Positions 1-64,000 of a DNA stretch of 64,000 bases are shown piece by piece. The notes under the pieces were generated by a model. It saw nothing but the letters and a program-made list of their open reading frames with translations, was not told the origin of the DNA and did no database searches. A program made the translations under genes and the position numbers. Within the stretch, counting starts at the first letter, position 1; each line of letters opens with the position of its first letter. Source of the DNA: Actinocatenispora rupis (GTDB lineage Bacteria > Actinomycetota > Actinomycetes > Mycobacteriales > Micromonosporaceae); NCBI RefSeq assembly GCF_016861975.1, contig NZ_BOMB01000012.1, forward strand, positions 1 through 64,000, read 5' to 3'.

Positions 1-18
1 CCTCCGGTCCTCGCTCAT
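1..18 (-). CDS. Possible first codons of a gene leaving the window on the left
   Basis: An ATG on the minus strand at 18-16 opens a frame that runs off the left edge. It is preceded by GGAGGG with a 5-nt spacer, a good ribosome binding site. Only six codons are visible, so no product can be named. It would follow the amidotransferase gene on the same strand. Confidence 0.35.
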
Positions 19-65
19 GCCAGCCCTCCGTCTTCGTCTCGGCGTGCCCGTCCGGTCCACGGCGG

Positions 66-806
66 TCACGAGCCGAGGAGGGGTAACTCGGTGCGCGCCG
101 ACGTACGGCCGGACACGAGGTCGGCGAAGCGGTGCGCGAACGGCCGCCAGGTCTCGGCGACGTCGGGCAGCGCCGCGGCGCACCGGGCGGTCAGGTCGGC
201 GGGGTCGGCGCCGGTCGCGGCGACGTCGGCGGATCCGGCGATCCAGCCGGCCAGCATGTCGGCGTCGCACTCGATGTGGAACTGCACCGCCCAGGCGCGG
301 TCGCCGTACCGGAAGGCCTGGTTGGGGTAGCTCGGCGAGGCGGCGAGCAGCACCGCGCCCTCGGGCAGTTCGACGATCTCGTCGTGGTGGAACTGGATCA
401 CGTCGGGCATCAGCGGTACGTCGGCGAACAGTACGTCGTTGTTCGCCGCGTCGCGCTTGGCGACGAGCCGCGGCCCCAGCTCCGGCCCGGCCTCGGCGCG
501 CGCCACGTACCCGCCGAGCGCGTTGGCCATGATCTGCGCGCCGAGGCAGATCGCCAGGGTCGGCACCTTCTGCCGTACGGCGGTGCGGAACAGGTTCTCC
601 TCCGCCGCGTACCAGGAGGTGTCGGGGAGGCCGCCGCCCAGCACCACGAGCCCCGCGTACCCGGAGAGGTCGCCGGCGGGCAGCTCCTCCCCGGCGTGCG
701 GCCGGATGACGGAAAGTTCCAGCCCGGCCTCGGTCAGCCACTCACCGAGGACGCGGACGTCGTCGGTCGGATCGTTCTCCACCACGAGCGTGCGTACAGT
801 CGTCAC
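66..806 (-). CDS. Class I glutamine amidotransferase-like protein (GMP-synthase-type GATase1)
   Basis: This 246-residue protein has the class I glutamine amidotransferase fold. The nucleophile Cys87 sits in LAICLGAQ, and His177 and Glu179 lie in AVQFHIE, so the triad is complete. It has no synthetase domain, so it is a stand-alone glutaminase-like enzyme of the kind usually annotated 'type 1 glutamine amidotransferase'; the acceptor substrate is unknown. I chose the GTG at 806 because a TAGCCT -10 box lies 7 nt upstream, fitting a leaderless transcript. The frame is open to 884, and an alternative GTG lies at 812. Downstream is a possible partial gene; upstream is a WYL regulator on the same strand. 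Confidence 0.85.
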   Translation of the reverse strand: MTTVRTLVVENDPTDDVRVLGEWLTEAGLELSVIRPHAGEELPAGDLSGYAGLVVLGGGLPDTSWYAAEENLFRTAVRQKVPTLAICLGAQIMANALGGYVARAEAGPELGPRLVAKRDAANNDVLFADVPLMPDVIQFHHDEIVELPEGAVLLAASPSYPNQAFRYGDRAWAVQFHIECDADMLAGWIAGSADVAATGADPADLTARCAAALPDVAETWRPFAHRFADLVSGRTSARTELPLLGS

Positions 807-813
807 GCTCACG

Positions 814-819
814 AGGCTA
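814..819 (-). promoter_or_regulatory. Candidate -10 box (TAGCCT) of a leaderless amidotransferase transcript
   Basis: TAGCCT on the minus strand lies 7 nt before the GTG at 806. The same arrangement precedes several other genes in this window. Confidence 0.5.
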
Positions 820-908
820 TCGATCCCCACCCGCGGCCGGTCCGCGGACCGCGGGTGGAAACCGACACACTCGGCCGTGCACACGGCCGCTCGTTCGACG
901 GAAACGGC

Positions 909-1610
909 TCAGACGGCGGAGAGTCGGCGCACCACTTGCTCCGGAATGTCCAGCGCCGGCAGATCGCGGCGGGCGGGCACGTGCTCGGTGCCCAGCCGCG
1001 CGTGCCGGATCCGGTCGATCCGGAACGCGCGGACGTCGTGCCGCAGCCGGCACCACGCCAGCAGCAGCCAGTGCTCGCGGGCGCCGACGAAGCCGATCGG
1101 CTCGACGGTGCGGTGGCTGAGCCGGCCGCGGCGGTCCGCGTAGTCGAGGTCGAGGACGCGCTCGGCGGTGAGCGCCTCCTGCAACACCACCGGTACGGCC
1201 GGGAACTGGCCGGCGGTCTCGACCTCGATGCCGGCGTGCGCGGCGACCGCCTCGGCGGCGGCACCGGTCACCCCCGGGTACCGCGCGCGCAGCTTGTCCA
1301 GTACACCGTCGGCGGCCTGCTGGAACGGGGTGCCCGCCAGCCGGGACAGGGCGACCGCGAGCGCGACGGCCTCCTCCGGCGTGACCGACATCGGGGGCAG
1401 GTCGCGGGCGGTCGCGTCCACCGCGAACCCACCCTCCGGTCCAGGTACGGCATAGACCGGGACACCGCTGGCGGCGAGCGCTGCCGTGTCGCGCTCGATG
1501 GTGCGCACGCTCACCGCGAAACGCTCGGCGAGCTGGCGCGTGGTGCGCGGCGACGGTGCCGCGGCACGAAGTTCGTCGACGAGTGCATGGAGTCGTTCGG
1601 TCCGGTTCAT
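909..1610 (-). CDS. WYL-domain transcriptional regulator (HTH_11 + WYL, YafY/PafC-like)
   Basis: This 233-residue protein has an N-terminal winged helix (about residues 1-60, recognition region AERFAVSVRTIERDTAAL) followed by a WYL-type ligand-sensing domain (about 100-215, with LDLDYADRRG and LLAWCRLRHDVRAFRIDRI). Such regulators are usually local repressors or activators that sense nucleotides or small ligands. The ATG at 1610 fits the fold and follows a TACTGT -10 box by 6 nt, so it is probably leaderless. An 8-bp inverted repeat straddles this promoter and start codon, suggesting autoregulation. The target gene is not obvious; the amidotransferase lies downstream. Confidence 0.88.
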   Translation of the reverse strand: MNRTERLHALVDELRAAAPSPRTTRQLAERFAVSVRTIERDTAALAASGVPVYAVPGPEGGFAVDATARDLPPMSVTPEEAVALAVALSRLAGTPFQQAADGVLDKLRARYPGVTGAAAEAVAAHAGIEVETAGQFPAVPVVLQEALTAERVLDLDYADRRGRLSHRTVEPIGFVGAREHWLLLAWCRLRHDVRAFRIDRIRHARLGTEHVPARRDLPALDIPEQVVRRLSAV

Positions 1611-1636
1611 ACCCAGACAGTACGACCGGGGTATGA
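1607..1636. promoter_or_regulatory. Candidate operator: TCATACCC-N14-GGGTATGA around the WYL regulator promoter
   Basis: TCATACCC at 1607-1614 and GGGTATGA at 1629-1636 are perfect 8-bp inverted arms, 22 bp centre to centre, about two helical turns. They flank the TACTGT -10 box (minus strand, 1622-1617) and overlap the ATG at 1610. This is the layout of an autoregulatory site. Confidence 0.55.
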
Positions 1637-1746
1637 CACTTTCGCCGTCCGCGGACCCGCCCGTCCGGTCCCGTACCGGACGGGCCGAACGCGACCGCTT
1701 CGCGCACCGGATCCCCGGCACCACACGGGAATCCGGCCTCCGGCTG

Positions 1747-2064
1747 TTACTCCGGGCGCAGCGCGACGGCGAAGCTGACGTTGCCGTTCTGGTCGACCTC
1801 GGCGTCCAGCGCCTTGTCGTCCAGGTACGCCGCGGCGCCGGACTCCAGGAACAGCCGCGCGCCGTCCGCGTCGAGCACCTGGTCGCCCGACTCGGGCGCC
1901 TGGGTGACGGCCAACGTCAGCGCGTGCGCGTCGTCGGGTACCGCCTCGGCGGTGTCGTCCGGCACGGTGTCAGCGGCGATCCGCAGGCCGGCGCCGGTCG
2001 GGTCGCCGGTCTGCTCGGTCAGGGTGCGGATGACGGCCACCGCGTTCTCGGTCAGGGCGAGCAC
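1747..2064 (-). CDS. HesB/IscA-like small protein lacking all cysteines
   Basis: This 105-residue protein has the A-type Fe-S carrier fold pattern: LTENAVAVIRTL at the start, GAGLRI in the middle, and a C-terminal FLESGAAAYLDDKALDAEVDQNGNVSFAV segment. True IscA proteins bind iron-sulfur clusters with three cysteines. This copy has none, and the usual CGCGxSF end is replaced by NVSFAV, so cluster binding in the classical manner is unlikely. Comparable cysteine-free relatives occur in actinobacteria. The GTG at 2064 has a GAGGAG binding site 6 nt upstream; the open frame to 2112 lacks support. Function unknown. Confidence 0.75.
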   Translation of the reverse strand: MLALTENAVAVIRTLTEQTGDPTGAGLRIAADTVPDDTAEAVPDDAHALTLAVTQAPESGDQVLDADGARLFLESGAAAYLDDKALDAEVDQNGNVSFAVALRPE

Positions 2065-2190
2065 TCGACTCTCCTCACGTGGGTTCGGCCAATCCACCCA
2101 CCCTGACTCCACCTGCCGGTATCGGCAACCGGAAGCGTCCGAAACCAGCCCCGCGGCCGAGCCGGAAACCGTTGCGGCGCAAGCGATACC

Positions 2191-2673
2191 TCAGGCGGCG
2201 GCCGAGTTTCGCCGGGCCACCGCGTACCGTACGACGGCGTGCAGGACCTCGCGGGCGGGCCGCGACCGGTCGGATTCGGTCAACAGCACCGGAACCTCCG
2301 GGCCCACCGACAGCGCCTCGCGCACCTCACCCAGCTCGTACCGGTCGGCGTTGGCGACGGCGACGAGGTGCGGCAGGCCGCGCGCCGCCGCGTAGTCCAG
2401 GGCGGCGAAGCTGTCCCGCAGCCGCCCCGCGTCGGCGAGCACGAGCGCGGCGACCGCGCCCCGGGACAGCGCGTCCCACATGAACCAGTACCGGTGCTGC
2501 GCGGGCATTCCGTACAGGTGCACGGAGACGCGGTCGGTCACCGCGCACCGCCCGTACGGCAGGACCGCGGCGCCGCCCTCCCCGTCGGACACCAGCCCGA
2601 CGAACGACGACCCCACCGCGCGCCCGCCCAACACCACGACCTTCAACGGGTACGCACACCGACCAGCGTCCAC
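2191..2673 (-). CDS. GTPase-like protein of the actinobacterial conservon (CvnD/MglA-like) type, degenerate nucleotide site
   Basis: The sequence follows the small ATP/GTP-binding proteins of Streptomyces conservons: VVVLGG start, then HLYGMPAQHRYWFMWDALSRGAVAALVLAD, a GLPHLVAVANADRY G4-like stretch, and EVPVLLTESDRSRPAREVL. The P-loop reads GGRAVGSSF, so the Walker A lysine is replaced by serine, and the G4 motif is NADR rather than NKxD. Nucleotide binding may be lost or altered. The usual partners (sensor kinase, roadblock protein, DUF742 protein) are absent; it stands alone between the HesB-like gene and the LLM fusion. Start is uncertain: GTG at 2673 (chosen) or TTG at 2646. Confidence 0.65.
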   Translation of the reverse strand: MDAGRCAYPLKVVVLGGRAVGSSFVGLVSDGEGGAAVLPYGRCAVTDRVSVHLYGMPAQHRYWFMWDALSRGAVAALVLADAGRLRDSFAALDYAAARGLPHLVAVANADRYELGEVREALSVGPEVPVLLTESDRSRPAREVLHAVVRYAVARRNSAAA

Positions 2674-2761
2674 CAGGCCCCCCGACCTCGGTTCGTCACA
2701 CACCCTGCGTACAACGGACGAGCGGGCGGTTCGGTGATGTGCGGGGTCACCCGGTGGGCGG

Positions 2762-4438
2762 TCACACCGGCAGCCGCAGCCGGGCGAGCGGCTCGACGAG
2801 CTCCCGCTCCTCGTACGACAGGTGCGACAGCAACGCGTCGGCGAGCAGGTCGGCCGCGGCGGACAGCGCGTCGATCCGGGCCGGGTCGTGCAGGGTGGCG
2901 ACGAGCGCGGCGTCGATCCGGTCCAGCAGGCCGGCAATCGCGTGGTGCTCCGACTCCAACCGGTCGAGTACCGGCGCCAGCCGCGGATCGCGCCGCCGCA
3001 GGTGCGGGAACAGCGACTCGTCCTCGATCGTGTGGTGCACCGCCAGGACCCGGCAGTAGCTCTCGCAGTACGCCCCGAGCGTCCAGTTGTTCTGCCGCAT
3101 GGTCAGCGTGTTCAGGTGCGAGCGGGCCGCACCCGCCGACAGCGAACCGTCCGCCACCTGCCGCACCATGCCGAGCAGCTCCGTCAGCTCGCCGCGCAGG
3201 TGGTCGTGGATGTCGATCAGGTGCCGGGCGTGCGTCCGGCCGTCCGGCGCGTACCGCACGGTCGGATCCGGCGCCGGCCCGGTCGGCCGCTCCGCCTCGT
3301 CCCACAGCGTCTCGGTCGAGCGCCGCGGCACGTCGTCCGCCGTCGGCACCACCCCCGGCACCACGCCGGCCACCTCGCGCACCCCGGAATCCCTTGGTAC
3401 GCCTGGCTCAGCGGCCCGGTCGGTGGCCCTGCCGGGTGACGTGGCACCGCCGGATGGCATGGCGCTGCCGGATTGCGTGGCGTTGTCGCGTGGCGTGGCA
3501 CCGTCGGGTGGCGTTGCGGTGCCGGGTGGCGTTGCGGTGCCGGGCTGGGCGGGTGGTGCGGCGCGTTCGGCGGCGACCAGGGCGCGGACGGCGGGCGCCA
3601 CCTCCTCGGCGTACCGGCGGAGGTCGGTGTCGTTGCCGACGGCGAGGACGAAGCCGCTGACGCCCTCGGACAGGGCCAGCTCGGCGAGCTGCTCGGCCCA
3701 CACCGCGGGCGGCCCGGCGAACCAGCCGCCGTCGCCGTCGAACGAGCCGGACACGTTGTACAGCCGGCGGATCGCGCCCGGGTCACGGCCGGCGTCGGCG
3801 GCGGCCTTGTCGATGACCGCGTTCATCGCGGCCAGCTCCTCGGGCGCGGCGTACCCGTACGACGGGAGCCAGCCGTCGGCGAGCCGCCCCGTCAGCTCCA
3901 ACATCCGCCTCTTGTACGCCCCGAGCCAGATGCCGATGTCGTGCGCCGGCGTCGGACCGGGTCGCGCGCCGGCCAGCCGGTAGTGCTCGCCGTCTACCGT
4001 ACGCGCCGGGCCCGGCGTCCACAGCGCGCGAACCACGGCGATCGCTTCGGCAAGCGCCGCAACGGATTCCGCTGCCGTACGCCGCGGTCCGCCCAGGGCC
4101 GCCACACCGTCCGGGAACGCGCCGGCGCCGAGCCCCAGCTCGACCCGTCCGCCGGTCAGTACGTCCAGGCTCGCGGCGGCGCGGGCCAGCACGGCGGGCG
4201 GCCGCAGCGGCAGGTTCGCCACGTTCGGAAAGACCCGGACCCGCTCGGTACGCGCCGCCACCACCGACAGCAGCGTCCACACGTCCAGGAACGCCGGCTG
4301 GTACGGATGGTCCTGCGCGCTCACCAGGTCCAGCCCGAGCCGGTCGGCCAGCCGCGCCAGCTCCACCACCGCGTCGGCGGACTCCGCCGCCGGCGGCACG
4401 AAGACCCCGAACTCCAGCTCGTGACCGTAGTCGGGCAC
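2762..4438 (-). CDS. LLM-class F420/flavin-dependent oxidoreductase fused to a C-terminal hemerythrin (HHE) domain
   Basis: In this 558-residue protein, residues about 1-292 are a luciferase-like TIM barrel (GVFVPPAAES start, LVSAQDHPYQ, GRVELGLGAGAF, IWLGAYKRRMLELTGRLADGWLPS), as in actinobacterial F420-dependent oxidoreductases. A low-complexity linker (about 295-395) follows; part of it is built of six-residue units coded by 18-bp tandem repeats. Residues about 400-558 form a hemerythrin-type four-helix domain with iron-ligand patterns HLIDIHDHL, HHTIEDESLFPHL, ESEHHAIAGLL and HLSYEERELVEPL. The fusion suggests an oxidoreductase coupled to oxygen, NO or redox sensing. It is divergent from a MarR gene with a perfect palindrome between them. 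The substrate is unknown. Confidence 0.88.
   Translation of the reverse strand: MPDYGHELEFGVFVPPAAESADAVVELARLADRLGLDLVSAQDHPYQPAFLDVWTLLSVVAARTERVRVFPNVANLPLRPPAVLARAAASLDVLTGGRVELGLGAGAFPDGVAALGGPRRTAAESVAALAEAIAVVRALWTPGPARTVDGEHYRLAGARPGPTPAHDIGIWLGAYKRRMLELTGRLADGWLPSYGYAAPEELAAMNAVIDKAAADAGRDPGAIRRLYNVSGSFDGDGGWFAGPPAVWAEQLAELALSEGVSGFVLAVGNDTDLRRYAEEVAPAVRALVAAERAAPPAQPGTATPPGTATPPDGATPRDNATQSGSAMPSGGATSPGRATDRAAEPGVPRDSGVREVAGVVPGVVPTADDVPRRSTETLWDEAERPTGPAPDPTVRYAPDGRTHARHLIDIHDHLRGELTELLGMVRQVADGSLSAGAARSHLNTLTMRQNNWTLGAYCESYCRVLAVHHTIEDESLFPHLRRRDPRLAPVLDRLESEHHAIAGLLDRIDAALVATLHDPARIDALSAAADLLADALLSHLSYEERELVEPLARLRLPV
3432..3539. repeat. Six 18-bp tandem repeats coding the linker of the LLM-HHE fusion
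   Basis: Six 18-bp units of the form CCGGGTGGCGTTGCGGTG, increasingly degenerate toward 3432, lie head to tail. They encode six-residue P/S-G-x-A-T-x units between the two enzyme domains. Divergence between units shows gradual decay after expansion. Confidence 0.85.
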
Positions 4439-4507
4439 CAGCCACCTCCCGCGCCGCGTCGACGCCCGCGTACCTCGGCGGGCCCGGTACAGTATGCCGC
4501 GCAGATG

Positions 4508-4522
4508 TTCTGTCCGACAGAA
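4508..4522. promoter_or_regulatory. Candidate MarR operator, perfect 15-bp palindrome
   Basis: TTCTGTCCGACAGAA has 7-bp arms (TTCTGTC/GACAGAA) around one central base. It lies between the divergent LLM-HHE and MarR start codons, close upstream of the MarR -10 box. Size and position fit a MarR dimer site controlling both genes. Confidence 0.6.
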
Positions 4523-4543
4523 GGTATGTCGTACCGCACACGC

Positions 4544-4549
4544 TAGGAT
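4544..4549 (+). promoter_or_regulatory. Candidate -10 box (TAGGAT) of the leaderless MarR gene
   Basis: TAGGAT ends 6 nt before the ATG at 4556, and no Shine-Dalgarno sequence is present, which fits leaderless transcription. Confidence 0.5.
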
Positions 4550-4555
4550 GGCGGC

Positions 4556-5095
4556 ATGGTGGCGTCACGTACCGGAAGCGGGGTCGAGGAGGACCTCGGC
4601 TGGGCCCTCGGCGTCGTCTTCCGCAGCTACGTCCGGGCCTCCGCGGCGGTCACCGACGGGATCCCCGGCGGGCACCGCGGATACCAGCTGCTCACCGCCG
4701 CGTGCGGCACACCACCCGCCACCCAGACCGCCATCGCCAGCCGGCTCGGCATCGACCGCACCGTCATGACGTACCTGCTCGACGACATGGAACACGCCGG
4801 CCTCGTCCGCCGCCGGCCCGACCCCGCCGACCGGCGTACCCGGCTCGTCGTCGCCACCCCGTCCGGCCGGCGCCGCCTCGCCCGCCTCGACGACGCCTTC
4901 CACACCCTCGAAACGCGCATCCTCGCCGGCCTGCCCGCCGCCGACCGTACCGCGCTGAAGTCGCTGCTGCGCCGGCTCGCCACCGCCCTCGACGCCGCCG
5001 ACCCCGTCGCCGACACCTGCACCGCCGTCGCCGACATCGCCGCCGCCACCGCGGCCCCCGTCACCCGCCGCACCTCCCCCCGCCCCACCCGCTGA
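4556..5095 (+). CDS. MarR-family transcriptional regulator
   Basis: This 179-residue protein has a central winged helix: TQTAIASRLGIDRTVMTYLLDDMEHAGLVRRRPDPADRRTRLV, including the family's DRR wing. Helices on both sides (about 15-45 and 115-150) would form the dimer interface. It is transcribed away from the LLM-HHE gene with a 15-bp palindrome between, so that gene is the likely target, with self-control. The ATG at 4556 is probably leaderless. The C-terminal tail is Thr/Ala/Pro-rich and probably disordered. The inducing ligand is unknown. Confidence 0.88.
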   Translation: MVASRTGSGVEEDLGWALGVVFRSYVRASAAVTDGIPGGHRGYQLLTAACGTPPATQTAIASRLGIDRTVMTYLLDDMEHAGLVRRRPDPADRRTRLVVATPSGRRRLARLDDAFHTLETRILAGLPAADRTALKSLLRRLATALDAADPVADTCTAVADIAAATAAPVTRRTSPRPTR

Positions 5096-5150
5096 CCCGC
5101 CGGTACCGTGAGCCGACGCTCCTGCGCGACGCGCACGCCGCCAAGCCGTC

Positions 5151-5525
5151 GAGCCAGGTGGGCGCCGTGCATCCACGAACCGGGCTGGCGTCCATGCCCT
5201 CGCCACTCTTTGCCCCGAACCCGCAGACACCTCACCGCGACCAGCGCACGGCCGGGAAACGCGACGGTTGAGCCAGGTCAACGACACCATGCCCCGTACG
5301 CATCCACGAACCGAGGCCCGTACCCATGGCTTCGCCGGCGTTCCCCAGAGGGTGCAGACACATCACCCGCGATCAGCGCACGGCCGAGAACCGCGACGGT
5401 TGAGCCAGGTCGGCGCCACGACGCCCCCCGGCGCATCCAGGAACCGAGGCTGGGGTCCATGCCTTCGCCGGCCCTTGCCCCGAGCACCCGTACGCATCAA
5501 GCGAACGTGCGCAGAGCCAGCGGTG
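5151..5525. repeat. Three direct tandem repeats of about 119-132 bp, intergenic
   Basis: Units begin with GAGCCAGGT at 5151, 5270 and 5402 (periods 119 and 132 bp). Shared blocks include GCATCCACGAACCG, CCATGCCCTCGCC-like and CAGCGCACGGCCG; units 1 and 2 both end in GCGACGGTT. Unit 3 decays after about 5490. No frame is conserved between copies and codon bias is lost, so I see no gene here. The repeats fill the gap between the MarR stop (5095) and the Hsp70 stop (5561). Confidence 0.85.
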
Positions 5526-5560
5526 CGTACCGGGCAGGAAACTCGGGCTGGGCCGGCCGG

Positions 5561-7354
5561 TCAGGCCGGTAGCGGGAGGGGGTGGGCGGTGAGGGCGCCG
5601 TGCGCGACGACGACCTCGGGCTGGTCGGTGACCGTGGCGGCCACGCCCAGTTCGCGGAGGATCCGGTCGGCGACCAGCGGCAGCCGGCTCGACCCACCGA
5701 CCAGTACGATGCCGGCCAGGTCGGGCGGCGCCACCCGGGCCGCGGCGAGTACCCCGTGGAGGGTGCGCATGGCGCGGTCGAGCAGGGGCCGGCAGAGGTC
5801 GTTCAGCTCGTCGCGGGTGAGGTGGACGCCGGGCTCGTACCCGGGGACGGGGAGCGGCGCGAGGCTCGTGCGGGACAGCATCTCCTTGGCCGCGCGGGCG
5901 TCGTCCCACAGCAGGCGCCGCGCCCGGAACTCCTCCGCCGTGCCGGGTGCGGTGAGGCGCGCCCACGCCGCCGGCGCCCGCTCGGCCACCGTACGGCCGA
6001 CGTGCCGGACGACGGCCTCGTCGATGTCGAGCCCGCCCAGGTCCTCGACCCCGTCGTACGCCACGACCTGGTAGCCGCCGTCGGCCGCCCGTACCGCCGC
6101 CACGTCCAGCGTGCCCGCGCCGAAGTCGAACACCACCAGCGTGCGCCCCGCCGCGACACCCTCCAACGCCGCGAACCGGTACGCCGCCGCCACCGGCTCA
6201 CTTACCACCCCCGCCACCGGCAGCCCGGCCCGCCGCGCCGCCGCCACCAGCAGGCCCTGCCGCCGCCGACCCCACGCCGCCGGGTACGTCAGTACCGTCT
6301 CCGGCACCCGCCCCACCACCCGCCGCGCCTCGTCCGCGACCCGGCCCAGCACCGCCGCCACCACCTCGACCACCGGGTACTCCCGGCCGCCGAGCAGCAC
6401 GCTCGTGTCGTCGATGCGGCGCTTCGGGTTCGGCTCGAAGCCGGCCGGGTCCAGCCGCGCCAGGTGCGCCGCGTCCCGCCCGGCCACCAGCGCACCCGAA
6501 CGGTCCGCGTACACCGCCGACGACAGCAGCGGCATCCCGTCGAACAGCAGCACCCGCTCCCCGTCCGACAGCGCCGCCACCGTGTTGTACGTCCCGAAGT
6601 CCACCGCCAACCGCGCCGCTCCGGCCGCCGGTACGGGTGCGGCCGGGGCCGGGCCCGCCGGTGCTGGGGCGGCCGGCGTCGTCGCTGCCGGGGCAGGCCC
6701 ACCCGGGAACACCGACGCCGATCCTGACGCTCCGGGGGCCGTCGCTGCCGGGGCAGGCCCAGCCGGGAACGCTGACGCGGGTCCTAGTGCTTCGGGGGCC
6801 GTCGGTGCCGGGGCAGGCTCCGGCGGGAACACTGACGCGGGTCCTGGTGCCCCGGGAGTCGTCGGTGCCGGGGCAGGCCCAGCCGGGAACGCCGGTGCGG
6901 GCGCGGGTCCTGGTGCCGCCGACGCTGGCTCCACCGGGTCGGGTCCGGGCGGGAACGCCGATGCCGTGGTGGGTTGCGACGACGTGGGTGCCGGGGCGAG
7001 CGGCCCCGCGTGGTACCCGGGCGGTGCCGGCCAGTCGGACGGTGGCGGGACGGCCGGTCCGGTCGGCCGCCGGTACGCCTCGTCCGGTAGCTGGGGCGCC
7101 GCGTCGCGCATCGGCACCGGGGCACCGGTGCCGGAGCTGGTCGCCGCACGCCGTTCCCGCCGCGACCGCTCGATGCGCCAGGTCACGACGATCGCGGCGA
7201 GCGCGAGCACCACCAGCGCCGCGGCCGCGACGTAACTCGCCACCGTCGCCCGCAGGTCGGCACCCGTCGCGGTCGGCGTCGTCGTGGCCACCAGCAGACC
7301 CGCGACCACCAGCAACACGACCGCCACGAACCGGACGACACGCACGCTGCACAC
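5561..7354 (-). CDS. Membrane-anchored Hsp70 ATPase-domain protein with Pro/Ala linker
   Basis: This 597-residue protein begins with two hydrophobic segments (about 8-26 and 40-59), then a Pro/Ala-rich region (about 100-245), then an Hsp70 nucleotide-binding domain to the end. Phosphate-1 is AVDFGTYNTVAA (about residue 249), phosphate-2 is VFDFGAGTLDVAAV and the adenosine motif is IVLVGGSSRLPLV. There is no peptide-binding domain or lid, so it is not a canonical DnaK. Part of the linker is encoded by 60-bp tandem repeats. It lies 107 bp downstream of the mycosin gene on the same strand and may be cotranscribed. Start GTG at 7354 follows GAAGGGC. An ATP-driven role at the membrane next to secretion proteins is my inference. 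Confidence 0.85.
   Translation of the reverse strand: MCSVRVVRFVAVVLLVVAGLLVATTTPTATGADLRATVASYVAAAALVVLALAAIVVTWRIERSRRERRAATSSGTGAPVPMRDAAPQLPDEAYRRPTGPAVPPPSDWPAPPGYHAGPLAPAPTSSQPTTASAFPPGPDPVEPASAAPGPAPAPAFPAGPAPAPTTPGAPGPASVFPPEPAPAPTAPEALGPASAFPAGPAPAATAPGASGSASVFPGGPAPAATTPAAPAPAGPAPAAPVPAAGAARLAVDFGTYNTVAALSDGERVLLFDGMPLLSSAVYADRSGALVAGRDAAHLARLDPAGFEPNPKRRIDDTSVLLGGREYPVVEVVAAVLGRVADEARRVVGRVPETVLTYPAAWGRRRQGLLVAAARRAGLPVAGVVSEPVAAAYRFAALEGVAAGRTLVVFDFGAGTLDVAAVRAADGGYQVVAYDGVEDLGGLDIDEAVVRHVGRTVAERAPAAWARLTAPGTAEEFRARRLLWDDARAAKEMLSRTSLAPLPVPGYEPGVHLTRDELNDLCRPLLDRAMRTLHGVLAAARVAPPDLAGIVLVGGSSRLPLVADRILRELGVAATVTDQPEVVVAHGALTAHPLPLPA
6681..6920. repeat. Four 60-bp tandem repeats within the Hsp70-protein linker
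   Basis: Blocks beginning GTCGSTGCCGGGGCAGG recur exactly every 60 bp at 6681, 6741, 6801 and 6861. They encode 20-residue units rich in Pro and Ala with a recurring PASxFP core. Weaker related sequence extends on both sides. This is a coding minisatellite. Confidence 0.88.
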
Positions 7355-7461
7355 AGCCCTTCGCTACACGCTTCGACGGGTCCGGCGGCGTCTCGGCTCC
7401 GCCGGCCCGCACATCGTGCCATCCCCCGTCATCCGGACAATCAGTCCGCGAACGCGGCGGG

Positions 7462-8667
7462 TCAGGCGCGGGGAGGTGGGGCGCCGAGGGACGGGCGGTC
7501 GACGGTACGCGAGCGGGCCGCGGCACCGCGGCGGCGTACGACGGCGATCAGCACACCCGCCAGCACCGCCACGACGAGTACGGCGGCGCCGGCCAGGACC
7601 CACGGCACCGGTGACCCGGTCGTACCCGCCGCCGCGGCTGGACTGTCCGATGTGGACGGTGACGGCTCCGCCGCCGGCAGCAACGGATTACGGTCCACCT
7701 TCGGTACGTCCGCGGTCAGCGCCCGCACCGGGTCCACGATCCCGAAGCCGTACTTCTCGTTGCGCCCAGCACCGTCCGGGTTCCGCGCCGTACGGATCAG
7801 CCGGTTGATGACGTTCGCCGCGCTCATCCCCGGGTACCTGCTCCGCACCAGCGCCGCCACCCCCGACACGATCGCCGCCGCATCACTCGTCCCGTCGGCG
7901 GTGACGTAGTCGCCCTGCTGATGTGCCTGCCGGCTCGTCACCGAGACGATGTTCGTCGCGGGCGCGGCCAGCACCGTCTCCGGGCCATGCGCCGAGCCGG
8001 ACCAGAACCGCATCGACTCGGTCACCCCGGAGACGGCGACGACGCCAGGAACATTCGCCGGCACGCTGACCGTCGAGTTGCCGGAACTCGTGTTGCCAGC
8101 GGCAGCAACGACGACAACGTCATGGTCGAACGCATACTTCAGCGCGGCCGAATCCGACGCGAGCGCCTTGCCGGATCCGCCCTGCGAGATGTTGATGACG
8201 CCCGCGCCGTGGTCCACGGCGTACCTGATCGCACGGTCCTGATCGCTGATGCTCTTGACGTCCACTCTGATCGGCATGATGCCGACACGGGGCGCGACAC
8301 CCAACGGACGACCGTCACCACCGGAAGAACCGATGTCGCTCGCCATTCCCGTGCCGTGGCCGTCCCGGTCGATGCCGCGGTCGGCGTCACCGATCAGCAG
8401 ACTGGTGCCGCCACGGACGCGGCCGCCGAAGACGGGATTGCCCGAGTCGACGCCGGAGTCGATGACAGCGACCGTCACTCCCCGACCGGTTGCGATCCGC
8501 TGAGCAGCCGGTATGTGCAGCGCATCCACCCACCACTGCTGGTCCCGCGGCGTCTCAGCAACTGCCACTCCGGGCAGAAGAACGGGTGCCGCAAGGAGAA
8601 ACGCCAGGATCACGCCTGCGCGGGCCAGAACCGGCCGCGTGCGTAGCCGAGCCGATCGCACTCTCAT
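7462..8667 (-). CDS. mycP: Mycosin (type VII secretion-associated subtilisin-like serine protease)
   Basis: This 401-residue S8 protease has a signal peptide (about 8-38), the catalytic triad Asp70 (AVIDSG), His104 (DGHGTGMAS) and Ser261 (DGTSDAAAIVSG), and the oxyanion Asn192 in AAGN. After a Pro/Ser-rich stretch comes a C-terminal transmembrane helix (about 350-375) with a basic tail. This is the mycosin layout: protease domain outside the membrane. Mycosins are needed for ESX secretion, where they process substrates and stabilise the channel. It starts 9 bp after the WxG protein stop, so they probably share a transcript. The ATG at 8667 follows GGGGG; a TTG precedes it directly. Confidence 0.9.
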   Translation of the reverse strand: MRVRSARLRTRPVLARAGVILAFLLAAPVLLPGVAVAETPRDQQWWVDALHIPAAQRIATGRGVTVAVIDSGVDSGNPVFGGRVRGGTSLLIGDADRGIDRDGHGTGMASDIGSSGGDGRPLGVAPRVGIMPIRVDVKSISDQDRAIRYAVDHGAGVINISQGGSGKALASDSAALKYAFDHDVVVVAAAGNTSSGNSTVSVPANVPGVVAVSGVTESMRFWSGSAHGPETVLAAPATNIVSVTSRQAHQQGDYVTADGTSDAAAIVSGVAALVRSRYPGMSAANVINRLIRTARNPDGAGRNEKYGFGIVDPVRALTADVPKVDRNPLLPAAEPSPSTSDSPAAAAGTTGSPVPWVLAGAAVLVVAVLAGVLIAVVRRRGAAARSRTVDRPSLGAPPPRA

Positions 8668-8676
8668 CAACCCCCG

Positions 8677-10032
8677 CTACTCGATCAACCCGGTGTGACT
8701 CGGCCGTTCCTTCGGCTGCCAGATACCGTCGTCGTCCTCGATCAGCCACGTCTGCCGCTCGTCGCGCTCCTGTGTCTTGCCGGCGCCCGGCTGCACCATC
8801 CCAGCGGCGCCGTTCGCGCCCCGGCCCATGGCCGACGCGGCCCGCTGGCCTGGTAGCTGATCTCGGATGTCGCTGCGCGGCCCGACCGGCTCGGCCGCGC
8901 TCGGTCTGGCGCCCACGCCCGCCGCGGTGCCTGCTCCGACACCGACCGCGCCGGCCCCGGCTCCGTAGCCGCCGATGCCGGCACCGCCCGCCGTCCCCGC
9001 TCCTGCAACCGGACCAGCGGACGCCGCGCCCGAGCCCGTCCCGTACCCGGCGCCGGTGCCGACGACTCCATCGGACACCGACGGGACCGAACCTTGCCCG
9101 CCGCCGGCCAGGGACGAGCCGACGCCACCGGCCGCGGAGACCGGCATCCGACCGGAGCCGAAATGCAACTGGTACCGACCGGGTGGCGACGATCCAGCAG
9201 CGCCCAGCGACATACCGCCGCCGAGCCCGGCCGCTCCGCCGGCCATTCCGTTCGCGCTGACGTCACTGCCTCCGGCCTGGTGAGCGTGGCGGTCGTCCGG
9301 GTGCTCCCCATCCCGGCTCCGCACCGGACCGGTCGGGGTGGGCATGTGGTGGGCTTCGCGGTCCCAGTCCGTACGGAGGGTGTCGAAGGCGGCGTGCGCG
9401 ACCTCCTTGTTCATGCCGTACCAGGTGCGGGCGACGTCGCGGAAGTACTTCTTCGCGGCGGCGTCGCGGCTGGCCTGTTCGGACAGCGGGCCGTGCCGGG
9501 AGCCCATGTCCACGGACCACTCGTCGGTACTGGCGCCGCGGCCGGATCCGCGGGTGCCGAGGGTGGCGTCGGCTTCGGCGGCGGCGTACCGCTGCCAGAG
9601 GTAGTCGACGGCGAGCGCCTCGAAGTCGGTGTACCGCCCGCGGTCGTCGCCGTAGTCGTCGTAGAGCCGGCCGCCGGTGCCGTCGTCGTCGCGGCCGGCG
9701 GGCAGCTGGCCGCCGAACGTCGGCACGGGAATGGCGCGTACGGCGTCGGAGAGGGCGGTGGCCTGGGTGTCGAGCCGGTCGAGGACCGCCGAGTATTCCT
9801 GGTTGAGCTGGTCGATGCGGTCGACGATCTGCTTGGCCTTGCGGGCGAACTCGGTGGCCGCGGGCCCCTTCCACTGCGTGGTCATGTTGGTCTGGAGCTC
9901 GGTGGCGCGGTCGCGGACCACGTCGAGTTCGCCGAAGAGGGTGTGCCAGGGGCGTTTCATGGCCTGGATGTCGTCGACGCGGCCGGGCAGGGTGACCTGC
10001 CGTACGGCGGCCTCCCAGGTGCCGTCGCCCAT
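8677..10032 (-). CDS. Large WxG-motif type VII secretion substrate-like protein with Gly/Ala-rich C terminus
   Basis: This 451-residue protein begins with helical hairpins carrying a W-x-G motif (WKG at 54-56). A YTDFE segment (134-138) matches the type VII export motif YxxxD/E. Residues about 255-410 are very rich in Gly and Ala, and the C-terminal tail (IEDDDGIWQPKERP) is acidic and ordered-looking. The layout resembles large WXG100/PPE-like secreted proteins rather than a 100-residue EsxA. It starts 2 bp after the stop of the EspC-like gene and is followed by the mycosin. No EccB, EccC, EccD or EccE gene is in the window. Function beyond export is unknown. Confidence 0.75.
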   Translation of the reverse strand: MGDGTWEAAVRQVTLPGRVDDIQAMKRPWHTLFGELDVVRDRATELQTNMTTQWKGPAATEFARKAKQIVDRIDQLNQEYSAVLDRLDTQATALSDAVRAIPVPTFGGQLPAGRDDDGTGGRLYDDYGDDRGRYTDFEALAVDYLWQRYAAAEADATLGTRGSGRGASTDEWSVDMGSRHGPLSEQASRDAAAKKYFRDVARTWYGMNKEVAHAAFDTLRTDWDREAHHMPTPTGPVRSRDGEHPDDRHAHQAGGSDVSANGMAGGAAGLGGGMSLGAAGSSPPGRYQLHFGSGRMPVSAAGGVGSSLAGGGQGSVPSVSDGVVGTGAGYGTGSGAASAGPVAGAGTAGGAGIGGYGAGAGAVGVGAGTAAGVGARPSAAEPVGPRSDIRDQLPGQRAASAMGRGANGAAGMVQPGAGKTQERDERQTWLIEDDDGIWQPKERPSHTGLIE

Positions 10033-10034
10033 CG

Positions 10035-10520
10035 TCACGCCTTCCCGGCCGGGTCGGCGCCGAGGCCGAGCGCGGCGTCGAGGGTACGGCGGTCGGCGGC
10101 GCTCAGCCGGTGGTGCGGGTCGTACGTGCCGAAGGAGCGGTGCGCGGCGTCCTCGGTCTCCAGATAGTTCTGTTGGCTCAACCGCAACGCTTTCGCGATC
10201 TGGTCGAAGTCGGCGGCGAGCGCCCGGAGGTCGTCGGCCATCCGCGCCCGCAGCTCGCCGTGCCGCTCGACGAGCCGGTCCGCCTCGGCGAACCGACCGA
10301 ACGGCGTGTGCGTGTGGCCGGCTCCCGCCTTCATCGCCGCCACCTCCAGCGAACTCGTGAAGTTGCGCCTGACGCGGCCGCGGAGATCGGTGGCGATCAG
10401 CGCGGCGAAGTCGGCGGCCCGGGTGAAGATCGCGTCGTCGCCCACCTCGTACCGGTCGCCGCTGGCCCGCGGCTCCACCCGCAGGTGGTGCCTCAGCTCG
10501 TCCGGCTGCCGCTCCGACAT
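10035..10520 (-). CDS. EspC-like small helical protein, possible type VII secretion partner
   Basis: This 161-residue protein is predicted to be mostly helical. It carries Y119-L-E-T-E123, matching the YxxxD/E export motif, after a helix-turn-helix pair, as in EspC/ESX secretion-associated proteins. No WxG is present. The ATG at 10520 has a strong GGAGGGGA binding site; the longer frame to 10733 lacks support. It is the first gene of a tightly packed run with the WxG protein and mycosin, so the two small-substrate-like proteins may form a heterodimer. Family assignment is tentative because similarity here is mostly structural. Confidence 0.65.
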   Translation of the reverse strand: MSERQPDELRHHLRVEPRASGDRYEVGDDAIFTRAADFAALIATDLRGRVRRNFTSSLEVAAMKAGAGHTHTPFGRFAEADRLVERHGELRARMADDLRALAADFDQIAKALRLSQQNYLETEDAAHRSFGTYDPHHRLSAADRRTLDAALGLGADPAGKA

Positions 10521-10784
10521 CAGGTCCCCTCCCCCGCGCACCCCACGCAATCCGAGACCGTATCGGATCCCCACCAACGCCGCCGCCACCCCCGAACCGC
10601 TCGGCGCACCCCACAACCAACCATCACGGTACGTCCCGGGCGAGCAGGCTCGGCCCAGCCCACAGCACCGCGGAGCCCACCCACCGGAGCGCCGGGCGGA
10701 GGCACGGCCGAGCGCGGAGGGGTGGTGCGGCACGCGGGCGACCGGTACCGGGGAAAGGCGGGAGCGCCGACGCCGGTACGGGGG

Positions 10785-12137
10785 CTAGAGGACGTTCAGG
10801 TAGCGCCGCCGCTCGTACGGGGTGACGCGGCTGGCGTACGCGTCCCACTCGGAGCGCTTGTTCTTGCAGAAGAAGTCGAACACGCCCTCGCCGAGGGTTT
10901 CGGCGACGAACTCGGAGCGGGCGAGGACGTCGAGCGCCTCGGACAGGTCGTGCGGCAGCGGCTCGTACCCCATGGCGCGCCGCTCGGCGTCGGTGAGCGC
11001 CCAGATGTCGTCCTCGGCGCCGGGCGGCAGCTCGTACCCTTCCTCGATGCCCTTCATGCCGGCCGCGAGGAGCACCGCGTACGCGAGGTAGGGGTTGCAG
11101 GCGGTGTCGATGGAGCGGACCTCGACGCGGGCGGAGTTGGGCTTGCCGTACGCGGGGACGCGGACGAGCGCGGACCGGTTGAGGTGGCCCCACGAGACGA
11201 ACGCCGGCACCTCGTTGGTGGTGTCCGGCAGCGGCGCCGGGAACAGCCGCTTGTACGAGTTGACCCACTGGTTCGTGATCGCCGTGTACTCCCGCGCGTG
11301 GTGCAGCAGCCCGGCGATGAACGAGCGCGCGACCTTGGACAGCTTCATCGGGTCGGTCGGGTCGTGGAACGCGTTGCGTTCGCCCTCGAACAGCGACAGG
11401 TGGGTGTGCATGCCGCTGCCGGGCTGTTCGGTGAACGGCTTCGGCATGAACGTGGCGCGCACCCCCTGCGACACCGCCACCTCCTTCACCACGTGCCGGA
11501 ACGTCATGATGTTGTCGGCGGTGGTCAGCGCGTCGGCGTACCGCAGGTCGATCTCCTGCTGGCCGGGAGCCACCTCGTGGTGGCTGAACTCGACGGAGAT
11601 GCCGATGCGTTCCAGGGCGAGGACGGCCTGCCGGCGGAAGTCGCGGGCCGCGGCGTGCGTGGTGTTGTCGAAGTAGCCGCCGGAGTCGACGGGGGTCGGC
11701 TCGGAGCCGTCCTCCGGCATGTCGGTGACCAGGAAGAACTCGATCTCCGGGTGGGTGTAGAAGGTGAAGCCCTTCTCCGCCGCCTTCGCCAGGGTGCGGC
11801 GCAGCACGTGCCGCGGGTCGGCCCAGGACGGCGCCCCGTCGGGCATCGCGATGTCGCAGAACATCCGGGCGCTCTCGCCGTTCGCCCCGCCCTCGAACGG
11901 GAACACCTGGAACGTCGCCGGGTCCGGTATGGCGATCATGTCCGACTCGTGTACCCGGGCGAAGCCCTCGATCGCCGAGCCGTCGAAGCCGATGCCCTCC
12001 TCGAAGGCGGCCTCCAGCTCGGCCGGCGCCACCGACACGCTCTTCAACGTGCCCAGCACGTCGGTGAACCAGAGCCGGAGGAACCGGATGTCGCGCTCCT
12101 CCAGGGTACGTAGCACGAACTCCTGCTGACGGTCCAT
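10785..12137 (-). CDS. glnA2: Glutamine synthetase type I, GlnA2-like
   Basis: This 450-residue protein starts MDRQQEFVLRTLEERDIRFLRLWFTDVLG, very close to actinobacterial GlnA2. Active-site landmarks are FDGSAIEGF, the metal ligands in HPEIEFF and HHEVAPGQQEIDLRY, GSGMHTHLSL, and NRSALVRVPAYG before ARVEVR. It lacks the NLYDLP adenylylation loop of GlnA1-beta enzymes, so it is an alpha-type enzyme unlikely to be controlled by adenylylation. It converts glutamate, ammonia and ATP to glutamine, although some GlnA paralogues take other amines. The ATG at 12137 follows CAGACT by 6 nt and may be leaderless. It is divergent from the epimerase gene. Confidence 0.93.
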   Translation of the reverse strand: MDRQQEFVLRTLEERDIRFLRLWFTDVLGTLKSVSVAPAELEAAFEEGIGFDGSAIEGFARVHESDMIAIPDPATFQVFPFEGGANGESARMFCDIAMPDGAPSWADPRHVLRRTLAKAAEKGFTFYTHPEIEFFLVTDMPEDGSEPTPVDSGGYFDNTTHAAARDFRRQAVLALERIGISVEFSHHEVAPGQQEIDLRYADALTTADNIMTFRHVVKEVAVSQGVRATFMPKPFTEQPGSGMHTHLSLFEGERNAFHDPTDPMKLSKVARSFIAGLLHHAREYTAITNQWVNSYKRLFPAPLPDTTNEVPAFVSWGHLNRSALVRVPAYGKPNSARVEVRSIDTACNPYLAYAVLLAAGMKGIEEGYELPPGAEDDIWALTDAERRAMGYEPLPHDLSEALDVLARSEFVAETLGEGVFDFFCKNKRSEWDAYASRVTPYERRRYLNVL

Positions 12138-12234
12138 GCCCGCAGTCTGCCTCTTCCCCGCGCCGGGCGGGTAACCGGCACGCCAACTCCGCCGTGTGCC
12201 AGGCTGTCGGCACCCGTACGGAGGAGGAACGCGG

Positions 12235-13005
12235 ATGCGGTTGCTGGTCATCGGTGGTGCCGGCTACGTCGGCCGGCTGGTTCTGCCCGGTCTCGCCGCC
12301 CGGCACCAGGTCCGGGTGCTCGACCTGCGTCGACCCGACACCGACTGCGAGTACGTGGCGGGCTCGGCGACCGATCCGGACGTCCTGGCGGAGGCGTGCG
12401 CCGGGATGGCGGCGGTCGTGCACATGGCGATGGCGCCGACCAACGCGCGCGGCGAGACCGACCTGGGCACGGCCTTCGACGTGCACGTGAAGTCGCCGTA
12501 CCTGACGGTCCGGGCGGCCCGGGACGCCGGCCACCTGGTGTTCGTGTCGAGCCTGTCGGTGCACCGCGACCTACGCGTACGGACGCTGGCGGCGGACGAG
12601 CCGGCCGACGCGACCGACCCGTACGGGCTGACGAAACGGCTGGGCGAGCAGGCCGCGACGGCCGCCGCCGGCGAGACGGGGAAGGCGCTGACCATCCTGC
12701 GGCTCGCCTGGCCGACCCCGGACGCGTCCTGGCCGGCGTGGCAGGTGGGCCTCGACGACGGCCCCGGCCCGGGCCGCACGTACGCGACGGCGGAGCCGGA
12801 CGACCCGCGCCCGCCGGTACGGATGCGGGACGGTCGGCCGCTCGCCGCGCTCGCCGCGTCCGACCTGACCGCGGCGCTGCTGGCCGCGCTCGACCGCCCG
12901 GACGGCGTCCGTACGCTGCCGCTCACCGGCGACACCACCGACACCGTGATCGACATGGCGCCCACCCGGGCCGCGCTCGGCTGGTCCCCCACCCGCCGGC
13001 TCTGA
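12235..13005 (+). CDS. NAD-dependent epimerase/dehydratase-like protein (SDR family)
   Basis: This 256-residue Rossmann-fold protein starts MRLLVIGGAGYVGRLVLPGLA, with the extended-SDR GGxGYVG nucleotide site. VFVSSLSVHRD matches the Ser region and DPYGLTKRLGE the catalytic YxxxK. It is shorter than sugar epimerases (usually 300 or more residues), so the substrate domain is reduced; this type is common in actinobacteria without known substrates. The ATG at 12235 has a GAGGAGGAAC ribosome binding site. It lies between the divergent glnA2 and nadE on the same strand. Confidence 0.85.
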   Translation: MRLLVIGGAGYVGRLVLPGLAARHQVRVLDLRRPDTDCEYVAGSATDPDVLAEACAGMAAVVHMAMAPTNARGETDLGTAFDVHVKSPYLTVRAARDAGHLVFVSSLSVHRDLRVRTLAADEPADATDPYGLTKRLGEQAATAAAGETGKALTILRLAWPTPDASWPAWQVGLDDGPGPGRTYATAEPDDPRPPVRMRDGRPLAALAASDLTAALLAALDRPDGVRTLPLTGDTTDTVIDMAPTRAALGWSPTRRL

Positions 13006-13093
13006 ACCCCACCCGCCGGTACGTGAGGGAACTCGCCGCTTCGGTCGGCGGGGGACGCTCGGCCGCGCCGGGCGGGTGCGCGAGGATGGGGAC

Positions 13094-14845
13094 ATGCCGA
13101 CGTTGCGCATCGCCCTCGCCCAGGTGGATCCCACGGTCGGCGACCTCGCCGGCAACGCCGAGCTGGTCCGCCGGACCGCCCGCCGTGCCGCCGACGAGGG
13201 CGCCCAGCTGGTCGCGTTCCCGGAGATGATGCTGACCGGGTACCCGGTGGAGGATCTGGTCTTCCGGGCCTCGTTCGTGGCGGCCAGCCGGTCCGCGGTG
13301 GAGCGGCTCGCCGCCGACCTCGCCGCCGACGACCTCGCCGACCTCCCGGTACTCGTGGGCTACCTGGACGCCGACGGCCCGCCGCGGATGAGCGCCGAGG
13401 CCGAACCGGACCGCGGCCCCCGCAACGCGCTCGCCGTCCTGCACGGCGGCACCGTCGCCGCCCGGTACTTCAAGCACCACCTGCCGAACTACGGCGTCTT
13501 CGACGAGGACCGGTACTTCGTCTCCGGCGACACGCTCACCCTCGTCCGGGTCGGCGGGGTCGACGTGGCGCTGACCGTCTGCGAGGACCTGTGGCAGGCG
13601 GGCGGGCCGTTCGCCGCGGCCCGCGGTGCGGGCGCCGGGCTCGTCGTCAACGTCAACGGCTCGCCGTACGAGCTGGCGAAGGACGACCTCCGGCTGGAAC
13701 TGTGCAGGCGGCGCGCGGCCGAGGCGGGCGCCACGCTGGCGTACGTGAACATGGTCGGCGCGCAGGACGAGCTGGTGTACGACGGGGACTCGCTGGTCGT
13801 CACCGCCGACGGGGAGCTGCTGGCGCGGGCGCCGCAGTTCGCCGAGGACCTGGTGGTACTGGATCTCGACCTGCCGGCCGCGTCGGACGGGCCGGCGCCC
13901 GCGGAGGCGGCCGGGATGCGGATCGACCGGGTGACGCTCGGGGCGACGCCCGCGGCGCCGACCGGGCCGCGGCGTACCGGGGAGTTGACGGAGCGGATCG
14001 CCGACGAGGCCGAGGTGTGGGCGGCGCTCGTCACCGGGCTGCGCGACTACGTCCGGAAGAACGGGTTCCGGTCGGTCGTGCTCGGCCTGTCCGGCGGCAT
14101 CGACTCGTCCGTCGTCGCCGCGGTCGCCTGCGACGCGCTCGGGCCGGAGCGCGTGTTCGGCGTCTCCATGCCCAGCGAGTACTCGTCGGAGCACTCCCGG
14201 TCGGACGCCGCCGACCTCGCCGACCGTACCGGGCTGCACTACCGCACCGAGCCGATCGCGCCGATGGTCGACTCGTACCTGGCGCAGCTGACGCTGTCCG
14301 GGATGGCCGTGGAGAACCTGCAGGCGCGGGTGCGCGGCGTGCTGCTGATGGCGCTGTCCAACCAGGAGGGCCACCTGGTCCTCACCACCGGCAACAAGAG
14401 CGAGCTGGCCGTCGGCTACTCCACGCTCTACGGCGACTCGGTCGGCGGCTTCAACCCGCTCAAGGACGTACCGAAGACGTGGGTGTTCCGGCTGGCGCGG
14501 TGGCGCAACGCGGACGCCGAGAAGCGCGGCACCACCCCGCCCATCCCGGAGAACTCCATCACCAAGCCGCCCAGCGCGGAGCTGCGGCCCGGCCAGCTCG
14601 ACACCGACTCGCTCCCGCCGTACGACGAGCTGGACACCATCCTCGCCGGGTACGTGGACGGCGACGCCGGACGCGCCGACCTGGTCGCCGCCGGGCACGA
14701 CCCGGCCGTGGTGGACCGGGTGATCCGGCTCGTCGACCTCGCCGAGTACAAGCGGCGGCAGTCGGCGCCCGGCCCGAAGATCAGCCCGAAGGCGTTCGGC
14801 CGGGACCGGCGGCTGCCCATCACCAACCGCTTCCGCGACAGCTAA
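13094..14845 (+). CDS. nadE: Glutamine-dependent NAD+ synthetase
   Basis: This 583-residue enzyme makes NAD from deamido-NAD, ATP and glutamine. The N-terminal nitrilase-type glutaminase (about 1-270) shows catalytic Glu in AFPEMMLTGYP, Lys in YFKHHLPNYG and Cys in LTVCEDLW. The C-terminal synthetase domain has the PP-loop LGLSGGIDSS and TGNKSELAVGYSTLYGD, both diagnostic. It resembles the shorter two-domain NadE form. Start ATG 13094 follows GAGGATGGGGAC; the GTG at 13076 is less likely. It converges on the Uma2 gene with a 4-bp overlap of stop codons. Confidence 0.95.
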   Translation: MPTLRIALAQVDPTVGDLAGNAELVRRTARRAADEGAQLVAFPEMMLTGYPVEDLVFRASFVAASRSAVERLAADLAADDLADLPVLVGYLDADGPPRMSAEAEPDRGPRNALAVLHGGTVAARYFKHHLPNYGVFDEDRYFVSGDTLTLVRVGGVDVALTVCEDLWQAGGPFAAARGAGAGLVVNVNGSPYELAKDDLRLELCRRRAAEAGATLAYVNMVGAQDELVYDGDSLVVTADGELLARAPQFAEDLVVLDLDLPAASDGPAPAEAAGMRIDRVTLGATPAAPTGPRRTGELTERIADEAEVWAALVTGLRDYVRKNGFRSVVLGLSGGIDSSVVAAVACDALGPERVFGVSMPSEYSSEHSRSDAADLADRTGLHYRTEPIAPMVDSYLAQLTLSGMAVENLQARVRGVLLMALSNQEGHLVLTTGNKSELAVGYSTLYGDSVGGFNPLKDVPKTWVFRLARWRNADAEKRGTTPPIPENSITKPPSAELRPGQLDTDSLPPYDELDTILAGYVDGDAGRADLVAAGHDPAVVDRVIRLVDLAEYKRRQSAPGPKISPKAFGRDRRLPITNRFRDS

Positions 14846-15354
14846 CCGTCCAGCTCGTCCAGCGGGACCACCCCGGCCGGCACGTACACCCGGCGGTCGG
14901 GGTCGAGGCGGAACTGCGCCACGTGCACGGTTCCGCTCCCGTCGCGGTCCGCCCGCCAGAACTCGGCGATCCCCAGCCTCGCGTACAGCGCGGGCTTGTC
15001 GATGTAGTCGTCGTCCCGGCTGCTCGGCGACACGACCTCGACGGCCAGCTCGATCTCGCCTGGCTGGAAGTACGCGCTGTCCTCGTCCGGCTCGTCGACG
15101 AACGCGGCCACGTCGAGGACGCGGGTCTCACCCGGCGCGATCGCCAAACCGACCTCGATCCGGCCGATACGGCCTTGTCGGATCAACAGGTTCGCGATCC
15201 GACGCTGCGCCTCGGTGTGCCAAACCCGAGCCGGGCTCATCACGACGATCCGTCCCCCATGCAGCTCGAACCGTGCGTGCTCGGGCAGCAGGTGCTCCGC
15301 CATCTCGACCGTGAAGCCATCGAACGGCGGCACGTGACTCGGCAGCGCTCCCAC
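14842..15354 (-). CDS. Uma2-family (DUF820) restriction-endonuclease-like protein
   Basis: This 170-residue protein has the PD-(D/E)xK-like Uma2 pattern: [29 protein letters not shown] (catalytic Asp), [33 protein letters not shown] (Glu and Lys). Uma2 proteins are widespread with no settled biological role. The GTG at 15354 has GGGGAGG 8 nt upstream; GTG 15363 and ATG 15423 are alternatives. It is convergent with nadE (overlapping ends) and divergent from panB. Confidence 0.85.
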
Positions 15355-15559
15355 CAGGCTCACCTCCCCGTCACCGCTGTCCCCGCCCACTCTACCTACG
15401 CGACGGTATGTGACATTCCGCATCGGGTACTGCCGTCGCGGCGCATTCTGGTGTGAGGATCGGCCTGGAGGAGCACGCCAGCGTCGGCGAGCATCGTCGG
15501 CGTACCGGCGTCTCCCCGCCCGGGGACCCGAACGGGCCCCGAGGGAAGGGAGCACACAG

Positions 15560-16417
15560 ATGTCCGACAAGTACGCCGACGGGACGGCCGAGGCCAGCCT
15601 GTACGGCGGGCCGAGCATCAAGCGGGTCCGCATCGCCCACCTCCGCGAGGCCAAGGAGCGCGGCGAACGCTGGCCGATGCTGACCAGCTACGACCAGTAC
15701 TCGGCGGCGGTCTTCGACGAGATCGGCATTCCGGTGCTGCTCGTCGGCGACTCCGCCGCCAACAACGTGTACGGCTACGACACCACCCTGCGGGTCGACC
15801 TCGACGAGATGCTGCCGCTGGTGAAGGCCGTCACCCGGGCCACGTCGCGGGCGCTGGTGGTGGCCGATCTGCCGTTCGGCACGTACGAGGCGGGCCCCGC
15901 GCAGGCCCTGGAGTCCTCGGTACGGCTGATGAAGGAGGGCGGCGCGCAGGCCGTCAAACTGGAGGGCGGCCAACGGATGCGGCCGCAGATCGAGGCGCTC
16001 ACCCACGCCGGCATCCCGGTCATGGCGCACATCGGGTTCACTCCGCAGTCCGAGCACATGCTCGGCGGGTACCGGGTGCAGGGACGCGGCGAGGCGGCCG
16101 ACTCGCTCGTCGCGGACGCCCGCGCGGTGTGCGAGGCCGGCGCGTTCGCGGTGGTGCTGGAGATGGTGCCGGGTCAGGTCGCCAAGCGGATTACGCACGA
16201 GCTGGCGATCCCGACCGTCGGCATCGGCGCCGGCCCGGACTGCGACGCGCAGGTCCTGGTATGGCAGGACATGGCGGGCCTGCGCCCGGGGCGTACGCCG
16301 CGCTTCGTGAAGCGGTACGCGGACCTCAACACCGTCCTCGGCAAGGCCGCGCGCGCCTTCGCCGACGAGGTCACGTCCGGCGCGTTCCCCGCCGCCGAGC
16401 ACACCTTCCAGCAGTAG
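15560..16417 (+). CDS. panB: 3-Methyl-2-oxobutanoate hydroxymethyltransferase
   Basis: This 285-residue enzyme adds a hydroxymethyl group from methylene-tetrahydrofolate to alpha-ketoisovalerate, the first committed step of pantothenate and CoA synthesis. Diagnostic segments are [60 protein letters not shown] and [12 protein letters not shown], with metal ligands in VGDS and ADLPFG. A GGGAAGGGAG ribosome binding site precedes ATG 15560. It ends in a strong bidirectional hairpin shared with the convergent MarR gene. Confidence 0.96.
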
Positions 16418-16423
16418 TACGCC

Positions 16424-16468
16424 CGTCCCGCGGCCCGCCGGTGTTCTGTACCGGCGGGCCGCGGGACG
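16424..16468. terminator. Bidirectional terminator hairpin between panB and a MarR gene
   Basis: A perfect 19-bp inverted repeat (16424-16442 and 16450-16468; arm begins CGTCCCGCGGCCC) encloses a 7-nt loop. It sits between convergent stop codons at 16417 and 16470 and has no U-tract, as is usual in actinomycetes. Confidence 0.88.
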
Positions 16469-16469
16469 G

Positions 16470-16934
16470 TCACGGATCCCTTGTCAGGGCGGCGAAGTCG
16501 GTGACGAAGCGGGTGAGGAGCCGGCCGAGGGCGGCGCGGTCGGCGGCGGACCAGCCGGCGGTCGCCTCGGCCACCACGTCGCGGCGGAACGCGCGGACCC
16601 GGTCGAGGAGGCGGCGGCCGGCGGCGGCGAGGGTCAGCGGCGAACGCCGGCCGTCGGCGGGGTCGGCGCCGCGGCGGAGCAGCCCGGCGTCGAGGGCCTG
16701 CGCGGCGAGCCGGCTGGCGCGCGGCTGGTCGACGCCGAGCGCCGCGGCGGCCTCGGTGACGGTCAGCGGGCCGGCGCCGTCGACGGCGTCGAGCAGGTCC
16801 ACGACCGCGTCCGGTACGTCGGAGCGGCCGGCACGCCGGCGGGACAGCCGGGCCAGGCTGCGACGCGCCTGACTGCGGCGGATCGCGACCAGGGCGCGCT
16901 CGATCTCGGTGACGCTCGTCGACTTGTCGACCAT
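16470..16934 (-). CDS. MarR-family transcriptional regulator
   Basis: This 154-residue winged-helix protein contains GPLTVTEAAAALGVDQPRASRLAAQALDAGLLRRGADPADGRRSPLTLAAAGRRLLDRV, with the family's DGRRSxL wing. Flanking helices would dimerise. The ATG at 16934 is chosen over the longer frame to 16973. It faces another winged-helix gene across a 32-bp gap, so the two probably share regulation; the target and ligand are unknown. Confidence 0.85.
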   Translation of the reverse strand: MVDKSTSVTEIERALVAIRRSQARRSLARLSRRRAGRSDVPDAVVDLLDAVDGAGPLTVTEAAAALGVDQPRASRLAAQALDAGLLRRGADPADGRRSPLTLAAAGRRLLDRVRAFRRDVVAEATAGWSAADRAALGRLLTRFVTDFAALTRDP

Positions 16935-16960
16935 CGGGTACCTGATCCATAGTGGGAGGC

Positions 16961-16985
16961 AATTACATGTCATCCTACATGAACA
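16961..16985. promoter_or_regulatory. Possible operator between divergent regulator genes
   Basis: CATGT-N6-ACATG is a 5-bp inverted repeat covering the ATG at 16967, and the adjacent ATTACATGTCAT is a 12-bp imperfect palindrome. The position suits MarR-type autoregulation, but the symmetry is weak. Confidence 0.35.
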
Positions 16986-17419
16986 TGGAGCGGGTCATGG
17001 ACACTCCGGAGCGCCCGATCGGGTACTGGCTGCGGCACCTCGACACCCTGATCGAACGCCGGTTCGCCGCCACCCTCGGCGATATCGGCCTCGTCCGGCG
17101 CGACTGGCAGGTGCTCAACACCGTCGCCCGGCAGCCGCGCGACCGGGCCGGGGTCGCCGCCGCGCTCGCGCCGTTCTGGACCGACGACGAGCGCGACGCC
17201 GACGGCGTACTCAGCGACCTCGCCGCGCGCGGCTGGCTCGACCTCGGCGACCCGGTCACCCTGACCGCCACCGGCCGCACCGCGTACGACGGGGTGGCGG
17301 AACGGATCGGGCGCGACCGGGAGACGCTGACCGCGGGCCTCGCGCCCGGGGAGTACGCGGAGGTGGTGCGGGTGCTGGCGGTCATGGCGGGCAACGCCGA
17401 GCGGTCCCTCGCCTGCTGA
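16967..17419 (+). CDS. Winged-helix MarR-like DNA-binding protein
   Basis: This 150-residue protein carries RPIGYWLRHLDTLIERRFAATLGDIGLVRRDWQVLNTVARQ, followed by a helix-wing region (DADGVLSDLAARGWLDLGDPVTLTATGRTAYDGVA). The layout is MarR-like with a short recognition part. The ATG at 16967 has GGGAGG 7 nt upstream; internal ATGs lie at 16979, 16985 and 16997. It is divergent from a second MarR gene, and its stop codon is inside a terminator hairpin. Confidence 0.75.
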   Translation: MSSYMNMERVMDTPERPIGYWLRHLDTLIERRFAATLGDIGLVRRDWQVLNTVARQPRDRAGVAAALAPFWTDDERDADGVLSDLAARGWLDLGDPVTLTATGRTAYDGVAERIGRDRETLTAGLAPGEYAEVVRVLAVMAGNAERSLAC

Positions 17420-17446
17420 CTTCCCTTGTCCCGCAAGGGAAGTCAG
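17416..17446. terminator. Bidirectional terminator hairpin containing both convergent stop codons
   Basis: CTGACTTCCCTTG and CAAGGGAAGTCAG form a perfect 13-bp stem with a 5-nt loop. The TGA at 17417-17419 and the opposing TCA at 17443-17445 are both part of the arms. Confidence 0.88.
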
Positions 17447-18150
17447 GTACGCAGCGCGGCGCCCAGCACGGCGGGCGCCGCCGCGAGCGACGGGCCGTAC
17501 CAGGTGAGGTGCCGGCCGGAGACCAGCGCGCACGGCAGGCCGGGGAACGACTCGGGCCCGTCGTCGGCGGTGAACCGGTACGGCTCGTCGGGCAGGACGA
17601 CGAGGTCGGGCGCGGTGGCCAGCGCGGTCGGCACGTCGACCCGCGGGTACCGGTCGTCGCCGGCCAGCGGCGGCACGACGACGCCGAGGCGGCGCAGCAC
17701 GTCCGCGGCGAACGTGTCGGAGCCCAGCCACACCCACGGCCGCCGCCACACCGGTACGACGGCGCGCCGGTCCGGCCCCGCCGGTGGCGCCGACCAGGCG
17801 CGGGCCGCGTCATCCAGCCACCCCGGCCGCGCGATCCCGAGTACGCCGAACATCTCGTCCAATGTGGACAGAGCCGTGTCGACGGTACGTGGAAAGCTGA
17901 CCCAGACGTCGATCCCGGCCGCGCGCAGCGCCTCGACGTCCTCGCGGCGGTTCTCCTCCTGGTTGGCCAGCACCAGATCCGGCTCCAGCGCCAACACGTC
18001 CGCCACCCGCGGGTACTTGCTGCCGCCGATCCGCGCGACCGCCAGCCCGGCCGGTTCGGTGCACCAGTCCGTCGCGCCGACCAGCAGCTCGGGCGCCGTG
18101 ACCGCCACCGACTCGGTCAGCGACGGCACAAGCGACACCACCCGCAGCAT
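17443..18150 (-). CDS. BtuF/helical-backbone metal-receptor-like protein without signal peptide
   Basis: This 235-residue protein matches the class III substrate-binding fold: RVVSLVPSLTESVAV, LLVGATDWCTEP, GGSKYPRVADVLALEPDLVLANQEENRREDVEAL and VWVSFPRTVDTALSTL. In the transport system this fold binds B12 or iron chelates outside the cell. Here there is no signal peptide or lipobox, so it appears cytoplasmic. Its start codon abuts the upstream stop (TAGATG), giving tight coupling to the F420 reductase gene. The ligand is unknown. Confidence 0.8.
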   Translation of the reverse strand: MLRVVSLVPSLTESVAVTAPELLVGATDWCTEPAGLAVARIGGSKYPRVADVLALEPDLVLANQEENRREDVEALRAAGIDVWVSFPRTVDTALSTLDEMFGVLGIARPGWLDDAARAWSAPPAGPDRRAVVPVWRRPWVWLGSDTFAADVLRRLGVVVPPLAGDDRYPRVDVPTALATAPDLVVLPDEPYRFTADDGPESFPGLPCALVSGRHLTWYGPSLAAAPAVLGAALRT

Positions 18151-18855
18151 CTACACGTCCGTGATCCGGATGCCGGCGTGCGCCTTGTACCGCTTGTTGA
18201 TCGCGATCAGGTTCGCGGTCAGCGCCTCGATCTGACCGGCGTTGCGCAACCGCCCCGCGTACACCCCGCGCATGCCGGTGATGCGGGCGGCGAGCGCCTG
18301 CACCGCGTCCGTCGCGGCGCGGTCGTCCCCGAGTACCAGCACGTCGGTCTCGATCTCGGCGACCCCGGGATCGGTCAGCAGCACCGCGCTGACGTGGTGG
18401 AACGCGGCCGTCACCCGGGTGTCCGGCAGCAGCGCGGCCGCCTGCTCCGCCGCACTCCCCTCCGGTACGGCGAGGGCGTGCGGGCCGCGCTGGTCGAACC
18501 CCAGCGGGTTGACGCAGTCGACCAGGATCCGCCCGGCCAGCTCGGCGCGCAGCGTGCTCAGCGTCTCCGCATGCCCCTCGTACGGCAGCGCGGCGATCAC
18601 GACGTCCGTGGCGGCGGCGAGCGCGTTGTCCCCGCCCGTCACCGTGCCGGGCACCGGCCCGCCGTCGGCGCCGGGCAGCGCGGCCAGCTCGGCCGCGGCG
18701 GCCGCGCCCCGCTCCGGGCTGCGCGAACCGAGCACGACGGACTGGCCGGCCCGCGCCAACCGGTACGCCAGGCCGCGGCCCTGCGGCCCGGTGCCACCGA
18801 GGACACCGACGGTCAGGGTGGACACGTCCGGCAGGATGCTGGAGTCGTACGGCAT
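18151..18855 (-). CDS. npdG: NADPH:coenzyme F420 oxidoreductase (NpdG/Fno-like)
   Basis: This 234-residue Rossmann protein has VGVLGGTGPQGRGLAYRLARAGQSVVLGSRSPERGAAAA (NADP site with the SRS phosphate-binding motif), VVIAALPYEGHAETL, DCVNPLGF and AFHHVSAVLL, all typical of F420-dependent NADP reductases. It moves hydride between F420 and NADP, feeding F420-dependent enzymes such as the LLM-class protein in this window. ATG 18855 is chosen; GTG 18873 is possible. The stop abuts the next start (TAGATG). Confidence 0.9.
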   Translation of the reverse strand: MPYDSSILPDVSTLTVGVLGGTGPQGRGLAYRLARAGQSVVLGSRSPERGAAAAAELAALPGADGGPVPGTVTGGDNALAAATDVVIAALPYEGHAETLSTLRAELAGRILVDCVNPLGFDQRGPHALAVPEGSAAEQAAALLPDTRVTAAFHHVSAVLLTDPGVAEIETDVLVLGDDRAATDAVQALAARITGMRGVYAGRLRNAGQIEALTANLIAINKRYKAHAGIRITDV

Positions 18856-18949
18856 GGGCCCATTCAACCGCACCGGCCGCGCCGTGGCAGCGCATCACCC
18901 CGCGACCACTGTCACACCGCCGCTCCCTGCGCGTACGCGGCGGCGCGGC

Positions 18950-20365
18950 TCAGCGGCGGAAGAGTACGCGGCGGGTGGCGGGGTCGGCCTCGACCAGGCG
19001 TACCCGGATGCGCTGGCCGACGGGCAGGTCGGTGCCCTCGCAGCGGGCGCGGACCGGCGGGTCGTCGACCGCGACCGTGCCCTCGTCGACCACGGCCACC
19101 TCGAACGTCTCGCCGACCCGCCCGGCGAGCAGGACCGCCTCGGTCAGGTCGACCACGGCACGTTCGGCCGCGGCCGCGCGCTGATCGCCCGCGGACATCA
19201 CCGGGGGCAGCCGGGCGAGCCCCTGCCGCGCCCAGTCCGGCACCTCCCGGCCCGCCGACAGCGCCAGGCACACCTCCAGCGCGTACCGGTCGACGAGGCG
19301 CCGCAGCGGCGCCGTGACGTGCGCGTACGAGGAGCCGACGCCGGCGTGGCCGGTCCGTTTCGGCGCCGTACCGTCGAAGGGGGTGTACCCGGCGCCGCGC
19401 AGCAGGCTCGCCGCCAGGTCCAGGAACGCGGCGCCGCGCGGGGTGCCCGCGTCGACGCCGGCGAGTACCTCGGCGGGGGTGGCGTCGGGCGGCCAGTCGA
19501 TGCCGAGCGCGTGCGCGCCGGCGCGGACCCGGGAGACGTCCGCCGGCTGCGCCGCCGGCAGCGTACGCAGCACGCCGACGCCGCCGGCCAGCATGATCTC
19601 CGCCGCGCACATCCCCGTCAACAGCGACACCTGCGCGTTGTACTCCTCGATCGGCGCCGCGGAGCGCAGCACCAGGCGCCAGCCCGTACCGTCCGGCTCG
19701 ACCTCGGCCTCCGGCGCGTTCAGCTCGATGGCGCCGCGGCCGATCGCCGCCGCCCGGCGCAGCCGCCCCACCTCGGGCAGCAGCGCGATCTCCGCGGGCA
19801 GCCCGCCGTCCGCCACCGCCCGCGCCATCGCCGGGTAGTCGAGCTGCGCGCGCGAGCGCACCACCACCCGCTCCAGGCGTACGTCGGTGGGTTCGGCGGC
19901 GTCGTCCAGGTCGATCGTCCACAGCAGCGCCGGACGGTCCACGCCGGGCAGCAGGCTCGCCGCACCCTCGCTGAGTACCGCGGGATGCAGCGGCACCCGG
20001 GCGTCCGGGAAGTAGATCGTCTGCGACCGGCGCCACGCCTCGCCGTCCAGCGCGCCGCCCGGCGCGACGAACGAGGCCACGTCCGCGATCGCGTAGTGCA
20101 GCCGGTACCCGCCGCGCCGCCGGACCAGCCCCATCGCCTGGTCCAGGTCCCGCGAGCCGACCGGATCGAGCGTCACCAGCGGTACGTCCGTGCGGTCCCG
20201 CGCGGGCGGCCGGCCCGCGGTCGCCGCCTCCTCGGCGGCGCGCCGCACCTCGGGCGGGAACTCGTCGGGCAGTTCCAGCTCGCGGCGCAGCGCGCCGAAG
20301 TCGATCCGCGGCGCGTGGATCCTGGCTCTCTGTACCCCTCGGGTCACCACCCGAGTAGTCTCCAC
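18950..20365 (-). CDS. RNB-domain 3'-5' exoribonuclease (RNase II/R family)
   Basis: This 471-residue protein has the RNB catalytic core: VTLDPVGSRDLDQAMGLVRRRGGYRLHYAIADVASFV with the clustered Asp ligands, IYFPDARVPLHPAVLSEGAASLLP, and HAGVGSSYAHVTAPLRRLVDRY. A short C-terminal beta domain (about 415-471) may be a small OB fold, but N-terminal cold-shock domains and a full S1 domain are missing, so it is a short actinobacterial form. It degrades RNA from the 3' end. GTG 20365 is the likely start. It lies next to the histone-like gene on the same strand. Confidence 0.9.
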   Translation of the reverse strand: METTRVVTRGVQRARIHAPRIDFGALRRELELPDEFPPEVRRAAEEAATAGRPPARDRTDVPLVTLDPVGSRDLDQAMGLVRRRGGYRLHYAIADVASFVAPGGALDGEAWRRSQTIYFPDARVPLHPAVLSEGAASLLPGVDRPALLWTIDLDDAAEPTDVRLERVVVRSRAQLDYPAMARAVADGGLPAEIALLPEVGRLRRAAAIGRGAIELNAPEAEVEPDGTGWRLVLRSAAPIEEYNAQVSLLTGMCAAEIMLAGGVGVLRTLPAAQPADVSRVRAGAHALGIDWPPDATPAEVLAGVDAGTPRGAAFLDLAASLLRGAGYTPFDGTAPKRTGHAGVGSSYAHVTAPLRRLVDRYALEVCLALSAGREVPDWARQGLARLPPVMSAGDQRAAAAERAVVDLTEAVLLAGRVGETFEVAVVDEGTVAVDDPPVRARCEGTDLPVGQRIRVRLVEADPATRRVLFRR

Positions 20366-20399
20366 CCGCCGCGGCGACCCTGCCAGGATCCGTGCCCCG

Positions 20400-21929
20400 T
20401 CACCGGGTTCGCGACGCCCCGGTACGACGCGCCGTCGCCCGCTTCGTGGCGGTCTTGCGCGGTGTGGCGGACTTCTTCGCCACCGTACGGCCCGTGCGCC
20501 GCGCGGTGGTCCGCGTACTCCGCCGCGCCACCGTCCGCCTCGCCGCCGGCCGCGCCGCCGCCCGCTTCACCGCCGGCCGCCGCGACGCCGTCGTCCGCGC
20601 CGCCCCCGCAGCCTTCCGTACGCCAGCCTTCCGCGCCGGCGTACGCGCCGCGGTCGTCCTGGCCCCGGTCGTCCTGGCCCCGGTCGCCGCCTTCCGCGCC
20701 GGCGCGCGCTTGGCGGTACCGGTCCGGCCGGCCGGTGCCCGTTTCGTGGCGCGGGCCGCGGATTTCCGTACGGTCGCGGTCTTCTTCGCCGCGGACTTCC
20801 GCGCGGTCGCCGTCTTCCGCGCCGCGGTCGTCTTCCGCGCGGCCGTCGTCTTCCGCGCCGCGGTCGACTTGCGGGCCGGCGCCCGCTTCGCGGTCGTCTT
20901 GCGTGCGGCCGTCTTGCGGGCCGGCGCCCGCTTCGCCGGCGCCCGCTTGGCCGCCGTGTTCCGCGCCGGCGCCGTCTTCCGCGTGGCCGTCTTCCGCGCG
21001 GAGGCCGTCTTGCGGGCCGCGGTGGTGCGTTTGGCCGCCGTCCCGCGTGCCGCGGTCTTCTTGGCGGCCGTCTTCCTGGCCGCGGTCTTACGCGCGGCCG
21101 TCGTCTTACGTGCGGCCGTCGTCTTGCGCGCGGTCGTCTTCTTGGCGGCGGTCTTGCGCGCGGTCGTCTTGCGCGGCCGCGCCGCCGCGGTCGTACGCGA
21201 CGTGGCCGTCTTACGGGCCGGCGCCTTCTTCGCCGCCGTGCGCGTGGCCGGCGCCTTCTTCGCGGTGGTGCGCTTCGCCGCAGTGGTGCGCTTCGCCGCG
21301 GTCTTCTTCGCCGCGGTGGTGCGCTTCGCCGCGGTCTTCTTCGCGGTGGCCTTGCGCGCCCCGGTCGCCTTCGTGGCGGCGGTCTTCCGCGCCGTCGTCT
21401 TGCGCGCGGTCGTCTTGCGTGCCGGCGCCTTCTTCGCCGCCGTACTCTTCCGCGCCGTCGTCTTGCGCGCGGCGGTACTGCGGACCGCGGTCGCCTTCTT
21501 GGCCGGTGCCCGCTTCGCGGTGGTCTTGCGCGCCGGTGCCGTCTTCCGCGCGGTGGTCGTCTTACGAGCCGCCGTCGTCTTGCGGGCTGCCGTCGTCTTG
21601 CGCGCCGGCGCCTTCTTCGCGGTCGTCTTCCGCGCCGTGGTGGCCTTCCGCGCGGTCGTCGTCTTGCGGGCCGCGGTCGTCTTGCGGGCCGCGGTGGCGC
21701 GGGTGGCCGTCTTGCGGGCCGGCGCCTTCTTCGCGGTGGTCTTCCGCGCCGGCGCGGTCTTCCGTGCCGCCGTCGCGCGCTTCGCGGGCGCGCGCTTCGC
21801 CGTCGTCGTACGCGAGGTCGTGGTCTTCTTCGCCGTCTTGCGCGCGGGTGTCGCCTTTCGCGCGGCGGTCTTGCGTGCGGGCGCGGCCTTACGGGTCGCG
21901 GAACCGGTGGTCTTCGTCGCTGTCGCCAT
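20400..21929 (-). CDS. Histone H1-like Lys/Ala/Arg/Thr-repeat protein
   Basis: This 509-residue protein is built almost wholly from Lys, Arg, Ala and Thr in motifs such as ARKTTAARKT, AKRAPA and KKAPARKT. There is no folded domain. It resembles the basic tails of eukaryotic histone H1 and of actinobacterial HupS-type proteins, but no HU domain is attached and the length is unusual. Very strong positive charge implies DNA or polyanion binding, so a nucleoid-compacting role is likely (inference). The ATG at 21929 follows GGGGGAGACGGGAAAC. A long open frame on the other strand is a mirror of the repeat composition. Internal DNA repeats invite length variation. Confidence 0.85.
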   Translation of the reverse strand: MATATKTTGSATRKAAPARKTAARKATPARKTAKKTTTSRTTTAKRAPAKRATAARKTAPARKTTAKKAPARKTATRATAARKTTAARKTTTARKATTARKTTAKKAPARKTTAARKTTAARKTTTARKTAPARKTTAKRAPAKKATAVRSTAARKTTARKSTAAKKAPARKTTARKTTARKTAATKATGARKATAKKTAAKRTTAAKKTAAKRTTAAKRTTAKKAPATRTAAKKAPARKTATSRTTAAARPRKTTARKTAAKKTTARKTTAARKTTAARKTAARKTAAKKTAARGTAAKRTTAARKTASARKTATRKTAPARNTAAKRAPAKRAPARKTAARKTTAKRAPARKSTAARKTTAARKTTAARKTATARKSAAKKTATVRKSAARATKRAPAGRTGTAKRAPARKAATGARTTGARTTAARTPARKAGVRKAAGAARTTASRRPAVKRAAARPAARRTVARRSTRTTARRTGRTVAKKSATPRKTATKRATARRTGASRTR

Positions 21930-22122
21930 GTTTCCCGTCTCCCCCTTGTCGGGCCCCGGGCAGTGTCCGGCGAATCCGTTTCGCCGGTGCCCGTGGTCCG
22001 TGACGAGTTGCCTTTACGGCTACTGGTGACCGTCTGAAGTTGTGGTTATGTCGTCGGGCGCCGACGCGTCGCGTCGTTCATGGTTACCGGTGTCCGCGGC
22101 GCGTCCGTGATGCCATCGGCGG

Positions 22123-22326
22123 CTACTCCGCCGATCCCCTCCAGCGGGCATCTTCGGCGTCCCACTCGTCGTTTCGTTGCTGGACCTGCTCCAGAGCGTC
22201 GGTGGCTGCTTCCCGTGTCGGGTACGGCCCGAGCAGGAAACGCACCGGGCACTTCGAGTCGTCCGACTCGACCCGCTGATGCCGCAGGCACCAGTAGTAG
22301 CGCGGCGGTTCACCACTGTCACTCAT
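22123..22326 (-). CDS. Small conserved actinobacterial protein (67 aa)
   Basis: The protein has an ordered N-terminal part with [36 protein letters not shown], followed by a helix [17 protein letters not shown]. Two spaced cysteines and the [14 protein letters not shown] pattern match small actinobacterial proteins of unknown function that I recognise by type. ATG 22326 is the only start that fits; the upstream frame is out of codon bias. It lies between the histone-like gene and the IclR gene. It may bind metal through Cys and His, but this is untested. Confidence 0.75.
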
Positions 22327-22475
22327 GTGTCCACTGTGCACCCTGCACCCGCATCGCGCTACTGCTTCGGGATATTCGTTCTTCCCACGGTCCACTGTGG
22401 CCGATAGGCGTCCCGGGGCTGGCGCGTGCATTTCCTTGCGCCGAAAGGGAATTCGCCCGCGTCGATGCCGAACGG

Positions 22476-23273
22476 TCATTCCCGGTTCGCGGACAACGCC
22501 GCGCCCATGCGGGACGCGACGCGTGTCAACTGCGGTACGAACCGTTCGATCGCGGTGTCGGTGATGCGGCCCGACGGACCGGAAACGGAGACCGCCATCG
22601 CGCGCGGTGCGGCCGGAATCGCGACGGCGAGGCACCGTACGCCGGTTTCCTGCTCCTCGTCGTCCACCGCGTACCCGCGCAGCCGTACCTGTGCGAGGTG
22701 GGTGAGCATCGCGGCCGGATCGGTGAGCGTCGCCGCCGTACGCGCGGGCATTCCGGTGCGGGACAACAGATCCCGTACGTCGGCGTCGGGCAGGTTGGCG
22801 AGCAGCGCCTTGCCGACCGCGGTCGCGTGCGGCGGTACCCGGCGGCCCGGTTCGGTGAACATGCGCATCTGGTGCCGGCCGGCCGCCTGCGTCACGTACA
22901 CCATCTCGTCGCCGTCGAGCAGTGCGAGGTTCGTCGTCTCACCGGTGGCGTCGCGCAGTTCCGCGAGGTACGGCTCGGCCCAGCCGCCGAGGAGTGTCGC
23001 GGCGCGTTCGCCGAGGAACACGAGCCGCGGACCGAGCGTGTACCGCCGGGACGGTTCCTGCCGCACGTACCCGTAGCGCACGAGGCTGCGGATGAGCCGG
23101 TGCGCGGTGGGTGCGGCGAGTCCGGTGGCGGCGGCGAGGTCGGACAACGTACGCGGGGTGTCGGCGTCGCCGAGCGCGTCGAGCAGCCGCAGCGTGCGGT
23201 CGACCGACTGCACGCCGCCGCGCTCGGTCTCCGCACCGGACCGTGTGCGGTCGGCCGCCGGTTCCGCGCTCAT
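22476..23273 (-). CDS. IclR-family transcriptional regulator next to malate synthase
   Basis: This 265-residue protein has an N-terminal winged helix ([46 protein letters not shown]) and a C-terminal effector domain (about 90-260) ending [19 protein letters not shown]. It is divergent from malate synthase, with two IclR-box-like sites between, so control of the glyoxylate enzyme is the simplest reading. ATG 23273 has GAGGTGG upstream; the very long frame through 25112 is the antisense of aceB. Confidence 0.9.
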
Positions 23274-23290
23274 CCGGGCCACCTCGCTTC

Positions 23291-23390
23291 GCTCGTCGCC
23301 GTTCCCGTTGCCGTGACTCCCGTTTCGCGGGTTCCCGTTGCACGGGTTCCCGTTGTCGTGGGCCGGGTTGGGCCCGTTCCGGTTGTCCGT
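23291..23390. repeat. Short GGGTTCCCGTTG-type repeats between iclR and aceB
   Basis: CGCGGGTTCCCGTTG (23326-23340) and CACGGGTTCCCGTTG (23341-23355) are adjacent 15-bp copies, with more degenerate copies on both sides (for example GTTCCCGTTGCCG near 23301). They lie just upstream of the IclR start. Confidence 0.7.
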
Positions 23391-23414
23391 GGCCACCGCC
23401 CCGGGTATGTTGCG

Positions 23415-23445
23415 GGAAGTATTCCACATCAGGGAAGCACATTCC
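23415..23445. promoter_or_regulatory. Two IclR-box-like sites upstream of malate synthase
   Basis: GGAAGTATTCC at 23415-23425 and GGAAGCACATTCC at 23433-23445 are inverted GGAA/TTCC pairs, 19 bp apart. The second has the same half-site spacing as the E. coli IclR box (GGAA-N5-TTCC). They lie 24-54 bp before the aceB ATG. Confidence 0.6.
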
Positions 23446-23468
23446 ACATCACGAAATTGGAGCGGGCC

Positions 23469-25073
23469 ATGACGACGATGGCGACGCCCGACGGGGTCGA
23501 GGTCACCGGACCGATCGGCGATCGGTACGACGAGGTGCTCACCGCGGAGGCGCTGGGCCTGCTGGCCGACCTGCACCGCCGCTTCGACGCGCGCCGGCGC
23601 GAACTGCTCGCCGCCCGCGCCGACCAGCAACGCCGGCTGCACGCGGGCGAACTGCTCGACTTCGCCGCCGACACCGCCGACGTGCGTACCGGGGAGTGGA
23701 CCGTCGCGCCGCCCGCGCCCGGCCTCGTCGACCGGCGGGTCGAGATCACCGGCCCCACCGACCGCAAGATGACCGTCAACGCGCTCAACTCGGGCGCGAA
23801 GGTGTGGCTCGCCGACTTCGAGGACGCGAACACGCCGCTGTGGCCGAACATGGTCGAGGGCCAGCTCAACCTGCGCGACGCGCTCGACCGCACCATCGAC
23901 TTCACCAGCCCCGAGGGCAAGCGGTACGAGCTGGGTGACGACCTGGCGACCATCGTGGTCCGGCCGCGCGGCTGGCACCTGCCCGAGAAGCACGTCCTGG
24001 TCGACGGCGAGCGCGTCTCCGGCAGCCTCTTCGACTTCACCCTGTACCTGGTGGGCTGCGCGCGGCGGCAGCTCGACCACGGCCGCGGCCCGTACTACTA
24101 CCTGCCGAAGATGGAGAGCCACCTGGAGGCGCGGCTCTGGAACGACGTGTTCTCGCACGCCGAGGACGCGCTCGGGTTCCCCCGCGGCACGGTGCGCGCC
24201 ACGGTGCTCATCGAGACGATCCCGGCCGCGTTCCGCATGGAGGAGATCCTGTACGAGCTGCGCGAGCACTCCGCGGGCCTCAACGCCGGCCGCTGGGACT
24301 ACCTGTTCAGCATCATCAAGAAGTTCCGCAGCCGCGGCGCCGACTTCCTGCTCCCGGACCGGAACGCGGTGACGATGACCGCGCCGTTCATGCGGGCGTA
24401 CACGGAGCTGCTGGTGCGGACGTGCCACAAGCGCGGGGCGCACGCGATCGGCGGGATGGCCGCGTTCATCCCGAGCCGCCGCGACCCAGAGGTGAACGCG
24501 ACCGCCCTGGCCAAGGTGCGCGCCGACAAGGAACGCGAGGCCGGCGACGGGTTCGACGGCTCGTGGGTCGCCCACCCCGACCTGGTACCGGTGTGCCGCG
24601 AGGTGTTCGACGGCGTGCTCGGCGACCGGCCCAACCAGCTCGCCCGTACCCGGGACGAGGTGACGGTCACCGGCGCCCAGCTGCTCGACGTCGCCGCCAC
24701 GCCCGGCGCGAAGACGCTCGACGGGCTGCGCAACGCGGTCAGCGTCGCCCTCCGGTACCTGGCGGCGTGGCTCGGCGGGTCCGGCGCCGTCGCCATCTTC
24801 AACCTGATGGAGGACGCCGCCACCGCGGAGATCTCGCGGTCGCAGATCTGGCAGTGGCTGCACAACGACGTCACGCTGGACGGCGGCGAGAAGGTCACCC
24901 GCGAGCTGGTCGAGCGGGTCGTCGAGGAGGCGCTGGCCGAGATCCGCGCCGAGGCCGGCCCCCGCTACGACGAGCCCGGGTACGCCGCGGCCCGCGACCT
25001 GTTCGTCGAGGTGGCGCTCGCCGACGACTTCGTCGACTTCCTCACCCTCCCCGCGTACGAGCGGATGCCCTGA
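23469..25073 (+). CDS. aceB: Malate synthase A
   Basis: This 534-residue enzyme condenses glyoxylate and acetyl-CoA to malate in the glyoxylate shunt. It is the A-type length. Diagnostic regions are [94 protein letters not shown] and [10 protein letters not shown]. Start ATG 23469 follows GGAGCGGG; ATG 23478 is also possible. It is divergent from an IclR regulator. No isocitrate lyase gene is in the window. Confidence 0.95.
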
Positions 25074-25155
25074 GGCGCAACGCTTCCGCGCGCGGGACGC
25101 CCGTCGGCGCAAAGGGGTCGGGCGGACCGCACCGGTCGGCGCCGGTACGAACCGG

Positions 25156-25470
25156 TCACGGGTTCCAGCCGGGCGTGTCCGCCACGGGATCGGTCGGCGG
25201 CGCGGCGTTCGGCGGCGGACCGGCGGCGGGCGGCGGTGCCGGCTGGCCCGGCGGGAGCGGCCAACCGCCGGCCGGCCGCGGCGACTCCCGGTACAGCACG
25301 GCGTGCACCTCCCGCAGGTGCTCGACGCTCAGCATGGTGACGAGCCGCCACCCGAACCGCTGCAGGTACTCGGCCGCCATCAGCGCCCACGCCACGTGCG
25401 GATCCCGGTCCCCCACGACCGACAGGTAGTTGTGCGGGTAGCCGTCGAGCAGGGCGGTACGGTCCAGCAC
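25156..25470 (-). CDS. Small conserved-looking protein with Pro-rich tail, start uncertain
   Basis: The frame encodes LDRTALLDGYPHNYLSVVGDRDPHVAWALMAAEYLQRFGWRLVTMLSVEHLREVHAVLYR, which looks like an ordered alpha/beta domain, then a Pro/Ala-rich tail. Protein-like sequence (WIGLNRAVLASGV) continues upstream of the first usable GTG (25470) to about 25570, but I find no start codon there. Either a non-standard start is used or the 5' end was lost. It converges with aceB (stops 82 bp apart), and its upstream end adjoins the divergent NUDIX gene. Function unknown. Confidence 0.5.
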   Translation of the reverse strand: MLDRTALLDGYPHNYLSVVGDRDPHVAWALMAAEYLQRFGWRLVTMLSVEHLREVHAVLYRESPRPAGGWPLPPGQPAPPPAAGPPPNAAPPTDPVADTPGWNP

Positions 25471-25614
25471 GCCGGACGCCAGTACGGCGCGGTTGAGCCC
25501 GATCCACTGCGGGGCCTGACGCCGGGCACGGTAGGCGACAACCGCCAGAACACCACCCCCGCCGGTACGACGGGGCCGGCTCGGTACGGTGACGCGGGCG
25601 CAAGGGAGGACACG

Positions 25615-26013
25615 GTGAAGGTCATCGACAAGGTCGCGTGGATCCGGGTGGAGGACGGGCGGATCCTGAGCACCCGGTCGCACGGCAAGGACGTCTACTA
25701 CCTGCCCGGCGGGAAGCGCGAGCCGGGTGAGAGCGACGTCGAGACGCTGTGCCGCGAGATCACCGAGGAGCTGGCGGTGACCGTCGCGCCGGAGACCGCC
25801 GCGCACGCCGGGACGTACGAGGCGCAGGCGCACGGCCACGCGGACGGCGTCACCGTACGGATGACGTGCTACACGGCGGAGTACACCGGGAAGTTGCGGG
25901 CGAGCAGCGAGATCGCCGAGGTCGTCTGGCTGACGTACGCGGACAGGAGCCGGGTGTCGCCGGTGGACCAGATCATCTTCGACGAGCTGCACGCCGCCGG
26001 CCGGCTCGGTTGA
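25615..26013 (+). CDS. NUDIX hydrolase
   Basis: This 132-residue protein has a complete Nudix box (GGKREPGESDVETLCREITEEL), with the catalytic REITEE core, in the usual place after strand 3. The family hydrolyses nucleoside diphosphates linked to another moiety; the substrate cannot be read from sequence. Start GTG 25615 has GGAGGA 6 nt upstream. It is followed by a strong hairpin shared with the convergent LPXTG-type gene. Confidence 0.9.
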   Translation: MKVIDKVAWIRVEDGRILSTRSHGKDVYYLPGGKREPGESDVETLCREITEELAVTVAPETAAHAGTYEAQAHGHADGVTVRMTCYTAEYTGKLRASSEIAEVVWLTYADRSRVSPVDQIIFDELHAAGRLG

Positions 26014-26021
26014 CCGCCGAG

Positions 26022-26049
26022 GGCGCGCCACCCGGGCGGGTGGCGCGCC
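26022..26049. terminator. Bidirectional terminator hairpin after the NUDIX gene
   Basis: GGCGCGCCACCCG and CGGGTGGCGCGCC form a near-continuous 13-bp inverted repeat with a minimal loop, between convergent stops at 26013 and 26056. Confidence 0.82.
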
Positions 26050-26055
26050 GACGGA

Positions 26056-26739
26056 TCACCGGCGGAACAACCGCGTGATGCGGGTACGCAGCAGGATGCC
26101 GACCGCGATGAGCGTGGCGGCCGCACCGGCGAGGATGCCGAGCGGGGCGCCGGTCACCGGCAGTTCGCTGCCGGCCTGGCTGGGCGACGGCGTGGGCACA
26201 CCGCCACCCGCACCACCGGTCGGGCTGCTGCTCGGCGCCGTGCTGTCGCTGGGCGCCGTACTAGGCGAGCCGCTCGGGCCCGAACTCGGCCCCGTACTGG
26301 GCGACGTGCTCGGGCTGGGCGACGCGGAACTCTCCGCGCAGTCCACCCAGAACACCTTCTGCTTCGCCTTGCCGTGCTCACCGGCGAAGGTCCAGAACAG
26401 CTTGTAGTGGCCGTCCGGCAACCGCATGTCCTTGGTACGCCCGGAACCGTCGGGCAGCGTGATCGTGCCGCTGCCGACCTCCGTACGTCCCGTCGGCGGG
26501 TGCTGGTCGATCTCCCACGTCACCGACTGCCCGGCGTCGAACCCGAACGCGTCCAGGTAGAACACGCAGACGTGCGGCTCGTTCCGCCGGTCGTCGACCG
26601 GAGTACCGACCGCGTGGATCTTCACCGTGCCGTTGTCACCGGGCGGGGCGGCCAGGGCCGCCGCCGGTGCGCCGACGGCGATCGTCGCCGCCGAAAGTGC
26701 GAGTACCGCGCGCGGTACCCACCGGATCGTGCTTCTCAT
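26056..26739 (-). CDS. Secreted cell-wall protein with LPXTG-type sorting signal
   Basis: This 227-residue protein has a signal peptide (MRSTIRWVPRAVLALSAATIAVGAPAAALA), an extracellular domain (about 32-140) with Cys in VCVFYLD and WVDCAE that may form a disulfide, a Ser/Pro/Thr-rich stalk, and a C-terminal LPVTG motif, a hydrophobic helix (ILAGAAATLIAVGILL) and an RTRITRLFRR tail. This is the sortase anchor layout (LPXTG with V at the variable position). The ectodomain is not recognised. ATG 26739 follows GAGAGGG. Confidence 0.88.
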   Translation of the reverse strand: MRSTIRWVPRAVLALSAATIAVGAPAAALAAPPGDNGTVKIHAVGTPVDDRRNEPHVCVFYLDAFGFDAGQSVTWEIDQHPPTGRTEVGSGTITLPDGSGRTKDMRLPDGHYKLFWTFAGEHGKAKQKVFWVDCAESSASPSPSTSPSTGPSSGPSGSPSTAPSDSTAPSSSPTGGAGGGVPTPSPSQAGSELPVTGAPLGILAGAAATLIAVGILLRTRITRLFRR

Positions 26740-27005
26740 CAGCCCTCTCGCGGGGGGTGGGCGAGCGCTCCCCAGGTGACGCTCGCACGAGGCGGGTGGT
26801 GTCCGGTCACCCGGGTGGGCACCGATCGGCGCACCGGCGCCATCCTCGCGGCCCGCGCGGTACGGCGTCAATCGGCCACCCGGCCGACCCCTGCGCAGAA
26901 TCCGTTGCGGCGTCTCGGGTGCGCGCGCCGGCTACGCTGCCGGGCCAGTACCTGCCGACCGGCGTACGCGGGGCGGCCGGTCGTACGTCGGGACCGGGAG
27001 GACAG

Positions 27006-27542
27006 TTGGAGACCGTCGGCCAGGTGGCGGAGCGGGCCGTGGAACTGGGCATCGTCGCGCCCGGGGCGTTGACCGCGCTCGACGCCGACGACCTGCGCGA
27101 ACCCCTGTCGTACTACGACGACGACCCCGCCGCGGCGCTCGTCGACCTGCTGGCGGAGCTGGGCGTCGCCGTCCGCGTCGACGCCAAGTCGGGCGGCGAC
27201 CTGCTCGACGGCTACCGGAGCCTCTTCGACTCGTTCGCCGCGTGCACGGGCGGCGCCGTCACCATCACCGACATCGAGCTGTACGAGGGCAACGCCGGCG
27301 AACGCATCCGGATGCTCGTCGACGGCGACGTACTCGACTGGCACGTCGAACACGGCGACAGCCGCCGCTACCTCGACACGCTCATGGTCTTCGAGATCGC
27401 CGACTCGCTCACGCCCCGCGCCGACACCGATCCCCGGGTGTTCACCTGCGTACTGGACGCCGACGGCGACTCCGGCCACGTCTTCGCCGACCCGACCGCG
27501 TTCGCCGTACTCGCCGCCGAACTCGGCGTCACCCTCGACTGA
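27006..27542 (+). CDS. Hypothetical protein, acidic, about 178 aa
   Basis: The frame has coding bias throughout, with VAERAVELGIVAPGALTALDADDLREPLSYYDDDP, VDLLAELGVAVRVDAKSGGDLLDGYRSLFDSFAAC, ITDIELYEGNAGERIRMLVDGDVLDWHVEH and a C-terminal alpha/beta part. It is strongly acidic and soluble, with no membrane segment. TTG 27006 follows GGGAGGACAG and is the best start; the frame is open from 26667. I do not recognise the family. It lies downstream of the divergent LPXTG-type protein. Confidence 0.7.
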   Translation: METVGQVAERAVELGIVAPGALTALDADDLREPLSYYDDDPAAALVDLLAELGVAVRVDAKSGGDLLDGYRSLFDSFAACTGGAVTITDIELYEGNAGERIRMLVDGDVLDWHVEHGDSRRYLDTLMVFEIADSLTPRADTDPRVFTCVLDADGDSGHVFADPTAFAVLAAELGVTLD

Positions 27543-27725
27543 CCACCCCACCGCCCACCCGGGATCACCTCAGGCCGGTCTCCCCCGCTCGGTACCACGG
27601 GCTACCGACGCGCCCGCCCGCGTTGGCGTGCGGCGTCCTCTCCTTGCTGCCAAAGCCATCGAGGGCGAGGAACAGCGCCGCGCCGGGCGGTTGACGACCG
27701 GGGCCACGTGGACAAAGGTTGCAGC

Positions 27726-28247
27726 GTGCCAGACCTCGACGAGTTGGCAGCAGCCCGCCTCCGGTTCCCGACCGGCGAACGAGTACGGGGACGCATCGTC
27801 GCCAAACCGTGGGGAGACGGGATCACGGGCCTCTTCGTGGACCTGGGCGCTCGCCCGACGGGGTTCGTCGACGTGCTGAACCTGCCGGAGGAACCGCGGC
27901 CGTGGCCGGAGATCGGCCAGGAAGGACTGTTCGAGGTGCTACAGCACCGCCCTGGACAGGTCCGCCTCTACCCTCTGGACGCCAGCATGCGCACACGGCG
28001 GAACACCCGCTTCCGGCTGTCGGGGCCAGACTGGGCAGCTGTCAGCGCCAGGTACCCGGTCGGCTCGACCGTGACGGCGACCGTCACTCACGTCTTCCCC
28101 AGCAACCGTGAGTACGTGGTGGAGTTCGACAGCCATCACGCGGTACTGGAGTACGAGGATCCAGCTCCGACCGTAGGCACCGTCGGCCGGTACCACGTGG
28201 TCCGTCTCCTCGAATGGACACAGCGCATCCAGGCCGTGAAGGCTTAG
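27726..28247 (+). CDS. S1/OB-fold-like RNA-binding protein
   Basis: This 173-residue protein has two OB-like repeats: RFPTGERVRGRIVAKPWGDGITGLFVDLGARPTGFVDVLNLP (about 10-55), S1-like, and RYPVGSTVTATVTHVFPSNREYVVEFDSH (about 108-140). The first closely follows the S1 strand pattern. Stand-alone S1-type proteins bind single-stranded RNA. GTG 27726 has AAAGG 7 nt upstream and is preferred over GTG 27708. It ends 256 bp before the 3' end of rnpB on the other strand. Confidence 0.7.
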   Translation: MPDLDELAAARLRFPTGERVRGRIVAKPWGDGITGLFVDLGARPTGFVDVLNLPEEPRPWPEIGQEGLFEVLQHRPGQVRLYPLDASMRTRRNTRFRLSGPDWAAVSARYPVGSTVTATVTHVFPSNREYVVEFDSHHAVLEYEDPAPTVGTVGRYHVVRLLEWTQRIQAVKA

Positions 28248-28503
28248 CTTTCCGCGCTGACAAGCGCCGCCGAACGAGGTCGCCAGTTCGCAGTCACGGT
28301 CTACGGCTGGCACACCGACGGGTCGACACCAGTGACGCCCCGGCGGGTGTTCCACCGGGGACTGTTCGATGGGGCGAGGCTGGGCCGTCGCGGGGCCGTC
28401 TGGGCGGTGGTTGGGCCGTCAAACGACGCCCGTCAGTGCCCGCTCAGACCAGCGATGCTCAATGTTCATGGCGGTCAGGGGCTTGACCACGCAATGGGCG
28501 GCG

Positions 28504-28922
28504 GACGAGTCGGCCGGTACGCCGGGTTCTGTGGCCGGGGCGCCTTGCGGCACTGCCCCGGCCGGCGGCCATCCATCTACGCCCGCCGTCGCCGACGGGC
28601 TCTAGCGGTCTACCCGCAGGCATCGGGCGGGCCGCCCTCGAACGCCTGCGCGGACGGTCCGGAGACCGTCCTTCTCGACCTTGCTCCGGGTGGGGTTTAC
28701 CGAGCCGCCCCGGTCACCCGGGGCGCTGGTGGTCTCTTACACCACCGTTTCACCCTTACCCGGCCGCCGGAGCGGTCGGGCGGTCTGTTTTCTGTGGCAC
28801 TGTCCCGCGGGTCACCCCGGGTTGCCGTTAGCAACCACCCTGCCCTGTGGAGCCCGGACGTTCCTCGGCGCCGGGGTTTCCCCCGGCGACGCGACCGCCT
28901 GGCCGGCTCGTCCGCCGTGCCC
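28504..28922 (-). ncRNA. rnpB: RNase P RNA (class A)
   Basis: The minus strand reads GAGGAACGTCCGGGCTCCA and CAGGGCAGGGTGGTTGCTAA near the 5' end (P4 and adjacent conserved region), GGGTAAGGGTGAAACGGTGG in the middle, GTAAACCCC, and ACAGAACCCGGCG at the 3' end. These are the universal RNase P RNA segments. GACGAG at the 5' end pairs with CTCGTC at the 3' end as stem P1, which sets the boundaries. Length 419 nt is normal for actinobacteria. It processes the 5' ends of tRNA precursors. Confidence 0.95.
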
Positions 28923-28989
28923 CCATCGTACGTCGGGGGCCGGGTCGGAAGATCACCGGTGGCCCCGTGCCGGGGCAGTACGGCGCGAG

Positions 28990-29020
28990 GGGCCGGGCCG
29001 GCCCACAGCCGGCCCGGCCC
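28990..29020 (-). terminator. Terminator hairpin downstream of the symporter gene
   Basis: GGGCCGGGCCGGC and GCCGGCCCGGCCC form a perfect 13-bp stem with loop CCACA, 8 bp past the symporter stop at 29028. Confidence 0.82.
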
Positions 29021-29027
29021 GTACCGG

Positions 29028-30650
29028 TCAGCCTTCGACGAGGTGCGGGGTGGCGGTGACCCGGGGGTCGTTCTCGTCGGCGGTGTAGTCGTCCTTGGCC
29101 GTGGCGTCCGTACCGTCGGGTGCCTTCAGCGCCTTGAACAGCAGGGTGAAGAGGACCGCGACGACGAGGTTGACGACGACGGCGACGAACCCGGTGTAGA
29201 TCGTCCACGTGGTGTCGAAGCCGAGCTTGGACAGCGCGAACGCGGAGCCGCCGAAGTGCAGGTGCTGCGTCTTCGGGTTGGGGATGGTGTAGAGCATCCA
29301 CATGCCGGCGGCCATGCCGGCGATCCAGCCGGCGACGAGCGCCCACCGGTGGAACCAGCGGGTGAGCAGGCCGAGGGCGACCGACGGCAGGGTCTGGAGG
29401 ATGATCACGCCGCCGATGAGCTGGAGGTCGATGGAGAACTGCGGGTTCAGGAAGATGATGAACAGCAGCGCACCGAACTTCACGACGAGCGAGACGATCT
29501 TCGAGGTCCACGCCTCCTGCCGCGGGGTGGCGTCCCGCTTCAGGTACTCCTTGAAGATGTTGCGGGTGAACAGGTTGGCGGCGGCGATGGACATGATGGC
29601 GGCCGGTACGAGGGCGCCGATGCCGATGGCGGCGAACGCGATGCCGGCGAACCAGCTCGGGAACTCCTGGTCGAACAGCCGCGGCACGATGGTGTTGCCG
29701 TCGGTGCCGATGGGGGTGGTGCCGGCGGCGATGGCCATGAAGCCGAGCAGCGCGATGAGCCCGAGCAGGAACGAGTACGCGGGCAGGGCGGACATGTTGC
29801 GCTTGACCACGTTGCGGCCCTTGGAGGCGAGTACGCCGGTGACGCTGTGCGGGTAGAGGAACAGGGCGAGCGCGGAGCCGAACGCGAGCGTGGCGTAGTT
29901 GAGCTGGTTGGCGGGGCCGAGGATGGTGGAGCCGACGGGCGGCTTCCCGGCCTTGGCGGCGGCCGCGTTGAGCTTGTCGAAGTGCGCGGTTGCGCTGTCG
30001 AAGATGTGGCCGAACCCGCCGAGCTTGTACGGGATGTAGATGACGGTGACGAGGATGACGGCGTAGATCAGCAGGTCCTTGACGAACGCGATGAGCGCGG
30101 GCGCCCGCAGGCCGGACTGGTAGGTGTACGCGGCGAGGATCAGGAAGGCGATGATCAGCGGCCAGTGCGAGCCGAGGCCCATGGTCTTGAGGACGGCCTG
30201 GATGCCGACGAGCTGGAGCGCGATGTACGGCATGGTCGCGACGATGCCGGTGATCGCGACGAGCAGCGCGAGGGTCGGTGAGCCGAACCGGGCGCGGACG
30301 AAGTCGGCGGGGGTGACGAACCCGTGCCGGTGCGACACCGACCAGAGCCGGATCAGGACCAGGAACACCAACGGATACACCACGACCGTGTACGGCACGG
30401 CGTAGAAGCCGAGGGCGCCGGAGGCGAACACGAGCGCGGGCACGGCGACGAACGTGTACGCGGTGTAGAGGTCGCCGCCGACGAGGAACCAGGTGATCCA
30501 GGTGCCGAAGCTGCGGCCGCCGAGGCCCCACTCGTCGAGGTGCAGCATGTCGGTGGGCCGGCGCCAGCGGGCGGCGACGAAGCCGATCGCGGACACCGCG
30601 AGGAACAGCACGATGAAGATCGTCAGTTCGACGGTCTGGCTGGTCGTCAT
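29028..30650 (-). CDS. mctP: Sodium/solute symporter (SSS family), monocarboxylate permease-like
   Basis: This 540-residue membrane protein has about 13 hydrophobic segments. It starts TVELTIFIVLFLAVSAIGFVAARW and contains EWGLGGRSFGTWITWFLVGGDLYTAYTF and FVKDLLIYAVIL, as in MctP/ActP-type carriers for lactate, pyruvate and acetate. It follows the DUF3311 gene by 3 bp, the standard pairing for this transporter type. The C-terminal tail is polar and acidic. The exact substrate is not readable from sequence. Confidence 0.92.
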   Translation of the reverse strand: MTTSQTVELTIFIVLFLAVSAIGFVAARWRRPTDMLHLDEWGLGGRSFGTWITWFLVGGDLYTAYTFVAVPALVFASGALGFYAVPYTVVVYPLVFLVLIRLWSVSHRHGFVTPADFVRARFGSPTLALLVAITGIVATMPYIALQLVGIQAVLKTMGLGSHWPLIIAFLILAAYTYQSGLRAPALIAFVKDLLIYAVILVTVIYIPYKLGGFGHIFDSATAHFDKLNAAAAKAGKPPVGSTILGPANQLNYATLAFGSALALFLYPHSVTGVLASKGRNVVKRNMSALPAYSFLLGLIALLGFMAIAAGTTPIGTDGNTIVPRLFDQEFPSWFAGIAFAAIGIGALVPAAIMSIAAANLFTRNIFKEYLKRDATPRQEAWTSKIVSLVVKFGALLFIIFLNPQFSIDLQLIGGVIILQTLPSVALGLLTRWFHRWALVAGWIAGMAAGMWMLYTIPNPKTQHLHFGGSAFALSKLGFDTTWTIYTGFVAVVVNLVVAVLFTLLFKALKAPDGTDATAKDDYTADENDPRVTATPHLVEG

Positions 30651-30653
30651 GGC

Positions 30654-30914
30654 TCAGCGCCTCCTCTTCGCGACCTGGTAGACGAGGGTGGTCGCGCCGA
30701 CGCCGAGCACGATGAACAGCATCTGGAGCCAGTAGAACAGCGGTATGCCGATGAATGTCGGCTTGGCGTAGTTGTAGAGCGGGGTGAGCAGCGGGACGAC
30801 GACGGGGATGACGAGCAGCCAGTTCCAGGGGCTGCGGTCGGTGCGGCGGGGCCGCCCTCCCTCGGTGTCGTTCCCGGCGGCGTCGTGCGCGCCGCCCGGG
30901 TCTGGTCCGGTCAC
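30654..30914 (-). CDS. DUF3311 small membrane protein, symporter partner
   Basis: This 86-residue protein has a polar N terminus then two transmembrane helices (WNWLLVIPVVVPLLTPLYN and LFYWLQMLFIVLGVGATTLVYQV). The pattern matches DUF3311 proteins encoded directly upstream of SSS symporters, where they probably act as a subunit. GTG 30914 has GGAGGCGG upstream; the longer frame to 30983 is less likely. Its stop is 3 bp from the symporter ATG. Confidence 0.9.
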   Translation of the reverse strand: MTGPDPGGAHDAAGNDTEGGRPRRTDRSPWNWLLVIPVVVPLLTPLYNYAKPTFIGIPLFYWLQMLFIVLGVGATTLVYQVAKRRR

Positions 30915-31122
30915 GGGGACCGCCTCCTCTTCCGGGGTGCCGGCGCGGCGGTCGGGGTGTCCGTCGCGGCGGGTGGGGCGCACCGCCCGACGACTCGCGA
31001 CCCCGGCGTACCGAACCGGTTCACATGACCACCATCACACGTGGGCAGGCCGAATAGTAGGCCCAAGATCCCGGCAGTGCGAGGCGTGCCACGGGACGGG
31101 GCTGGAACCGGTCGACCTCGCG

Positions 31123-31128
31123 TAGCCT
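31123..31128 (+). promoter_or_regulatory. Candidate -10 box (TAGCCT) of the leaderless ArsB-like gene
   Basis: TAGCCT ends 6 nt before ATG 31135, and there is no Shine-Dalgarno sequence. Confidence 0.5.
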
Positions 31129-31134
31129 GCCGGC

Positions 31135-32373
31135 ATGCGGACGGTGGTCGCGGTGGCCGTACTGCTGGCCGTGCTGGCGTTCGCGATCGCCAGGCCGCGC
31201 CGGCTGCCCGAGGCCGTCGCCGCGGTGCCGGCCGCGGCGCTGGTCGTACTGATCGGGCTCGTCCCGTTGCGGGACGCCTGGCACGAGATCGCCTTCCTCG
31301 CGCCGACCGTCGGGTTCCTCGCGGCGGTGCTGGTGCTGGCCCGGCTGTGCGCCGACGAGGGCGTCTTCGCGTACGCGGGGGCGCTGGCGGGTGCGGCGGG
31401 CCGGGGCTCGCCGCGCCGGCTGCTGGCGGTGGTGTTCGGGGTGGCCGCGGTGGTCACGGCGGTCCTCAGCCTGGACGCCACGGTCGTACTCCTGACGCCG
31501 GTGGTGTTCCACACGGCGGCGCTGGCGAAGGTACGGGCGCGGCCGTACGCGTACGCGTGCACGCATCTGGCGAACTCGGCATCGCTGCTGCTGCCGGTGT
31601 CGAACCTGACGAACCTGCTGGCGTTCTCGGCGACGGGGCTGTCGTTCGGGGCGTTCGCGGGGCTGATGGCGTTGCCGTGGCTGGTGGTGGTGGCCGTGGA
31701 GTACGTGGTGTTCCGGCGGTTCTTCGCCGCGGACCTGGCGACCCCTGCGGTGCCGTACGAGGCGGAGGTGCCGCGGCCGCCGGTGTTCGCGCTGACGGTG
31801 CTGGCGGCGACGCTGGTCGGGTTCGGGGTGGCGGAGCCGTTCGGGATCGCGCCGGGCTGGGTGGCGGCGGCGGGTGCGGCGGTCCTCGCGGTACGCCGCA
31901 CCCGGCGCCCGGGGCTGGCCCGGGAGCTGGCGCGGGCGGCGCATCCGTCGTTCCTGGTGTTCGTGTTCGCGCTGGGCGTGGTGGTGCTTGCGGTGCGCGA
32001 CAACGGGCTGTCGACGCTGGTGAACGCGGTCCTGCCGGACGGTACGGGGCTGGCCGCGCTGCTCGCCGTCGCCGTCCTCGCCGCCGTACTGGCGAACCTG
32101 CTCAACAACCTGCCGGCCACGCTCGCCCTGGTACCGGCGGTGGCGGACCGGCCGGGTCTGGTGCTGGCGGTGCTGCTCGGCGTCAACATCGGCCCGAACC
32201 TCACGTACGCGGGGTCGTTGGCGACGCTGCTGTGGCGGCGGGTGGTGCACGCGCACGACATCCGGCCGCGGGGCGGCGAGTTCCTGCGGCTGGGCCTGCT
32301 GACCGTCCCCGCCTGCCTGGTACTCGGCGCGGTCGCGTTGTGGTGCGGCCTGCTCGTCGCCGGCCTCGCCTGA
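31135..32373 (+). CDS. ArsB/SLC13-like permease (ion transporter superfamily)
   Basis: This 412-residue protein has about 10-12 transmembrane helices in the ArsB/NhaD fold. Signature regions are THLANSASLLLPVSNLTNLLAFSATG and ANLLNNLPATLALVPAV, the two membrane re-entrant segments of this superfamily, and GVNIGPNLTYAGSLATLLW. Members move arsenite, Na+/H+ or dicarboxylates; no arsR, arsC or arsenic operon is nearby, so arsenite transport is not supported by context. Likely leaderless start. It is divergent from the DUF3311-symporter pair. Confidence 0.85.
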   Translation: MRTVVAVAVLLAVLAFAIARPRRLPEAVAAVPAAALVVLIGLVPLRDAWHEIAFLAPTVGFLAAVLVLARLCADEGVFAYAGALAGAAGRGSPRRLLAVVFGVAAVVTAVLSLDATVVLLTPVVFHTAALAKVRARPYAYACTHLANSASLLLPVSNLTNLLAFSATGLSFGAFAGLMALPWLVVVAVEYVVFRRFFAADLATPAVPYEAEVPRPPVFALTVLAATLVGFGVAEPFGIAPGWVAAAGAAVLAVRRTRRPGLARELARAAHPSFLVFVFALGVVVLAVRDNGLSTLVNAVLPDGTGLAALLAVAVLAAVLANLLNNLPATLALVPAVADRPGLVLAVLLGVNIGPNLTYAGSLATLLWRRVVHAHDIRPRGGEFLRLGLLTVPACLVLGAVALWCGLLVAGLA

Positions 32374-32384
32374 GCCGAGCCGCG

Positions 32385-32390
32385 TACCCT
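32385..32390 (+). promoter_or_regulatory. Candidate -10 box (TACCCT) before the phosphoesterase gene
   Basis: TACCCT ends 7 nt before ATG 32398 with no binding site between, matching the leaderless arrangement. Confidence 0.4.
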
Positions 32391-32397
32391 GCCGGCC

Positions 32398-33210
32398 ATG
32401 ACGAGGATCGCGGTCGTCGGCGACGTCGGCGGGCACCGGGACGAGCTGGCGTCGGCGCTGCGCGCACTCGGCGCCGCCGACGGCGACGACGGTCCCGTAC
32501 TCCCGCCGGACCTGGTGGTGGTGCAGGTCGGCGACCTGATCGACCGCGGCCCGGACAGCGCGGGCGTGCTCCGCCTGGTCGACGGCGTACTGACCCGGCA
32601 GCCCGCGCAGTGGGTGCAGCTCGTCGGCAACCACGAGCAGCGGTACGTGCACCGGGCGGTGTTCCGCTGGCCGGAGACGCTCGACCCGGACTCGGCGGCG
32701 ACGCTGGTCCGCTGGTGGCGTACCGGGACGATGCGGGCGGCGGTGGCGTTCACCGACGCGTCCGGGCTCGGCTGGCTGGCCTGCCACGGCGGGCTGACCG
32801 CGGAGTACCGGCGGGACGTGTTGGGGCGGCCGGGCACGGCGCGGGAGGCGGCCGAGGCGATCGACGCGCTGCGTTTCGACGAACGCCTCTGGCGGCCCGG
32901 CGCCAAGCTCACCGGCAGTCCCGACCGCTGGGCCGGACCCGTGTGGGCCGACGCCGCCAGCGAACTGCACCCCTCCTGGCTGGACCGGTACGCCGAGCGC
33001 GGTGCGCCGCCGCCGTTCGCGCAGGTGTACGGGCACAGCCAGGCCGCCCGCTGGGACGCCGACGTGCCCGGCCTGGCCATCGACCGGCACGCCCGGCACC
33101 AGACCCGTACGGTGGCGGGGATCCCGCTCGTCGGCGTGGATCCGCGGCACGGCCGGCACGCCGCGCCCGAGTGGTCCCCGCTGGTGTTCGCGGACGCGAC
33201 CCTGGCGTGA
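32398..33210 (+). CDS. Metallophosphoesterase (calcineurin-like)
   Basis: This 270-residue protein carries the phosphoesterase blocks: VVGDVGGHRDEL (usually GDxHG), VQVGDLIDRGPDS, LVGNHEQRY and YGHSQ late in the chain. The first block has GG in place of HG, so one metal ligand is changed; the other metal-binding residues remain. It is cytoplasmic with no signal. It converges on the DUF397 gene with a hairpin between. Confidence 0.85.
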   Translation: MTRIAVVGDVGGHRDELASALRALGAADGDDGPVLPPDLVVVQVGDLIDRGPDSAGVLRLVDGVLTRQPAQWVQLVGNHEQRYVHRAVFRWPETLDPDSAATLVRWWRTGTMRAAVAFTDASGLGWLACHGGLTAEYRRDVLGRPGTAREAAEAIDALRFDERLWRPGAKLTGSPDRWAGPVWADAASELHPSWLDRYAERGAPPPFAQVYGHSQAARWDADVPGLAIDRHARHQTRTVAGIPLVGVDPRHGRHAAPEWSPLVFADATLA

Positions 33211-33217
33211 GCCGGAC

Positions 33218-33246
33218 CCCGCACTGTCCACTGTGGACCGTGCGGG
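33218..33246. terminator. Bidirectional terminator hairpin with a GTCCACTGTGGAC tip
   Basis: CCCGCAC and GTGCGGG pair, then after one mismatch GTCCA and TGGAC pair around CTG. It sits between convergent stops at 33210 and 33247. The inner 13 bp are the dispersed palindrome reported as a finding. Confidence 0.82.
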
Positions 33247-33450
33247 TCAGCCGTCCAGCCGGCCGGCCTTCACCAGCTCCGTGAACGCCGCGAACGCCGC
33301 CGCACCCACCACCAGCGTCCCGCCGTCCCGATCCTTGCTGTCCCGCACCCCGACGACCGTCGCCCCGCCCGCAACCTCGACACAGGCAGCGCCACTTCCA
33401 CTACTACGACTGCTCTTTCGCCACGTCGTGTGGGTCGGTCTCACGCTCAC
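33247..33450 (-). CDS. DUF397 small protein
   Basis: This 67-residue protein has the DUF397 signature: TTWRKSSRSSGSGAACVEVA and VGVRDSKDRDGGTLVV, ending FAAFTELVKAGRLDG. In filamentous actinomycetes DUF397 genes lie next to XRE-type regulators (WhiJ-like systems), as here, with a 4-bp overlap to the regulator's stop. They probably act as partner or anti-regulator proteins. Confidence 0.92.
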   Translation of the reverse strand: MSVRPTHTTWRKSSRSSGSGAACVEVAGGATVVGVRDSKDRDGGTLVVGAAAFAAFTELVKAGRLDG

Positions 33451-34301
33451 AACTCCTTAGCCGCTCTCGCCAGGAAGTCCCGGGATTCGCGGGCGCTCAA
33501 CGCTCGCTCCTCCAGGTCGCGCATGGCGAAGTTGTACGCGGTGACCTCCCGCGGCTTGTCAAGGTACAAGCCGCCAGTCTTCGGTTCAAGGTAGACAATG
33601 GGTGACTCCCGGTTCTCCGGGAACTCCAAGATGATGAAGTTCGTGTCCAGCGAAGCGTGTGCGCCGGCGGCGAAGGGCAGGACCCGCACGTCGACGTTGG
33701 GCAGATCGGTCGCCTCGATCAGCGCGTGGATCTGCTTCTCCATCACCCTTGTTCCGCCGATGGGGCGGCGAATCGCGGGCTCGTCGAGGATGACGCTCAG
33801 CCGCGGCGCGGGCGGGTCCTCCCGCGTGAGGATGGCCTGTCGCTTCATCCGGAACGAAACGCGTTCCTCGATCGTCTCGCGGCTCGCGGTCGACGCGACC
33901 CGCGATATCGCCCAGCAGTAGTCCTTCGTCTGCAAGAGGCCGCAGACGAGGTTCGCGGAGTATTCGCGGATCGACCCGGCGACCCTTTCCAGGTCCACGT
34001 AGAGATGTTTGAAGGTCGGCGCACCTTCCAGTGTTGAGTGCCACCAACCTTTTGCGCGCGACTCGGCGGCGAGCGCGATCAGAAGTTCCGTGGTTTCGGC
34101 ATCGGCGCGGTAGAGGCTCGCCATGGCGATCATGTCGCTCTTCGTGGCGGAGACCTTTCCTTTCTCGATGCGCCAGATCTTGTGGCGGGACCAGCCGAGT
34201 TCGTCGGCGGCGATCTCCGCGGTGTAGCCGGCGGCGCGGCGCAGCGCCCTGGCCTGCCGGCCGAGCTGACGGCGCGGAACGGTGGAACCGGTGTCGGGCA
34301 T
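33447..34301 (-). CDS. XRE-family regulator with DUF5753 domain (WhiJ-like)
   Basis: This 284-residue protein has an N-terminal helix-turn-helix (LGRQARALRRAAGYTAEIAADELGWSRHKIWRIEKGKVS) and a C-terminal DUF5753-type domain (RVLPFAAGAHASLDTNFIILEFPENRESPIVYLEPKTGGLYLDKPREV). The pair with DUF397 is a common actinomycete regulatory module linked to development and secondary metabolism. ATG 34301 is chosen; the longer frame to 34361 would cross a palindrome. It is likely autoregulated through the palindrome at 34338. Confidence 0.92.
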   Translation of the reverse strand: MPDTGSTVPRRQLGRQARALRRAAGYTAEIAADELGWSRHKIWRIEKGKVSATKSDMIAMASLYRADAETTELLIALAAESRAKGWWHSTLEGAPTFKHLYVDLERVAGSIREYSANLVCGLLQTKDYCWAISRVASTASRETIEERVSFRMKRQAILTREDPPAPRLSVILDEPAIRRPIGGTRVMEKQIHALIEATDLPNVDVRVLPFAAGAHASLDTNFIILEFPENRESPIVYLEPKTGGLYLDKPREVTAYNFAMRDLEERALSARESRDFLARAAKEL

Positions 34302-34337
34302 CGTTGCACTCCCGGTGGGCGATGTTGCACGGCGTCC

Positions 34338-34356
34338 GCACCGTGTCGCACGGTGC
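34338..34356. promoter_or_regulatory. Candidate operator, 19-bp perfect palindrome upstream of the XRE gene
   Basis: GCACCGTG and CACGGTGC form perfect 8-bp arms around TCG, 37-55 bp before the ATG at 34301. Related GTTGCAC and GTCGCACGG half-sites lie between 34303 and 34353. Confidence 0.6.
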
Positions 34357-34738
34357 GTCATCCGCCTCTGGAATCAACACAAAACCTGCCTATGTGCTGC
34401 GGAAACACTGCCGGGGCAGATTGCCGCAGTAGTCGGGGCAATGATCTCATCGAGGGCGTCGGAGGTGACGGTACCGAGTCAGCGCGAGTCGGAGCGTCAC
34501 CACCGACCGGTACGGGCCTCCGAGCCGTCGCCCGTACCGGCGCGGACCCGTCCGCGCCACACAGCGGTACCGGACGATCGCGGGCGGACTCCGCCTGCGG
34601 GCAGGTGGCCCCCCGCCTGCGAAGGATCCGGCACCGGCCGGCGACCCCGCCGTACCCGGGGCCGCCGCCTCCCCGCGGCGTCAGGGGCCAGACACGTGAC
34701 GCCGCGGGGAGCTTCCCCCGCCACGCGAGGAGGACGCG
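34357..34738. other. Gap without a supportable gene upstream of the XRE gene
   Basis: Between the palindrome and the small gene at 34739 I see an AT-richer patch (about 34373-34395, probably promoter) and otherwise GC-rich sequence whose open frames lack coding bias. No RNA or repeat was recognised. Confidence 0.5.
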
Positions 34739-34927
34739 ATGCGACGTGCGCTGCGCGCGCTGTCGGCCTGGTTGAGCCGGATCCGCGACGACGACCGGCC
34801 ACCGACCGACCCGTTCGACGCGGCGGTCGAACTCGCCCGGCGGCAGCGGCTGGCACACGAGGCGATCCGGCGCCGGCTGCGGCGTACCGACACAGGCGAC
34901 CTGGAGGTCGTGGAATGGTGGCGCTGA
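34739..34927 (+). CDS. Small basic helical protein (62 aa)
   Basis: The sequence starts MRRALRALSAWLSRIRDD and continues as an amphipathic helix rich in Arg and Leu (AAVELARRQRLAHEAIRRRLRR), ending TGDLEVVEWWR. ATG 34739 has a GAGGAGG ribosome binding site 5 nt upstream. Its last codons overlap the next gene by 13 bp, so they are probably made together. I do not recognise the family. Confidence 0.65.
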   Translation: MRRALRALSAWLSRIRDDDRPPTDPFDAAVELARRQRLAHEAIRRRLRRTDTGDLEVVEWWR

Positions 34928-35190
34928 GCCGATCCGGCCCACCCGACCGGCGGGCGCTCGTCGGCGCGGTCGTGCGGATCGGTCCACCGTGCGGCGAGCT
35001 GCCGTGCGGGCCCGAGTACACGGTGTGGTTCGGGTTCCGGGTGGTCGCGGCGCGGGGACTGCTGAACCGGCCCGGCTGGCTGCGGCTGCGCGGCTGGCGG
35101 CTCCCCGCCGACGACCTGCGCGAGGTCACCCTCGTCGTACGCGCCGCCGCGCTGCGCGCCCGCTCCCCCGGCTGGCCGCTGCCGCCGTGA
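34915..35190 (+). CDS. Small hypothetical protein (91 aa), coupled to the preceding gene
   Basis: This 91-residue protein contains VRIGPPCGELPCGPEYTVWFGFRVVAARGLLNRPGWLRLRGWRLPADDLREVTLVV, mainly beta-like with two Cys. ATG 34915 follows CTGGAGG and lies inside the preceding gene. No membrane segment. Function unknown; the coupling suggests the two small proteins act together. Confidence 0.6.
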   Translation: MVALSRSGPPDRRALVGAVVRIGPPCGELPCGPEYTVWFGFRVVAARGLLNRPGWLRLRGWRLPADDLREVTLVVRAAALRARSPGWPLPP

Positions 35191-35204
35191 TGTCCACAAT
35201 GGAC

Positions 35205-35411
35205 TCAGAGGCCGACGCGCCGCTCCGCGTTCACCCGGCGGGTCTGCGACGGCAACGTGAACAGGTCGACGAGCCACCCGATGCCCAGCACGCCGCCCGT
35301 CAACAGGTACAGCAGGCCGCGCCCGACCTTCCCCAGGTAGAACTGATGGATCCCCAACAACCCGAAGAAGAACCACAACACGTACGCCAGGCCCAGCGAC
35401 TTGTCCCGCAC
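35205..35411 (-). CDS. TM2-domain membrane protein
   Basis: This 68-residue protein starts with DKSLGLAYVLWFFFGLLGIHQFYLGKVGRGLLYLLTGGVLGIGWLVDLFTLP, the TM2 domain with two short helices and a GxHxFYLG turn. TM2 proteins are small membrane proteins of unclear role. GTG 35411 has GAGGGGG 6 nt upstream. It converges on the small gene with only 14 bp between stops. Confidence 0.9.
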   Translation of the reverse strand: MRDKSLGLAYVLWFFFGLLGIHQFYLGKVGRGLLYLLTGGVLGIGWLVDLFTLPSQTRRVNAERRVGL

Positions 35412-35476
35412 CCGTACCCCCTCGCTCCACAGTGGACGCCCATGGTACGTGAGACCGTCCCGTGTCCTCCCCCCTC

Positions 35477-35482
35477 GATACT
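35477..35482 (+). promoter_or_regulatory. Candidate -10 box (GATACT) of a leaderless membrane-protein gene
   Basis: GATACT ends 7 nt before GTG 35490, and no Shine-Dalgarno sequence is present. Confidence 0.4.
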
Positions 35483-35489
35483 CCCACCC

Positions 35490-36053
35490 GTGACCACCAC
35501 CATGTCGCCGCTCCGCCGCATCCGCGACGCCCGCCGCATCACCCTCCACACCCGCCTCGACCGCCACGCCGCGATCCGTACCATCGCCCGCGGCGTCACC
35601 GGCCGACGCCCCACGTACCCCGCCGAGGCGTTCACCCTCGGCGGCGAACTTCCGCCCGGCATACCGCCCACACCGGTCACCATCGTCGGCACCGTACGAA
35701 CCGACCGCCTCGAACTCACCGTCAACCGCCCCGACCGACGCAGCGTGTGGCGCTGCGTCCTCACCGCCCGGATCACCTCCGAGCCCGGCGGCGCCGAACT
35801 CACCGGACGGTTCCACTGGCACCCCGCCAGCATCCTCGCCACCGTCGCCATGCTCGCCATACCCGGATTCGCGACACTCGTCGTCGCCAGCCGCATCGCG
35901 CACGGCACCCTCACGTACCGGCCGCCCATGCTCATCCTGCCCGGCATGCTCCTCGCCGCACTCGGCATGATCGCCGTCGGCGTGCGCTGGATGCGCGACG
36001 ACGAACAGTACCTCCGCACCTGGCTCGCAACCCGCCTCCGACCGCGCCGCTAG
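35490..36053 (+). CDS. Hypothetical two-helix membrane protein
   Basis: This 187-residue protein has a soluble N-terminal part (about 1-110) with beta-like sequence (VTIVGTVRTDRLELTVNRPDRRSVWRCVLTARI), then two hydrophobic helices (ASILATVAMLAIPGFATLVVASRI and PMLILPGMLLAALGMIAVGV) and a basic tail. GTG 35490 or ATG 35502 can be the start. Family not recognised. Confidence 0.65.
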   Translation: MTTTMSPLRRIRDARRITLHTRLDRHAAIRTIARGVTGRRPTYPAEAFTLGGELPPGIPPTPVTIVGTVRTDRLELTVNRPDRRSVWRCVLTARITSEPGGAELTGRFHWHPASILATVAMLAIPGFATLVVASRIAHGTLTYRPPMLILPGMLLAALGMIAVGVRWMRDDEQYLRTWLATRLRPRR

Positions 36054-36239
36054 TCGGGCGGGGTACTTCCGGTCTTGTTGCATCTGCCTGGCTCCACGTA
36101 GGCGAGGCGTGGGCGCGGCGCACTTCTGTACACAATGGACGGTGGGCGGGCATGGCCTCCCGGGCGCTGAGTCATGCGCGGGTTCGAGCGCGTACTTCGT
36201 GCCGGCTTTGTGCGCCGGCCCCGGCATTCGCGGGTGTCT

Positions 36240-36600
36240 GTTCGTCTCCGCGTTCCCGGGGTTGTGGCTTCCGGGGTTCGGGGTTGCGGTCTGCTTCCGG
36301 GATCCGGGTGGTTGCAATCAGGTTCCGCGTTCCGGGGAGGTTGCGGTCCAAGTTCCGGTGGTGTGGTTGGCTTCCGAGTCCCGGGGAGGTTGCGGGCCTC
36401 CTGGCTCGGGGTTGCGGTTCTACTTCCGGGATCCGGAGTTGCGGTCTGCTTCCCGAGTTCCGGGGGTGCGGCCCGAGTTCCGGGGGTGCGGCCCGAGTTC
36501 CGGGGGTGCGGCCCGAGTTCCGGGGGTGCGGTTCGCCTCCGAGGCCGGAGACTGCGGCTGGCTTCCGAGTTCGGGGATGGCTGTCGCTTGGGAGTTCGGG
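36240..36600. repeat. Degenerate repeat block with a 20-bp tandem array
   Basis: CGGGGGTGCGGCCCGAGTTC occurs in exact 20-bp tandem copies at 36461, 36481 and 36501, with a partial fourth at 36521. The flanks (36240-36450) carry looser CTTCCGGGATCCGG and GGTTGCGG relatives, as if the array had expanded and decayed. Confidence 0.85.
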
Positions 36601-36779
36601 GATGCGTTCCACGCAGTGAGGACGTTGGGGCTCAGCTCGGCGCTCCGGATGCCAATCGCTTTCGAGTGCGGCGGCTGTGGTCCACGCCTGAGCCGGGCGT
36701 GCTGCGCCTGGAAAGCGCCGCGCCTCCAGGGGAACAGCGCAAATCCGTTGCGGCAAAGGCGGTGGTAACTCACGCGGGG

Positions 36780-36930
36780 TAAGGCAGTCCTCGTGCCCCG
36801 TGACGGGCGGGCTCCATGACACGCGGGCTCCGCGACGTGCGGGTGGGCAGGCTCCGTGATACGCGGCTGAACAGCCTCCGTGACGCGCGCGAAAGGCGAC
36901 TCTGGTGACACGCGCGAAAGGCAGTATCTG
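36780..36930. repeat. Degenerate repeats around GACACGCG and CGCGAAAGGC
   Basis: GTGACACGCG-like and CGCGCGAAAGGC-like blocks recur irregularly (CGCGCGAAAGGC near 36886, ACGCGCGAAAGGC near 36908), together with GGCTCCGTGA variants. Order and spacing are loose. It is a different family from the neighbouring 20-bp array. Confidence 0.6.
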
Positions 36931-37443
36931 CGACGCGCTCAAGGCAGCCCCCGCCCACCCTGGGGGGCGAACCCCGACACGATCCTACCGTCGCGCACCC
37001 CCGCCCGCCTCTCCCTGTGGACAGCCCGGTACTCCTGTGGACAGCGCCACCACCCAGGCGTACCAACGTGGTAGGCGGTCCAGATCCGGGGCGCTACCCG
37101 CCCTGGCGCGGCACCGGCCGGGATCCGGCGCTGCACGCCCGCCCCGCTACGCGGCTCAGCCGGTAGAACCCAGTGCGTCCGGTGCTCAGAGCAAAGGCAC
37201 GCCAACGCACGCCCCACCCGTCCAACGCGCCGACCGCTGATCCCAAGCCCGACCCCGATCCCGGCCCGGCGCACGCCATCCGCCGCACTGCCACCACCCA
37301 CACGCAAGCAACCCCGTGACGGCCAACATCCCGCCACCGCACACGACGCCCGGCCACACGCTCACACCCGGGCCACCGACGCGAACGGCAACAAGCGCCA
37401 CCAGCAACCAGCACGCCCCACCTACGACATCACCAGCGGCGCC

Positions 37444-38580
37444 TCAGAGATGCGTGGTTTCGTTCACGGTACGCACCGCGGCGGTGCCGTCCGGCCAGGT
37501 GTCCACGATGGACAGTCCGGCGGGGCTGGTCTGGATGCTGTCCAGGAACCGCTTTCCCGCGCCCAGTACGTCGCGCAGCGCGAGCTTCACCATGGTGCCG
37601 TGGCCGACGACGATGACGGTGCCGCCGGCGTACCGGGTGCGGGCGGCGTCGAGGACCGGCGTGAACCGGGCGGCGGCGTCGTCGATGCTCTCGCCGCCGG
37701 GCGGCGCGACCGCGGTGGAGGCGAGCCAGCCGGCCAGTTCGTCCGGCCATTCCTGCTGGATCTCGGCGAACGTCCGGCCGTCCCACGCGCCGAAGGAGCA
37801 TTCGGCGAGGTCCGGTTCCACGACCACGGTCGTACCGGAGCGGGAGGCGACGACGGCGGCGGTGTCGCGGGCGCGGGTCAGCGGCGAAGTGAGGACGGCG
37901 GCGCCGGGTGCGAGGACGGCGAGCCGGTCGGCAAGCGCGACGGCCTGCATCCGGCCGATGTCGCTGAGTTCGGGATCGCAGTCGCGGCCGCAGAACACGC
38001 CCTGCCGGGTCTGCTCGGTCGCCGCGTGCCGCACCAGGATCATCCTGGTACGCAACGGATCCGGCGCCGCGGTCCCGGCGGGCGGCGTCGACGCCACCGC
38101 GACCTCGGGCGTACCGGGACTGTCGAGGGCGACCGTCTCGACGGTGTCGAGGCTGACCGGCACCCCGCGTACGCCGGCGTCCATGGCCGCGTTCGCCAGC
38201 GCGTCCGCGTGCTTGTTGCGCGCCCGCGGGATCCACGTGAAGGTCACCTCGGCGAAGCCGGCGACCAGCCTGGTGGCCTCCTCGTACCGGGGGCGCAGGC
38301 CGGGGTGCTTGACCTTCCACCGGCCGGCCATCTGCTCCACGACCAGCTTCGAGTCCATCCGGACGTCCACCCGCCGGGCGCCCAGTTCGGCCGCCGCGCG
38401 CAGCCCGGCCACGAGCCCCGCGTACTCGGCGACGTTGTTGGTGGTGACGCCCAGGAACTCGGCGCGCTCGGCGAGTACCGTGCCGGTGGCGGGATCGCGC
38501 ACCAGCGCGCCGAATCCGGCCGGGCCCGGGTTGCCCCGCGACCCGCCGTCCGCTTCGACGACGACGCGCTCGACGGTCAC
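37444..38580 (-). CDS. Bifunctional RNase H / histidine phosphatase (acid phosphatase)
   Basis: This 378-residue protein fuses an N-terminal RNase HI domain (VEADGGSRGNPGPAGFG, NNVAEYAGLVAGL, RMDSKLVVEQ, RNKHADALAN) and a C-terminal histidine phosphatase (MILVRHAATEQTRQGVFCG, LTSPLTRARDTA, VVGHGTMVKL). The same fusion is known in Mycobacterium (Rv2228c), where it has RNase H and acid phosphatase activity. The Asp/Glu of the RNase H site and the phosphatase His are present. GTG 38580 overlaps the upstream stop by 4 bp (GTGA), so it is coupled to the zinc-ribbon gene. Confidence 0.93.
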   Translation of the reverse strand: MTVERVVVEADGGSRGNPGPAGFGALVRDPATGTVLAERAEFLGVTTNNVAEYAGLVAGLRAAAELGARRVDVRMDSKLVVEQMAGRWKVKHPGLRPRYEEATRLVAGFAEVTFTWIPRARNKHADALANAAMDAGVRGVPVSLDTVETVALDSPGTPEVAVASTPPAGTAAPDPLRTRMILVRHAATEQTRQGVFCGRDCDPELSDIGRMQAVALADRLAVLAPGAAVLTSPLTRARDTAAVVASRSGTTVVVEPDLAECSFGAWDGRTFAEIQQEWPDELAGWLASTAVAPPGGESIDDAAARFTPVLDAARTRYAGGTVIVVGHGTMVKLALRDVLGAGKRFLDSIQTSPAGLSIVDTWPDGTAAVRTVNETTHL

Positions 38581-39314
38581 AGCCCCGACTCGTTCGTCCG
38601 GACGAGGATGACGCCGCACTCCTCGTGCCGGATCACCTCGTTCGGCGGGGCGGACCGCACCGCGGACAGCTCCGAACCGGACAGTTCGAGGCGGCAGCCC
38701 TCGCAGCGCCGGCCCCGCAGCAGTGCCGCGCCGATGCCGGTGTTGGCGCGGATCCGCTCGTACAGGGCGAGCAGATCCGCCGGCAGTACCGACGCCAGCG
38801 GGTCACGCTCGCTGCGGCGGCGCTCCTCCTCCGTCGAGATCTCCAGTACTGCGGCGTCCCGGCGCTGTTCGACGCCCTCGCGCTCGCCGCGTACCTGGGA
38901 CTGCCGGCTGGTCGCGGCGGCCAACGTACGCTCGGCGCCCTCGCGTTCCTCCATCAGTTCCAGCTCGCCGTCCTCCAGCTCGCTCTGCCGGCGGCCCAAC
39001 GAGGTCAGCTCGTGCTGCAGCGACTCCAGCTCCTTCGCCCCGCCCGAGCCGGACTCCAGCCGCTGCCGGTCCCGCGCGGCGCGCTGGCGTACCTGGTCGA
39101 TGTCGCGTTCCAGGCGGGCGATGTCGCGGTCCAGGTCCTGCACCGCGGTCTCCGCGCGGACCTGCTCGTCGGTCGCGTCGCGCAGCTCGGCGTCGAGCCG
39201 CTCCAGTTCGGCCAGCTCCGGCAGGTGCCCCCGGCGGTGCGCGAGCTGGGTCAGTGCGGTGTCGGTCGCCTGCAGGTCCAGCAGTCGGCGTTGCGCAGCC
39301 GGGTCGGCCTTCAC
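38577..39314 (-). CDS. C4-type zinc-ribbon/coiled-coil protein (DUF164-like)
   Basis: This 245-residue protein has a long coiled coil (about 20-185, heptad-like LERDIDQVRQRAARDRQRLES) and a C-terminal zinc ribbon with CEGC and HEEC. In the usual form the second pair is CxxC; here the first residue is His, so the site would be Cys3His. It is the Rv2229c-type protein between the RNase H/phosphatase and Nif3 genes, a conserved block. GTG 39314 has a GAGGAG binding site and overlaps the Nif3 stop by GTGA. Confidence 0.9.
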   Translation of the reverse strand: MKADPAAQRRLLDLQATDTALTQLAHRRGHLPELAELERLDAELRDATDEQVRAETAVQDLDRDIARLERDIDQVRQRAARDRQRLESGSGGAKELESLQHELTSLGRRQSELEDGELELMEEREGAERTLAAATSRQSQVRGEREGVEQRRDAAVLEISTEEERRRSERDPLASVLPADLLALYERIRANTGIGAALLRGRRCEGCRLELSGSELSAVRSAPPNEVIRHEECGVILVRTNESGL

Positions 39315-40156
39315 GGGCGGTACTCCTCGTCGTCGCGCGGCATCCCGGGGCGGGCGTGGACAGTCCACGGATCCGTCACCCGGGACGAGATTATGCCTTC
39401 CACCGGCAGCTCCGCCGTCAGCCGTGCGGACACCTGCCCCAGCCACGGCCACTCCGTCGCCCAGTGCGCCGCGTCCAGCAGCGCCGGACCACCCTCCGCC
39501 AGGTACTCGCTGGCCGGGTGGTGCCGCAGGTCCGCCGTCACGTACGCGTCGGCACCGGCGGCCCGCGCGTCGGCCAGGAACTCGTCACCCGACCCGCCGC
39601 ACACCGCCACCGTACGCAGCAGGCGGTCCGGGTCGCCGGCCCCGCGTACGCCCCAGGCGGTGGCGGGCAGGGCATCCGCGACGGTCCGGGCGAACCGGGC
39701 CAGCGGCACCGGAACGGGCAGCGAACCGACCCGCCCGATCCCCCGGCCGCCGCCCTCCGCCGCGCCGGACGCGGCCCGCAGCGGCCGCAGTCCGGTCAAC
39801 CCCAACGTCTCCGCCAGCGCGTCGGACACCCCGGGGGCGGCCACGTCGGCGTTCGTGTGCGCCACGTACAGGGCGACGCCGGCGCGGATCAGCCCGTGCA
39901 CCACCCGCCCCTTGTACGTCGTGGTCGCCACGCTCGACACCCCGCGCAGCAGCAGCGGGTGGTGCGCGACGACCAGCTCGGCGCCCGCGTCGACCGCCTG
40001 CTCGACCGTCTCCGGCAGGCAGTCCACCGTGAACAGCACGCGCCGCACCGGCGCCGTCGGCTCGCCCACGACCAGGCCCACCCGGTCCCACGGCTCGGCC
40101 CATTCCTCCGGGTACCACCGGCACAGCGCCCCGGCCACGTCCGCCACTGTCACCAT
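39311..40156 (-). CDS. Nif3-like dinuclear metal-centre protein
   Basis: This 281-residue protein of the Nif3 family (often named GTP cyclohydrolase 1 type 2 homologue) contains WDRVGLVVGEPTAPVRRVLFTVDC, VVAHHPLLLRGVSSV with the metal-binding HH, and GGSGDEFLADARAAGADAYVTADLRHH. Function is unsettled; metal-dependent hydrolysis is proposed. The ATG at 40156 follows TAGCCT by 7 nt and is likely leaderless. It is the first gene of the Nif3, zinc-ribbon, RNase H operon with two GTGA overlaps. Confidence 0.92.
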   Translation of the reverse strand: MVTVADVAGALCRWYPEEWAEPWDRVGLVVGEPTAPVRRVLFTVDCLPETVEQAVDAGAELVVAHHPLLLRGVSSVATTTYKGRVVHGLIRAGVALYVAHTNADVAAPGVSDALAETLGLTGLRPLRAASGAAEGGGRGIGRVGSLPVPVPLARFARTVADALPATAWGVRGAGDPDRLLRTVAVCGGSGDEFLADARAAGADAYVTADLRHHPASEYLAEGGPALLDAAHWATEWPWLGQVSARLTAELPVEGIISSRVTDPWTVHARPGMPRDDEEYRP

Positions 40157-40163
40157 CCCGGGC

Positions 40164-40169
40164 AGGCTA
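40164..40169 (-). promoter_or_regulatory. Candidate -10 box (TAGCCT) of the Nif3 operon
   Basis: TAGCCT on the minus strand ends 7 nt before ATG 40156. Confidence 0.5.
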
Positions 40170-40248
40170 CCCGCTGCGCCGCGCCCGCCCGGTGCGTACC
40201 CGGGGCGGGGCAGCTCGGCGGCACGTGCGGAGCACGACGCGCGGGTGG

Positions 40249-40803
40249 TCAGTTCCGTTGCGGGACAACGGGAACCGCGTCCAGCGCGAGCCGCCACGGC
40301 AGGTCCGCGGTGGCCGCGCCGCCGGGCGCGGGCAGCGGGCACACGTCGTCACCGAACAGCACCCGTACGCCCCAGGACCGCAGCCGCGCCACGTTCGCCA
40401 CGAACGCCGGGTGCGCCGCATGGAAACGGTTCGAGTACGGCACGGCCACGATCGGCACGCCCCGGCCGTACGCCTCAGTCAGGATGCCGAGCGGCAGCGT
40501 GTCGCTGATCCCCGCCACCCACTTGTTGACGGTGTTGCAGGTGGCCGGAGCGACCACGATCGCGTCCGCGTCCGGCAGCAGGTCCGGCGTCCCCGGCAGC
40601 TTGTACTCGCTGCGCACCGGAAACCCGGTACGCGCCGCCAACCCCGGTACGTCCACGAACCGGGTCGCGGTCGGCGACGCCACCACGCACACCCGCCACC
40701 CGTCCCGCTGCGCCGCCTCGACGAGGGTGCCGACGTTGCGGGCCACCGGCGAGCCGCACACGATCGCGTACAGCACCGGCCCGCCGGTGCCGGCCAGGGT
40801 CAC
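40249..40803 (-). CDS. Flavoprotein (phosphopantothenoylcysteine decarboxylase-like)
   Basis: This 184-residue protein has the HFCD flavoprotein pattern: LYAIVCGSPVARNVGTLVEAAQRDGWRVCVVASPTATRFV, then ADAIVVAPATCNTVNKWVAGISDTL with the FMN-contacting N. It is the type encoded directly after XRE-TPR regulators in actinomycetes. GTG 40803 overlaps the regulator stop by GTGA, so production is coupled. Whether it is a decarboxylase or a flavin-based sensor for the regulator is unknown. Confidence 0.85.
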   Translation of the reverse strand: MTLAGTGGPVLYAIVCGSPVARNVGTLVEAAQRDGWRVCVVASPTATRFVDVPGLAARTGFPVRSEYKLPGTPDLLPDADAIVVAPATCNTVNKWVAGISDTLPLGILTEAYGRGVPIVAVPYSNRFHAAHPAFVANVARLRSWGVRVLFGDDVCPLPAPGGAATADLPWRLALDAVPVVPQRN

Positions 40804-42050
40804 ACCGCCACGCCGAGGTGGTCGGCCAGTTCGGCCAGCGGGCCGGTCGGCGAACCGTGCCGGCGCCGCAGTACGCCGGTCATGACCTCGTGCGCGTGCG
40901 GCCGGCAGCGGATCTCCGACGGGGCCAGCCGGTCCGCCTCGACCAGCAGCTCCGACGCCGTGTCCAGGTCACCCGTCTGCGTGTACGCCCGGCACACGTC
41001 GACCAGGTGGTGCGCGCGCCGCTCGGGCAGCAGCGCCGCGAACGCCTCCGGGTCCAGGCCCTCGTGCGTACCGATCGCGGTGCCGTGCTCGCCCAGCTCG
41101 ACCGCGGCGCACGCCCGGTGCAGCGCGACGTTCGTCGGGCCGAAGACCGTCCAGTAGTGGTTGGCGTCGCGGCCCAGCCGCTCCGCCGCCTCGTCCGCGG
41201 CACGCAGCAGGTCCCGGCTCGTCGCCAGGTCACCGCCGCGCGCGGCCGCCATCGCCCCCTGCAACAGCAGCTGCCCGTACACGCTGAGCCGGGCCGGCGT
41301 CGCCTCCTTGTCGCTCGACGGCGCGAGCCGGTGCGCGACCTGCACGTTCAGGTCCAGCGCGGGCCGGGTACGACCGAGCGCGAGCATCGCGTTCGCCACC
41401 CGGGTCGTCGCCACCCCGGCGAGCAGCGGGTCACCCGCCCGGTGCGACACGCCGATCGCCCGGTCCGCGGCGAGCCACCCCAGCTCGTGCTCGCCCAGCT
41501 TGCGCATCACCGACGCCGCGATCTGGTACGTCTGCGCCAGCAGGTGCGCCGCGTTCACCCGGGCGCCGGTGTCCGTCACCGTCACCATGCCCTCGTCGTA
41601 CGCCGCGTCGGCGCTCTGCGCGTCCCGCAGCAGCTTCGGCAACGACCGGGCCACCATCCCGTACTTGGCGTGCTGGAAGGACGCCCAGGCGTGCCACACC
41701 GCCTTGCGCAGCTCGTCCAGCTCCACCTCGTCGACGTGCGGCGGCTCGAAGAACGCGACGACCTGGTCGTAGTTCTCCAGGGCGGCGCGGATCTCCTCCA
41801 CCTCGACCTGGTCGACGCAGTTCACGCTGTCCGGCTGGCGGTGCATCTCGCCGCACAGCAGCTGCACGTCGATGCGCAGCACGTCCGCGATCTCGTACAG
41901 GACGGAGAACTTGTCCAGTCGCCGGACGCCGCGCTCGACCTTGTCGACCCAGCTCTTGGACTTGCCGATCTGATCGGCGAACAACTGCTGCGACATCTTC
42001 CGCCGCGCCCGCCAGTAGGCGACCCGGCGCCCGATTGGCAGCTCGTCCAT
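40800..42050 (-). CDS. XRE-family regulator with TPR-like domain
   Basis: In this 416-residue protein residues about 5-60 are a helix-turn-helix (GRRVAYWRARRKMSQQLFADQIGKSKSWVDKVERGVRRLDKFSVLYEIADVL). The remainder is helical TPR-like sequence (for example LAQTYQIAASVMRKLGEHELGWLAADRAIGVSHRAGD), likely sensing a peptide or partner. It forms a coupled pair with the flavoprotein. ATG 42050 has AGGGGGT upstream. Inverted half-sites AGTGGTCA/TGACCACT upstream are candidate operators. Confidence 0.9.
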   Translation of the reverse strand: MDELPIGRRVAYWRARRKMSQQLFADQIGKSKSWVDKVERGVRRLDKFSVLYEIADVLRIDVQLLCGEMHRQPDSVNCVDQVEVEEIRAALENYDQVVAFFEPPHVDEVELDELRKAVWHAWASFQHAKYGMVARSLPKLLRDAQSADAAYDEGMVTVTDTGARVNAAHLLAQTYQIAASVMRKLGEHELGWLAADRAIGVSHRAGDPLLAGVATTRVANAMLALGRTRPALDLNVQVAHRLAPSSDKEATPARLSVYGQLLLQGAMAAARGGDLATSRDLLRAADEAAERLGRDANHYWTVFGPTNVALHRACAAVELGEHGTAIGTHEGLDPEAFAALLPERRAHHLVDVCRAYTQTGDLDTASELLVEADRLAPSEIRCRPHAHEVMTGVLRRRHGSPTGPLAELADHLGVAV

Positions 42051-42186
42051 CCTGACCCCCTGTGCGTCGCTACCGGCTCAGCGGGTCACGTGCGGCGGTC
42101 CGTTCGCGGTGTCGCCGACCGTGCCCCTCTGGTACCGACCTCACGTGCCCGAGTCGCTCTGCGATCGCGGTGCGCAAACAACTCGT

Positions 42187-42228
42187 AGTGGTCATTTCCC
42201 CTAAGTTGTACCACTGCGGTTGACCACT
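42187..42228. promoter_or_regulatory. Candidate operator: AGTGGTCA/TGACCACT half-sites upstream of the XRE-TPR gene
   Basis: AGTGGTCA at 42187-42194 and TGACCACT at 42221-42228 are perfect 8-bp inverted arms with 26 bp between, and an extra ACCACT lies at 42210-42215. They are 137-178 bp upstream of the regulator ATG. Confidence 0.6.
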
Positions 42229-42352
42229 TCATATGGCGCAACGACCGGAAAGTGGGGCAGTAACGAGAAAGATTCGGGAGCTGTCACCCGCGGCGGTGAT
42301 TGACCGACCGCCCCGGGTGACCAACGCGCAGGTCAGCCGGTACGAAGCCCGG

Positions 42353-43207
42353 TCAGCCCGGGTACGGCAGCCGGGTGACCAGGCACGGCCCGCCGGCGAA
42401 CAGCCCACCGTCGACGGAGAGTGCGCGACCCCCCGCGTACGAGAGCGGCTCGGTGACCTCCGCCGGATCCACCGCGAGCTGCTCCGGGATCGGACTGTGC
42501 CCGTGCACGAGCCGGCTGCCGCCCAGGATGTCGAGCAGCCGCCCGACCCGCTCCTCGCCGCCCTCGCCGCGGAAGTCGTGCCGCCGGGTCAGCTGCCGGA
42601 AGCAGTCCCACCAGCGGGTCGCGTCGTCGCCGTCCAGCTCCGCGCGCAGCGCCCGGTTCACCGACCCCACCGTGTCCCCGTACTCCAGGTACGCGAGGGT
42701 GTCGGAGTGCGCGAGCAGGTGGTTGTCGGCGAGCGCCAGCGCCGGCCGCGACCGCAGCCAGTCGGCCTGCTCGTCGGTGAGCGCCGCCAGGTCGGAGTCC
42801 CGCCCGCCGTTGAGCTGCCAGGTCGTCAGGAAGCTGCGCGCGCCGGCCGGCATGTCGATCAGCTCGTCGCCGAACTTGCGGCTGCCCAGCAGCAGGATCT
42901 CGTGGTTGCCGAGCAGCGTGTCGACCATGCCGCCCACCTCGCGGGCCTCCACGCCGAGCCGGCGCACCAGCTCGACCACGCCGACACCGTCCGGGCCGCG
43001 GTCGGTCAGGTCGCCCAGGAACCACAACCGGGTACGCCCGGCCGCCCAGTGCCCGTCGTCGTCGACCAGCGCCGCCTCCGTCAGCGCCGCCACCAGCGGC
43101 CCGGCCTGCCCGTGTACGTCACCCACCACGTACAGCGGAGGGACGTCCTGCTCGGTGGTCGCGTCGGAGTCGGCACGCGCGGAAGTGGAGATCGACACGC
43201 CGCACAT
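42353..43207 (-). CDS. Metallophosphatase, Ser/Thr phosphatase-like (PPP family)
   Basis: This 284-residue protein carries YVVGDVHGQAGPL, FLGDLTDRGPDGVGVVEL, LLGNHEILLLG and HGHSP, the GDxHG, GDxxDRG and GNHE metal motifs of PPP-type phosphatases. The catalytic set is intact. Substrates may be phosphoproteins or diadenosine tetraphosphate. The ATG at 43207 has no clear Shine-Dalgarno sequence. A 302-bp gap without a gene separates it from the XRE-TPR gene and holds that gene's operator candidates. Confidence 0.9.
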   Translation of the reverse strand: MCGVSISTSARADSDATTEQDVPPLYVVGDVHGQAGPLVAALTEAALVDDDGHWAAGRTRLWFLGDLTDRGPDGVGVVELVRRLGVEAREVGGMVDTLLGNHEILLLGSRKFGDELIDMPAGARSFLTTWQLNGGRDSDLAALTDEQADWLRSRPALALADNHLLAHSDTLAYLEYGDTVGSVNRALRAELDGDDATRWWDCFRQLTRRHDFRGEGGEERVGRLLDILGGSRLVHGHSPIPEQLAVDPAEVTEPLSYAGGRALSVDGGLFAGGPCLVTRLPYPG

Positions 43208-43322
43208 GCTAGATGCACCGCCTCGGCCGCCGTCATCATCCGACGGGTTCGGCCCGGGTTGGCCCCCGGACCGGGCGGCGTTGCACCCGAAATGCCCGAT
43301 TGCGCCGCGGCCGGGCCCGCGC

Positions 43323-43997
43323 TCAGACGCCGGCGAGTACGTCCCGGGACAGCCGGTCGGCGCGCCGCGTCGTCTCCGGCAACCGGTACGCCGGGGTCAG
43401 CCGCAACGCCAGCGCGCACGCCGCGTCCAGGCCCAGCCGGTGCCCGACCGACACGTACACCGGGCGTACGCCGTCGCGGGTGCGCAGCACCCGGCCCACC
43501 ACCTCGCCGCCGTCGGTCAGCGGCGCCCAGTCACCCCGCCGCCGCCCGGGCTCCTCGTACCGGCCGACGAAGGGGGTCTTGGCGATCCCGATCGTCGGCA
43601 GCCCGGTGAGTACGCCGAGGTGGCAGGCCAGGCCGAAGCGGCGCGGGTGCGCGAGCCCGTACCCGTCGCAGAGCAGGACGTCGGGCGTGGTGCGCAGGTC
43701 GGCCAGTGCGCCGAGCAGCGCCGGCAGCTCCCGGAACGCGAACAGCCCCGGCACGTACCCGAACGCGGCGCGCCCAACGCGCGTCGCCCGGTCCACCGGT
43801 GCCAGCGTGTCGGCGTCCAGGACGACCACCGCGGCGGCCAGCCGGTCGTCCGGACCGTACGACACGTCCAGGCCGGCGACCGTACGCAGCGGCGCGGGCA
43901 GCTCGCCCTCCCGTACCACCAGCGGGCGCAGCCGGTCCTGTACCGCCTCGGCCTCGGCGACCGTCGACGGCCACGTACCGGGGTCCGGGATGTCCAC
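43323..43997 (-). CDS. nfi: Endonuclease V
   Basis: This 224-residue nuclease cuts DNA beside deaminated bases (inosine/hypoxanthine). It has VAGLDVSYG with the catalytic Asp, LLCDGYGLAHPRRFGLACHLG with the second Asp, IGIAKTPFVG and VYVSVGHRLGLDAA, the standard nfi motifs. GTG 43997 follows TAGCCT by 6 nt and is likely leaderless. Confidence 0.93.
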   Translation of the reverse strand: MDIPDPGTWPSTVAEAEAVQDRLRPLVVREGELPAPLRTVAGLDVSYGPDDRLAAAVVVLDADTLAPVDRATRVGRAAFGYVPGLFAFRELPALLGALADLRTTPDVLLCDGYGLAHPRRFGLACHLGVLTGLPTIGIAKTPFVGRYEEPGRRRGDWAPLTDGGEVVGRVLRTRDGVRPVYVSVGHRLGLDAACALALRLTPAYRLPETTRRADRLSRDVLAGV

Positions 43998-44003
43998 GCG
44001 GGC

Positions 44004-44009
44004 AGGCTA
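44004..44009 (-). promoter_or_regulatory. Candidate -10 box (TAGCCT) of the endonuclease V gene
   Basis: TAGCCT on the minus strand ends 6 nt before GTG 43997. It lies at the very end of the upstream ABC permease gene, whose stop is at 44007. Confidence 0.5.
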
Positions 44010-45026
44010 CTCGGTGCTGCGCTCGCCCCCGACCACCCGGGACAGCGCCAGCGCGACGAGGATGACCGCGCCGTCCACCGCGTCGATCCAGTAGCTCTGC
44101 ACCTGGGCCAGCGCGAGGATGTTCTGCACCAGACCGAGCAGTACGACACCGGTCGCGGCGCCGAGCATGTTGCCGCGCCCGCCGTTCAGGCTGACGCCGC
44201 CGATGACCGCGGCGGCGAACACCGTGAAGATCAGGTTCGTACCCTGGTTGGCGGTGACCGCGACGACCCGGCCCGCCTCCATCAGGCCGCCGAGCGCGGC
44301 GAGCGCGCCGCCCACCACGAACACGCCGATCCGGATCCGGTCCACCTTGATGCCGGCGGCCCGCGCCGCCTCCCGGTTGCCGCCGATCGCGTACAGGGCG
44401 CGGCCGGTGCGGGTGTACCGCAGGTACAGGCCGGCGGCGACGAAGACGGCGGCGGCGACCCACACCGACACCGGCAGGTCCGCGAAGTAGAACGCGCCGA
44501 GCGCGATGAACGCCTTCGGCAGGTGGTAGATCGTGTGCCCCGAGACGATCCCCGTCTGTACGCCCGCCAGCAGGATGTACATGGCCAGCGTCAGGATGAA
44601 GCCGTTGATCTTCGCCTTGACGATCAGGGTGCCGTTGAACGCGCCGATCAGGCCGCCCACCACGATCCCGGCGGCGAGCCCGAGCAGCGGGTTCAGCTCC
44701 ACCCCCAGCCCGAACTGCGCGACCGGCGCGACCAGCCACGCGGCCACCATCGCCGACAGCCCGTAGTTCGACTGGAGCGACAGGTCCATGCTGCCGGTGA
44801 CCAGGATCAGCGTCTCCGCCACCACGACCACGCCGAGCGCGGACACCTGCTGACCGACGTTCGTGAAGTTGGCCAGCGTCAGGAACGAGTCGCTGACGAA
44901 CGCGCCGACCACGCACAGCACCACGATCACCGGGATCAGCGCGAACTGCTGCACCAGGCTCACCGCCGCGCCCCGCCGGCGGGTCCACCCCGCGGCGACG
45001 ACCGGTTCCAGGCTCGTGTTCGTCAC
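44007..45026 (-). CDS. Sugar ABC transporter permease (RbsC/BPD_transp_2-like)
   Basis: This 339-residue protein has about nine membrane helices, with GSMDLSLQSNYGLSAM, IGAFNGTLIVKAKINGFILTLAMY and YAIGGNREAARAAGI, the cytoplasmic coupling signature of RbsC-type permeases. GTG 45026 overlaps the ATPase stop by GTGA. It completes the binding protein, ATPase, permease importer controlled by a LacI gene. Confidence 0.93.
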   Translation of the reverse strand: MTNTSLEPVVAAGWTRRRGAAVSLVQQFALIPVIVVLCVVGAFVSDSFLTLANFTNVGQQVSALGVVVVAETLILVTGSMDLSLQSNYGLSAMVAAWLVAPVAQFGLGVELNPLLGLAAGIVVGGLIGAFNGTLIVKAKINGFILTLAMYILLAGVQTGIVSGHTIYHLPKAFIALGAFYFADLPVSVWVAAAVFVAAGLYLRYTRTGRALYAIGGNREAARAAGIKVDRIRIGVFVVGGALAALGGLMEAGRVVAVTANQGTNLIFTVFAAAVIGGVSLNGGRGNMLGAATGVVLLGLVQNILALAQVQSYWIDAVDGAVILVALALSRVVGGERSTE

Positions 45027-46816
45027 TGCGCCGCCCCTCCCTCATCGGTACCGCCGCGCGCGGCGCTGTCGCCCGTTGTGCCGCCCGCGGCACTGTCGCC
45101 CGTTGTGCCGCCCGCGGCACTGGCGCCCGTTGTGCCGCCCGCGGCACTGGCGCCGGTGGTGCCGCCCATCCCGCCGCCGCTCGCGGTACTGCCGCTCGTG
45201 GTGTCGCCGGCTGCGGTGTCGCCGCCCGTGATGCCGGTACCCGGCGGGTCGTCGTCTCGGGCGCCGAGGCCCTCGGACGCGGCGATGAGCGCCTCCCGGT
45301 CCCAGGGCGGCTCGACGAACTCGGCGAACGTACGGCCGCGGACGAGGACGACGATGCGGTTGGCGATGGCCAGGTCGGCGAGGTCGTCGGAGACGAGCAG
45401 GACGCCGGCGCCGGCCCCGCGTACCTCGTCGAGTGCGCCGAGCAGCGCGCGTTTGGAGGCGACGTCGACGCCCTGGGTGGGTGCGACGGCGACGACGACG
45501 CGCGGGTCGCGGGCGAGCGCCCGGCCGACGACGACCTTCTGCTGGTTGCCGCCGGACAGTTCGACGACGGGCTGTGCGGTACCGGCGGACACCACGCCGA
45601 GGCGTTCGGCGAGCCGGCGTGCCGCGGCCAGGTGCCGGCGCGGCGACAGCACCCCGTACCGGGTGAGGCGGTCGGTGATCGTCATGGTGATGTTGTCGCC
45701 GACCCCGAGCATCGGCACGTACCCGCGGGCGTGCCGGTCCTCGGGCACGTACCCGATGCCGTGTCGCAGCGCCACGTCCGGCCGCCCCGCCGGCAGCGGT
45801 ACGCCCGCGACCAGTACCGCGCCGGCGGTGGGCCGGACGAGCCCGGCGACCGCGTCCGCGAGCGTCGTCGTACCGGAGCCGGCGAGGCCGAGGACGCCGA
45901 CGCACTCGCCGGGGCGTACGACGAGGGAGACGTCGGTGAGGCTGCCGCGGGCGTCGGCGGCGGTCAGGTGCCGGACGGCGAGCACCGGGGCGGCGTCCGG
46001 GTCCGGGGTGGGTGCCGCGTCGATGGTGGTGGTGCCGGCGAGCGGGTCCTCCGGGCCGACCATCGCGGTCACCAGCTCGTCCTGCCCGATGCCGCCGACC
46101 GCCCCGGTACGGACGTGCCGGCCGTCGCGCAGCACCGTCACCCGGTCGCAGATCTCGTACACCTCCTCCAGGTGGTGGGAGATGTAGAGGATGCCGACGC
46201 CCTGCGCGAGCAGCGGGCGCAGCCGGCCGAACAGCCGCCGTACGCCGGCGCGTTCCAGGGCGGCGGTCGGTTCGTCGAGGATCAGGCAGCGGGTGCCGGT
46301 GGACAGCGCGCGGGCGATCTCCACGATCTGCCGCTGCTCCACCGAGATCGCCCCGGCCGGCGCGGTCACGTCGACGTCGACGCCCCACTCCCGCAGCACC
46401 TCCGCCGCCCCGGTACGCATCGCCGACCAGTGCAGCGGTCCCGGCAGCACCCGGCCGAGCCCGGTACGGCGCGGCTGCCGGTCGAGGTACATGTTCTCGG
46501 CGACCGTCAGCGTCGGTACCAGCATCGAGTGCTGGTGGACGGTGGCCACCCGGCGGCGCCACGCGGCCGGGTCGCCGACCGGGGGCGCCGGTTCGCCGCC
46601 GAGGCGTACGACGCCGGTGTCGGGGCGGCGCAGGCCGGACAGGATCGACACGACGGTCGACTTGCCGGCGCCGTTGCGCCCGACCAGGCCCAGGCACTCG
46701 CCGGGCTGGATCGCGAGGCTCACGTCGGTCAGCGCGCGGGTGTGCCCGAAGCTCTGCGACAGCCCCACACCCTCGATCACGTACGGCGGCGCCGGCCGCC
46801 CCGGGTCACCACTCAC
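45023..46816 (-). CDS. Sugar ABC transporter ATP-binding protein (RbsA-like) with repeat tail
   Basis: This 597-residue protein has two ATPase domains. Domain 1 has GRNGAGKST and SVEQRQIVEIARALSTGTRCLILDEPTAAL; domain 2 has GLAGSGTTTL (Walker A lysine replaced by Thr) and ELSGGNQQKVVVGRALARDPRVVV, a usual asymmetry of this type. The C terminus (about 535-597) is a Gly/Thr/Ala tail, partly nine-residue AAGGTTGxS units, absent from typical RbsA proteins. GTGA overlap with the permease gene. Confidence 0.9.
   Translation of the reverse strand: MSGDPGRPAPPYVIEGVGLSQSFGHTRALTDVSLAIQPGECLGLVGRNGAGKSTVVSILSGLRRPDTGVVRLGGEPAPPVGDPAAWRRRVATVHQHSMLVPTLTVAENMYLDRQPRRTGLGRVLPGPLHWSAMRTGAAEVLREWGVDVDVTAPAGAISVEQRQIVEIARALSTGTRCLILDEPTAALERAGVRRLFGRLRPLLAQGVGILYISHHLEEVYEICDRVTVLRDGRHVRTGAVGGIGQDELVTAMVGPEDPLAGTTTIDAAPTPDPDAAPVLAVRHLTAADARGSLTDVSLVVRPGECVGVLGLAGSGTTTLADAVAGLVRPTAGAVLVAGVPLPAGRPDVALRHGIGYVPEDRHARGYVPMLGVGDNITMTITDRLTRYGVLSPRRHLAAARRLAERLGVVSAGTAQPVVELSGGNQQKVVVGRALARDPRVVVAVAPTQGVDVASKRALLGALDEVRGAGAGVLLVSDDLADLAIANRIVVLVRGRTFAEFVEPPWDREALIAASEGLGARDDDPPGTGITGGDTAAGDTTSGSTASGGGMGGTTGASAAGGTTGASAAGGTTGDSAAGGTTGDSAARGGTDEGGAAQ
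45063..45170. repeat. Four 27-bp tandem repeats at the 3' end of the ATPase gene
   Basis: GCCCGTTGTGCCGCCCGCG recurs every 27 bp; units start at 45063, 45090, 45117 and 45144, the last more divergent. They encode nine-residue AAGGTTGxS repeats in the C-terminal tail. Confidence 0.88.
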
Positions 46817-46842
46817 CGCGCCTCCCGCTCAGGACAGGTCGT

Positions 46843-46867
46843 GGATCCGTTGCGCGGCAACGGATCC
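46843..46867 (-). terminator. Intra-operon hairpin between binding-protein and ATPase genes
   Basis: GGATCCGTTGC and GCAACGGATCC form a perfect 11-bp stem with loop GCG, 5 bp after the binding-protein stop. Such hairpins commonly let the binding protein be made in excess of the transporter. Confidence 0.75.
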
Positions 46868-46872
46868 CGGTG

Positions 46873-47937
46873 TCAGCTGCCGGCCTGGTTGCCCCACAGG
46901 TGCGGGTCGTCGACGTTGTCCTTCGTGACCAGCGGCGCCTTGATCGGGTCCTCCAGGTTCTTCGCCACCGTCACCAGCGGGCCGGCGCCGGACGCCGCCT
47001 GCTGCCCCTTCGCGTACGTCTTCCCGCTCAGCGCGTCCCGCGCGTACTTCACCGCGAACTGCGCGTACAGGTTGGCGGGTTGGGAGATCGTGGCGTCGAG
47101 CGTGCCGTCCTTGACGTCCTTCATCTCGAACGGGACACCGTCGTTGCTGACCAGGATGACGTGCTTCGCCGACCCGACCGTGGTGAACTTCCCGGCGCTG
47201 CGCTCCGCCTGGATGATGCCCGACACCGGGCCTGACCACTGCGTGTAGATCCCGACCAGATCCTTGTACGTGGACATCGCGGTGGACGCGGCCGTCGTCG
47301 CCGTCGGCGTGTCCCACTTCGTCGGGTACTTGACCACCTTCAGCTTCGGGTACTTCCGCTTCATGCACCCCTCGAACGCGGTCGACCGGTCGCGGCCGTT
47401 CAGCGACGACAGGTCACCCTGGAGTTCGGCGACGGTACCGGACTTCGCGTGGCCGCCGATGTAGTCGCACGCCTCCCGGCCGTACAGCTCGTTGTCGGCG
47501 CGCACGATCATGTACACGTCGCCCGCGCTCGGCGCCACGTCCACCGAGACGACCGGGATCCCCTTGCTCTTGGCGTAGTCCAGCGCCGGCGCGATCGCCG
47601 CCGAGTCGACCGGGTTCACCACCAGCGCCTGCGCGCCCTGCGCGATCAACGTACGGATGTCGCTGATCTGCTTGCCCGAGTCGTTGTTCGCCACCAGCGG
47701 CCCGATCAGCTTCGCGTGGTACTTCCCCGCGAACTGCTTCTCGTAGGAGATGTACGACGTCCAGAAGTCCGTGTTGTTGAAGGTGAGCGAGACACCCAGC
47801 TTGAACGTCTCGCCCGCACCCAGCTTCGCGGCCTTGCCGCCGGCCGAGCCGCCCGGCCCGGACTCCGAGCACGCCGCCGCCCCGGCCACGAGTACCACCG
47901 CCACGACCGCCCCGGCGATCCGCCGCGCCATGCTCAC
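46873..47937 (-). CDS. Sugar ABC transporter substrate-binding lipoprotein
   Basis: This 354-residue protein has a lipoprotein signal (VLVAGAAAC lipobox) and a periplasmic-binding-protein fold (FKLGVSLTFNNTDFWTSYISYEKQF, DSGKQISDIRTLIAQGAQALVVNPVDSAAIAPAL, GIPVVSVDV), as in ribose/xylose-type binding proteins. GTG 47937 has AAGGGG 9 nt upstream; ATG 47931 and TTG 47946 are alternatives. It is the first importer gene, preceded by LacI-box candidates. The sugar is unknown. Confidence 0.92.
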   Translation of the reverse strand: MSMARRIAGAVVAVVLVAGAAACSESGPGGSAGGKAAKLGAGETFKLGVSLTFNNTDFWTSYISYEKQFAGKYHAKLIGPLVANNDSGKQISDIRTLIAQGAQALVVNPVDSAAIAPALDYAKSKGIPVVSVDVAPSAGDVYMIVRADNELYGREACDYIGGHAKSGTVAELQGDLSSLNGRDRSTAFEGCMKRKYPKLKVVKYPTKWDTPTATTAASTAMSTYKDLVGIYTQWSGPVSGIIQAERSAGKFTTVGSAKHVILVSNDGVPFEMKDVKDGTLDATISQPANLYAQFAVKYARDALSGKTYAKGQQAASGAGPLVTVAKNLEDPIKAPLVTKDNVDDPHLWGNQAGS

Positions 47938-47949
47938 GCGAATCAACCC

Positions 47950-48017
47950 CTTCGACCCGATCGGTGTCGAAGCAGGACCCTAACCACGCATTCATCCGAT
48001 GACAAGACCCGATCGGT
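47950..48017. promoter_or_regulatory. LacI-type operator candidates (GACCCGATCGGT, two copies)
   Basis: GACCCGATCGGT occurs at 47954-47965 and 48006-48017, 52 bp apart (about five helical turns). The first copy is flanked by CTTCGAC and GTCGAAG, perfect 7-bp arms of a 23-bp element. Both lie between the LacI-family gene and the importer. Confidence 0.65.
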
Positions 48018-48176
48018 CCGCTCCGCCCCGGCCTGTCCCCCGATCCGACCACCGCAGATCCGATGTCACCCGGTACTCCCCGGCCAACGTCGCGGGCGCG
48101 GCGGCGCGGCCCGGATCCGCGGGCGCGGCGGAAACGTCGGCGGTCCGGTCCGGTTGCGTAGTAAGGAGATCCGGGG

Positions 48177-49184
48177 TCAGCGTTCGCCGGAGCCGCGGGG
48201 TACGAGCTTGGTCGGCAGCACCACCGTACGGGCCGGCGTGTGGTCGCCGGCGAGCCGCGCCACGACCATCTCGGCGGCGATCCGGCCCATCTCCTCGGGT
48301 TCGTTGCCGACGACGGTGATGCCGAGGACGTCGGCGAGGTCGAAGTCGTCGAAGCCGACGAGTGCCGGCGGGTCGGCCCGGTCGGCGAGCGCCCGCAGCG
48401 CGCCAGCCGTGTTGACGTTGTTGGTGGTGAACAGCGCCGTCGGCGGCGGGTCCACCGCCAGCAGCTCCGCCGTACTCCGGGTCGCGGTGGCGGCGTCGTG
48501 CGAGTCGGCCCGGACGTACCGCTGCCAGAAGGTGATGCCCGCGTCGCTCATGGCGTCGGCGAAGCCGGCCATCCGTTCGCGGTGGGTGGACAGCCGGGAC
48601 AGGTCGCCGACGAGGCCGATGCGCCGGTGCCCGCCGGCCAGCAGGTGCGCGACGGCGGCGCGGGCGCCGGCCCGGTTGTCGACCAGTACGGTGTCGGCGT
48701 CCAGGTTCACGGGCGGTCGGTCGAGGAACACCACCGGGGTACGGCCGCGCTCCGCCGCCAGGTATCCGTGGTCGGCGGCGCTCGGTACCAGCAGCAGCGC
48801 GCGGACCCGGCGTTCCAGCAGTTCCTCGACCAGGGAGCGTTCCTGCTCGGCGTCCTCGTCCGTACTCGCGGTCACCAGTTGCAGCCCACCGGCGCGCAGT
48901 ACGCGTTCCGCGCCGCGGGCGATGCGCGAGTAGAACGGGTTGGCCAGGTCGGAGATGATCAGGCCGACCGAGGTGGAGGTGGCGCCGGACCGCAGCTCGC
49001 GGGCGATGCGGTTGAGCCGGAAGCCGAGCCGGTCCGCGGCCTGGCGTACCCGGGCGGCGGTGGCCTCGGTGACGTGCGGGTGGCCGTTGAGCACCCGGGA
49101 CGCGGTCTTGAGGCTCACCCCGGCCTCGGCCGCGACCTGGCGCAGCGTCGGCCGCCCGGCTGCCACGTCCCGTGCACCGTCCAT
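48177..49184 (-). CDS. LacI-family transcriptional regulator
   Basis: In this 335-residue protein residues about 10-60 form the LacI helix-turn-helix and hinge (RPTLRQVAAEAGVSLKTASRVLNGHPHVTEATAARVRQAADRLGF), and the rest is the sugar-binding core (VGLIISDLANPFYSRIARGAE, VVFLDRPP, VLVDNRAGARAAVAHLLAGGHRRIGLVGD). It sits directly upstream of the sugar importer on the same strand and most likely represses it. ATG 49184 has GAAGGGTGGACG. Confidence 0.93.
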   Translation of the reverse strand: MDGARDVAAGRPTLRQVAAEAGVSLKTASRVLNGHPHVTEATAARVRQAADRLGFRLNRIARELRSGATSTSVGLIISDLANPFYSRIARGAERVLRAGGLQLVTASTDEDAEQERSLVEELLERRVRALLLVPSAADHGYLAAERGRTPVVFLDRPPVNLDADTVLVDNRAGARAAVAHLLAGGHRRIGLVGDLSRLSTHRERMAGFADAMSDAGITFWQRYVRADSHDAATATRSTAELLAVDPPPTALFTTNNVNTAGALRALADRADPPALVGFDDFDLADVLGITVVGNEPEEMGRIAAEMVVARLAGDHTPARTVVLPTKLVPRGSGER

Positions 49185-49263
49185 CGTCCACCCTTCGCCC
49201 GGCGCGTCCTCGTACGAGCAAGCAGCGTAACGGCCGGTGCGTTTCGGGCGGATCACCCGCCGG

Positions 49264-49299
49264 CGCCGCACCGGTACCCGGCCGGGTACCGGTGCGGCG
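49264..49299 (-). terminator. Terminator hairpin after ileS, 18-bp perfect palindrome
   Basis: CGCCGCACCGGTACCCGG and its complement are adjacent 18-bp arms with no spacer, 5 bp beyond the ileS stop. The tip must open, leaving a stem of about 16 bp. No U-tract. Confidence 0.8.
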
Positions 49300-49304
49300 G
49301 CGGG

Positions 49305-52300
49305 TCAGGCGCGGCGGAGGGCGAAGCGGAGGCCGAGACCCTCGTCCGTGACGGTGTCGCCGGCCGGCTCGCCGCGGGCGAAGTCGACGGCGAGCACCTC
49401 GTCGGCGACCAGCGCCGCGTGCTCGGACAGCGCCGCCGCGGTGTCGGGATCCGTTGCCTCCCAACGCAACGCGATCCGGTCGGCGACGTCCAGGCCGGCC
49501 GACTTGCGGGCCTCCTGGATCAGCCGGATGGCCTCGCGGGCGAGCCCGGCGCGGCGCAGTTCGGGGGTGATGGCGAGGTCGAGCGCGACGGTGGCGCCGC
49601 CCTCGGACGCGACGGCCCAGCCCTCCCGCGGCGTCTCGGTGACGATCACCTCGTCCGCGGACAGCGACACGGTCTCGCCGTCCACCTCGACCGTGGCCTC
49701 CCCGGTACGCAGCGCCGCGGACAGCGCCGCCGCGTCCGCCGCGGCGATGGCCTTCGCGACCGGCTGCGTACCCTTGCCGAACCGCTTGCCGAGGGCCCGG
49801 AAGTTCGCCTTGGCGGTGGTGTCCACGAGCGAGCCGCCGACCTCGGCGAGCGCGCCCAGCTCGGTGACGTTCAGCTCGGCGCAGACCTCGGCGCGCAGTT
49901 CGGCGGGCAGGTCCGCGAAGCCGGCCGCGGCGACGAGCGCGCGGGACAGCGGCTGCCGGGTCTTGACCTTCGAGTCGGCGCGGGCCGAGCGGCCCAGCTC
50001 GACGAGCCGGCGGGCCAGGTCCATCTGGGCGGACAGCGCCGGGTCGATCAGCGACTCGTCGGCGACCGGCCAGGACGCCAGGTGCACCGACTCCGGCGCG
50101 CCCGGGGTGACCGGCCGGACGAGGTCCTGCCAGACCCGTTCGGTGATGAACGGAACGATCGGCGCCAGCAGCCGCGTCACCGTCTCGATCGCCTCGTGCA
50201 GGGTGGCGAGCGCGGCGGCGTCACCGCGCCAGGCGCGCCGCCGCGAGCGCCGCACGTACCAGTTGGAGAGGTCGTCGACGAAGGCGGACAGCAGCCGGCC
50301 GGCGCGCTGGGTGTCGAACGCCTCCAGCGCCGCGTCGACCTCGCGTACCAGGACGTTCAGTTCGGACAGCAGCCAGCGGTCGAGCGCGGACCGCTGCGCC
50401 GGGGCGGGGTCGCCGGCCGACGCACTCTCCGCCGCGGAGGCCGTAGAGGTCGCGGCGGAGGGGGACCAGTCGGCGAGCCGCGCGTACAGGGACTGGAAGG
50501 AGACGGTGTTCCAGTACGTCATCAGCGTCTTGCGGACGACCTCCTGGATGGTGCCGTGCCCGACGCGCCGCGCCGCCCACGGCGACCCGCCGGCCGCCAT
50601 GAACCAGCGGACCGCGTCGGCGCCGTGCCGCTCCATCAGGTCGATCGGGTCGAGGATGTTGCCCAGGTGCTTCGACATCTTCCGGCCGTCCTCGGCCAGG
50701 ATGTGCCCGAGACACACCACGTTCTCGTACGAGGAGCGGTCGAAGACGAGCGTGCCGACCGCCATCAGGGTGTAGAACCAGCCGCGGGTCTGGTCGATCG
50801 CCTCGCAGATGAACTGCGCCGGGTACGTGCGCTCGAACACCTCCGCGTTGCGGTGCGGGTAGCCCCACTGCGCGAACGGCATCGAGCCCGAGTCGTACCA
50901 GGCGTCGATGACCTCGGGTACGCGCCGGGCCTCGCCGCCGCACTGCGGGCAGGCGAGCGTCACCTCGTCGATGTACGGCCGGTGCGGGTCGAGGCCGGAC
51001 AGGTCGCGGCCGGCCAGCTCCGCCAGTTCGGTCAGCGAGCCGACACAGGTCAGGTGCGCCTCGTCGGCGGTACAGCGCCAGATCGGCAGCGGCGTGCCCC
51101 AGTACCGGTTGCGGGACAGCGCCCAGTCGACGTTGTTGTTCAGCCAGTCGCCGTACCGGCCGTGCTTGACGGTCTCCGGGTGCCAGGTGGTGCGCTCGTT
51201 CTCGCGCAGCAGCGCGTCCTTGACCGCGGTGGTCCGGATGTACCAGGACGGCTGCGCGTAGTACAGCAGGGCGGTGTGGCAGCGCCAGCAGTGCGGGTAC
51301 GAGTGCTCGTACGGCAGGTGCCGGAACAGCAGGCCGCGCGTTTCGAGGTCGGCGACGAGCGCGTCGTCGGCGGTCTTGAAGAACACGCCGCCGACCAGCG
51401 GCAGGTCCGCGTCGAACGTGCCGTCCGGGCGCACCGGGTTCACCACCGGCAGCCCGTACGCCCGGCAGGTGGCGAGGTCGTCCTCACCGAACGCCGGCGA
51501 CTGGTGCACCAGGCCGGTGCCGTCCTCGGTCGTCACGTACTCCGCGTTCACGACGAAGTGCGCGTCCGGGATGTCCACCAGAGCGAACGGCCGGGAGTAC
51601 GTCCAGCGCTCCATCTCGGCGCCGGTGAACCGCTCGCCGGTGAGCGTCCAGCCCTCCCCCAGCACCGCCGACACCAGCGGCTCGGCGACCACCAGCCGCT
51701 CGCTGCCGTCCGTGGCCACCACGTACTCGACGGTCGGGTGGGCGGCGACCGCGGTGTTCGACACCAACGTCCACGGCGTCGTCGTCCACACCAGCAGGCT
51801 CGCGGTGCCGGCCAGCGGGCCGGACGTGAGCGGGAACCGCACGTACACCGACGGGTCGACGACCGTCTCGTACCCCTGGGCAAGCTCGTGGTCGGACAGC
51901 CCGGTGCCGCACCGCGGGCACCACGGCGCCACCCGGAACGACTGCGTCAGCAGGCCCCTGTCGAAGATCTGCTTCAGCGACCACCACACCGACTCGATGT
52001 ACTCCGGGTCCATCGTCCGGTACGGATCGGACATGTCCGTCCAGTAGCCCATCCGGTCGGTGAGGGTCTGGAACGCGTCCACGTGCCGCAGTACCGACTC
52101 GCGGCAGCGCGCGTTGAACTCGGCGACCCCGTACGCCTCGATGTCGGGCTTGCCGCGGAACCCCAGCTCCTTCTCCACGGCCAGCTCCACCGGCAGGCCG
52201 TGGCAGTCCCAGCCGGCCTTGCGCCCGACGTGGAACCCCTTCATGGTCTTGAACCGCGGGAACACGTCCTTGAAGACGCGGGCCTCGATGTGGTGCGCGC

Positions 52301-52469
52301 CGGGCATGCCGTTCGCGGTCGGCGGGCCCTCGTAGAAGACCCATTCGGGGCGGCCGGCGGTCTGCTCCAGCGAGCGGGCGAAGATCTTGTCGGCCCGCCA
52401 GCGGTCGAGCACCTCGTGCTCCAGGGCGGGCAGGTCGACCTGCGCGGGTACCGCGTTGTACGACGTCAT
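49305..52469 (-). CDS. ileS: Isoleucyl-tRNA synthetase
   Basis: This 1054-residue enzyme charges tRNA-Ile. The ATP-binding HIGH-type motif is GMPGAHHIEAR (about residue 57), KMSKHLGN is the KMSKS motif, and the editing domain and C-terminal anticodon-binding region are present. It resembles the longer eukaryote-like IleRS found in many actinobacteria, which is commonly associated with mupirocin resistance in other species; this is family knowledge, not tested here. ATG 52469 has GGAGGA within the T-box leader. Confidence 0.96.
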   Translation of the reverse strand: MTSYNAVPAQVDLPALEHEVLDRWRADKIFARSLEQTAGRPEWVFYEGPPTANGMPGAHHIEARVFKDVFPRFKTMKGFHVGRKAGWDCHGLPVELAVEKELGFRGKPDIEAYGVAEFNARCRESVLRHVDAFQTLTDRMGYWTDMSDPYRTMDPEYIESVWWSLKQIFDRGLLTQSFRVAPWCPRCGTGLSDHELAQGYETVVDPSVYVRFPLTSGPLAGTASLLVWTTTPWTLVSNTAVAAHPTVEYVVATDGSERLVVAEPLVSAVLGEGWTLTGERFTGAEMERWTYSRPFALVDIPDAHFVVNAEYVTTEDGTGLVHQSPAFGEDDLATCRAYGLPVVNPVRPDGTFDADLPLVGGVFFKTADDALVADLETRGLLFRHLPYEHSYPHCWRCHTALLYYAQPSWYIRTTAVKDALLRENERTTWHPETVKHGRYGDWLNNNVDWALSRNRYWGTPLPIWRCTADEAHLTCVGSLTELAELAGRDLSGLDPHRPYIDEVTLACPQCGGEARRVPEVIDAWYDSGSMPFAQWGYPHRNAEVFERTYPAQFICEAIDQTRGWFYTLMAVGTLVFDRSSYENVVCLGHILAEDGRKMSKHLGNILDPIDLMERHGADAVRWFMAAGGSPWAARRVGHGTIQEVVRKTLMTYWNTVSFQSLYARLADWSPSAATSTASAAESASAGDPAPAQRSALDRWLLSELNVLVREVDAALEAFDTQRAGRLLSAFVDDLSNWYVRRSRRRAWRGDAAALATLHEAIETVTRLLAPIVPFITERVWQDLVRPVTPGAPESVHLASWPVADESLIDPALSAQMDLARRLVELGRSARADSKVKTRQPLSRALVAAAGFADLPAELRAEVCAELNVTELGALAEVGGSLVDTTAKANFRALGKRFGKGTQPVAKAIAAADAAALSAALRTGEATVEVDGETVSLSADEVIVTETPREGWAVASEGGATVALDLAITPELRRAGLAREAIRLIQEARKSAGLDVADRIALRWEATDPDTAAALSEHAALVADEVLAVDFARGEPAGDTVTDEGLGLRFALRRA

Positions 52470-52475
52470 CGGGTG

Positions 52476-52713
52476 TCCTCCGGCGGAGTGTGCGTTCCGT
52501 CGGAGGGACGAGAGCTCGCGCCCCCGCGGTACCACCCTCCTTGGCCGCCGGCTGGCGACCCTCTCGTTGTGGTGCGTGCCGGGTCTACTCACCGGTGACC
52601 GGTTTTCTTCCGACGGCTCCGGGGTGATCTCGCGACGCGCGCATCCGCCGGGCTCCCACCGCCCCCGGCTCGCTGGGCGACCGCCGACGCCGCTACCTGT
52701 CCCCATCACGGCC
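52476..52713 (-). promoter_or_regulatory. T-box leader (tRNA-Ile riboswitch) of ileS
   Basis: The leader contains the T-box sequence AGGGTGGTACCGCG (minus strand, 52538-52525), which binds the uncharged tRNA end through GGTGG. A stem I region upstream carries a candidate Ile specifier ATC at 52628-52626 within GAGATCACC. The CCCTCC region next to the GGAGGA Shine-Dalgarno (52481-52476) can sequester it, fitting translational rather than transcriptional control, as described for actinobacterial ileS T-boxes. Uncharged tRNA-Ile would expose the site and raise synthesis. Confidence 0.92.
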
Positions 52714-52719
52714 GCGACA

Positions 52720-52725
52720 AGTCTA
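52720..52725 (-). promoter_or_regulatory. Candidate -10 box (TAGACT) of the ileS leader
   Basis: TAGACT on the minus strand lies just upstream of the T-box leader, placing transcription start near 52713. Confidence 0.5.
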
Positions 52726-52875
52726 GCCACGTCGCGAACGCGGCGGCGAACCGGACGACCCCGAAGTACTGCCGGCCGGCGGTGCCCGGCCGGACGGGCC
52801 GATCGGGTGGACGTTCGGGCGCAACGGTGCCCGCGTACGGTCCGCGACCGGGCGGGACGGCGCACCCTGGCGCTG

Positions 52876-53985
52876 GTGGACACGGGACTCGGCGCACCGG
52901 CGCGGGTGGCCCGGCCCGGCGAACCGATCGGCCCGGACGAGCTGCGCCTGGCCACACGGAACCACGGGATGCCCCTGGAGGCCCTCCGGTACGACGTGAC
53001 CCCGCCGGGGCTGCACTACGTGCTGGTCCACTACGACATCCCGTACGTGGAGCCGGGCGGGTGGCGGCTGACCGTCGACGGCGCCGTACGCCGGCCCGTC
53101 GCGCTGACCGCCGCCGAACTCCGCGCCCGCCCGCGCCGTACGCTGCGGGTGACGCTGGAGTGCGCGGGCAACGGCCGGGCCCGGCTCGAACCGCGGCCGG
53201 TCAGCCAGCCGTGGCTGGACGAGGCGGTCGGCACCGCCGACTGGACCGGTACGCCGCTGGCGGCGCTGCTGCGCGACGTGGGCCTGCCGGACGGCGCGCA
53301 CACGGTGGTGTTCACCGGCGCCGACCACGGCACCGAGCGCGGCGTCGAGCAGGACTACCAGCGGGCCCTGCCGCTGGTCGAGGCGATGCGCCCGGAAGTG
53401 CTGCTGGCCGACACCATGAACGGCGCGCCGCTGCCGCCGCAGCACGGCTTCCCGCTGCGCCTCGTCGTCCCCGGCTGGTACGGGATGGCGCACGTGAAGT
53501 GGCTCCGCGAGATCACCGTACTGACGGGCGAGTTCGACGGGTTCCAGAACGCGGTGGCGTACCGGCTGAAAGATCGGGCGGAGGACGCGGGCGAGCCGGT
53601 GACGCGGATCCGGCCGCGGGCGCTGCTGGCGCCACCCGGGTACCCGGACTTCATGTCCCGGATCCGGGTCGTGGCACCGGGTTCGCACCTGCTGTCCGGG
53701 CGCGCCTGGTCCGGTACGGGTCCGGTGGTGCGGGTGCTGTTCTCCGCCGGCGGCGACTGGACCGACGCGGAACTCGGTCCGGTGGCGGGGCACTGGGCGT
53801 GGCGGGAGTTCCGGGTGCCGTGGTGGGCGGAGCCGGGCAGCTACCAGCTGAGCGTCCGGGCGATCGACGCGACGGGTCGGGCCCAACCGGTCGAGCCGCC
53901 GTGGAACGTGCAGGGCATGGCGAACAACATGGCCCAGCGGGTACCGGTCGTGGTGCCGCCGGGCGGAGGGCACGGTGCACCATGA
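52876..53985 (+). CDS. Sulfite oxidase-like molybdopterin oxidoreductase
   Basis: This 369-residue protein has the sulfite-oxidase fold: ATRNHGMPLEALRYDVTPPGLHYVLVHYDIP, VTLECAGNGR with the Mo-ligand Cys96, TGADHGTERGVEQDYQRALPL, NGAPLPPQHGFPLRLVVPGWYGMAHVKWL, and a C-terminal Mo-cofactor dimerisation domain (from about 270). No signal peptide or heme domain, so it is a cytoplasmic, soluble type. GTG 52876 is assumed; GTG 52807 is an alternative. ATGA overlap with the next gene links it to an FAD oxidoreductase. Confidence 0.88.
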   Translation: MDTGLGAPARVARPGEPIGPDELRLATRNHGMPLEALRYDVTPPGLHYVLVHYDIPYVEPGGWRLTVDGAVRRPVALTAAELRARPRRTLRVTLECAGNGRARLEPRPVSQPWLDEAVGTADWTGTPLAALLRDVGLPDGAHTVVFTGADHGTERGVEQDYQRALPLVEAMRPEVLLADTMNGAPLPPQHGFPLRLVVPGWYGMAHVKWLREITVLTGEFDGFQNAVAYRLKDRAEDAGEPVTRIRPRALLAPPGYPDFMSRIRVVAPGSHLLSGRAWSGTGPVVRVLFSAGGDWTDAELGPVAGHWAWREFRVPWWAEPGSYQLSVRAIDATGRAQPVEPPWNVQGMANNMAQRVPVVVPPGGGHGAP

Positions 53986-55346
53986 GCACGCTGGACGACC
54001 TGCGCGAGCAGGTCCGCGGAACGGTACTGACCTCGCAGGACGACGGGTACGAGCAGGCCAGGCGGGTCTACAACGGGATGATCGACCGGCACCCCCAGGT
54101 GGTGGTGCGCTGCGTCGACGACGCCGACGTCCTCGCCACCCTGGCGTACGCCCGGGACACCGGGCTGGACCTCGCCGTCCGCGGCGGGAGCCACAGCGTC
54201 CCCGGCTTCGGTACGAACGACGGCGGCGTGGTCTGCGACCTGTCGCCGATGACCGGCGTCCAGGTCGACCCGGACAACCGGATCGCGCGGGCGCAGGGCG
54301 GCAACACGTGGGGCAGCTTCAACCACGCCACCTACCCGTACGGGCTGGCGACCACCGGCGGGATCATCGGCAGCACCGGTATCGGCGGGCTGACGCTCGG
54401 CGGCGGGATCGGCTACCTCGCCCGCGGCTGCGGCCTGACGATCGACAACCTGCTGGCCGCGACGGTGGTCACCGCGGACGGCCGGATCGTCCGCGCCAGC
54501 GCCGACTCCGAACCCGACCTGTACTGGGCGCTGCGCGGCGGCGGCGGCAACTTCGGCGTCGTCACGTCGTTCGAGTACCGGATGCACCCGGTGAAGGACG
54601 TGCTGGCCGGGATCTTCTTCTTCCCGCTGGACCGGGTACCGGACGTGTTCGCCACGTACGACGCGTACATCGCGGACGCGCCGGAGCAGCTGGGCGCGTT
54701 CCCGGCGTTCCAGATCGCGCCGCCGCTGCCGTTCATCCCGGAGAGCGAGCACGGCAAGCCGTTCGCGGCGATCGTGTCGTGCTGGTCCGGCCCGATCGAC
54801 CAGGGCGAGAAGGTACTCGCACCGCTGCGGGACGCCGCGCCGCTGGTCGCCGAGATGGTCGCGCCGATGCCGTACCCGGTGCTCAACACGCTGTTCGACG
54901 AGCTGCTGCCGGCCGGGCTCCAGCACTACTGGAAGACGGTGTTCTCGCCACCGCTGACGCCCGAGGTGATCGCGGTGCACGCCGAGCACGGCCCGAAGGT
55001 ACCGGCGCTGCAGTCGACGATGCACGTGTACCCGATCAACGGCGCGTGCCACCGGGTGGCGGCGGACGCGACGGCGTTCGGGCACCGGGACGCCAGGTAC
55101 GCGACGGTGGTGGCGGGGATGTGGCCGGACCCGGCGGCGAACGACGCGAACATCCAGTGGGTCCGGGACTACTACGCGGCGCTGCGCCCGCTGTCCGACC
55201 CGGGCGGGTACACGAACTTCATGGCGGGCGACGACCAGGACGCGCTGCGCGACGCGTTCGGCGCGAACTACCAGCGGCTGGTCGACACCAAGAAAAAGTA
55301 CGATCCGGACAACTTCTTCCACGACAACCAGAACATCGCGCCGTAG
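53982..55346 (+). CDS. FAD-linked (BBE-type) oxidoreductase
   Basis: This 454-residue protein has an FAD-binding N-terminal part (VVVRCVDDADVLATLAYARDTGLDLAVRGGSHSVPGFGTNDGG) with FAD-linking His71, GIIGSTGIGGLTLGGGIGYLARGCGLTIDNL, and a C-terminal BBE motif (YDPDNFFHDNQNIAP). The second FAD-linking Cys of berberine bridge-type enzymes is absent, so single attachment is likely. The substrate is unknown. It is coupled to the sulfite oxidase-like gene by ATGA. Confidence 0.93.
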   Translation: MSTLDDLREQVRGTVLTSQDDGYEQARRVYNGMIDRHPQVVVRCVDDADVLATLAYARDTGLDLAVRGGSHSVPGFGTNDGGVVCDLSPMTGVQVDPDNRIARAQGGNTWGSFNHATYPYGLATTGGIIGSTGIGGLTLGGGIGYLARGCGLTIDNLLAATVVTADGRIVRASADSEPDLYWALRGGGGNFGVVTSFEYRMHPVKDVLAGIFFFPLDRVPDVFATYDAYIADAPEQLGAFPAFQIAPPLPFIPESEHGKPFAAIVSCWSGPIDQGEKVLAPLRDAAPLVAEMVAPMPYPVLNTLFDELLPAGLQHYWKTVFSPPLTPEVIAVHAEHGPKVPALQSTMHVYPINGACHRVAADATAFGHRDARYATVVAGMWPDPAANDANIQWVRDYYAALRPLSDPGGYTNFMAGDDQDALRDAFGANYQRLVDTKKKYDPDNFFHDNQNIAP

Positions 55347-55435
55347 TACCGGCACTGGTGCCCGCTTCGGCTGGGCGGGGGCTGTGAATGCGGCCGGCGT
55401 TCGAGGGAAAGGTGTGAACCGCCGGCCGCGGTCGC

Positions 55436-55441
55436 TAGGGT
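55436..55441 (+). promoter_or_regulatory. Candidate -10 box (TAGGGT) of the secreted protease gene
   Basis: TAGGGT ends 7 nt before GTG 55449, the leaderless arrangement. Confidence 0.5.
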
Positions 55442-55448
55442 TCGGTGC

Positions 55449-56270
55449 GTGCGGGTCAGGGTCGTGGTGCTGGGAGCGGTACTCGTCGCGTTGCTGGGCG
55501 GTTGCGGGGTGGCGGCGTCCGGGCCGTCGACCCGGTCGTCCCCGCAGGTCACCTACTGGGACCGGAAGCGCATGGAGCAGGCGTCCCCGTTCGGTACGCC
55601 GGGGGTCGGGCACACGGCGCCGCCGACCGTGGGCAACGCGCGGGTCGGCGCGCTGTTCTCGGGCAGCGGCAGCGGCAACCACTTCTGCACCGCGAGCGTG
55701 GTCGACAGCCCGAAGAAGTCGGTACTGATCACCGCCGCGCACTGCGTGTACGGCGACGGTCAGGCCCGCAGCGACCTCGCGTTCGTCCCCGCGTACCGGG
55801 ACGGCGACGCGCCGTACGGGACGTGGCCGGTGCGGCACGTGATCGTCGACCCGCACTGGGCCAGCAACAACGACCCGGACTACGACGTGGCGTTCGTGGA
55901 CCTGGGCACGGTCAAGGGCAAGCGGATCGCCGACGTGCTCGGCGCGAACCGGCTCGGCTGGAACGAGTCGTACACCAAGCGGGTCAAGATCACCGGGTAC
56001 CCGTCGGCGAAGGAGTCGCCGATCTCCTGCGTCAACACCACGAGGAAGTACTCGACGACGCAGTTGACGATCGACTGCACGGACTTCACCGGCGGGACGA
56101 GCGGCAGCCCGTGGCTGACCGACCTGGACCCGATCACCCGCACCGGCACCGTGATCGGCGTGATCGGCGGGTACGAGGCGGGCGGCAGCACCGCCGACAC
56201 CTCGTACTCCGTCTACTTCGACAAGGACGTCAAGAAGCTGTACGACCAGGCGGTCGGCGAGGAGGGCTGA
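55449..56270 (+). CDS. Trypsin-like serine protease, lipoprotein
   Basis: This 273-residue protein has a lipoprotein signal (VALLGGC, Cys19) and a chymotrypsin-fold protease with His98 (TAAHC), Asp146 (DYDVAF) and Ser218 (GGTSGSPW). It resembles glutamyl endopeptidase-type proteases. It is anchored to the outer face of the membrane. GTG 55449 is likely leaderless. It converges on the large exported enzyme with 18 bp between stops. Confidence 0.88.
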   Translation: MRVRVVVLGAVLVALLGGCGVAASGPSTRSSPQVTYWDRKRMEQASPFGTPGVGHTAPPTVGNARVGALFSGSGSGNHFCTASVVDSPKKSVLITAAHCVYGDGQARSDLAFVPAYRDGDAPYGTWPVRHVIVDPHWASNNDPDYDVAFVDLGTVKGKRIADVLGANRLGWNESYTKRVKITGYPSAKESPISCVNTTRKYSTTQLTIDCTDFTGGTSGSPWLTDLDPITRTGTVIGVIGGYEAGGSTADTSYSVYFDKDVKKLYDQAVGEEG

Positions 56271-56288
56271 GGCCCGTCGCCGAGCGGA

Positions 56289-59054
56289 TCAGAGCGGGAC
56301 GGTCGGGCCGTACGCGACGGTGCCGTCGTCGGCGCGGGTGACCGTGCCGATCTCGACGGTCCCGGTCACCCCGGAGAGGTCCAGCTGCTGGCGGAACGAG
56401 TACCCGGTGGTCGGGTCGGTGGCGTGCCAGTCTCCCCCAGCGGGACGCCAGCGCAGCCACGACGTCGTCGCCGCCCGGTACGACCAGGTGACGGTCGGCC
56501 GGGCCGCGTCGCCGGTGACCGTACGGGTGCGCAGGGCCGGGCCGTCCGGGTCGGTGCGCAGCGCCACGTCGACCGAGAGTACGGCGATGCCGTTGCCGCC
56601 CAGGGTGACCGACACCGCGGCACCGTCGCGTACGGCGTCGCCGGTGTGCACGGTGGTGGCGCCCCACTCGGCGCGGCTGCCCGGTGCCAGGGCACGCGGG
56701 TCGAGCGTCGCGGTGGTGGTCACCGTGCGCGGCGATCCGTTCAGCAGTACCAGATGCAGCGTGCCGCCGTCGGGTGAGCGGGCGGCCAGCCAGTCCACGT
56801 CGCTGTCGGCGACGGACACCAGCCCGTGCGGCCGGCACAGCCGCGCGTCCCGCCCGTACAGGCGGCCGGTGGCGAAGCCGGTCGGCTTGCTGGCGCCCAC
56901 CTTCGCGGTCATGAACCCGCGCGGGAACGCGATCGCGCCGCCGGACCGCAGTTCCGCCTCCGCCACGAGGTAGTCCACCAGCCAGCCGAGGTGCCACCAC
57001 CCGTGCCAGGGGTACGTGTGAGCGCCGCCGCTGCCGGCGAACCAGTAGTACGAGGGGATGCCGCTGGCGGGGTCGACGAACGCGTCCCGGCCGCGCGCCG
57101 CGGCACGGGCCAGGTCGAGGAAGACCCGTTCGCCGGTGAGGCGGTGGAACCGGACGAACGCGCCGGTGTGGCAGGCGAGCAGGATCGGGCCGCGGTCGTT
57201 GGCGGTGCCGCGGTAGCCGGCGTGCTCGTAGTTCAGGCCGGCCTGGCTGACCTGCCACTGCTCGACCGGCCGCCCCTCGAACGTACGGGGACCGTCGGTG
57301 GCCGCCGGGTGCGTCACCACGTGCGTGACGTACGTGCGGGCGACCTCGACGGCGGCCGTCCGGTACGCGGCGACGCCGGTCTCCTCGGCCAGGTCCAGCA
57401 GCGCCTGCGCGCCGAACACCAGGTGGAAGTCCGGGATCAGCCGCGCGTCGTCGCACACCCCCAGGTACTGTCCACTGTGGACAGCGTGGGCCAGGTACCA
57501 GTCCGCGCCGCGGCGCGCCGCCGCCAGGTACCGCCGGTCCCCGAGCACCCGGTACGCCACGAACAGGCCGTACCAGGTGGCGCGCAGGTCGGTCAGTTCC
57601 GGGTACATCAGGGTGGTCGGGTCGTCGCGCAGGTAGCCGACGTCGAAGCCGCCGTCGGCGCGCTGCCAGGCGAGCAGCCGGTCCGCGGCCAGCCGTACCC
57701 GGTCGCGGAGTTCGTCGTCGTCCGGGTCGAACAGCAGGATGTTGCCCATGTCGGCGAGCGCGTAGAACGTGGTGAACATCGGCGACACGTAGTTCGCGGA
57801 CTGGCCGGAGCGGAAGTTCTCGCTGATCCAGTCGCCCTGCCCGTGGTACTGCCCGAAGTACTCGCCGAGCGCCGCGCCCTGGAACGGTCCGCCGTCGCTC
57901 TGCTGCTGCGCCAGTTTGAAGTTCCGCGCGTACGGCAGGCGCTCGTGCTCGATCACCGGGTCGCCCGACAGCCGCGCCAGCATCCACATCGCGCCCACGT
58001 CGGACAGCTTCGCGCTCTCCGCGCCGAGCGTGCGCCCCCGGTACTCCCAGGTGTGCCACTGCGAGTCCGGGCCGGCGAGGAAGTCCTGCGAGGTGTCGAC
58101 CCGCCAGGACAGCGACCGGGTGTTGCGCGCCAGGTCGAGGTACCGGCCGACCGGGTAGACGTCGTCCACCGCGTACCGCAGGGCGGCGAACCAGTCGGGC
58201 GCGGTCAGCACGTACCGGAAGGCGAAGCGGATCCGCTCGCCCGCGGCCAGCCTCGACCCGTCCTGCCCGAGCACCGGATGGTACGCCGTCGGGCAGTACG
58301 CGCCGCCCGCGTCGGTGCTCGACAACCCCAGCAGCCAGCGGGTCTGCGCGGACGTACCGGCCGGCCACGGGTCGCGGCCGGTGCCGGGTTCGGCGATCAC
58401 CGCCACGGTCGGCCCGGACCGTACGGACAGCAGCGACATCGGTGTGGTGGCGCTGCGTTCCCTTGCCACCAAAGGCATCGCGGGGATGCCCAGCCCGTAC
58501 CGCTCGGCGAGGGTCGGGTCGTGCTGCGGCGCCGTGCCCGTCCAGTACCCGGGGATGACGCCGCGGGTGAGGTCGCCGGCGTCGAGGCGGGCGAGGGTCG
58601 GGGTGGCCACCGAGTACCAGCCGTCGGCGGTGGCGGTGAACTCGACCGACACCGCGACGTCCGCGCCGCGCAGGGTCCAGTCCGCGACGAGCGTGCCGCG
58701 GCCGGTCGGGACCGTGCAGCGGACCCCGGTCGCGGTGCGCCGCACCGACTCCGGCAGCGCGCGCAGCGCCGTCCCGGCCGTACCGTGCACGACCGCGTCC
58801 TGGGTGGGTGCCGCCTCCGCGACGAGCACCGCGTACTCCCCGGACGGGTTCGGCAGGTCCAGCCAGGCGCCCCCGACCCGGGCCCGGATCCGTTGCAGCG
58901 CACCGGAACCGGCCCACTCCAGGTGTACCGAGTCGTTGGCCAGGGCGACGCCGGCGGCCGGCGCCGCACCCGACGTACCGGCGAGCAGCGCCGGCGCGGT
59001 CAGGCCCGCCGCGCCCGCGCCGGCCAGCTTCAGGAGGTCCCGTCTCTCCACCAT
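56289..59054 (-). CDS. Tat-exported large (alpha/alpha)-toroid carbohydrate-active enzyme (putative)
   Basis: This 921-residue protein has a twin-arginine signal (MVERRDLLKLAGAGAAGLTAPALLAG). After a beta-rich N-terminal part (to about 320), the region 330-760 has repeated helical hairpins (ATWYGLFVAYRVLGDRRYLAAARRGADWYLAHA, TGAFVRFHRLTGERVFLDLARAAARGRDAF) typical of (alpha/alpha) toroids in polysaccharide hydrolases and lyases, ending in beta domains. The catalytic residues are not identifiable by eye. Directly downstream of the GH16 gene, it probably acts on the same polymer. Exact family unknown. Confidence 0.7.
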   Translation of the reverse strand: MVERRDLLKLAGAGAAGLTAPALLAGTSGAAPAAGVALANDSVHLEWAGSGALQRIRARVGGAWLDLPNPSGEYAVLVAEAAPTQDAVVHGTAGTALRALPESVRRTATGVRCTVPTGRGTLVADWTLRGADVAVSVEFTATADGWYSVATPTLARLDAGDLTRGVIPGYWTGTAPQHDPTLAERYGLGIPAMPLVARERSATTPMSLLSVRSGPTVAVIAEPGTGRDPWPAGTSAQTRWLLGLSSTDAGGAYCPTAYHPVLGQDGSRLAAGERIRFAFRYVLTAPDWFAALRYAVDDVYPVGRYLDLARNTRSLSWRVDTSQDFLAGPDSQWHTWEYRGRTLGAESAKLSDVGAMWMLARLSGDPVIEHERLPYARNFKLAQQQSDGGPFQGAALGEYFGQYHGQGDWISENFRSGQSANYVSPMFTTFYALADMGNILLFDPDDDELRDRVRLAADRLLAWQRADGGFDVGYLRDDPTTLMYPELTDLRATWYGLFVAYRVLGDRRYLAAARRGADWYLAHAVHSGQYLGVCDDARLIPDFHLVFGAQALLDLAEETGVAAYRTAAVEVARTYVTHVVTHPAATDGPRTFEGRPVEQWQVSQAGLNYEHAGYRGTANDRGPILLACHTGAFVRFHRLTGERVFLDLARAAARGRDAFVDPASGIPSYYWFAGSGGAHTYPWHGWWHLGWLVDYLVAEAELRSGGAIAFPRGFMTAKVGASKPTGFATGRLYGRDARLCRPHGLVSVADSDVDWLAARSPDGGTLHLVLLNGSPRTVTTTATLDPRALAPGSRAEWGATTVHTGDAVRDGAAVSVTLGGNGIAVLSVDVALRTDPDGPALRTRTVTGDAARPTVTWSYRAATTSWLRWRPAGGDWHATDPTTGYSFRQQLDLSGVTGTVEIGTVTRADDGTVAYGPTVPL

Positions 59055-59058
59055 GTCC

Positions 59059-60255
59059 TCACCCCACCCGTACGAACTTGACGGCGTCGGCGCGCGCGTT
59101 GCCGTTGCCCCGGGTCAGCGTCACCGACCCGGCGGTGCCGGCGGGGAAGTCCCAGGTGCCGAGCGAGACCCAGCCGGTCGGGCCGGTCGCGTAGTCCAGG
59201 TGCGTGGTGCTGGTGACCCCGCCGTGCACGACGTCGAGCCGGGAATCGGTGTCGCTGCCCGGATACCCGATGCGGTGCACGTACACCTGGTAGGTGCCGG
59301 CGGCGCGCAGCGTCGGCCGCCACGTCGCGGTCGCGCCGGGCGACGCCGACCACCGGCTCGTCGTACCGACGGTGTAGCCGGGGAGGGTGCTGTCGGCCCA
59401 GGTGCCGGTCTCGCTGTAGCCGTAGTTCGCGGGGGTGTCGTTGTCGACGTAGTAGTCGCGCTGGTAGTAGCGGACGTAGTCGAACTGCGCGGTGGCCGGC
59501 AGCTTGGTCTCGTCGACCGTCTCGTACCCGATGGAGGTGAGCCAGATGTTGACGTAGTCGTGCGTGTCGGCGCTCGGCGGGTACGTCGCGGTGTTGGTGA
59601 GCGTGCCGTCGACGTAGAAGTCGACGCGGTCCTCGCGCCAGTCGAAGCCGTACGTGTGCCAGCCGGCGGAGGTGTCGAACCCGGGCTGCGTGGTCCTGCG
59701 GCCGATGCTGGTCGACGCGCCGCCCGGCTGCCAGGCGATCACGCCCTGGCTGACGTCCGCCGGGTGACTGGAGTTGATCTCGAACTGGTCGATCTCGGTA
59801 CGCCGCGCCGGCGTGTACGTGTCGCTGCCGTCGCCGGACATCGCCCAGAACGACGTGTGCCAGCCGGCGCCGGCCGGCGTCTTCGCCCGCGTTTCGTAGT
59901 AGCCGTAACGGAAGGAGCGCCGGCTGACGACGCCGCCCGCGGTGTACGCGTAGCCGTCGTAGGCTTCCTTCTTCAGCGCGACGGACAGCACGCCGCCGCC
60001 CTCGGACACGTTGCGCGCCAGCTGCGCGCTCTTCGCCTTCTCGTCGGTACGGAAGTTCCACACCGTACTGTCCACTGTGGACCCATTGAACTCGTCGTCG
60101 AACACCAGCGCGTACCCGGACCCGGCCGGGGTCGTGACCGTACCGTCGGCCGGTGCGGCGGACGGGTGTGGTGCGGCGGTGCCGGGGAGGGCGACCGCCG
60201 CGGCGAGCAGGGCCGCGAAACCGGCCACCGCGAACGTTCGTGCGTACCTGGACAT
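59059..60255 (-). CDS. Glycoside hydrolase family 16 enzyme with C-terminal golvesin-like domain
   Basis: This 398-residue secreted protein has a signal peptide (about 1-28) and a GH16 catalytic domain with E154-I-D156-Q-F-E159, the ExDxxE signature; GWHTSFWAM and HTYGFDWREDRVDFYVDG are standard GH16 strands. The C-terminal part (about 265-398, YYVDNDTPANYGYSETGTW, GTYQVYVHRIGYPGSDTDSRLDVVHGG) is golvesin/CBM-like. GH16 members cleave beta-1,3-1,4-glucan, laminarin, agarose or similar. Start ATG 60255 follows CAGGAGG. It lies downstream of the binding-protein gene. Confidence 0.92.
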   Translation of the reverse strand: MSRYARTFAVAGFAALLAAAVALPGTAAPHPSAAPADGTVTTPAGSGYALVFDDEFNGSTVDSTVWNFRTDEKAKSAQLARNVSEGGGVLSVALKKEAYDGYAYTAGGVVSRRSFRYGYYETRAKTPAGAGWHTSFWAMSGDGSDTYTPARRTEIDQFEINSSHPADVSQGVIAWQPGGASTSIGRRTTQPGFDTSAGWHTYGFDWREDRVDFYVDGTLTNTATYPPSADTHDYVNIWLTSIGYETVDETKLPATAQFDYVRYYQRDYYVDNDTPANYGYSETGTWADSTLPGYTVGTTSRWSASPGATATWRPTLRAAGTYQVYVHRIGYPGSDTDSRLDVVHGGVTSTTHLDYATGPTGWVSLGTWDFPAGTAGSVTLTRGNGNARADAVKFVRVG

Positions 60256-60370
60256 GGGACGAACCTCCTGGGGAGAAGTCTTGCCACGTCACCGGATCGC
60301 GGGGCGGCGGCCGTCGGCGCCCCGCCCGTGCCCGGGTACCGGCGGCACGTCCACCGGCCCCGCGTGCCCA

Positions 60371-60398
60371 GGTACCGGCGGCGCTCGCCACCGGTACC
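60371..60398 (-). terminator. Intra-operon hairpin after the binding-protein gene
   Basis: GGTACCGGCGGCG and CGCCACCGGTACC form a 13-bp stem with one mismatch and a short loop, 8 bp from the stop at 60406. Confidence 0.75.
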
Positions 60399-60405
60399 CG
60401 TGGGT

Positions 60406-61707
60406 TCAGCTCGTCACGAGCTTCTGCATCGCCGTGCGGGCGTCGGCCATCGCCTGCTTCGGCGACGACTTCCCCGTGAGTACGGCCTGGACCTGGGTGG
60501 CGAGCGCCTGCTCGATCTGCGCGTACTGCGGGAAGGCCCAGAACGGGTCGGTCCGGGCAGTGGTCGTCACCCGCTTGGTGAACTCGGTGACGAACCGGTC
60601 GGCGGTCAGCGCCGGGTCGGCCAGCGCCTTCGTGGTGGTCGGCGGGTTGCCGGTCTTGGCGAAGTACCCGGTGGTGGTCCTCAGGTCGCTCGTCACGTAC
60701 TTCGCGAACTTCGCCGCGGCGCCGGATCCCTTGCCCTGCAACACGACCAGCACGCCACCCCAGGCGAACGCCACCGGCTTGTCCCCCGCCGACCGCACCG
60801 GCCGCGCGAACGGGGTCAGCACCTTCTCGATCGACTTGTCCTTGGCCGCGGTGACCACGGCACCCCGGCCCACCGGCGCGTCCTCGTACACGCCGACCTT
60901 GCCCTGGCCGAACAGCGCGCGGGCGTCGAACCGGTCCAGCGCCGGCGCGATCAGCTTCTTGTCGTACAGCTTCTTGTACCAGGTGACGGCCTCGACGCTG
61001 CCGTCGTCGCCGACGGTCACCTTGCCGTTCTCCACGACCGGGCTGCCGAACGTCCACATCCACGGGATGATGTCCTTGAGCTGGTCGACCTTCGTCATCG
61101 CCGCGTACGGCACGATCCCGTTGCCCAGCGCCTTCAACGACTCCAGCATCGCCTCGAAGTCGTCCACCGTGGTCGGCAGCGCCTTCACGCCGGCCTTGTC
61201 GAGCAGCCGCTGGTTGCCGACCATGCCGATCGCGCCGGACGTCCACGGCAGCCCGTACTGGGTGCCCTTCACCCGGCCCAGCGCCAGGCTCGCGTCGGTG
61301 TACCCGGCGCCCGCCGCCACCTTCCCGAGGTCGGTGAGCTTGCCGGTCGCCGCGAGCGTCGCCAGCCACGCGCCGTCGCACTGCGCGACACCGCTCGCGT
61401 TGCCCCCGCGTACCTGGAGGAGCAGCTGGTTCAGGTAGTCGTTGTACGGGTACGACACGGTCTTGACGTGCGCGCCGGACGACTTCTCGTACCCGGCGAC
61501 GATCGCGGCCACCGCGTCCTTCGTGGCCGCCTCGTTCAACGACCACCCGTTGAACGTGAAGTCCTTGACGCCGTCGTCGCTGACGCCCTTCGCGGCGCCG
61601 GTACCGCCGGCGGAGGGTGCGCAGGCAGCGGCACCGGTCAGGGCCAGCGCGCCCGCGCCGACCAGGCCGAGCATGCCGCGCCGGGACAGGGAGTTGGTCT
61701 GGGACAT
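60406..61707 (-). CDS. ABC transporter extracellular solute-binding lipoprotein (sugar)
   Basis: This 433-residue protein has a signal peptide with lipobox LTGAAAC (Cys29) and a twin-arginine-like SRRGMLGLV. The mature part is a type 1 solute-binding protein (DFTFNGWSLNEAATKDAVAAIVAGYEKSSGAHVKTVSYPYNDYLNQLLLQVRGG, GTQYGLPWTSGAIGMVGNQRLLDKAGV), as in oligosaccharide importers. It follows the permease genes in order. ATG 61707. The substrate is probably an oligosaccharide released by the GH16 enzyme (inference). Confidence 0.92.
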   Translation of the reverse strand: MSQTNSLSRRGMLGLVGAGALALTGAAACAPSAGGTGAAKGVSDDGVKDFTFNGWSLNEAATKDAVAAIVAGYEKSSGAHVKTVSYPYNDYLNQLLLQVRGGNASGVAQCDGAWLATLAATGKLTDLGKVAAGAGYTDASLALGRVKGTQYGLPWTSGAIGMVGNQRLLDKAGVKALPTTVDDFEAMLESLKALGNGIVPYAAMTKVDQLKDIIPWMWTFGSPVVENGKVTVGDDGSVEAVTWYKKLYDKKLIAPALDRFDARALFGQGKVGVYEDAPVGRGAVVTAAKDKSIEKVLTPFARPVRSAGDKPVAFAWGGVLVVLQGKGSGAAAKFAKYVTSDLRTTTGYFAKTGNPPTTTKALADPALTADRFVTEFTKRVTTTARTDPFWAFPQYAQIEQALATQVQAVLTGKSSPKQAMADARTAMQKLVTS

Positions 61708-61724
61708 GGCTCTTCTCTTTCGGT

Positions 61725-62618
61725 TCAGCCCTTCACCGCGCCGCTGGCCAGCCCCGCGACGAGGTGGCGCTGCAGCACGATGAAGGCGACGACGACGGGA
61801 AGCGAGGAGACGAGCGAGGCGGCCATCAGGTCCGGCCACGCGGTCTGGAACTCGCCGACGTACGTGTTGACGAGGCCGGGCGGCAGCGTCTGCCGGTCGG
61901 GACCGGCGAGCGTGAGCGCGAAGATGAAGTCGTTCCAGCCCCGGATGAACGCGAACAGTCCGGCCGCGATCAGTCCGGGCGTGGCGATCGGCATCATGAT
62001 CCGGTGGATGACGACGCGGTGCGCCGCGCCGTCCACCCGCGCCGCCTCGATCAGCTCGTCCGGGATGGTGTCGAAGAAGCCCTTCAACATCCAGATACAC
62101 AGGGGCAGGGTGAACGTGGTGAACGACAGGACGAGCGCGCCGTAGCTGTTGAGCAGCCCGGTCGCGCTGAACACCAGGTAGATCGTGATGAGCAGCAGCG
62201 CCTGCGGGAACATCTGCGAGGCGAGCACCAGGTACATCAGGGAACGCCGGCCGCGGTACCGGAACTTCGAGAACGAGTACGCGCAGTAGGCCGAGACGAC
62301 GACGCTGAGGACGGCGGTGACCAGCGAGACGACCACGCTGTTCACCAGGTACCGCACCAGTTTCGGGGTGTGCAGGAGGCTGTCGAAGTGCGCCAGGGTG
62401 AGGTGCGCCGGCACCAGCCGCGGCGGGAACGCGAACACGTCGCCGGTCGGGCTGAACGCGGTCACGACCAACCAGTACACGGGGAGCAGGCCGAAGCAGC
62501 CGATCACCACGACCGCGGCCACCGCGCCGATCCGCCCGCCCCGGCCGCGCCGCCGGGCCGCGCGCCGCGCGATCCCGGCCGCCGCCGTACGTTCCGGTGC
62601 CGCCGTCGCCGTGGTCAT
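61725..62618 (-). CDS. Sugar ABC transporter permease (MalG-like)
   Basis: This 297-residue protein has six membrane helices, with ALLLITIYLVFSATGLLNSYGALVLSFTTFTLPLCIWMLKGFF and the EAA loop ELIEAARVDGAAHRVVIHRIMMPIATPG. ATG 62618 overlaps the other permease's stop by ATGA. It pairs with the MalF-like permease. The ATPase is not in the window, so a shared MsiK-type ATPase is likely, as in Streptomyces sugar importers. Confidence 0.93.
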   Translation of the reverse strand: MTTATAAPERTAAAGIARRAARRRGRGGRIGAVAAVVVIGCFGLLPVYWLVVTAFSPTGDVFAFPPRLVPAHLTLAHFDSLLHTPKLVRYLVNSVVVSLVTAVLSVVVSAYCAYSFSKFRYRGRRSLMYLVLASQMFPQALLLITIYLVFSATGLLNSYGALVLSFTTFTLPLCIWMLKGFFDTIPDELIEAARVDGAAHRVVIHRIMMPIATPGLIAAGLFAFIRGWNDFIFALTLAGPDRQTLPPGLVNTYVGEFQTAWPDLMAASLVSSLPVVVAFIVLQRHLVAGLASGAVKG

Positions 62619-63520
62619 GCCGACCGCCTCTCCGAGAGCCACACGTACCCGACGACGAAGACGCTGAGGATGAGCATCCACAGGGCGCCGATCGCGCCCG
62701 CGCCGCCGAGGTCGAAGCCCTTGAACGCGGTGTCGTACACGGAGACCGCGAAGGTGGTGGTGGCGCCGGCCGGGCCGCCGCCGGTCATCACGTAGATGGT
62801 GTCGAAGTGCTGGAAGTTCCAGATCATCTCCAGCAGCAGCACCATGCCGATCATCGGCCGCAGGTGCGGCAGCGTGACCGAACGGAACCGGCGCAGCGCG
62901 CCCGCACCATCGAGCGCGGCCACCTCGTGCAGGTCCCGCGGTACGGTCTGCAGGCCGGCGAGCAGCATCACCATCATCCACGGGAAGCTGTTCCAGGTCT
63001 TCGCGACGATCACCGCGAGCATCGCCGTACCGGGCTGGCCGAGCCACGCGACCGGTTCGCCGATCAGGTGCAGCCGCATCAGCAGCCCGTTCAGTACGCC
63101 GTAGTTGGCGTTGAAGATCCACAGCCACAGGAACGACACCACGACGCTGGGCAGTACCCAGGGGAACAGGAACAGGCCGCGCAGCACGGCCCGGCCGCGG
63201 ATCCCCACGTTCAACGCCAGCGCCAGCCCGAACCCCAGCACGAACGACAGCGCCGTGGTGGCCACCGTGAACACCATCGTGTGCCCGAGCGCCGGCAGGA
63301 AGTCGCCGGACAGCTCGTCGCCGAAGTTCGACAGACCGACGAAACTGCGGCCCGGCAGTACCAGGCTCTGCTTGAACAGGCTGCTGACCAGCCCGGCGAT
63401 CAGCGGGTAGCAGACCACCGCGGCCAGCAGTACCAGCGCCGGCACGGTCAGCAGGATCCCGACGACACCGTCGGGCAGGCTCCGCGGCCGCACCCCGCGG
63501 GACGCGTCCGGCGCGGTCAT
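62615..63520 (-). CDS. Sugar ABC transporter permease (MalF-like)
   Basis: This 301-residue protein has six membrane helices (VVGILLTVPALVLLAAVVCYPLIAGLVSSLF first) and the EAA loop DLHEVAALDGAGALRRFRSVTLPHLRPM. ATG 63520 overlaps the IclR stop by ATGA, so the regulator and transporter are translationally coupled. Confidence 0.92.
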   Translation of the reverse strand: MTAPDASRGVRPRSLPDGVVGILLTVPALVLLAAVVCYPLIAGLVSSLFKQSLVLPGRSFVGLSNFGDELSGDFLPALGHTMVFTVATTALSFVLGFGLALALNVGIRGRAVLRGLFLFPWVLPSVVVSFLWLWIFNANYGVLNGLLMRLHLIGEPVAWLGQPGTAMLAVIVAKTWNSFPWMMVMLLAGLQTVPRDLHEVAALDGAGALRRFRSVTLPHLRPMIGMVLLLEMIWNFQHFDTIYVMTGGGPAGATTTFAVSVYDTAFKGFDLGGAGAIGALWMLILSVFVVGYVWLSERRSA

Positions 63521-64000
63521 GTCCCCTCCGGGTGGCGGTGCGGCCCCGCGTACCCGAGGGCGACGCTGATCTGGTCGGCGGCCTCGATGACGGCGCGGGA
63601 CAGTTCGGCTTCGCGGGCGGGCAGGTCGATCGCGGACAGCGGGCCGGAGACGCTGAGCGCCGCGACCACCGCGCCCGCCTGGTCCCGTACGGGCGCGGCG
63701 ACGCACGCCCGGCTCAGCGCCAGTTCCTCGATCTCCGTCGCGTACCCGTCGTGCGCCAACGCGTCGAGCTGCTTGTCGAGCTGCTCGTGGTCGGTGACCG
63801 TGCGCGGCGTGTACCCGAGGAGCGAGGCGGCGGGCAGCAGCTCGCGCCGCGCCGCACCGTCCAGCTCGGACAGCAGGCACTTGCCGAGACCGGTGGCGTG
63901 CAAGGGATTCCGCTGCCCCGCGAGTACGAACGAGCGCGGCGCGAGCCGGCCCTCGAAGTTCAGGAGGTAGAAGAGGGTGTCGCCGCGGCGGACCGCGACG
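63517..64000 (-). CDS. IclR-family regulator, C-terminal part (cut by window end)
   Basis: Only the effector domain is inside the window; the frame stays open to 64000 (reading toward lower coordinates: VAVRRGDTLFYLLNFEGRLAPRSFVLAGQRNPLHATGLGKCLLSEL). HATGLGKCLL, GYATEIEELALSRACVAAPVRDQAGAVVAALSVSGP and the final helix are IclR features. It is the first gene of the polysaccharide operon visible here and its likely local regulator. The DNA-binding domain lies beyond the edge. Confidence 0.9.
   Translation of the reverse strand, partial: VAVRRGDTLFYLLNFEGRLAPRSFVLAGQRNPLHATGLGKCLLSELDGAARRELLPAASLLGYTPRTVTDHEQLDKQLDALAHDGYATEIEELALSRACVAAPVRDQAGAVVAALSVSGPLSAIDLPAREAELSRAVIEAADQISVALGYAGPHRHPEGT

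Follow-up and report, generated by a model that had tools for sequence, protein, structure and literature searches.

Three adjacent genes of Actinocatenispora rupis (positions 10520 to 7462 of the window, i.e. of the whole 64,000-nucleotide stretch of DNA analyzed here) probably constitute an accessory type VII cassette composed of a substrate pair and a mycosin, with the ESX channel encoded elsewhere in the genome and the adjoining Hsp70-like gene being a bystander. The genes lie in the order EspC-like protein, long WXG protein, mycosin and recur as a trio in other genomes; ESX core genes are found on other contigs, the C-terminal tail of the long WXG protein is conserved, and a conserved linkage of the trio to the Hsp70-like gene is missing.

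Organization of the locus

An earlier note, made from the DNA letters, had described four packed minus-strand genes (EspC-like, WXG, mycosin and Hsp70), a mycosin with a complete triad and a fourth product combining an Hsp70 ATPase domain with two membrane helices. Coordinates and motifs agreed with this description throughout (Table 1): the triad residues are Asp71, His105 and Ser262 (motif positions), and the fourth protein matches PF00012 and carries hydrophobic helices at residues 6-24 and 38-56. The intergenic gaps calculated from the coordinates are 2, 6 and 107 nt in the above order. The names EspC-like and WXG rest for the window proteins on position and motifs, the profile matches being sub-threshold or absent. 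A consensus scan of positions 4400-12300 returned zero promoter- or terminator-like sites and is uninformative at such G+C. At the site of the 8.1 kb segment, three congeneric genomes contain 3.1-3.4 kb of different sequence instead.

Table 1. Coordinates of the features at the locus and the evidence on which each was assigned.
Feature	Position	Strand	Basis
EspC-like/PE-like protein, 161 aa, YLETE (YxxxE) near C-terminus	10035-10520	minus	position and motif
Long WXG (PPE-like) protein, 451 aa, with WKG and YTDFE motifs	8677-10032	minus	position, motifs, sub-threshold profile matches
Tail of 24 codons, TWLIEDDDGIWQPKERPSHTGLIE, conserved at the C-terminus of the long WXG protein	8680-8751	minus	pattern count
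Mycosin-like S8 protease, 402 aa	7462-8670	minus	Pfam match, triad
Hsp70 ATPase-domain protein, 597 aa, neighbor probably outside the cassette	5561-7354	minus	PF00012
8.1 kb segment, no same-site counterpart in three congeneric genomes	2655-10781		

The EspC-like and long WXG proteins

The YxxxD/E motif of EspC/PE-type substrates, which occurs in EspC and PE25 (PMC3935865), is present in the window EspC-like protein as YLETE. In an alignment this protein was 14-23 percent identical to 13 genes at the same position of other trios. It gave no match to Pfam PF10824 (EspC), and a homologue in another trio (L068:12066-12539) scored 20.5 bits on this profile, below the gathering cut-off of 23.5. When the window protein alone was used as query, matches were obtained in only 5 genomes, one of them its own, among the 121 of the family. 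The extended pattern [YFW]xxx[DE]..N was present in 47 of 48 EspC-like frames; the sole frame lacking it is the window protein, in which the Asn three residues past the motif is missing. Compared with solved structures, the EspC-like profile matched mostly coiled coils and was uninformative.

The long WXG protein consists of a helical WxG domain, a Gly-rich linker and a C-terminal TWLIEDDDGIW tail. Among the aligned long WXG proteins, the Trp of the WKG turn is invariant and the Gly invariant or nearly so. Of the solved structures, the WXG profile matched EsxA (E 2e-6) and PPE41 (E 0.14), and the window protein itself stays below the Pfam cut-offs for WXG100_2 (23.2 vs 27), PPE (22.1 vs 26) and WXG100 (19.7 vs 27.3). 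Family-wide, the WXG profile reached 280 of 354 genomes (E 1e-6), a number that may include other WXG proteins and is not a count of trios. A [ST]WLxED-type peptide forms the C-terminus of 47 of the 48 long WXG proteins and was detected in 0 of 6743 other frames; it is a candidate docking tail. Four spellings of the peptide retrieved no paper containing any of them in the literature searched, outside which most subscription journals lie. If the tail is a docking signal, it would allow the recognition of cargo to be tested directly in bacteria other than mycobacteria.

The mycosin

The window mycosin passes Pfam Peptidase_S8 (128.6 bits, cut-off 21.8) and reaches 266.9 bits on TIGR03921, under the curated cut-off of 278.75, and was filed as mycosin-like. 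As judged by eye from the sequence, it appears to have a signal-like N-terminus and a hydrophobic C-terminal helix; its best solved-structure match is 4hvl, MycP1. Mycobacterial mycosins belong to their own ESX loci. Like mycobacterial MycP1 and MycP5, the window protein is an S8 protease carrying the triad, and it differs from them in its TIGR03921 score, which is under the cut-off, and in being an orphan copy. A defense-system reading was rejected: PADLOC assigned the mycosin only a generic subtilase and a weak IetS match, and gave nothing for the other three genes.

The window mycosin sits on a long tree branch (1.03). This branch, the score below the TIGR03921 cut-off and the lack of the extended motif in the EspC-like protein would fit a trio that is a decayed or idle copy from a duplicated ESX-linked unit and has lost export. 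We consider this quite unlikely, given that the frames are open, the triad and the WKG and YLETE motifs are intact, as is the C-terminal tail, and GC by codon position is similar to that of the neighboring genes.

Core genes and recurrence of the trio

The earlier note had stated that core Ecc genes are absent from the locus, and this holds for EccC and EccD, for which profile searches returned no match on contig C12, which carries the window; a complete type VII locus, which would include EccC and EccD, is not present on this contig. Its proposal that the export channel is encoded elsewhere, and that EccC be looked for in the rest of the genome, was supported as well: six EccC genes over the cut-off and six EccD genes (four over the cut-off) were found on contigs C24, C25, C36, C43, C48 and C49, and the trio recurs, often without EccC.

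To be precise, 43 of 60 stretches contained the trio; these stretches include the window and were chosen non-randomly for mycosin, WXG or EspC matches, and the remaining 17 fell short of thresholds. The 43 loci are not independent, as L068, L098 and L099 represent one locus, L097 and L100 share downstream genes, and several others look orthologous. EccC lies inside the stretch in 15 of the trio loci, while 28 have no EccC inside the stretch. The mycosin is encoded on the same strand as the pair in 41 trios and on the opposite strand in two (L057, L106), and it follows the pair in 26 trios, precedes it in 11 and occurs on both sides in 4. Some EccC-linked loci (L058, L102, L255, L257) show the order EccC, two small WXG100 proteins, EspC-like protein, long WXG protein and mycosin, and others (L269, L270, L272) have the mycosin ahead of the pair. 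The window shares three genes and their order with EccC-linked ESX loci of this family such as L058, L102 and L257, and it differs from actinobacterial ESX loci in having no small WXG100 pair, with EccC and EccD absent from contig C12. Of the 80 named loci, 23 contained trio-like sets with lower scores, 20 of them from Streptomyces, 2 from Kitasatospora and 1 from Actinoplanes; one record probably occurs in both the named set (L156) and the family set (L259), as the contigs of these two are equally long (551867).

An esxA-esxB-mycP cluster standing alone is already in print: in Micromonospora lupini Lupac 08, a second cluster of type VII genes is described as esxA, esxB and mycP alone (PMC4182475). 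As in the window, two presumed substrates accompany a mycosin and core genes are absent from the described cluster; the substrates are named esxA and esxB there and may be of types other than long WXG and EspC-like (PMC4182475). In Micromonosporaceae, units made up of a mycosin and a substrate pair apart from EccC are common, a finding relevant to the discrimination of cargo by type VII systems.

Under the preferred reading as an accessory cassette, the EspC-like and long WXG proteins probably form a PE/PPE-like pair of two helical hairpins binding each other, which would bring the YxxxE of one partner next to the other's WxG turn as a joint export signal. The pair would then be exported by one of the ESX machines encoded elsewhere in the genome, which contains six EccC genes. 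A mycosin has been described as loosely bound to the ESX core and required for its stability (PMC5082899). The cassette mycosin may reside on the outer face of the ESX machine, where it would steady or adapt the machine or clip cargo, and the acidic-aromatic tail ([ST]WLxED...W), located past the flexible Gly-rich linker, could dock to a part of the machine or to the mycosin.

Linkage of the Hsp70-like gene to the trio

The earlier note had assigned the Hsp70-like ATPase a possible role as chaperone or gate. That all four genes act as one unit, with the membrane-anchored ATPase serving as chaperone, energizer or gate for WXG export, is very unlikely in our view. Such a unit would be in line with the same-strand position of the Hsp70 gene at a gap of 107 nt and with a second genus trio (L068), which has an Hsp70 gene on its own strand at a distance of 93 nt. 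A rough neutral count over 15 genus trios gave two adjacencies, where 0.054 would be expected with either strand allowed (P 0.0014) and 0.027 with the same strand required (P 0.0004), so that two adjacencies exceed rough chance; with the window omitted, because it drew the search, one was seen vs 0.049 expected (P 0.048). Furthermore, no terminator-like site separates trio and Hsp70 gene, though the scan found none anywhere. However, an Hsp70 gene was found within the stretch in only 2 of 43 trio loci (the window and L068) and in 0 of the 80 named loci, leaving 41 trio loci without it. The L068 gene lies upstream of its trio and the window gene downstream; the two proteins differ in domain order and belong to different subfamilies, placed in separate supported clades of the tree. 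Moreover, L098 and L099, which are orthologous to L068, contain the trio and lack the Hsp70 gene, and the window protein has no substrate-binding domain, which an Hsp70-family chaperone would require.

Seen from the Hsp70 side, 2 of 47 genus copies adjoin a trio, and the other 45 have no trio-gene, EccC, EccD or WXG100 match in their stretch, with some Hsp70 stretches ending at contig ends (L278, L289); none of 50 further stretches chosen for Hsp70 genes holds a trio. The earlier note had held that the four genes being unlinked in relatives would refute its reading, and in related genomes the fourth gene is mostly unlinked. We rejected the Hsp70-like protein as a part of the system because of its linkage, its subfamily, its domain content and the gene's absence at orthologous sites. 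The locus, which had been put forward as a candidate for an undescribed system, looks more like an add-on for a known export machine next to an apparently unrelated gene; gene packing alone had made this ATPase look like a secretion part.

We give very little credence to a more elaborate scenario, in which orphan cassettes of the genus have repeatedly and independently recruited membrane-tethered Hsp70s of varied subfamilies and domain orders as a non-chaperone, ATP-driven accessory of the ESX channel, the inverted order of the window being an adaptation. Read-through from the trio promoter into the Hsp70 gene, giving it shared expression but a separate function (e.g. as a membrane-tethered actin-like sensor), as other family members may have beside unrelated genes, is unlikely, too. 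The short gap, the shared strand and the varied unrelated genes adjoined by family members (HAD hydrolases, SpoU methylase, CysS, GDPD, MFS and ABC genes) would agree with read-through, but the 107-nt gap could hold a promoter invisible to the consensus scan. In the bystander reading that we prefer, the gene, a member of a family that is numerous in these bacteria and encodes membrane-tethered ATPase-domain proteins, would have been placed here by chance or by independent insertion.

The Hsp70-like protein and its family

The window protein scores 118.8 bits on PF00012 over the ATPase domain only and stops right after it; the DnaK-type interdomain linker and the substrate-binding domain are absent. 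The domain was aligned to DnaK and contains DFGTYNT, FDFGAGT and LVGGSSRLP, which we take to be the Hsp70 phosphate and adenosine motifs. A search of four genus genomes returned 58 rows, from which 47 copies were counted (genes >180 bits); two weaker rows were taken as pieces of split genes, nine weaker rows (30-34 percent identity) were left out, and L120 was dropped as a repeat of the L118 copy. The window ATPase domain shares 47-57 percent identity with the other 46 members counted. Members of this Micromonosporaceae family that were viewed singly resemble the window protein in having no substrate-binding Pfam besides HSP70 over the ATPase part. The window copy differs by its two helices and linker before the domain: among 54 family frames, 47 carry a helix after the ATPase domain, and a helix before it was detected in the window protein and only one other, at threshold.

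Among the titles and abstract openings listed, in literature that lacks most subscription journals, none connected this Hsp70 family with type VII secretion. Extended CoCoNuT type III-A loci likewise combine Hsp70-like domains, WXG100 proteins and an EssC-like ATPase, but they feature a McrBC-type GTPase and RNA targeting, their Hsp70-like unit has a substrate-binding domain, and the description consulted mentions no mycosin, unlike the window (PMC11090510).

An alternative gene-finder call uses an inner start for the Hsp70 gene (5561-6604). The longer frame begins with the helix hairpin, followed by a linker of Pro/Ala 20-aa repeats and the ATPase domain. GC by codon position in the hairpin (0.76/0.56/0.91) supports a coding N-terminus and, together with the positive residues after helix 2, favors a real N-terminus over two genes read as one.

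Gene layout and genomic setting

The close packing of the four minus-strand genes described in the earlier note was borne out, with intergenic gaps of 2, 6 and 107 nt separating the EspC-like gene, the long WXG gene, the mycosin gene (together called the trio) and the Hsp70 gene. The source genome comprises 7.83 Mb in 81 contigs. The flanks of the locus (window positions 76-2654 and about 10782-16408, with breaks) aligned at a single place in all three congeners compared, and enclosed 3.1-3.4 kb in these genomes versus 8.1 kb in the window. Searches of that site in the three congeners with the Hsp70, mycosin, WXG, EspC-like, MarR and LLM proteins gave no match (E 1e-5). The counterpart segment in the congener G050 holds a 637-aa frame which we take to resemble a prolyl-tRNA synthetase. 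Both the trio and the Hsp70 gene lie within a segment that is special to the window genome among the four genus genomes, which does not tell whether they arrived jointly. The three congeners likewise lack the luciferase-like/hemerythrin frame at this site. A 132-bp direct repeat (about 2.4 copies) had no copy in the fetched loci searched (L056 onward) except L076, which is the same place as the window.

Features of the window and of related loci (L062 and L099)
Feature	Position	Strand	Remark
EspC-like gene	10035-10520	minus	trio
Long WXG gene	8677-10032	minus	trio
Mycosin gene	7462-8670	minus	trio
Hsp70 gene	5561-7354	minus	
Glutamine synthetase gene	10785-12251		upstream of the four genes
MarR-type regulator gene		plus	downstream of the four genes
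Luciferase-like monooxygenase and hemerythrin domains, single frame	2762-4438	minus	downstream of the four genes
132-bp direct repeat	5169-5487		between Hsp70 and MarR genes
60-bp tandem repeat	6680-6901		encodes Pro/Ala linker of Hsp70 protein
C-terminal [ST]WLxED...W peptide of long WXG protein	8680-8751	minus	alignment and pattern scan
1086-aa protein, N-terminal WXG100_2 domain	L062:6861-10121	minus	directly downstream of G050 trio
HTH_31/DUF5753 regulator	L062:13632-14498		directly upstream of trio
HTH_31/DUF5753 regulator	L099:5349-6197		directly upstream of trio

Recurrence of the trio and proposed location of the export channel

A profile search of the contigs of the same genome detected six EccC proteins over the curated cut-off and six EccD proteins, four of them over the cut-off, and none of either on the contig of the window. 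A channel encoded elsewhere, as the earlier note proposed, is therefore a sound inference. Homologues of the trio genes in this genome and in related ones were aligned, and the resulting profiles were used with fixed thresholds to scan 60 stretches of up to 20 kb chosen for trio-type genes, the window included. The trio occurred together in 43 of these stretches, a number that includes orthologous loci and is not a count of independent events. The mycosin was encoded on the same strand in 41 of the 43, after the EspC-like/WXG pair in 26, before it in 11 and on both sides in 4. EccC was present in the stretch at 15 trio loci and absent from it at 28. In four EccC-linked loci (L058, L102, L255, L257) the order was EccC, two small WXG100 genes, EspC-like, long WXG and mycosin, and in three others (L269, L270, L272) the mycosin stood ahead of the pair; these EccC-linked copies link orphan trios with type VII secretion. 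Lower-scoring trio-like sets were found in 23 of 80 named loci (20 Streptomyces, 2 Kitasatospora, 1 Actinoplanes), and one of the 25 sets had EccC in its locus. An esxA-esxB-mycP cluster standing alone has already been described in Micromonospora lupini (PMC4182475). Five loci of the genus g7 (L127, L130, L258, L261, L262) have a single mycosin, preceding one of the pairs, between two EspC-like/long WXG pairs that lie some 4-5 kb from each other.

The Hsp70 gene as a neighbour of the trio

The Hsp70 ATPase-domain family had a match in 100 of 121 family genomes at E 1e-30. It is a membrane-tethered, multi-copy family with 8-19 members in each of the four genus genomes, and the 47 genus members above 180 bits (19 in G000, 8 in G012, 9 in G050, 11 in G070; two genes split) were all fetched and scanned in their surroundings. 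Two of the 47, those of the window and of L068 (G070), adjoin a trio, and the other 45, together with seven copies from other genera, had no trio gene, WXG100, EccC or EccD match nearby in stretches of 6.7-20 kb, some of which ended at contig ends. Among 54 neighbour proteins from 21 Hsp70 stretches the commonest Pfam families were HAD hydrolases, MFS and ABC transporters, SpoU methylase, GDPD and cysteinyl-tRNA synthetase. In L068 a gap of 93 nt separates the Hsp70 gene from the EspC-like gene downstream of it, and the Hsp70 product has the membrane helix after the ATPase domain. The same locus in G012 (L098) and G050 (L099), whose flanking genes on both sides are mostly 91-99 percent identical with a few at 71-89 percent, carries the trio and no Hsp70 gene. 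At the Hsp70 place L099 has an HTH/DUF5753 regulator, to which an 81-residue match remains in L068. A tree of 54 ATPase domains placed the L068 copy as sister to L277 (G000), a copy away from any trio, and put the window Hsp70 into a different group, also supported, where it has a long branch (0.59) and a less sure placement. Neither the Hsp70 gene as a conserved fourth member nor the four-gene order in relatives was upheld, and the gene is probably a chance neighbour of the trio.

The strongest evidence against this bystander reading is an excess of adjacency. A rough neutral estimate for the 15 trios and 47 Hsp70 genes of the genus, at an assumed 1.1 kb per gene, gives 0.054 trios expected directly next to an Hsp70 gene when both strands are allowed, versus two observed (P 0.0014), and 0.027 versus two on the same strand (P 0.0004). 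Since the window drew the search, the figure without it is fairer (0.049 expected, one observed, P 0.048). The evidence is weak because the trios cannot be treated as independent and L068, the remaining case, is lineage-specific.

The phosphate and adenosine motifs of Hsp70 proteins are present in the window copy, which stops after the ATPase domain; a DnaK-like chaperone role is therefore unlikely. A hydrophobic helix follows the ATPase domain in 47 of 54 family frames and precedes it in two, the window protein and L289, the latter at threshold in a stretch ended by a contig end. This inverted domain order is odd; the number of helices and the positively charged residues point to a cytosolic ATPase domain in either order. 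The usual family layout is ATPase domain, linker, helix and variable outer part, and the linker of the window protein is encoded by 3.7 copies of a 60-bp repeat. A literature search of titles and abstract openings found no paper on this membrane family. Three of 24 members matched a PQQ-like propeller.

Candidate signals in the putative cargo

The long WXG proteins end in a [ST]WLxED...W peptide preceded by a Gly-rich linker; in an alignment of 15 members its W, L, E and D do not vary. Within their last 60 residues, 47 of the 48 long WXG frames from the 43 trio loci carry the pattern [ST][WY][LMVI]x[ED][DE], as do 0 of the 6743 remaining frames of at least 150 aa in the same DNA. Because some of these proteins served to derive the pattern, the comparison speaks to specificity and not to function. 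The exception is L100, where a second WXG piece lies in another frame. With an added W or F the pattern hit 4 of 4933 frames in the named loci, all long WXG proteins (one Actinoplanes, three Actinomadura); no Streptomyces locus among them has it. A literature search with four spellings of the peptide found it in no paper. The tail is a candidate docking or export signal.

The EspC-like protein is a weak point of the trio reading. As sole query it matched only 5 of the 121 family genomes, one of them its own, and 13 aligned counterparts, picked by gene position, share 14-23 percent identity with it. It keeps YxxxE and is the single frame among 48 without the extended [YFW]xxx[DE]..N pattern.

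In the best-supported reading the EspC-like and WXG proteins would form a PE/PPE-like heterodimeric cargo in which the YxxxE and WxG motifs make up a composite export signal. A YxxxD/E motif has been reported in EspC and PE25 (PMC3935865). Mycosins are loosely attached to the ESX core, which they stabilise (PMC5082899), and make up an outer cap (PMC11217815). Having a mycosin of its own may therefore let a cassette adapt a shared machine to its cargo. Overall, an accessory type VII cassette served by an ESX channel encoded elsewhere, with the Hsp70 as bystander, appears likely to us, our confidence being slightly lowered because the window EspC-like protein is the exception to the extended motif. 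The first interpretation of the locus is supported in part: it holds for a substrate-protease set with its channel elsewhere and is not supported for the Hsp70 as a part of the system, the gene being mostly unlinked from the trio in relatives and its product ending after the ATPase domain.

At L062, whose trio mycosin is among the closest to that of the window, the 1086-aa protein next to the trio (WXG100_2, 88.3 bits) is possibly a large type VII substrate. The HTH_31/DUF5753 proteins encoded directly upstream of two trios possibly regulate the cassette.
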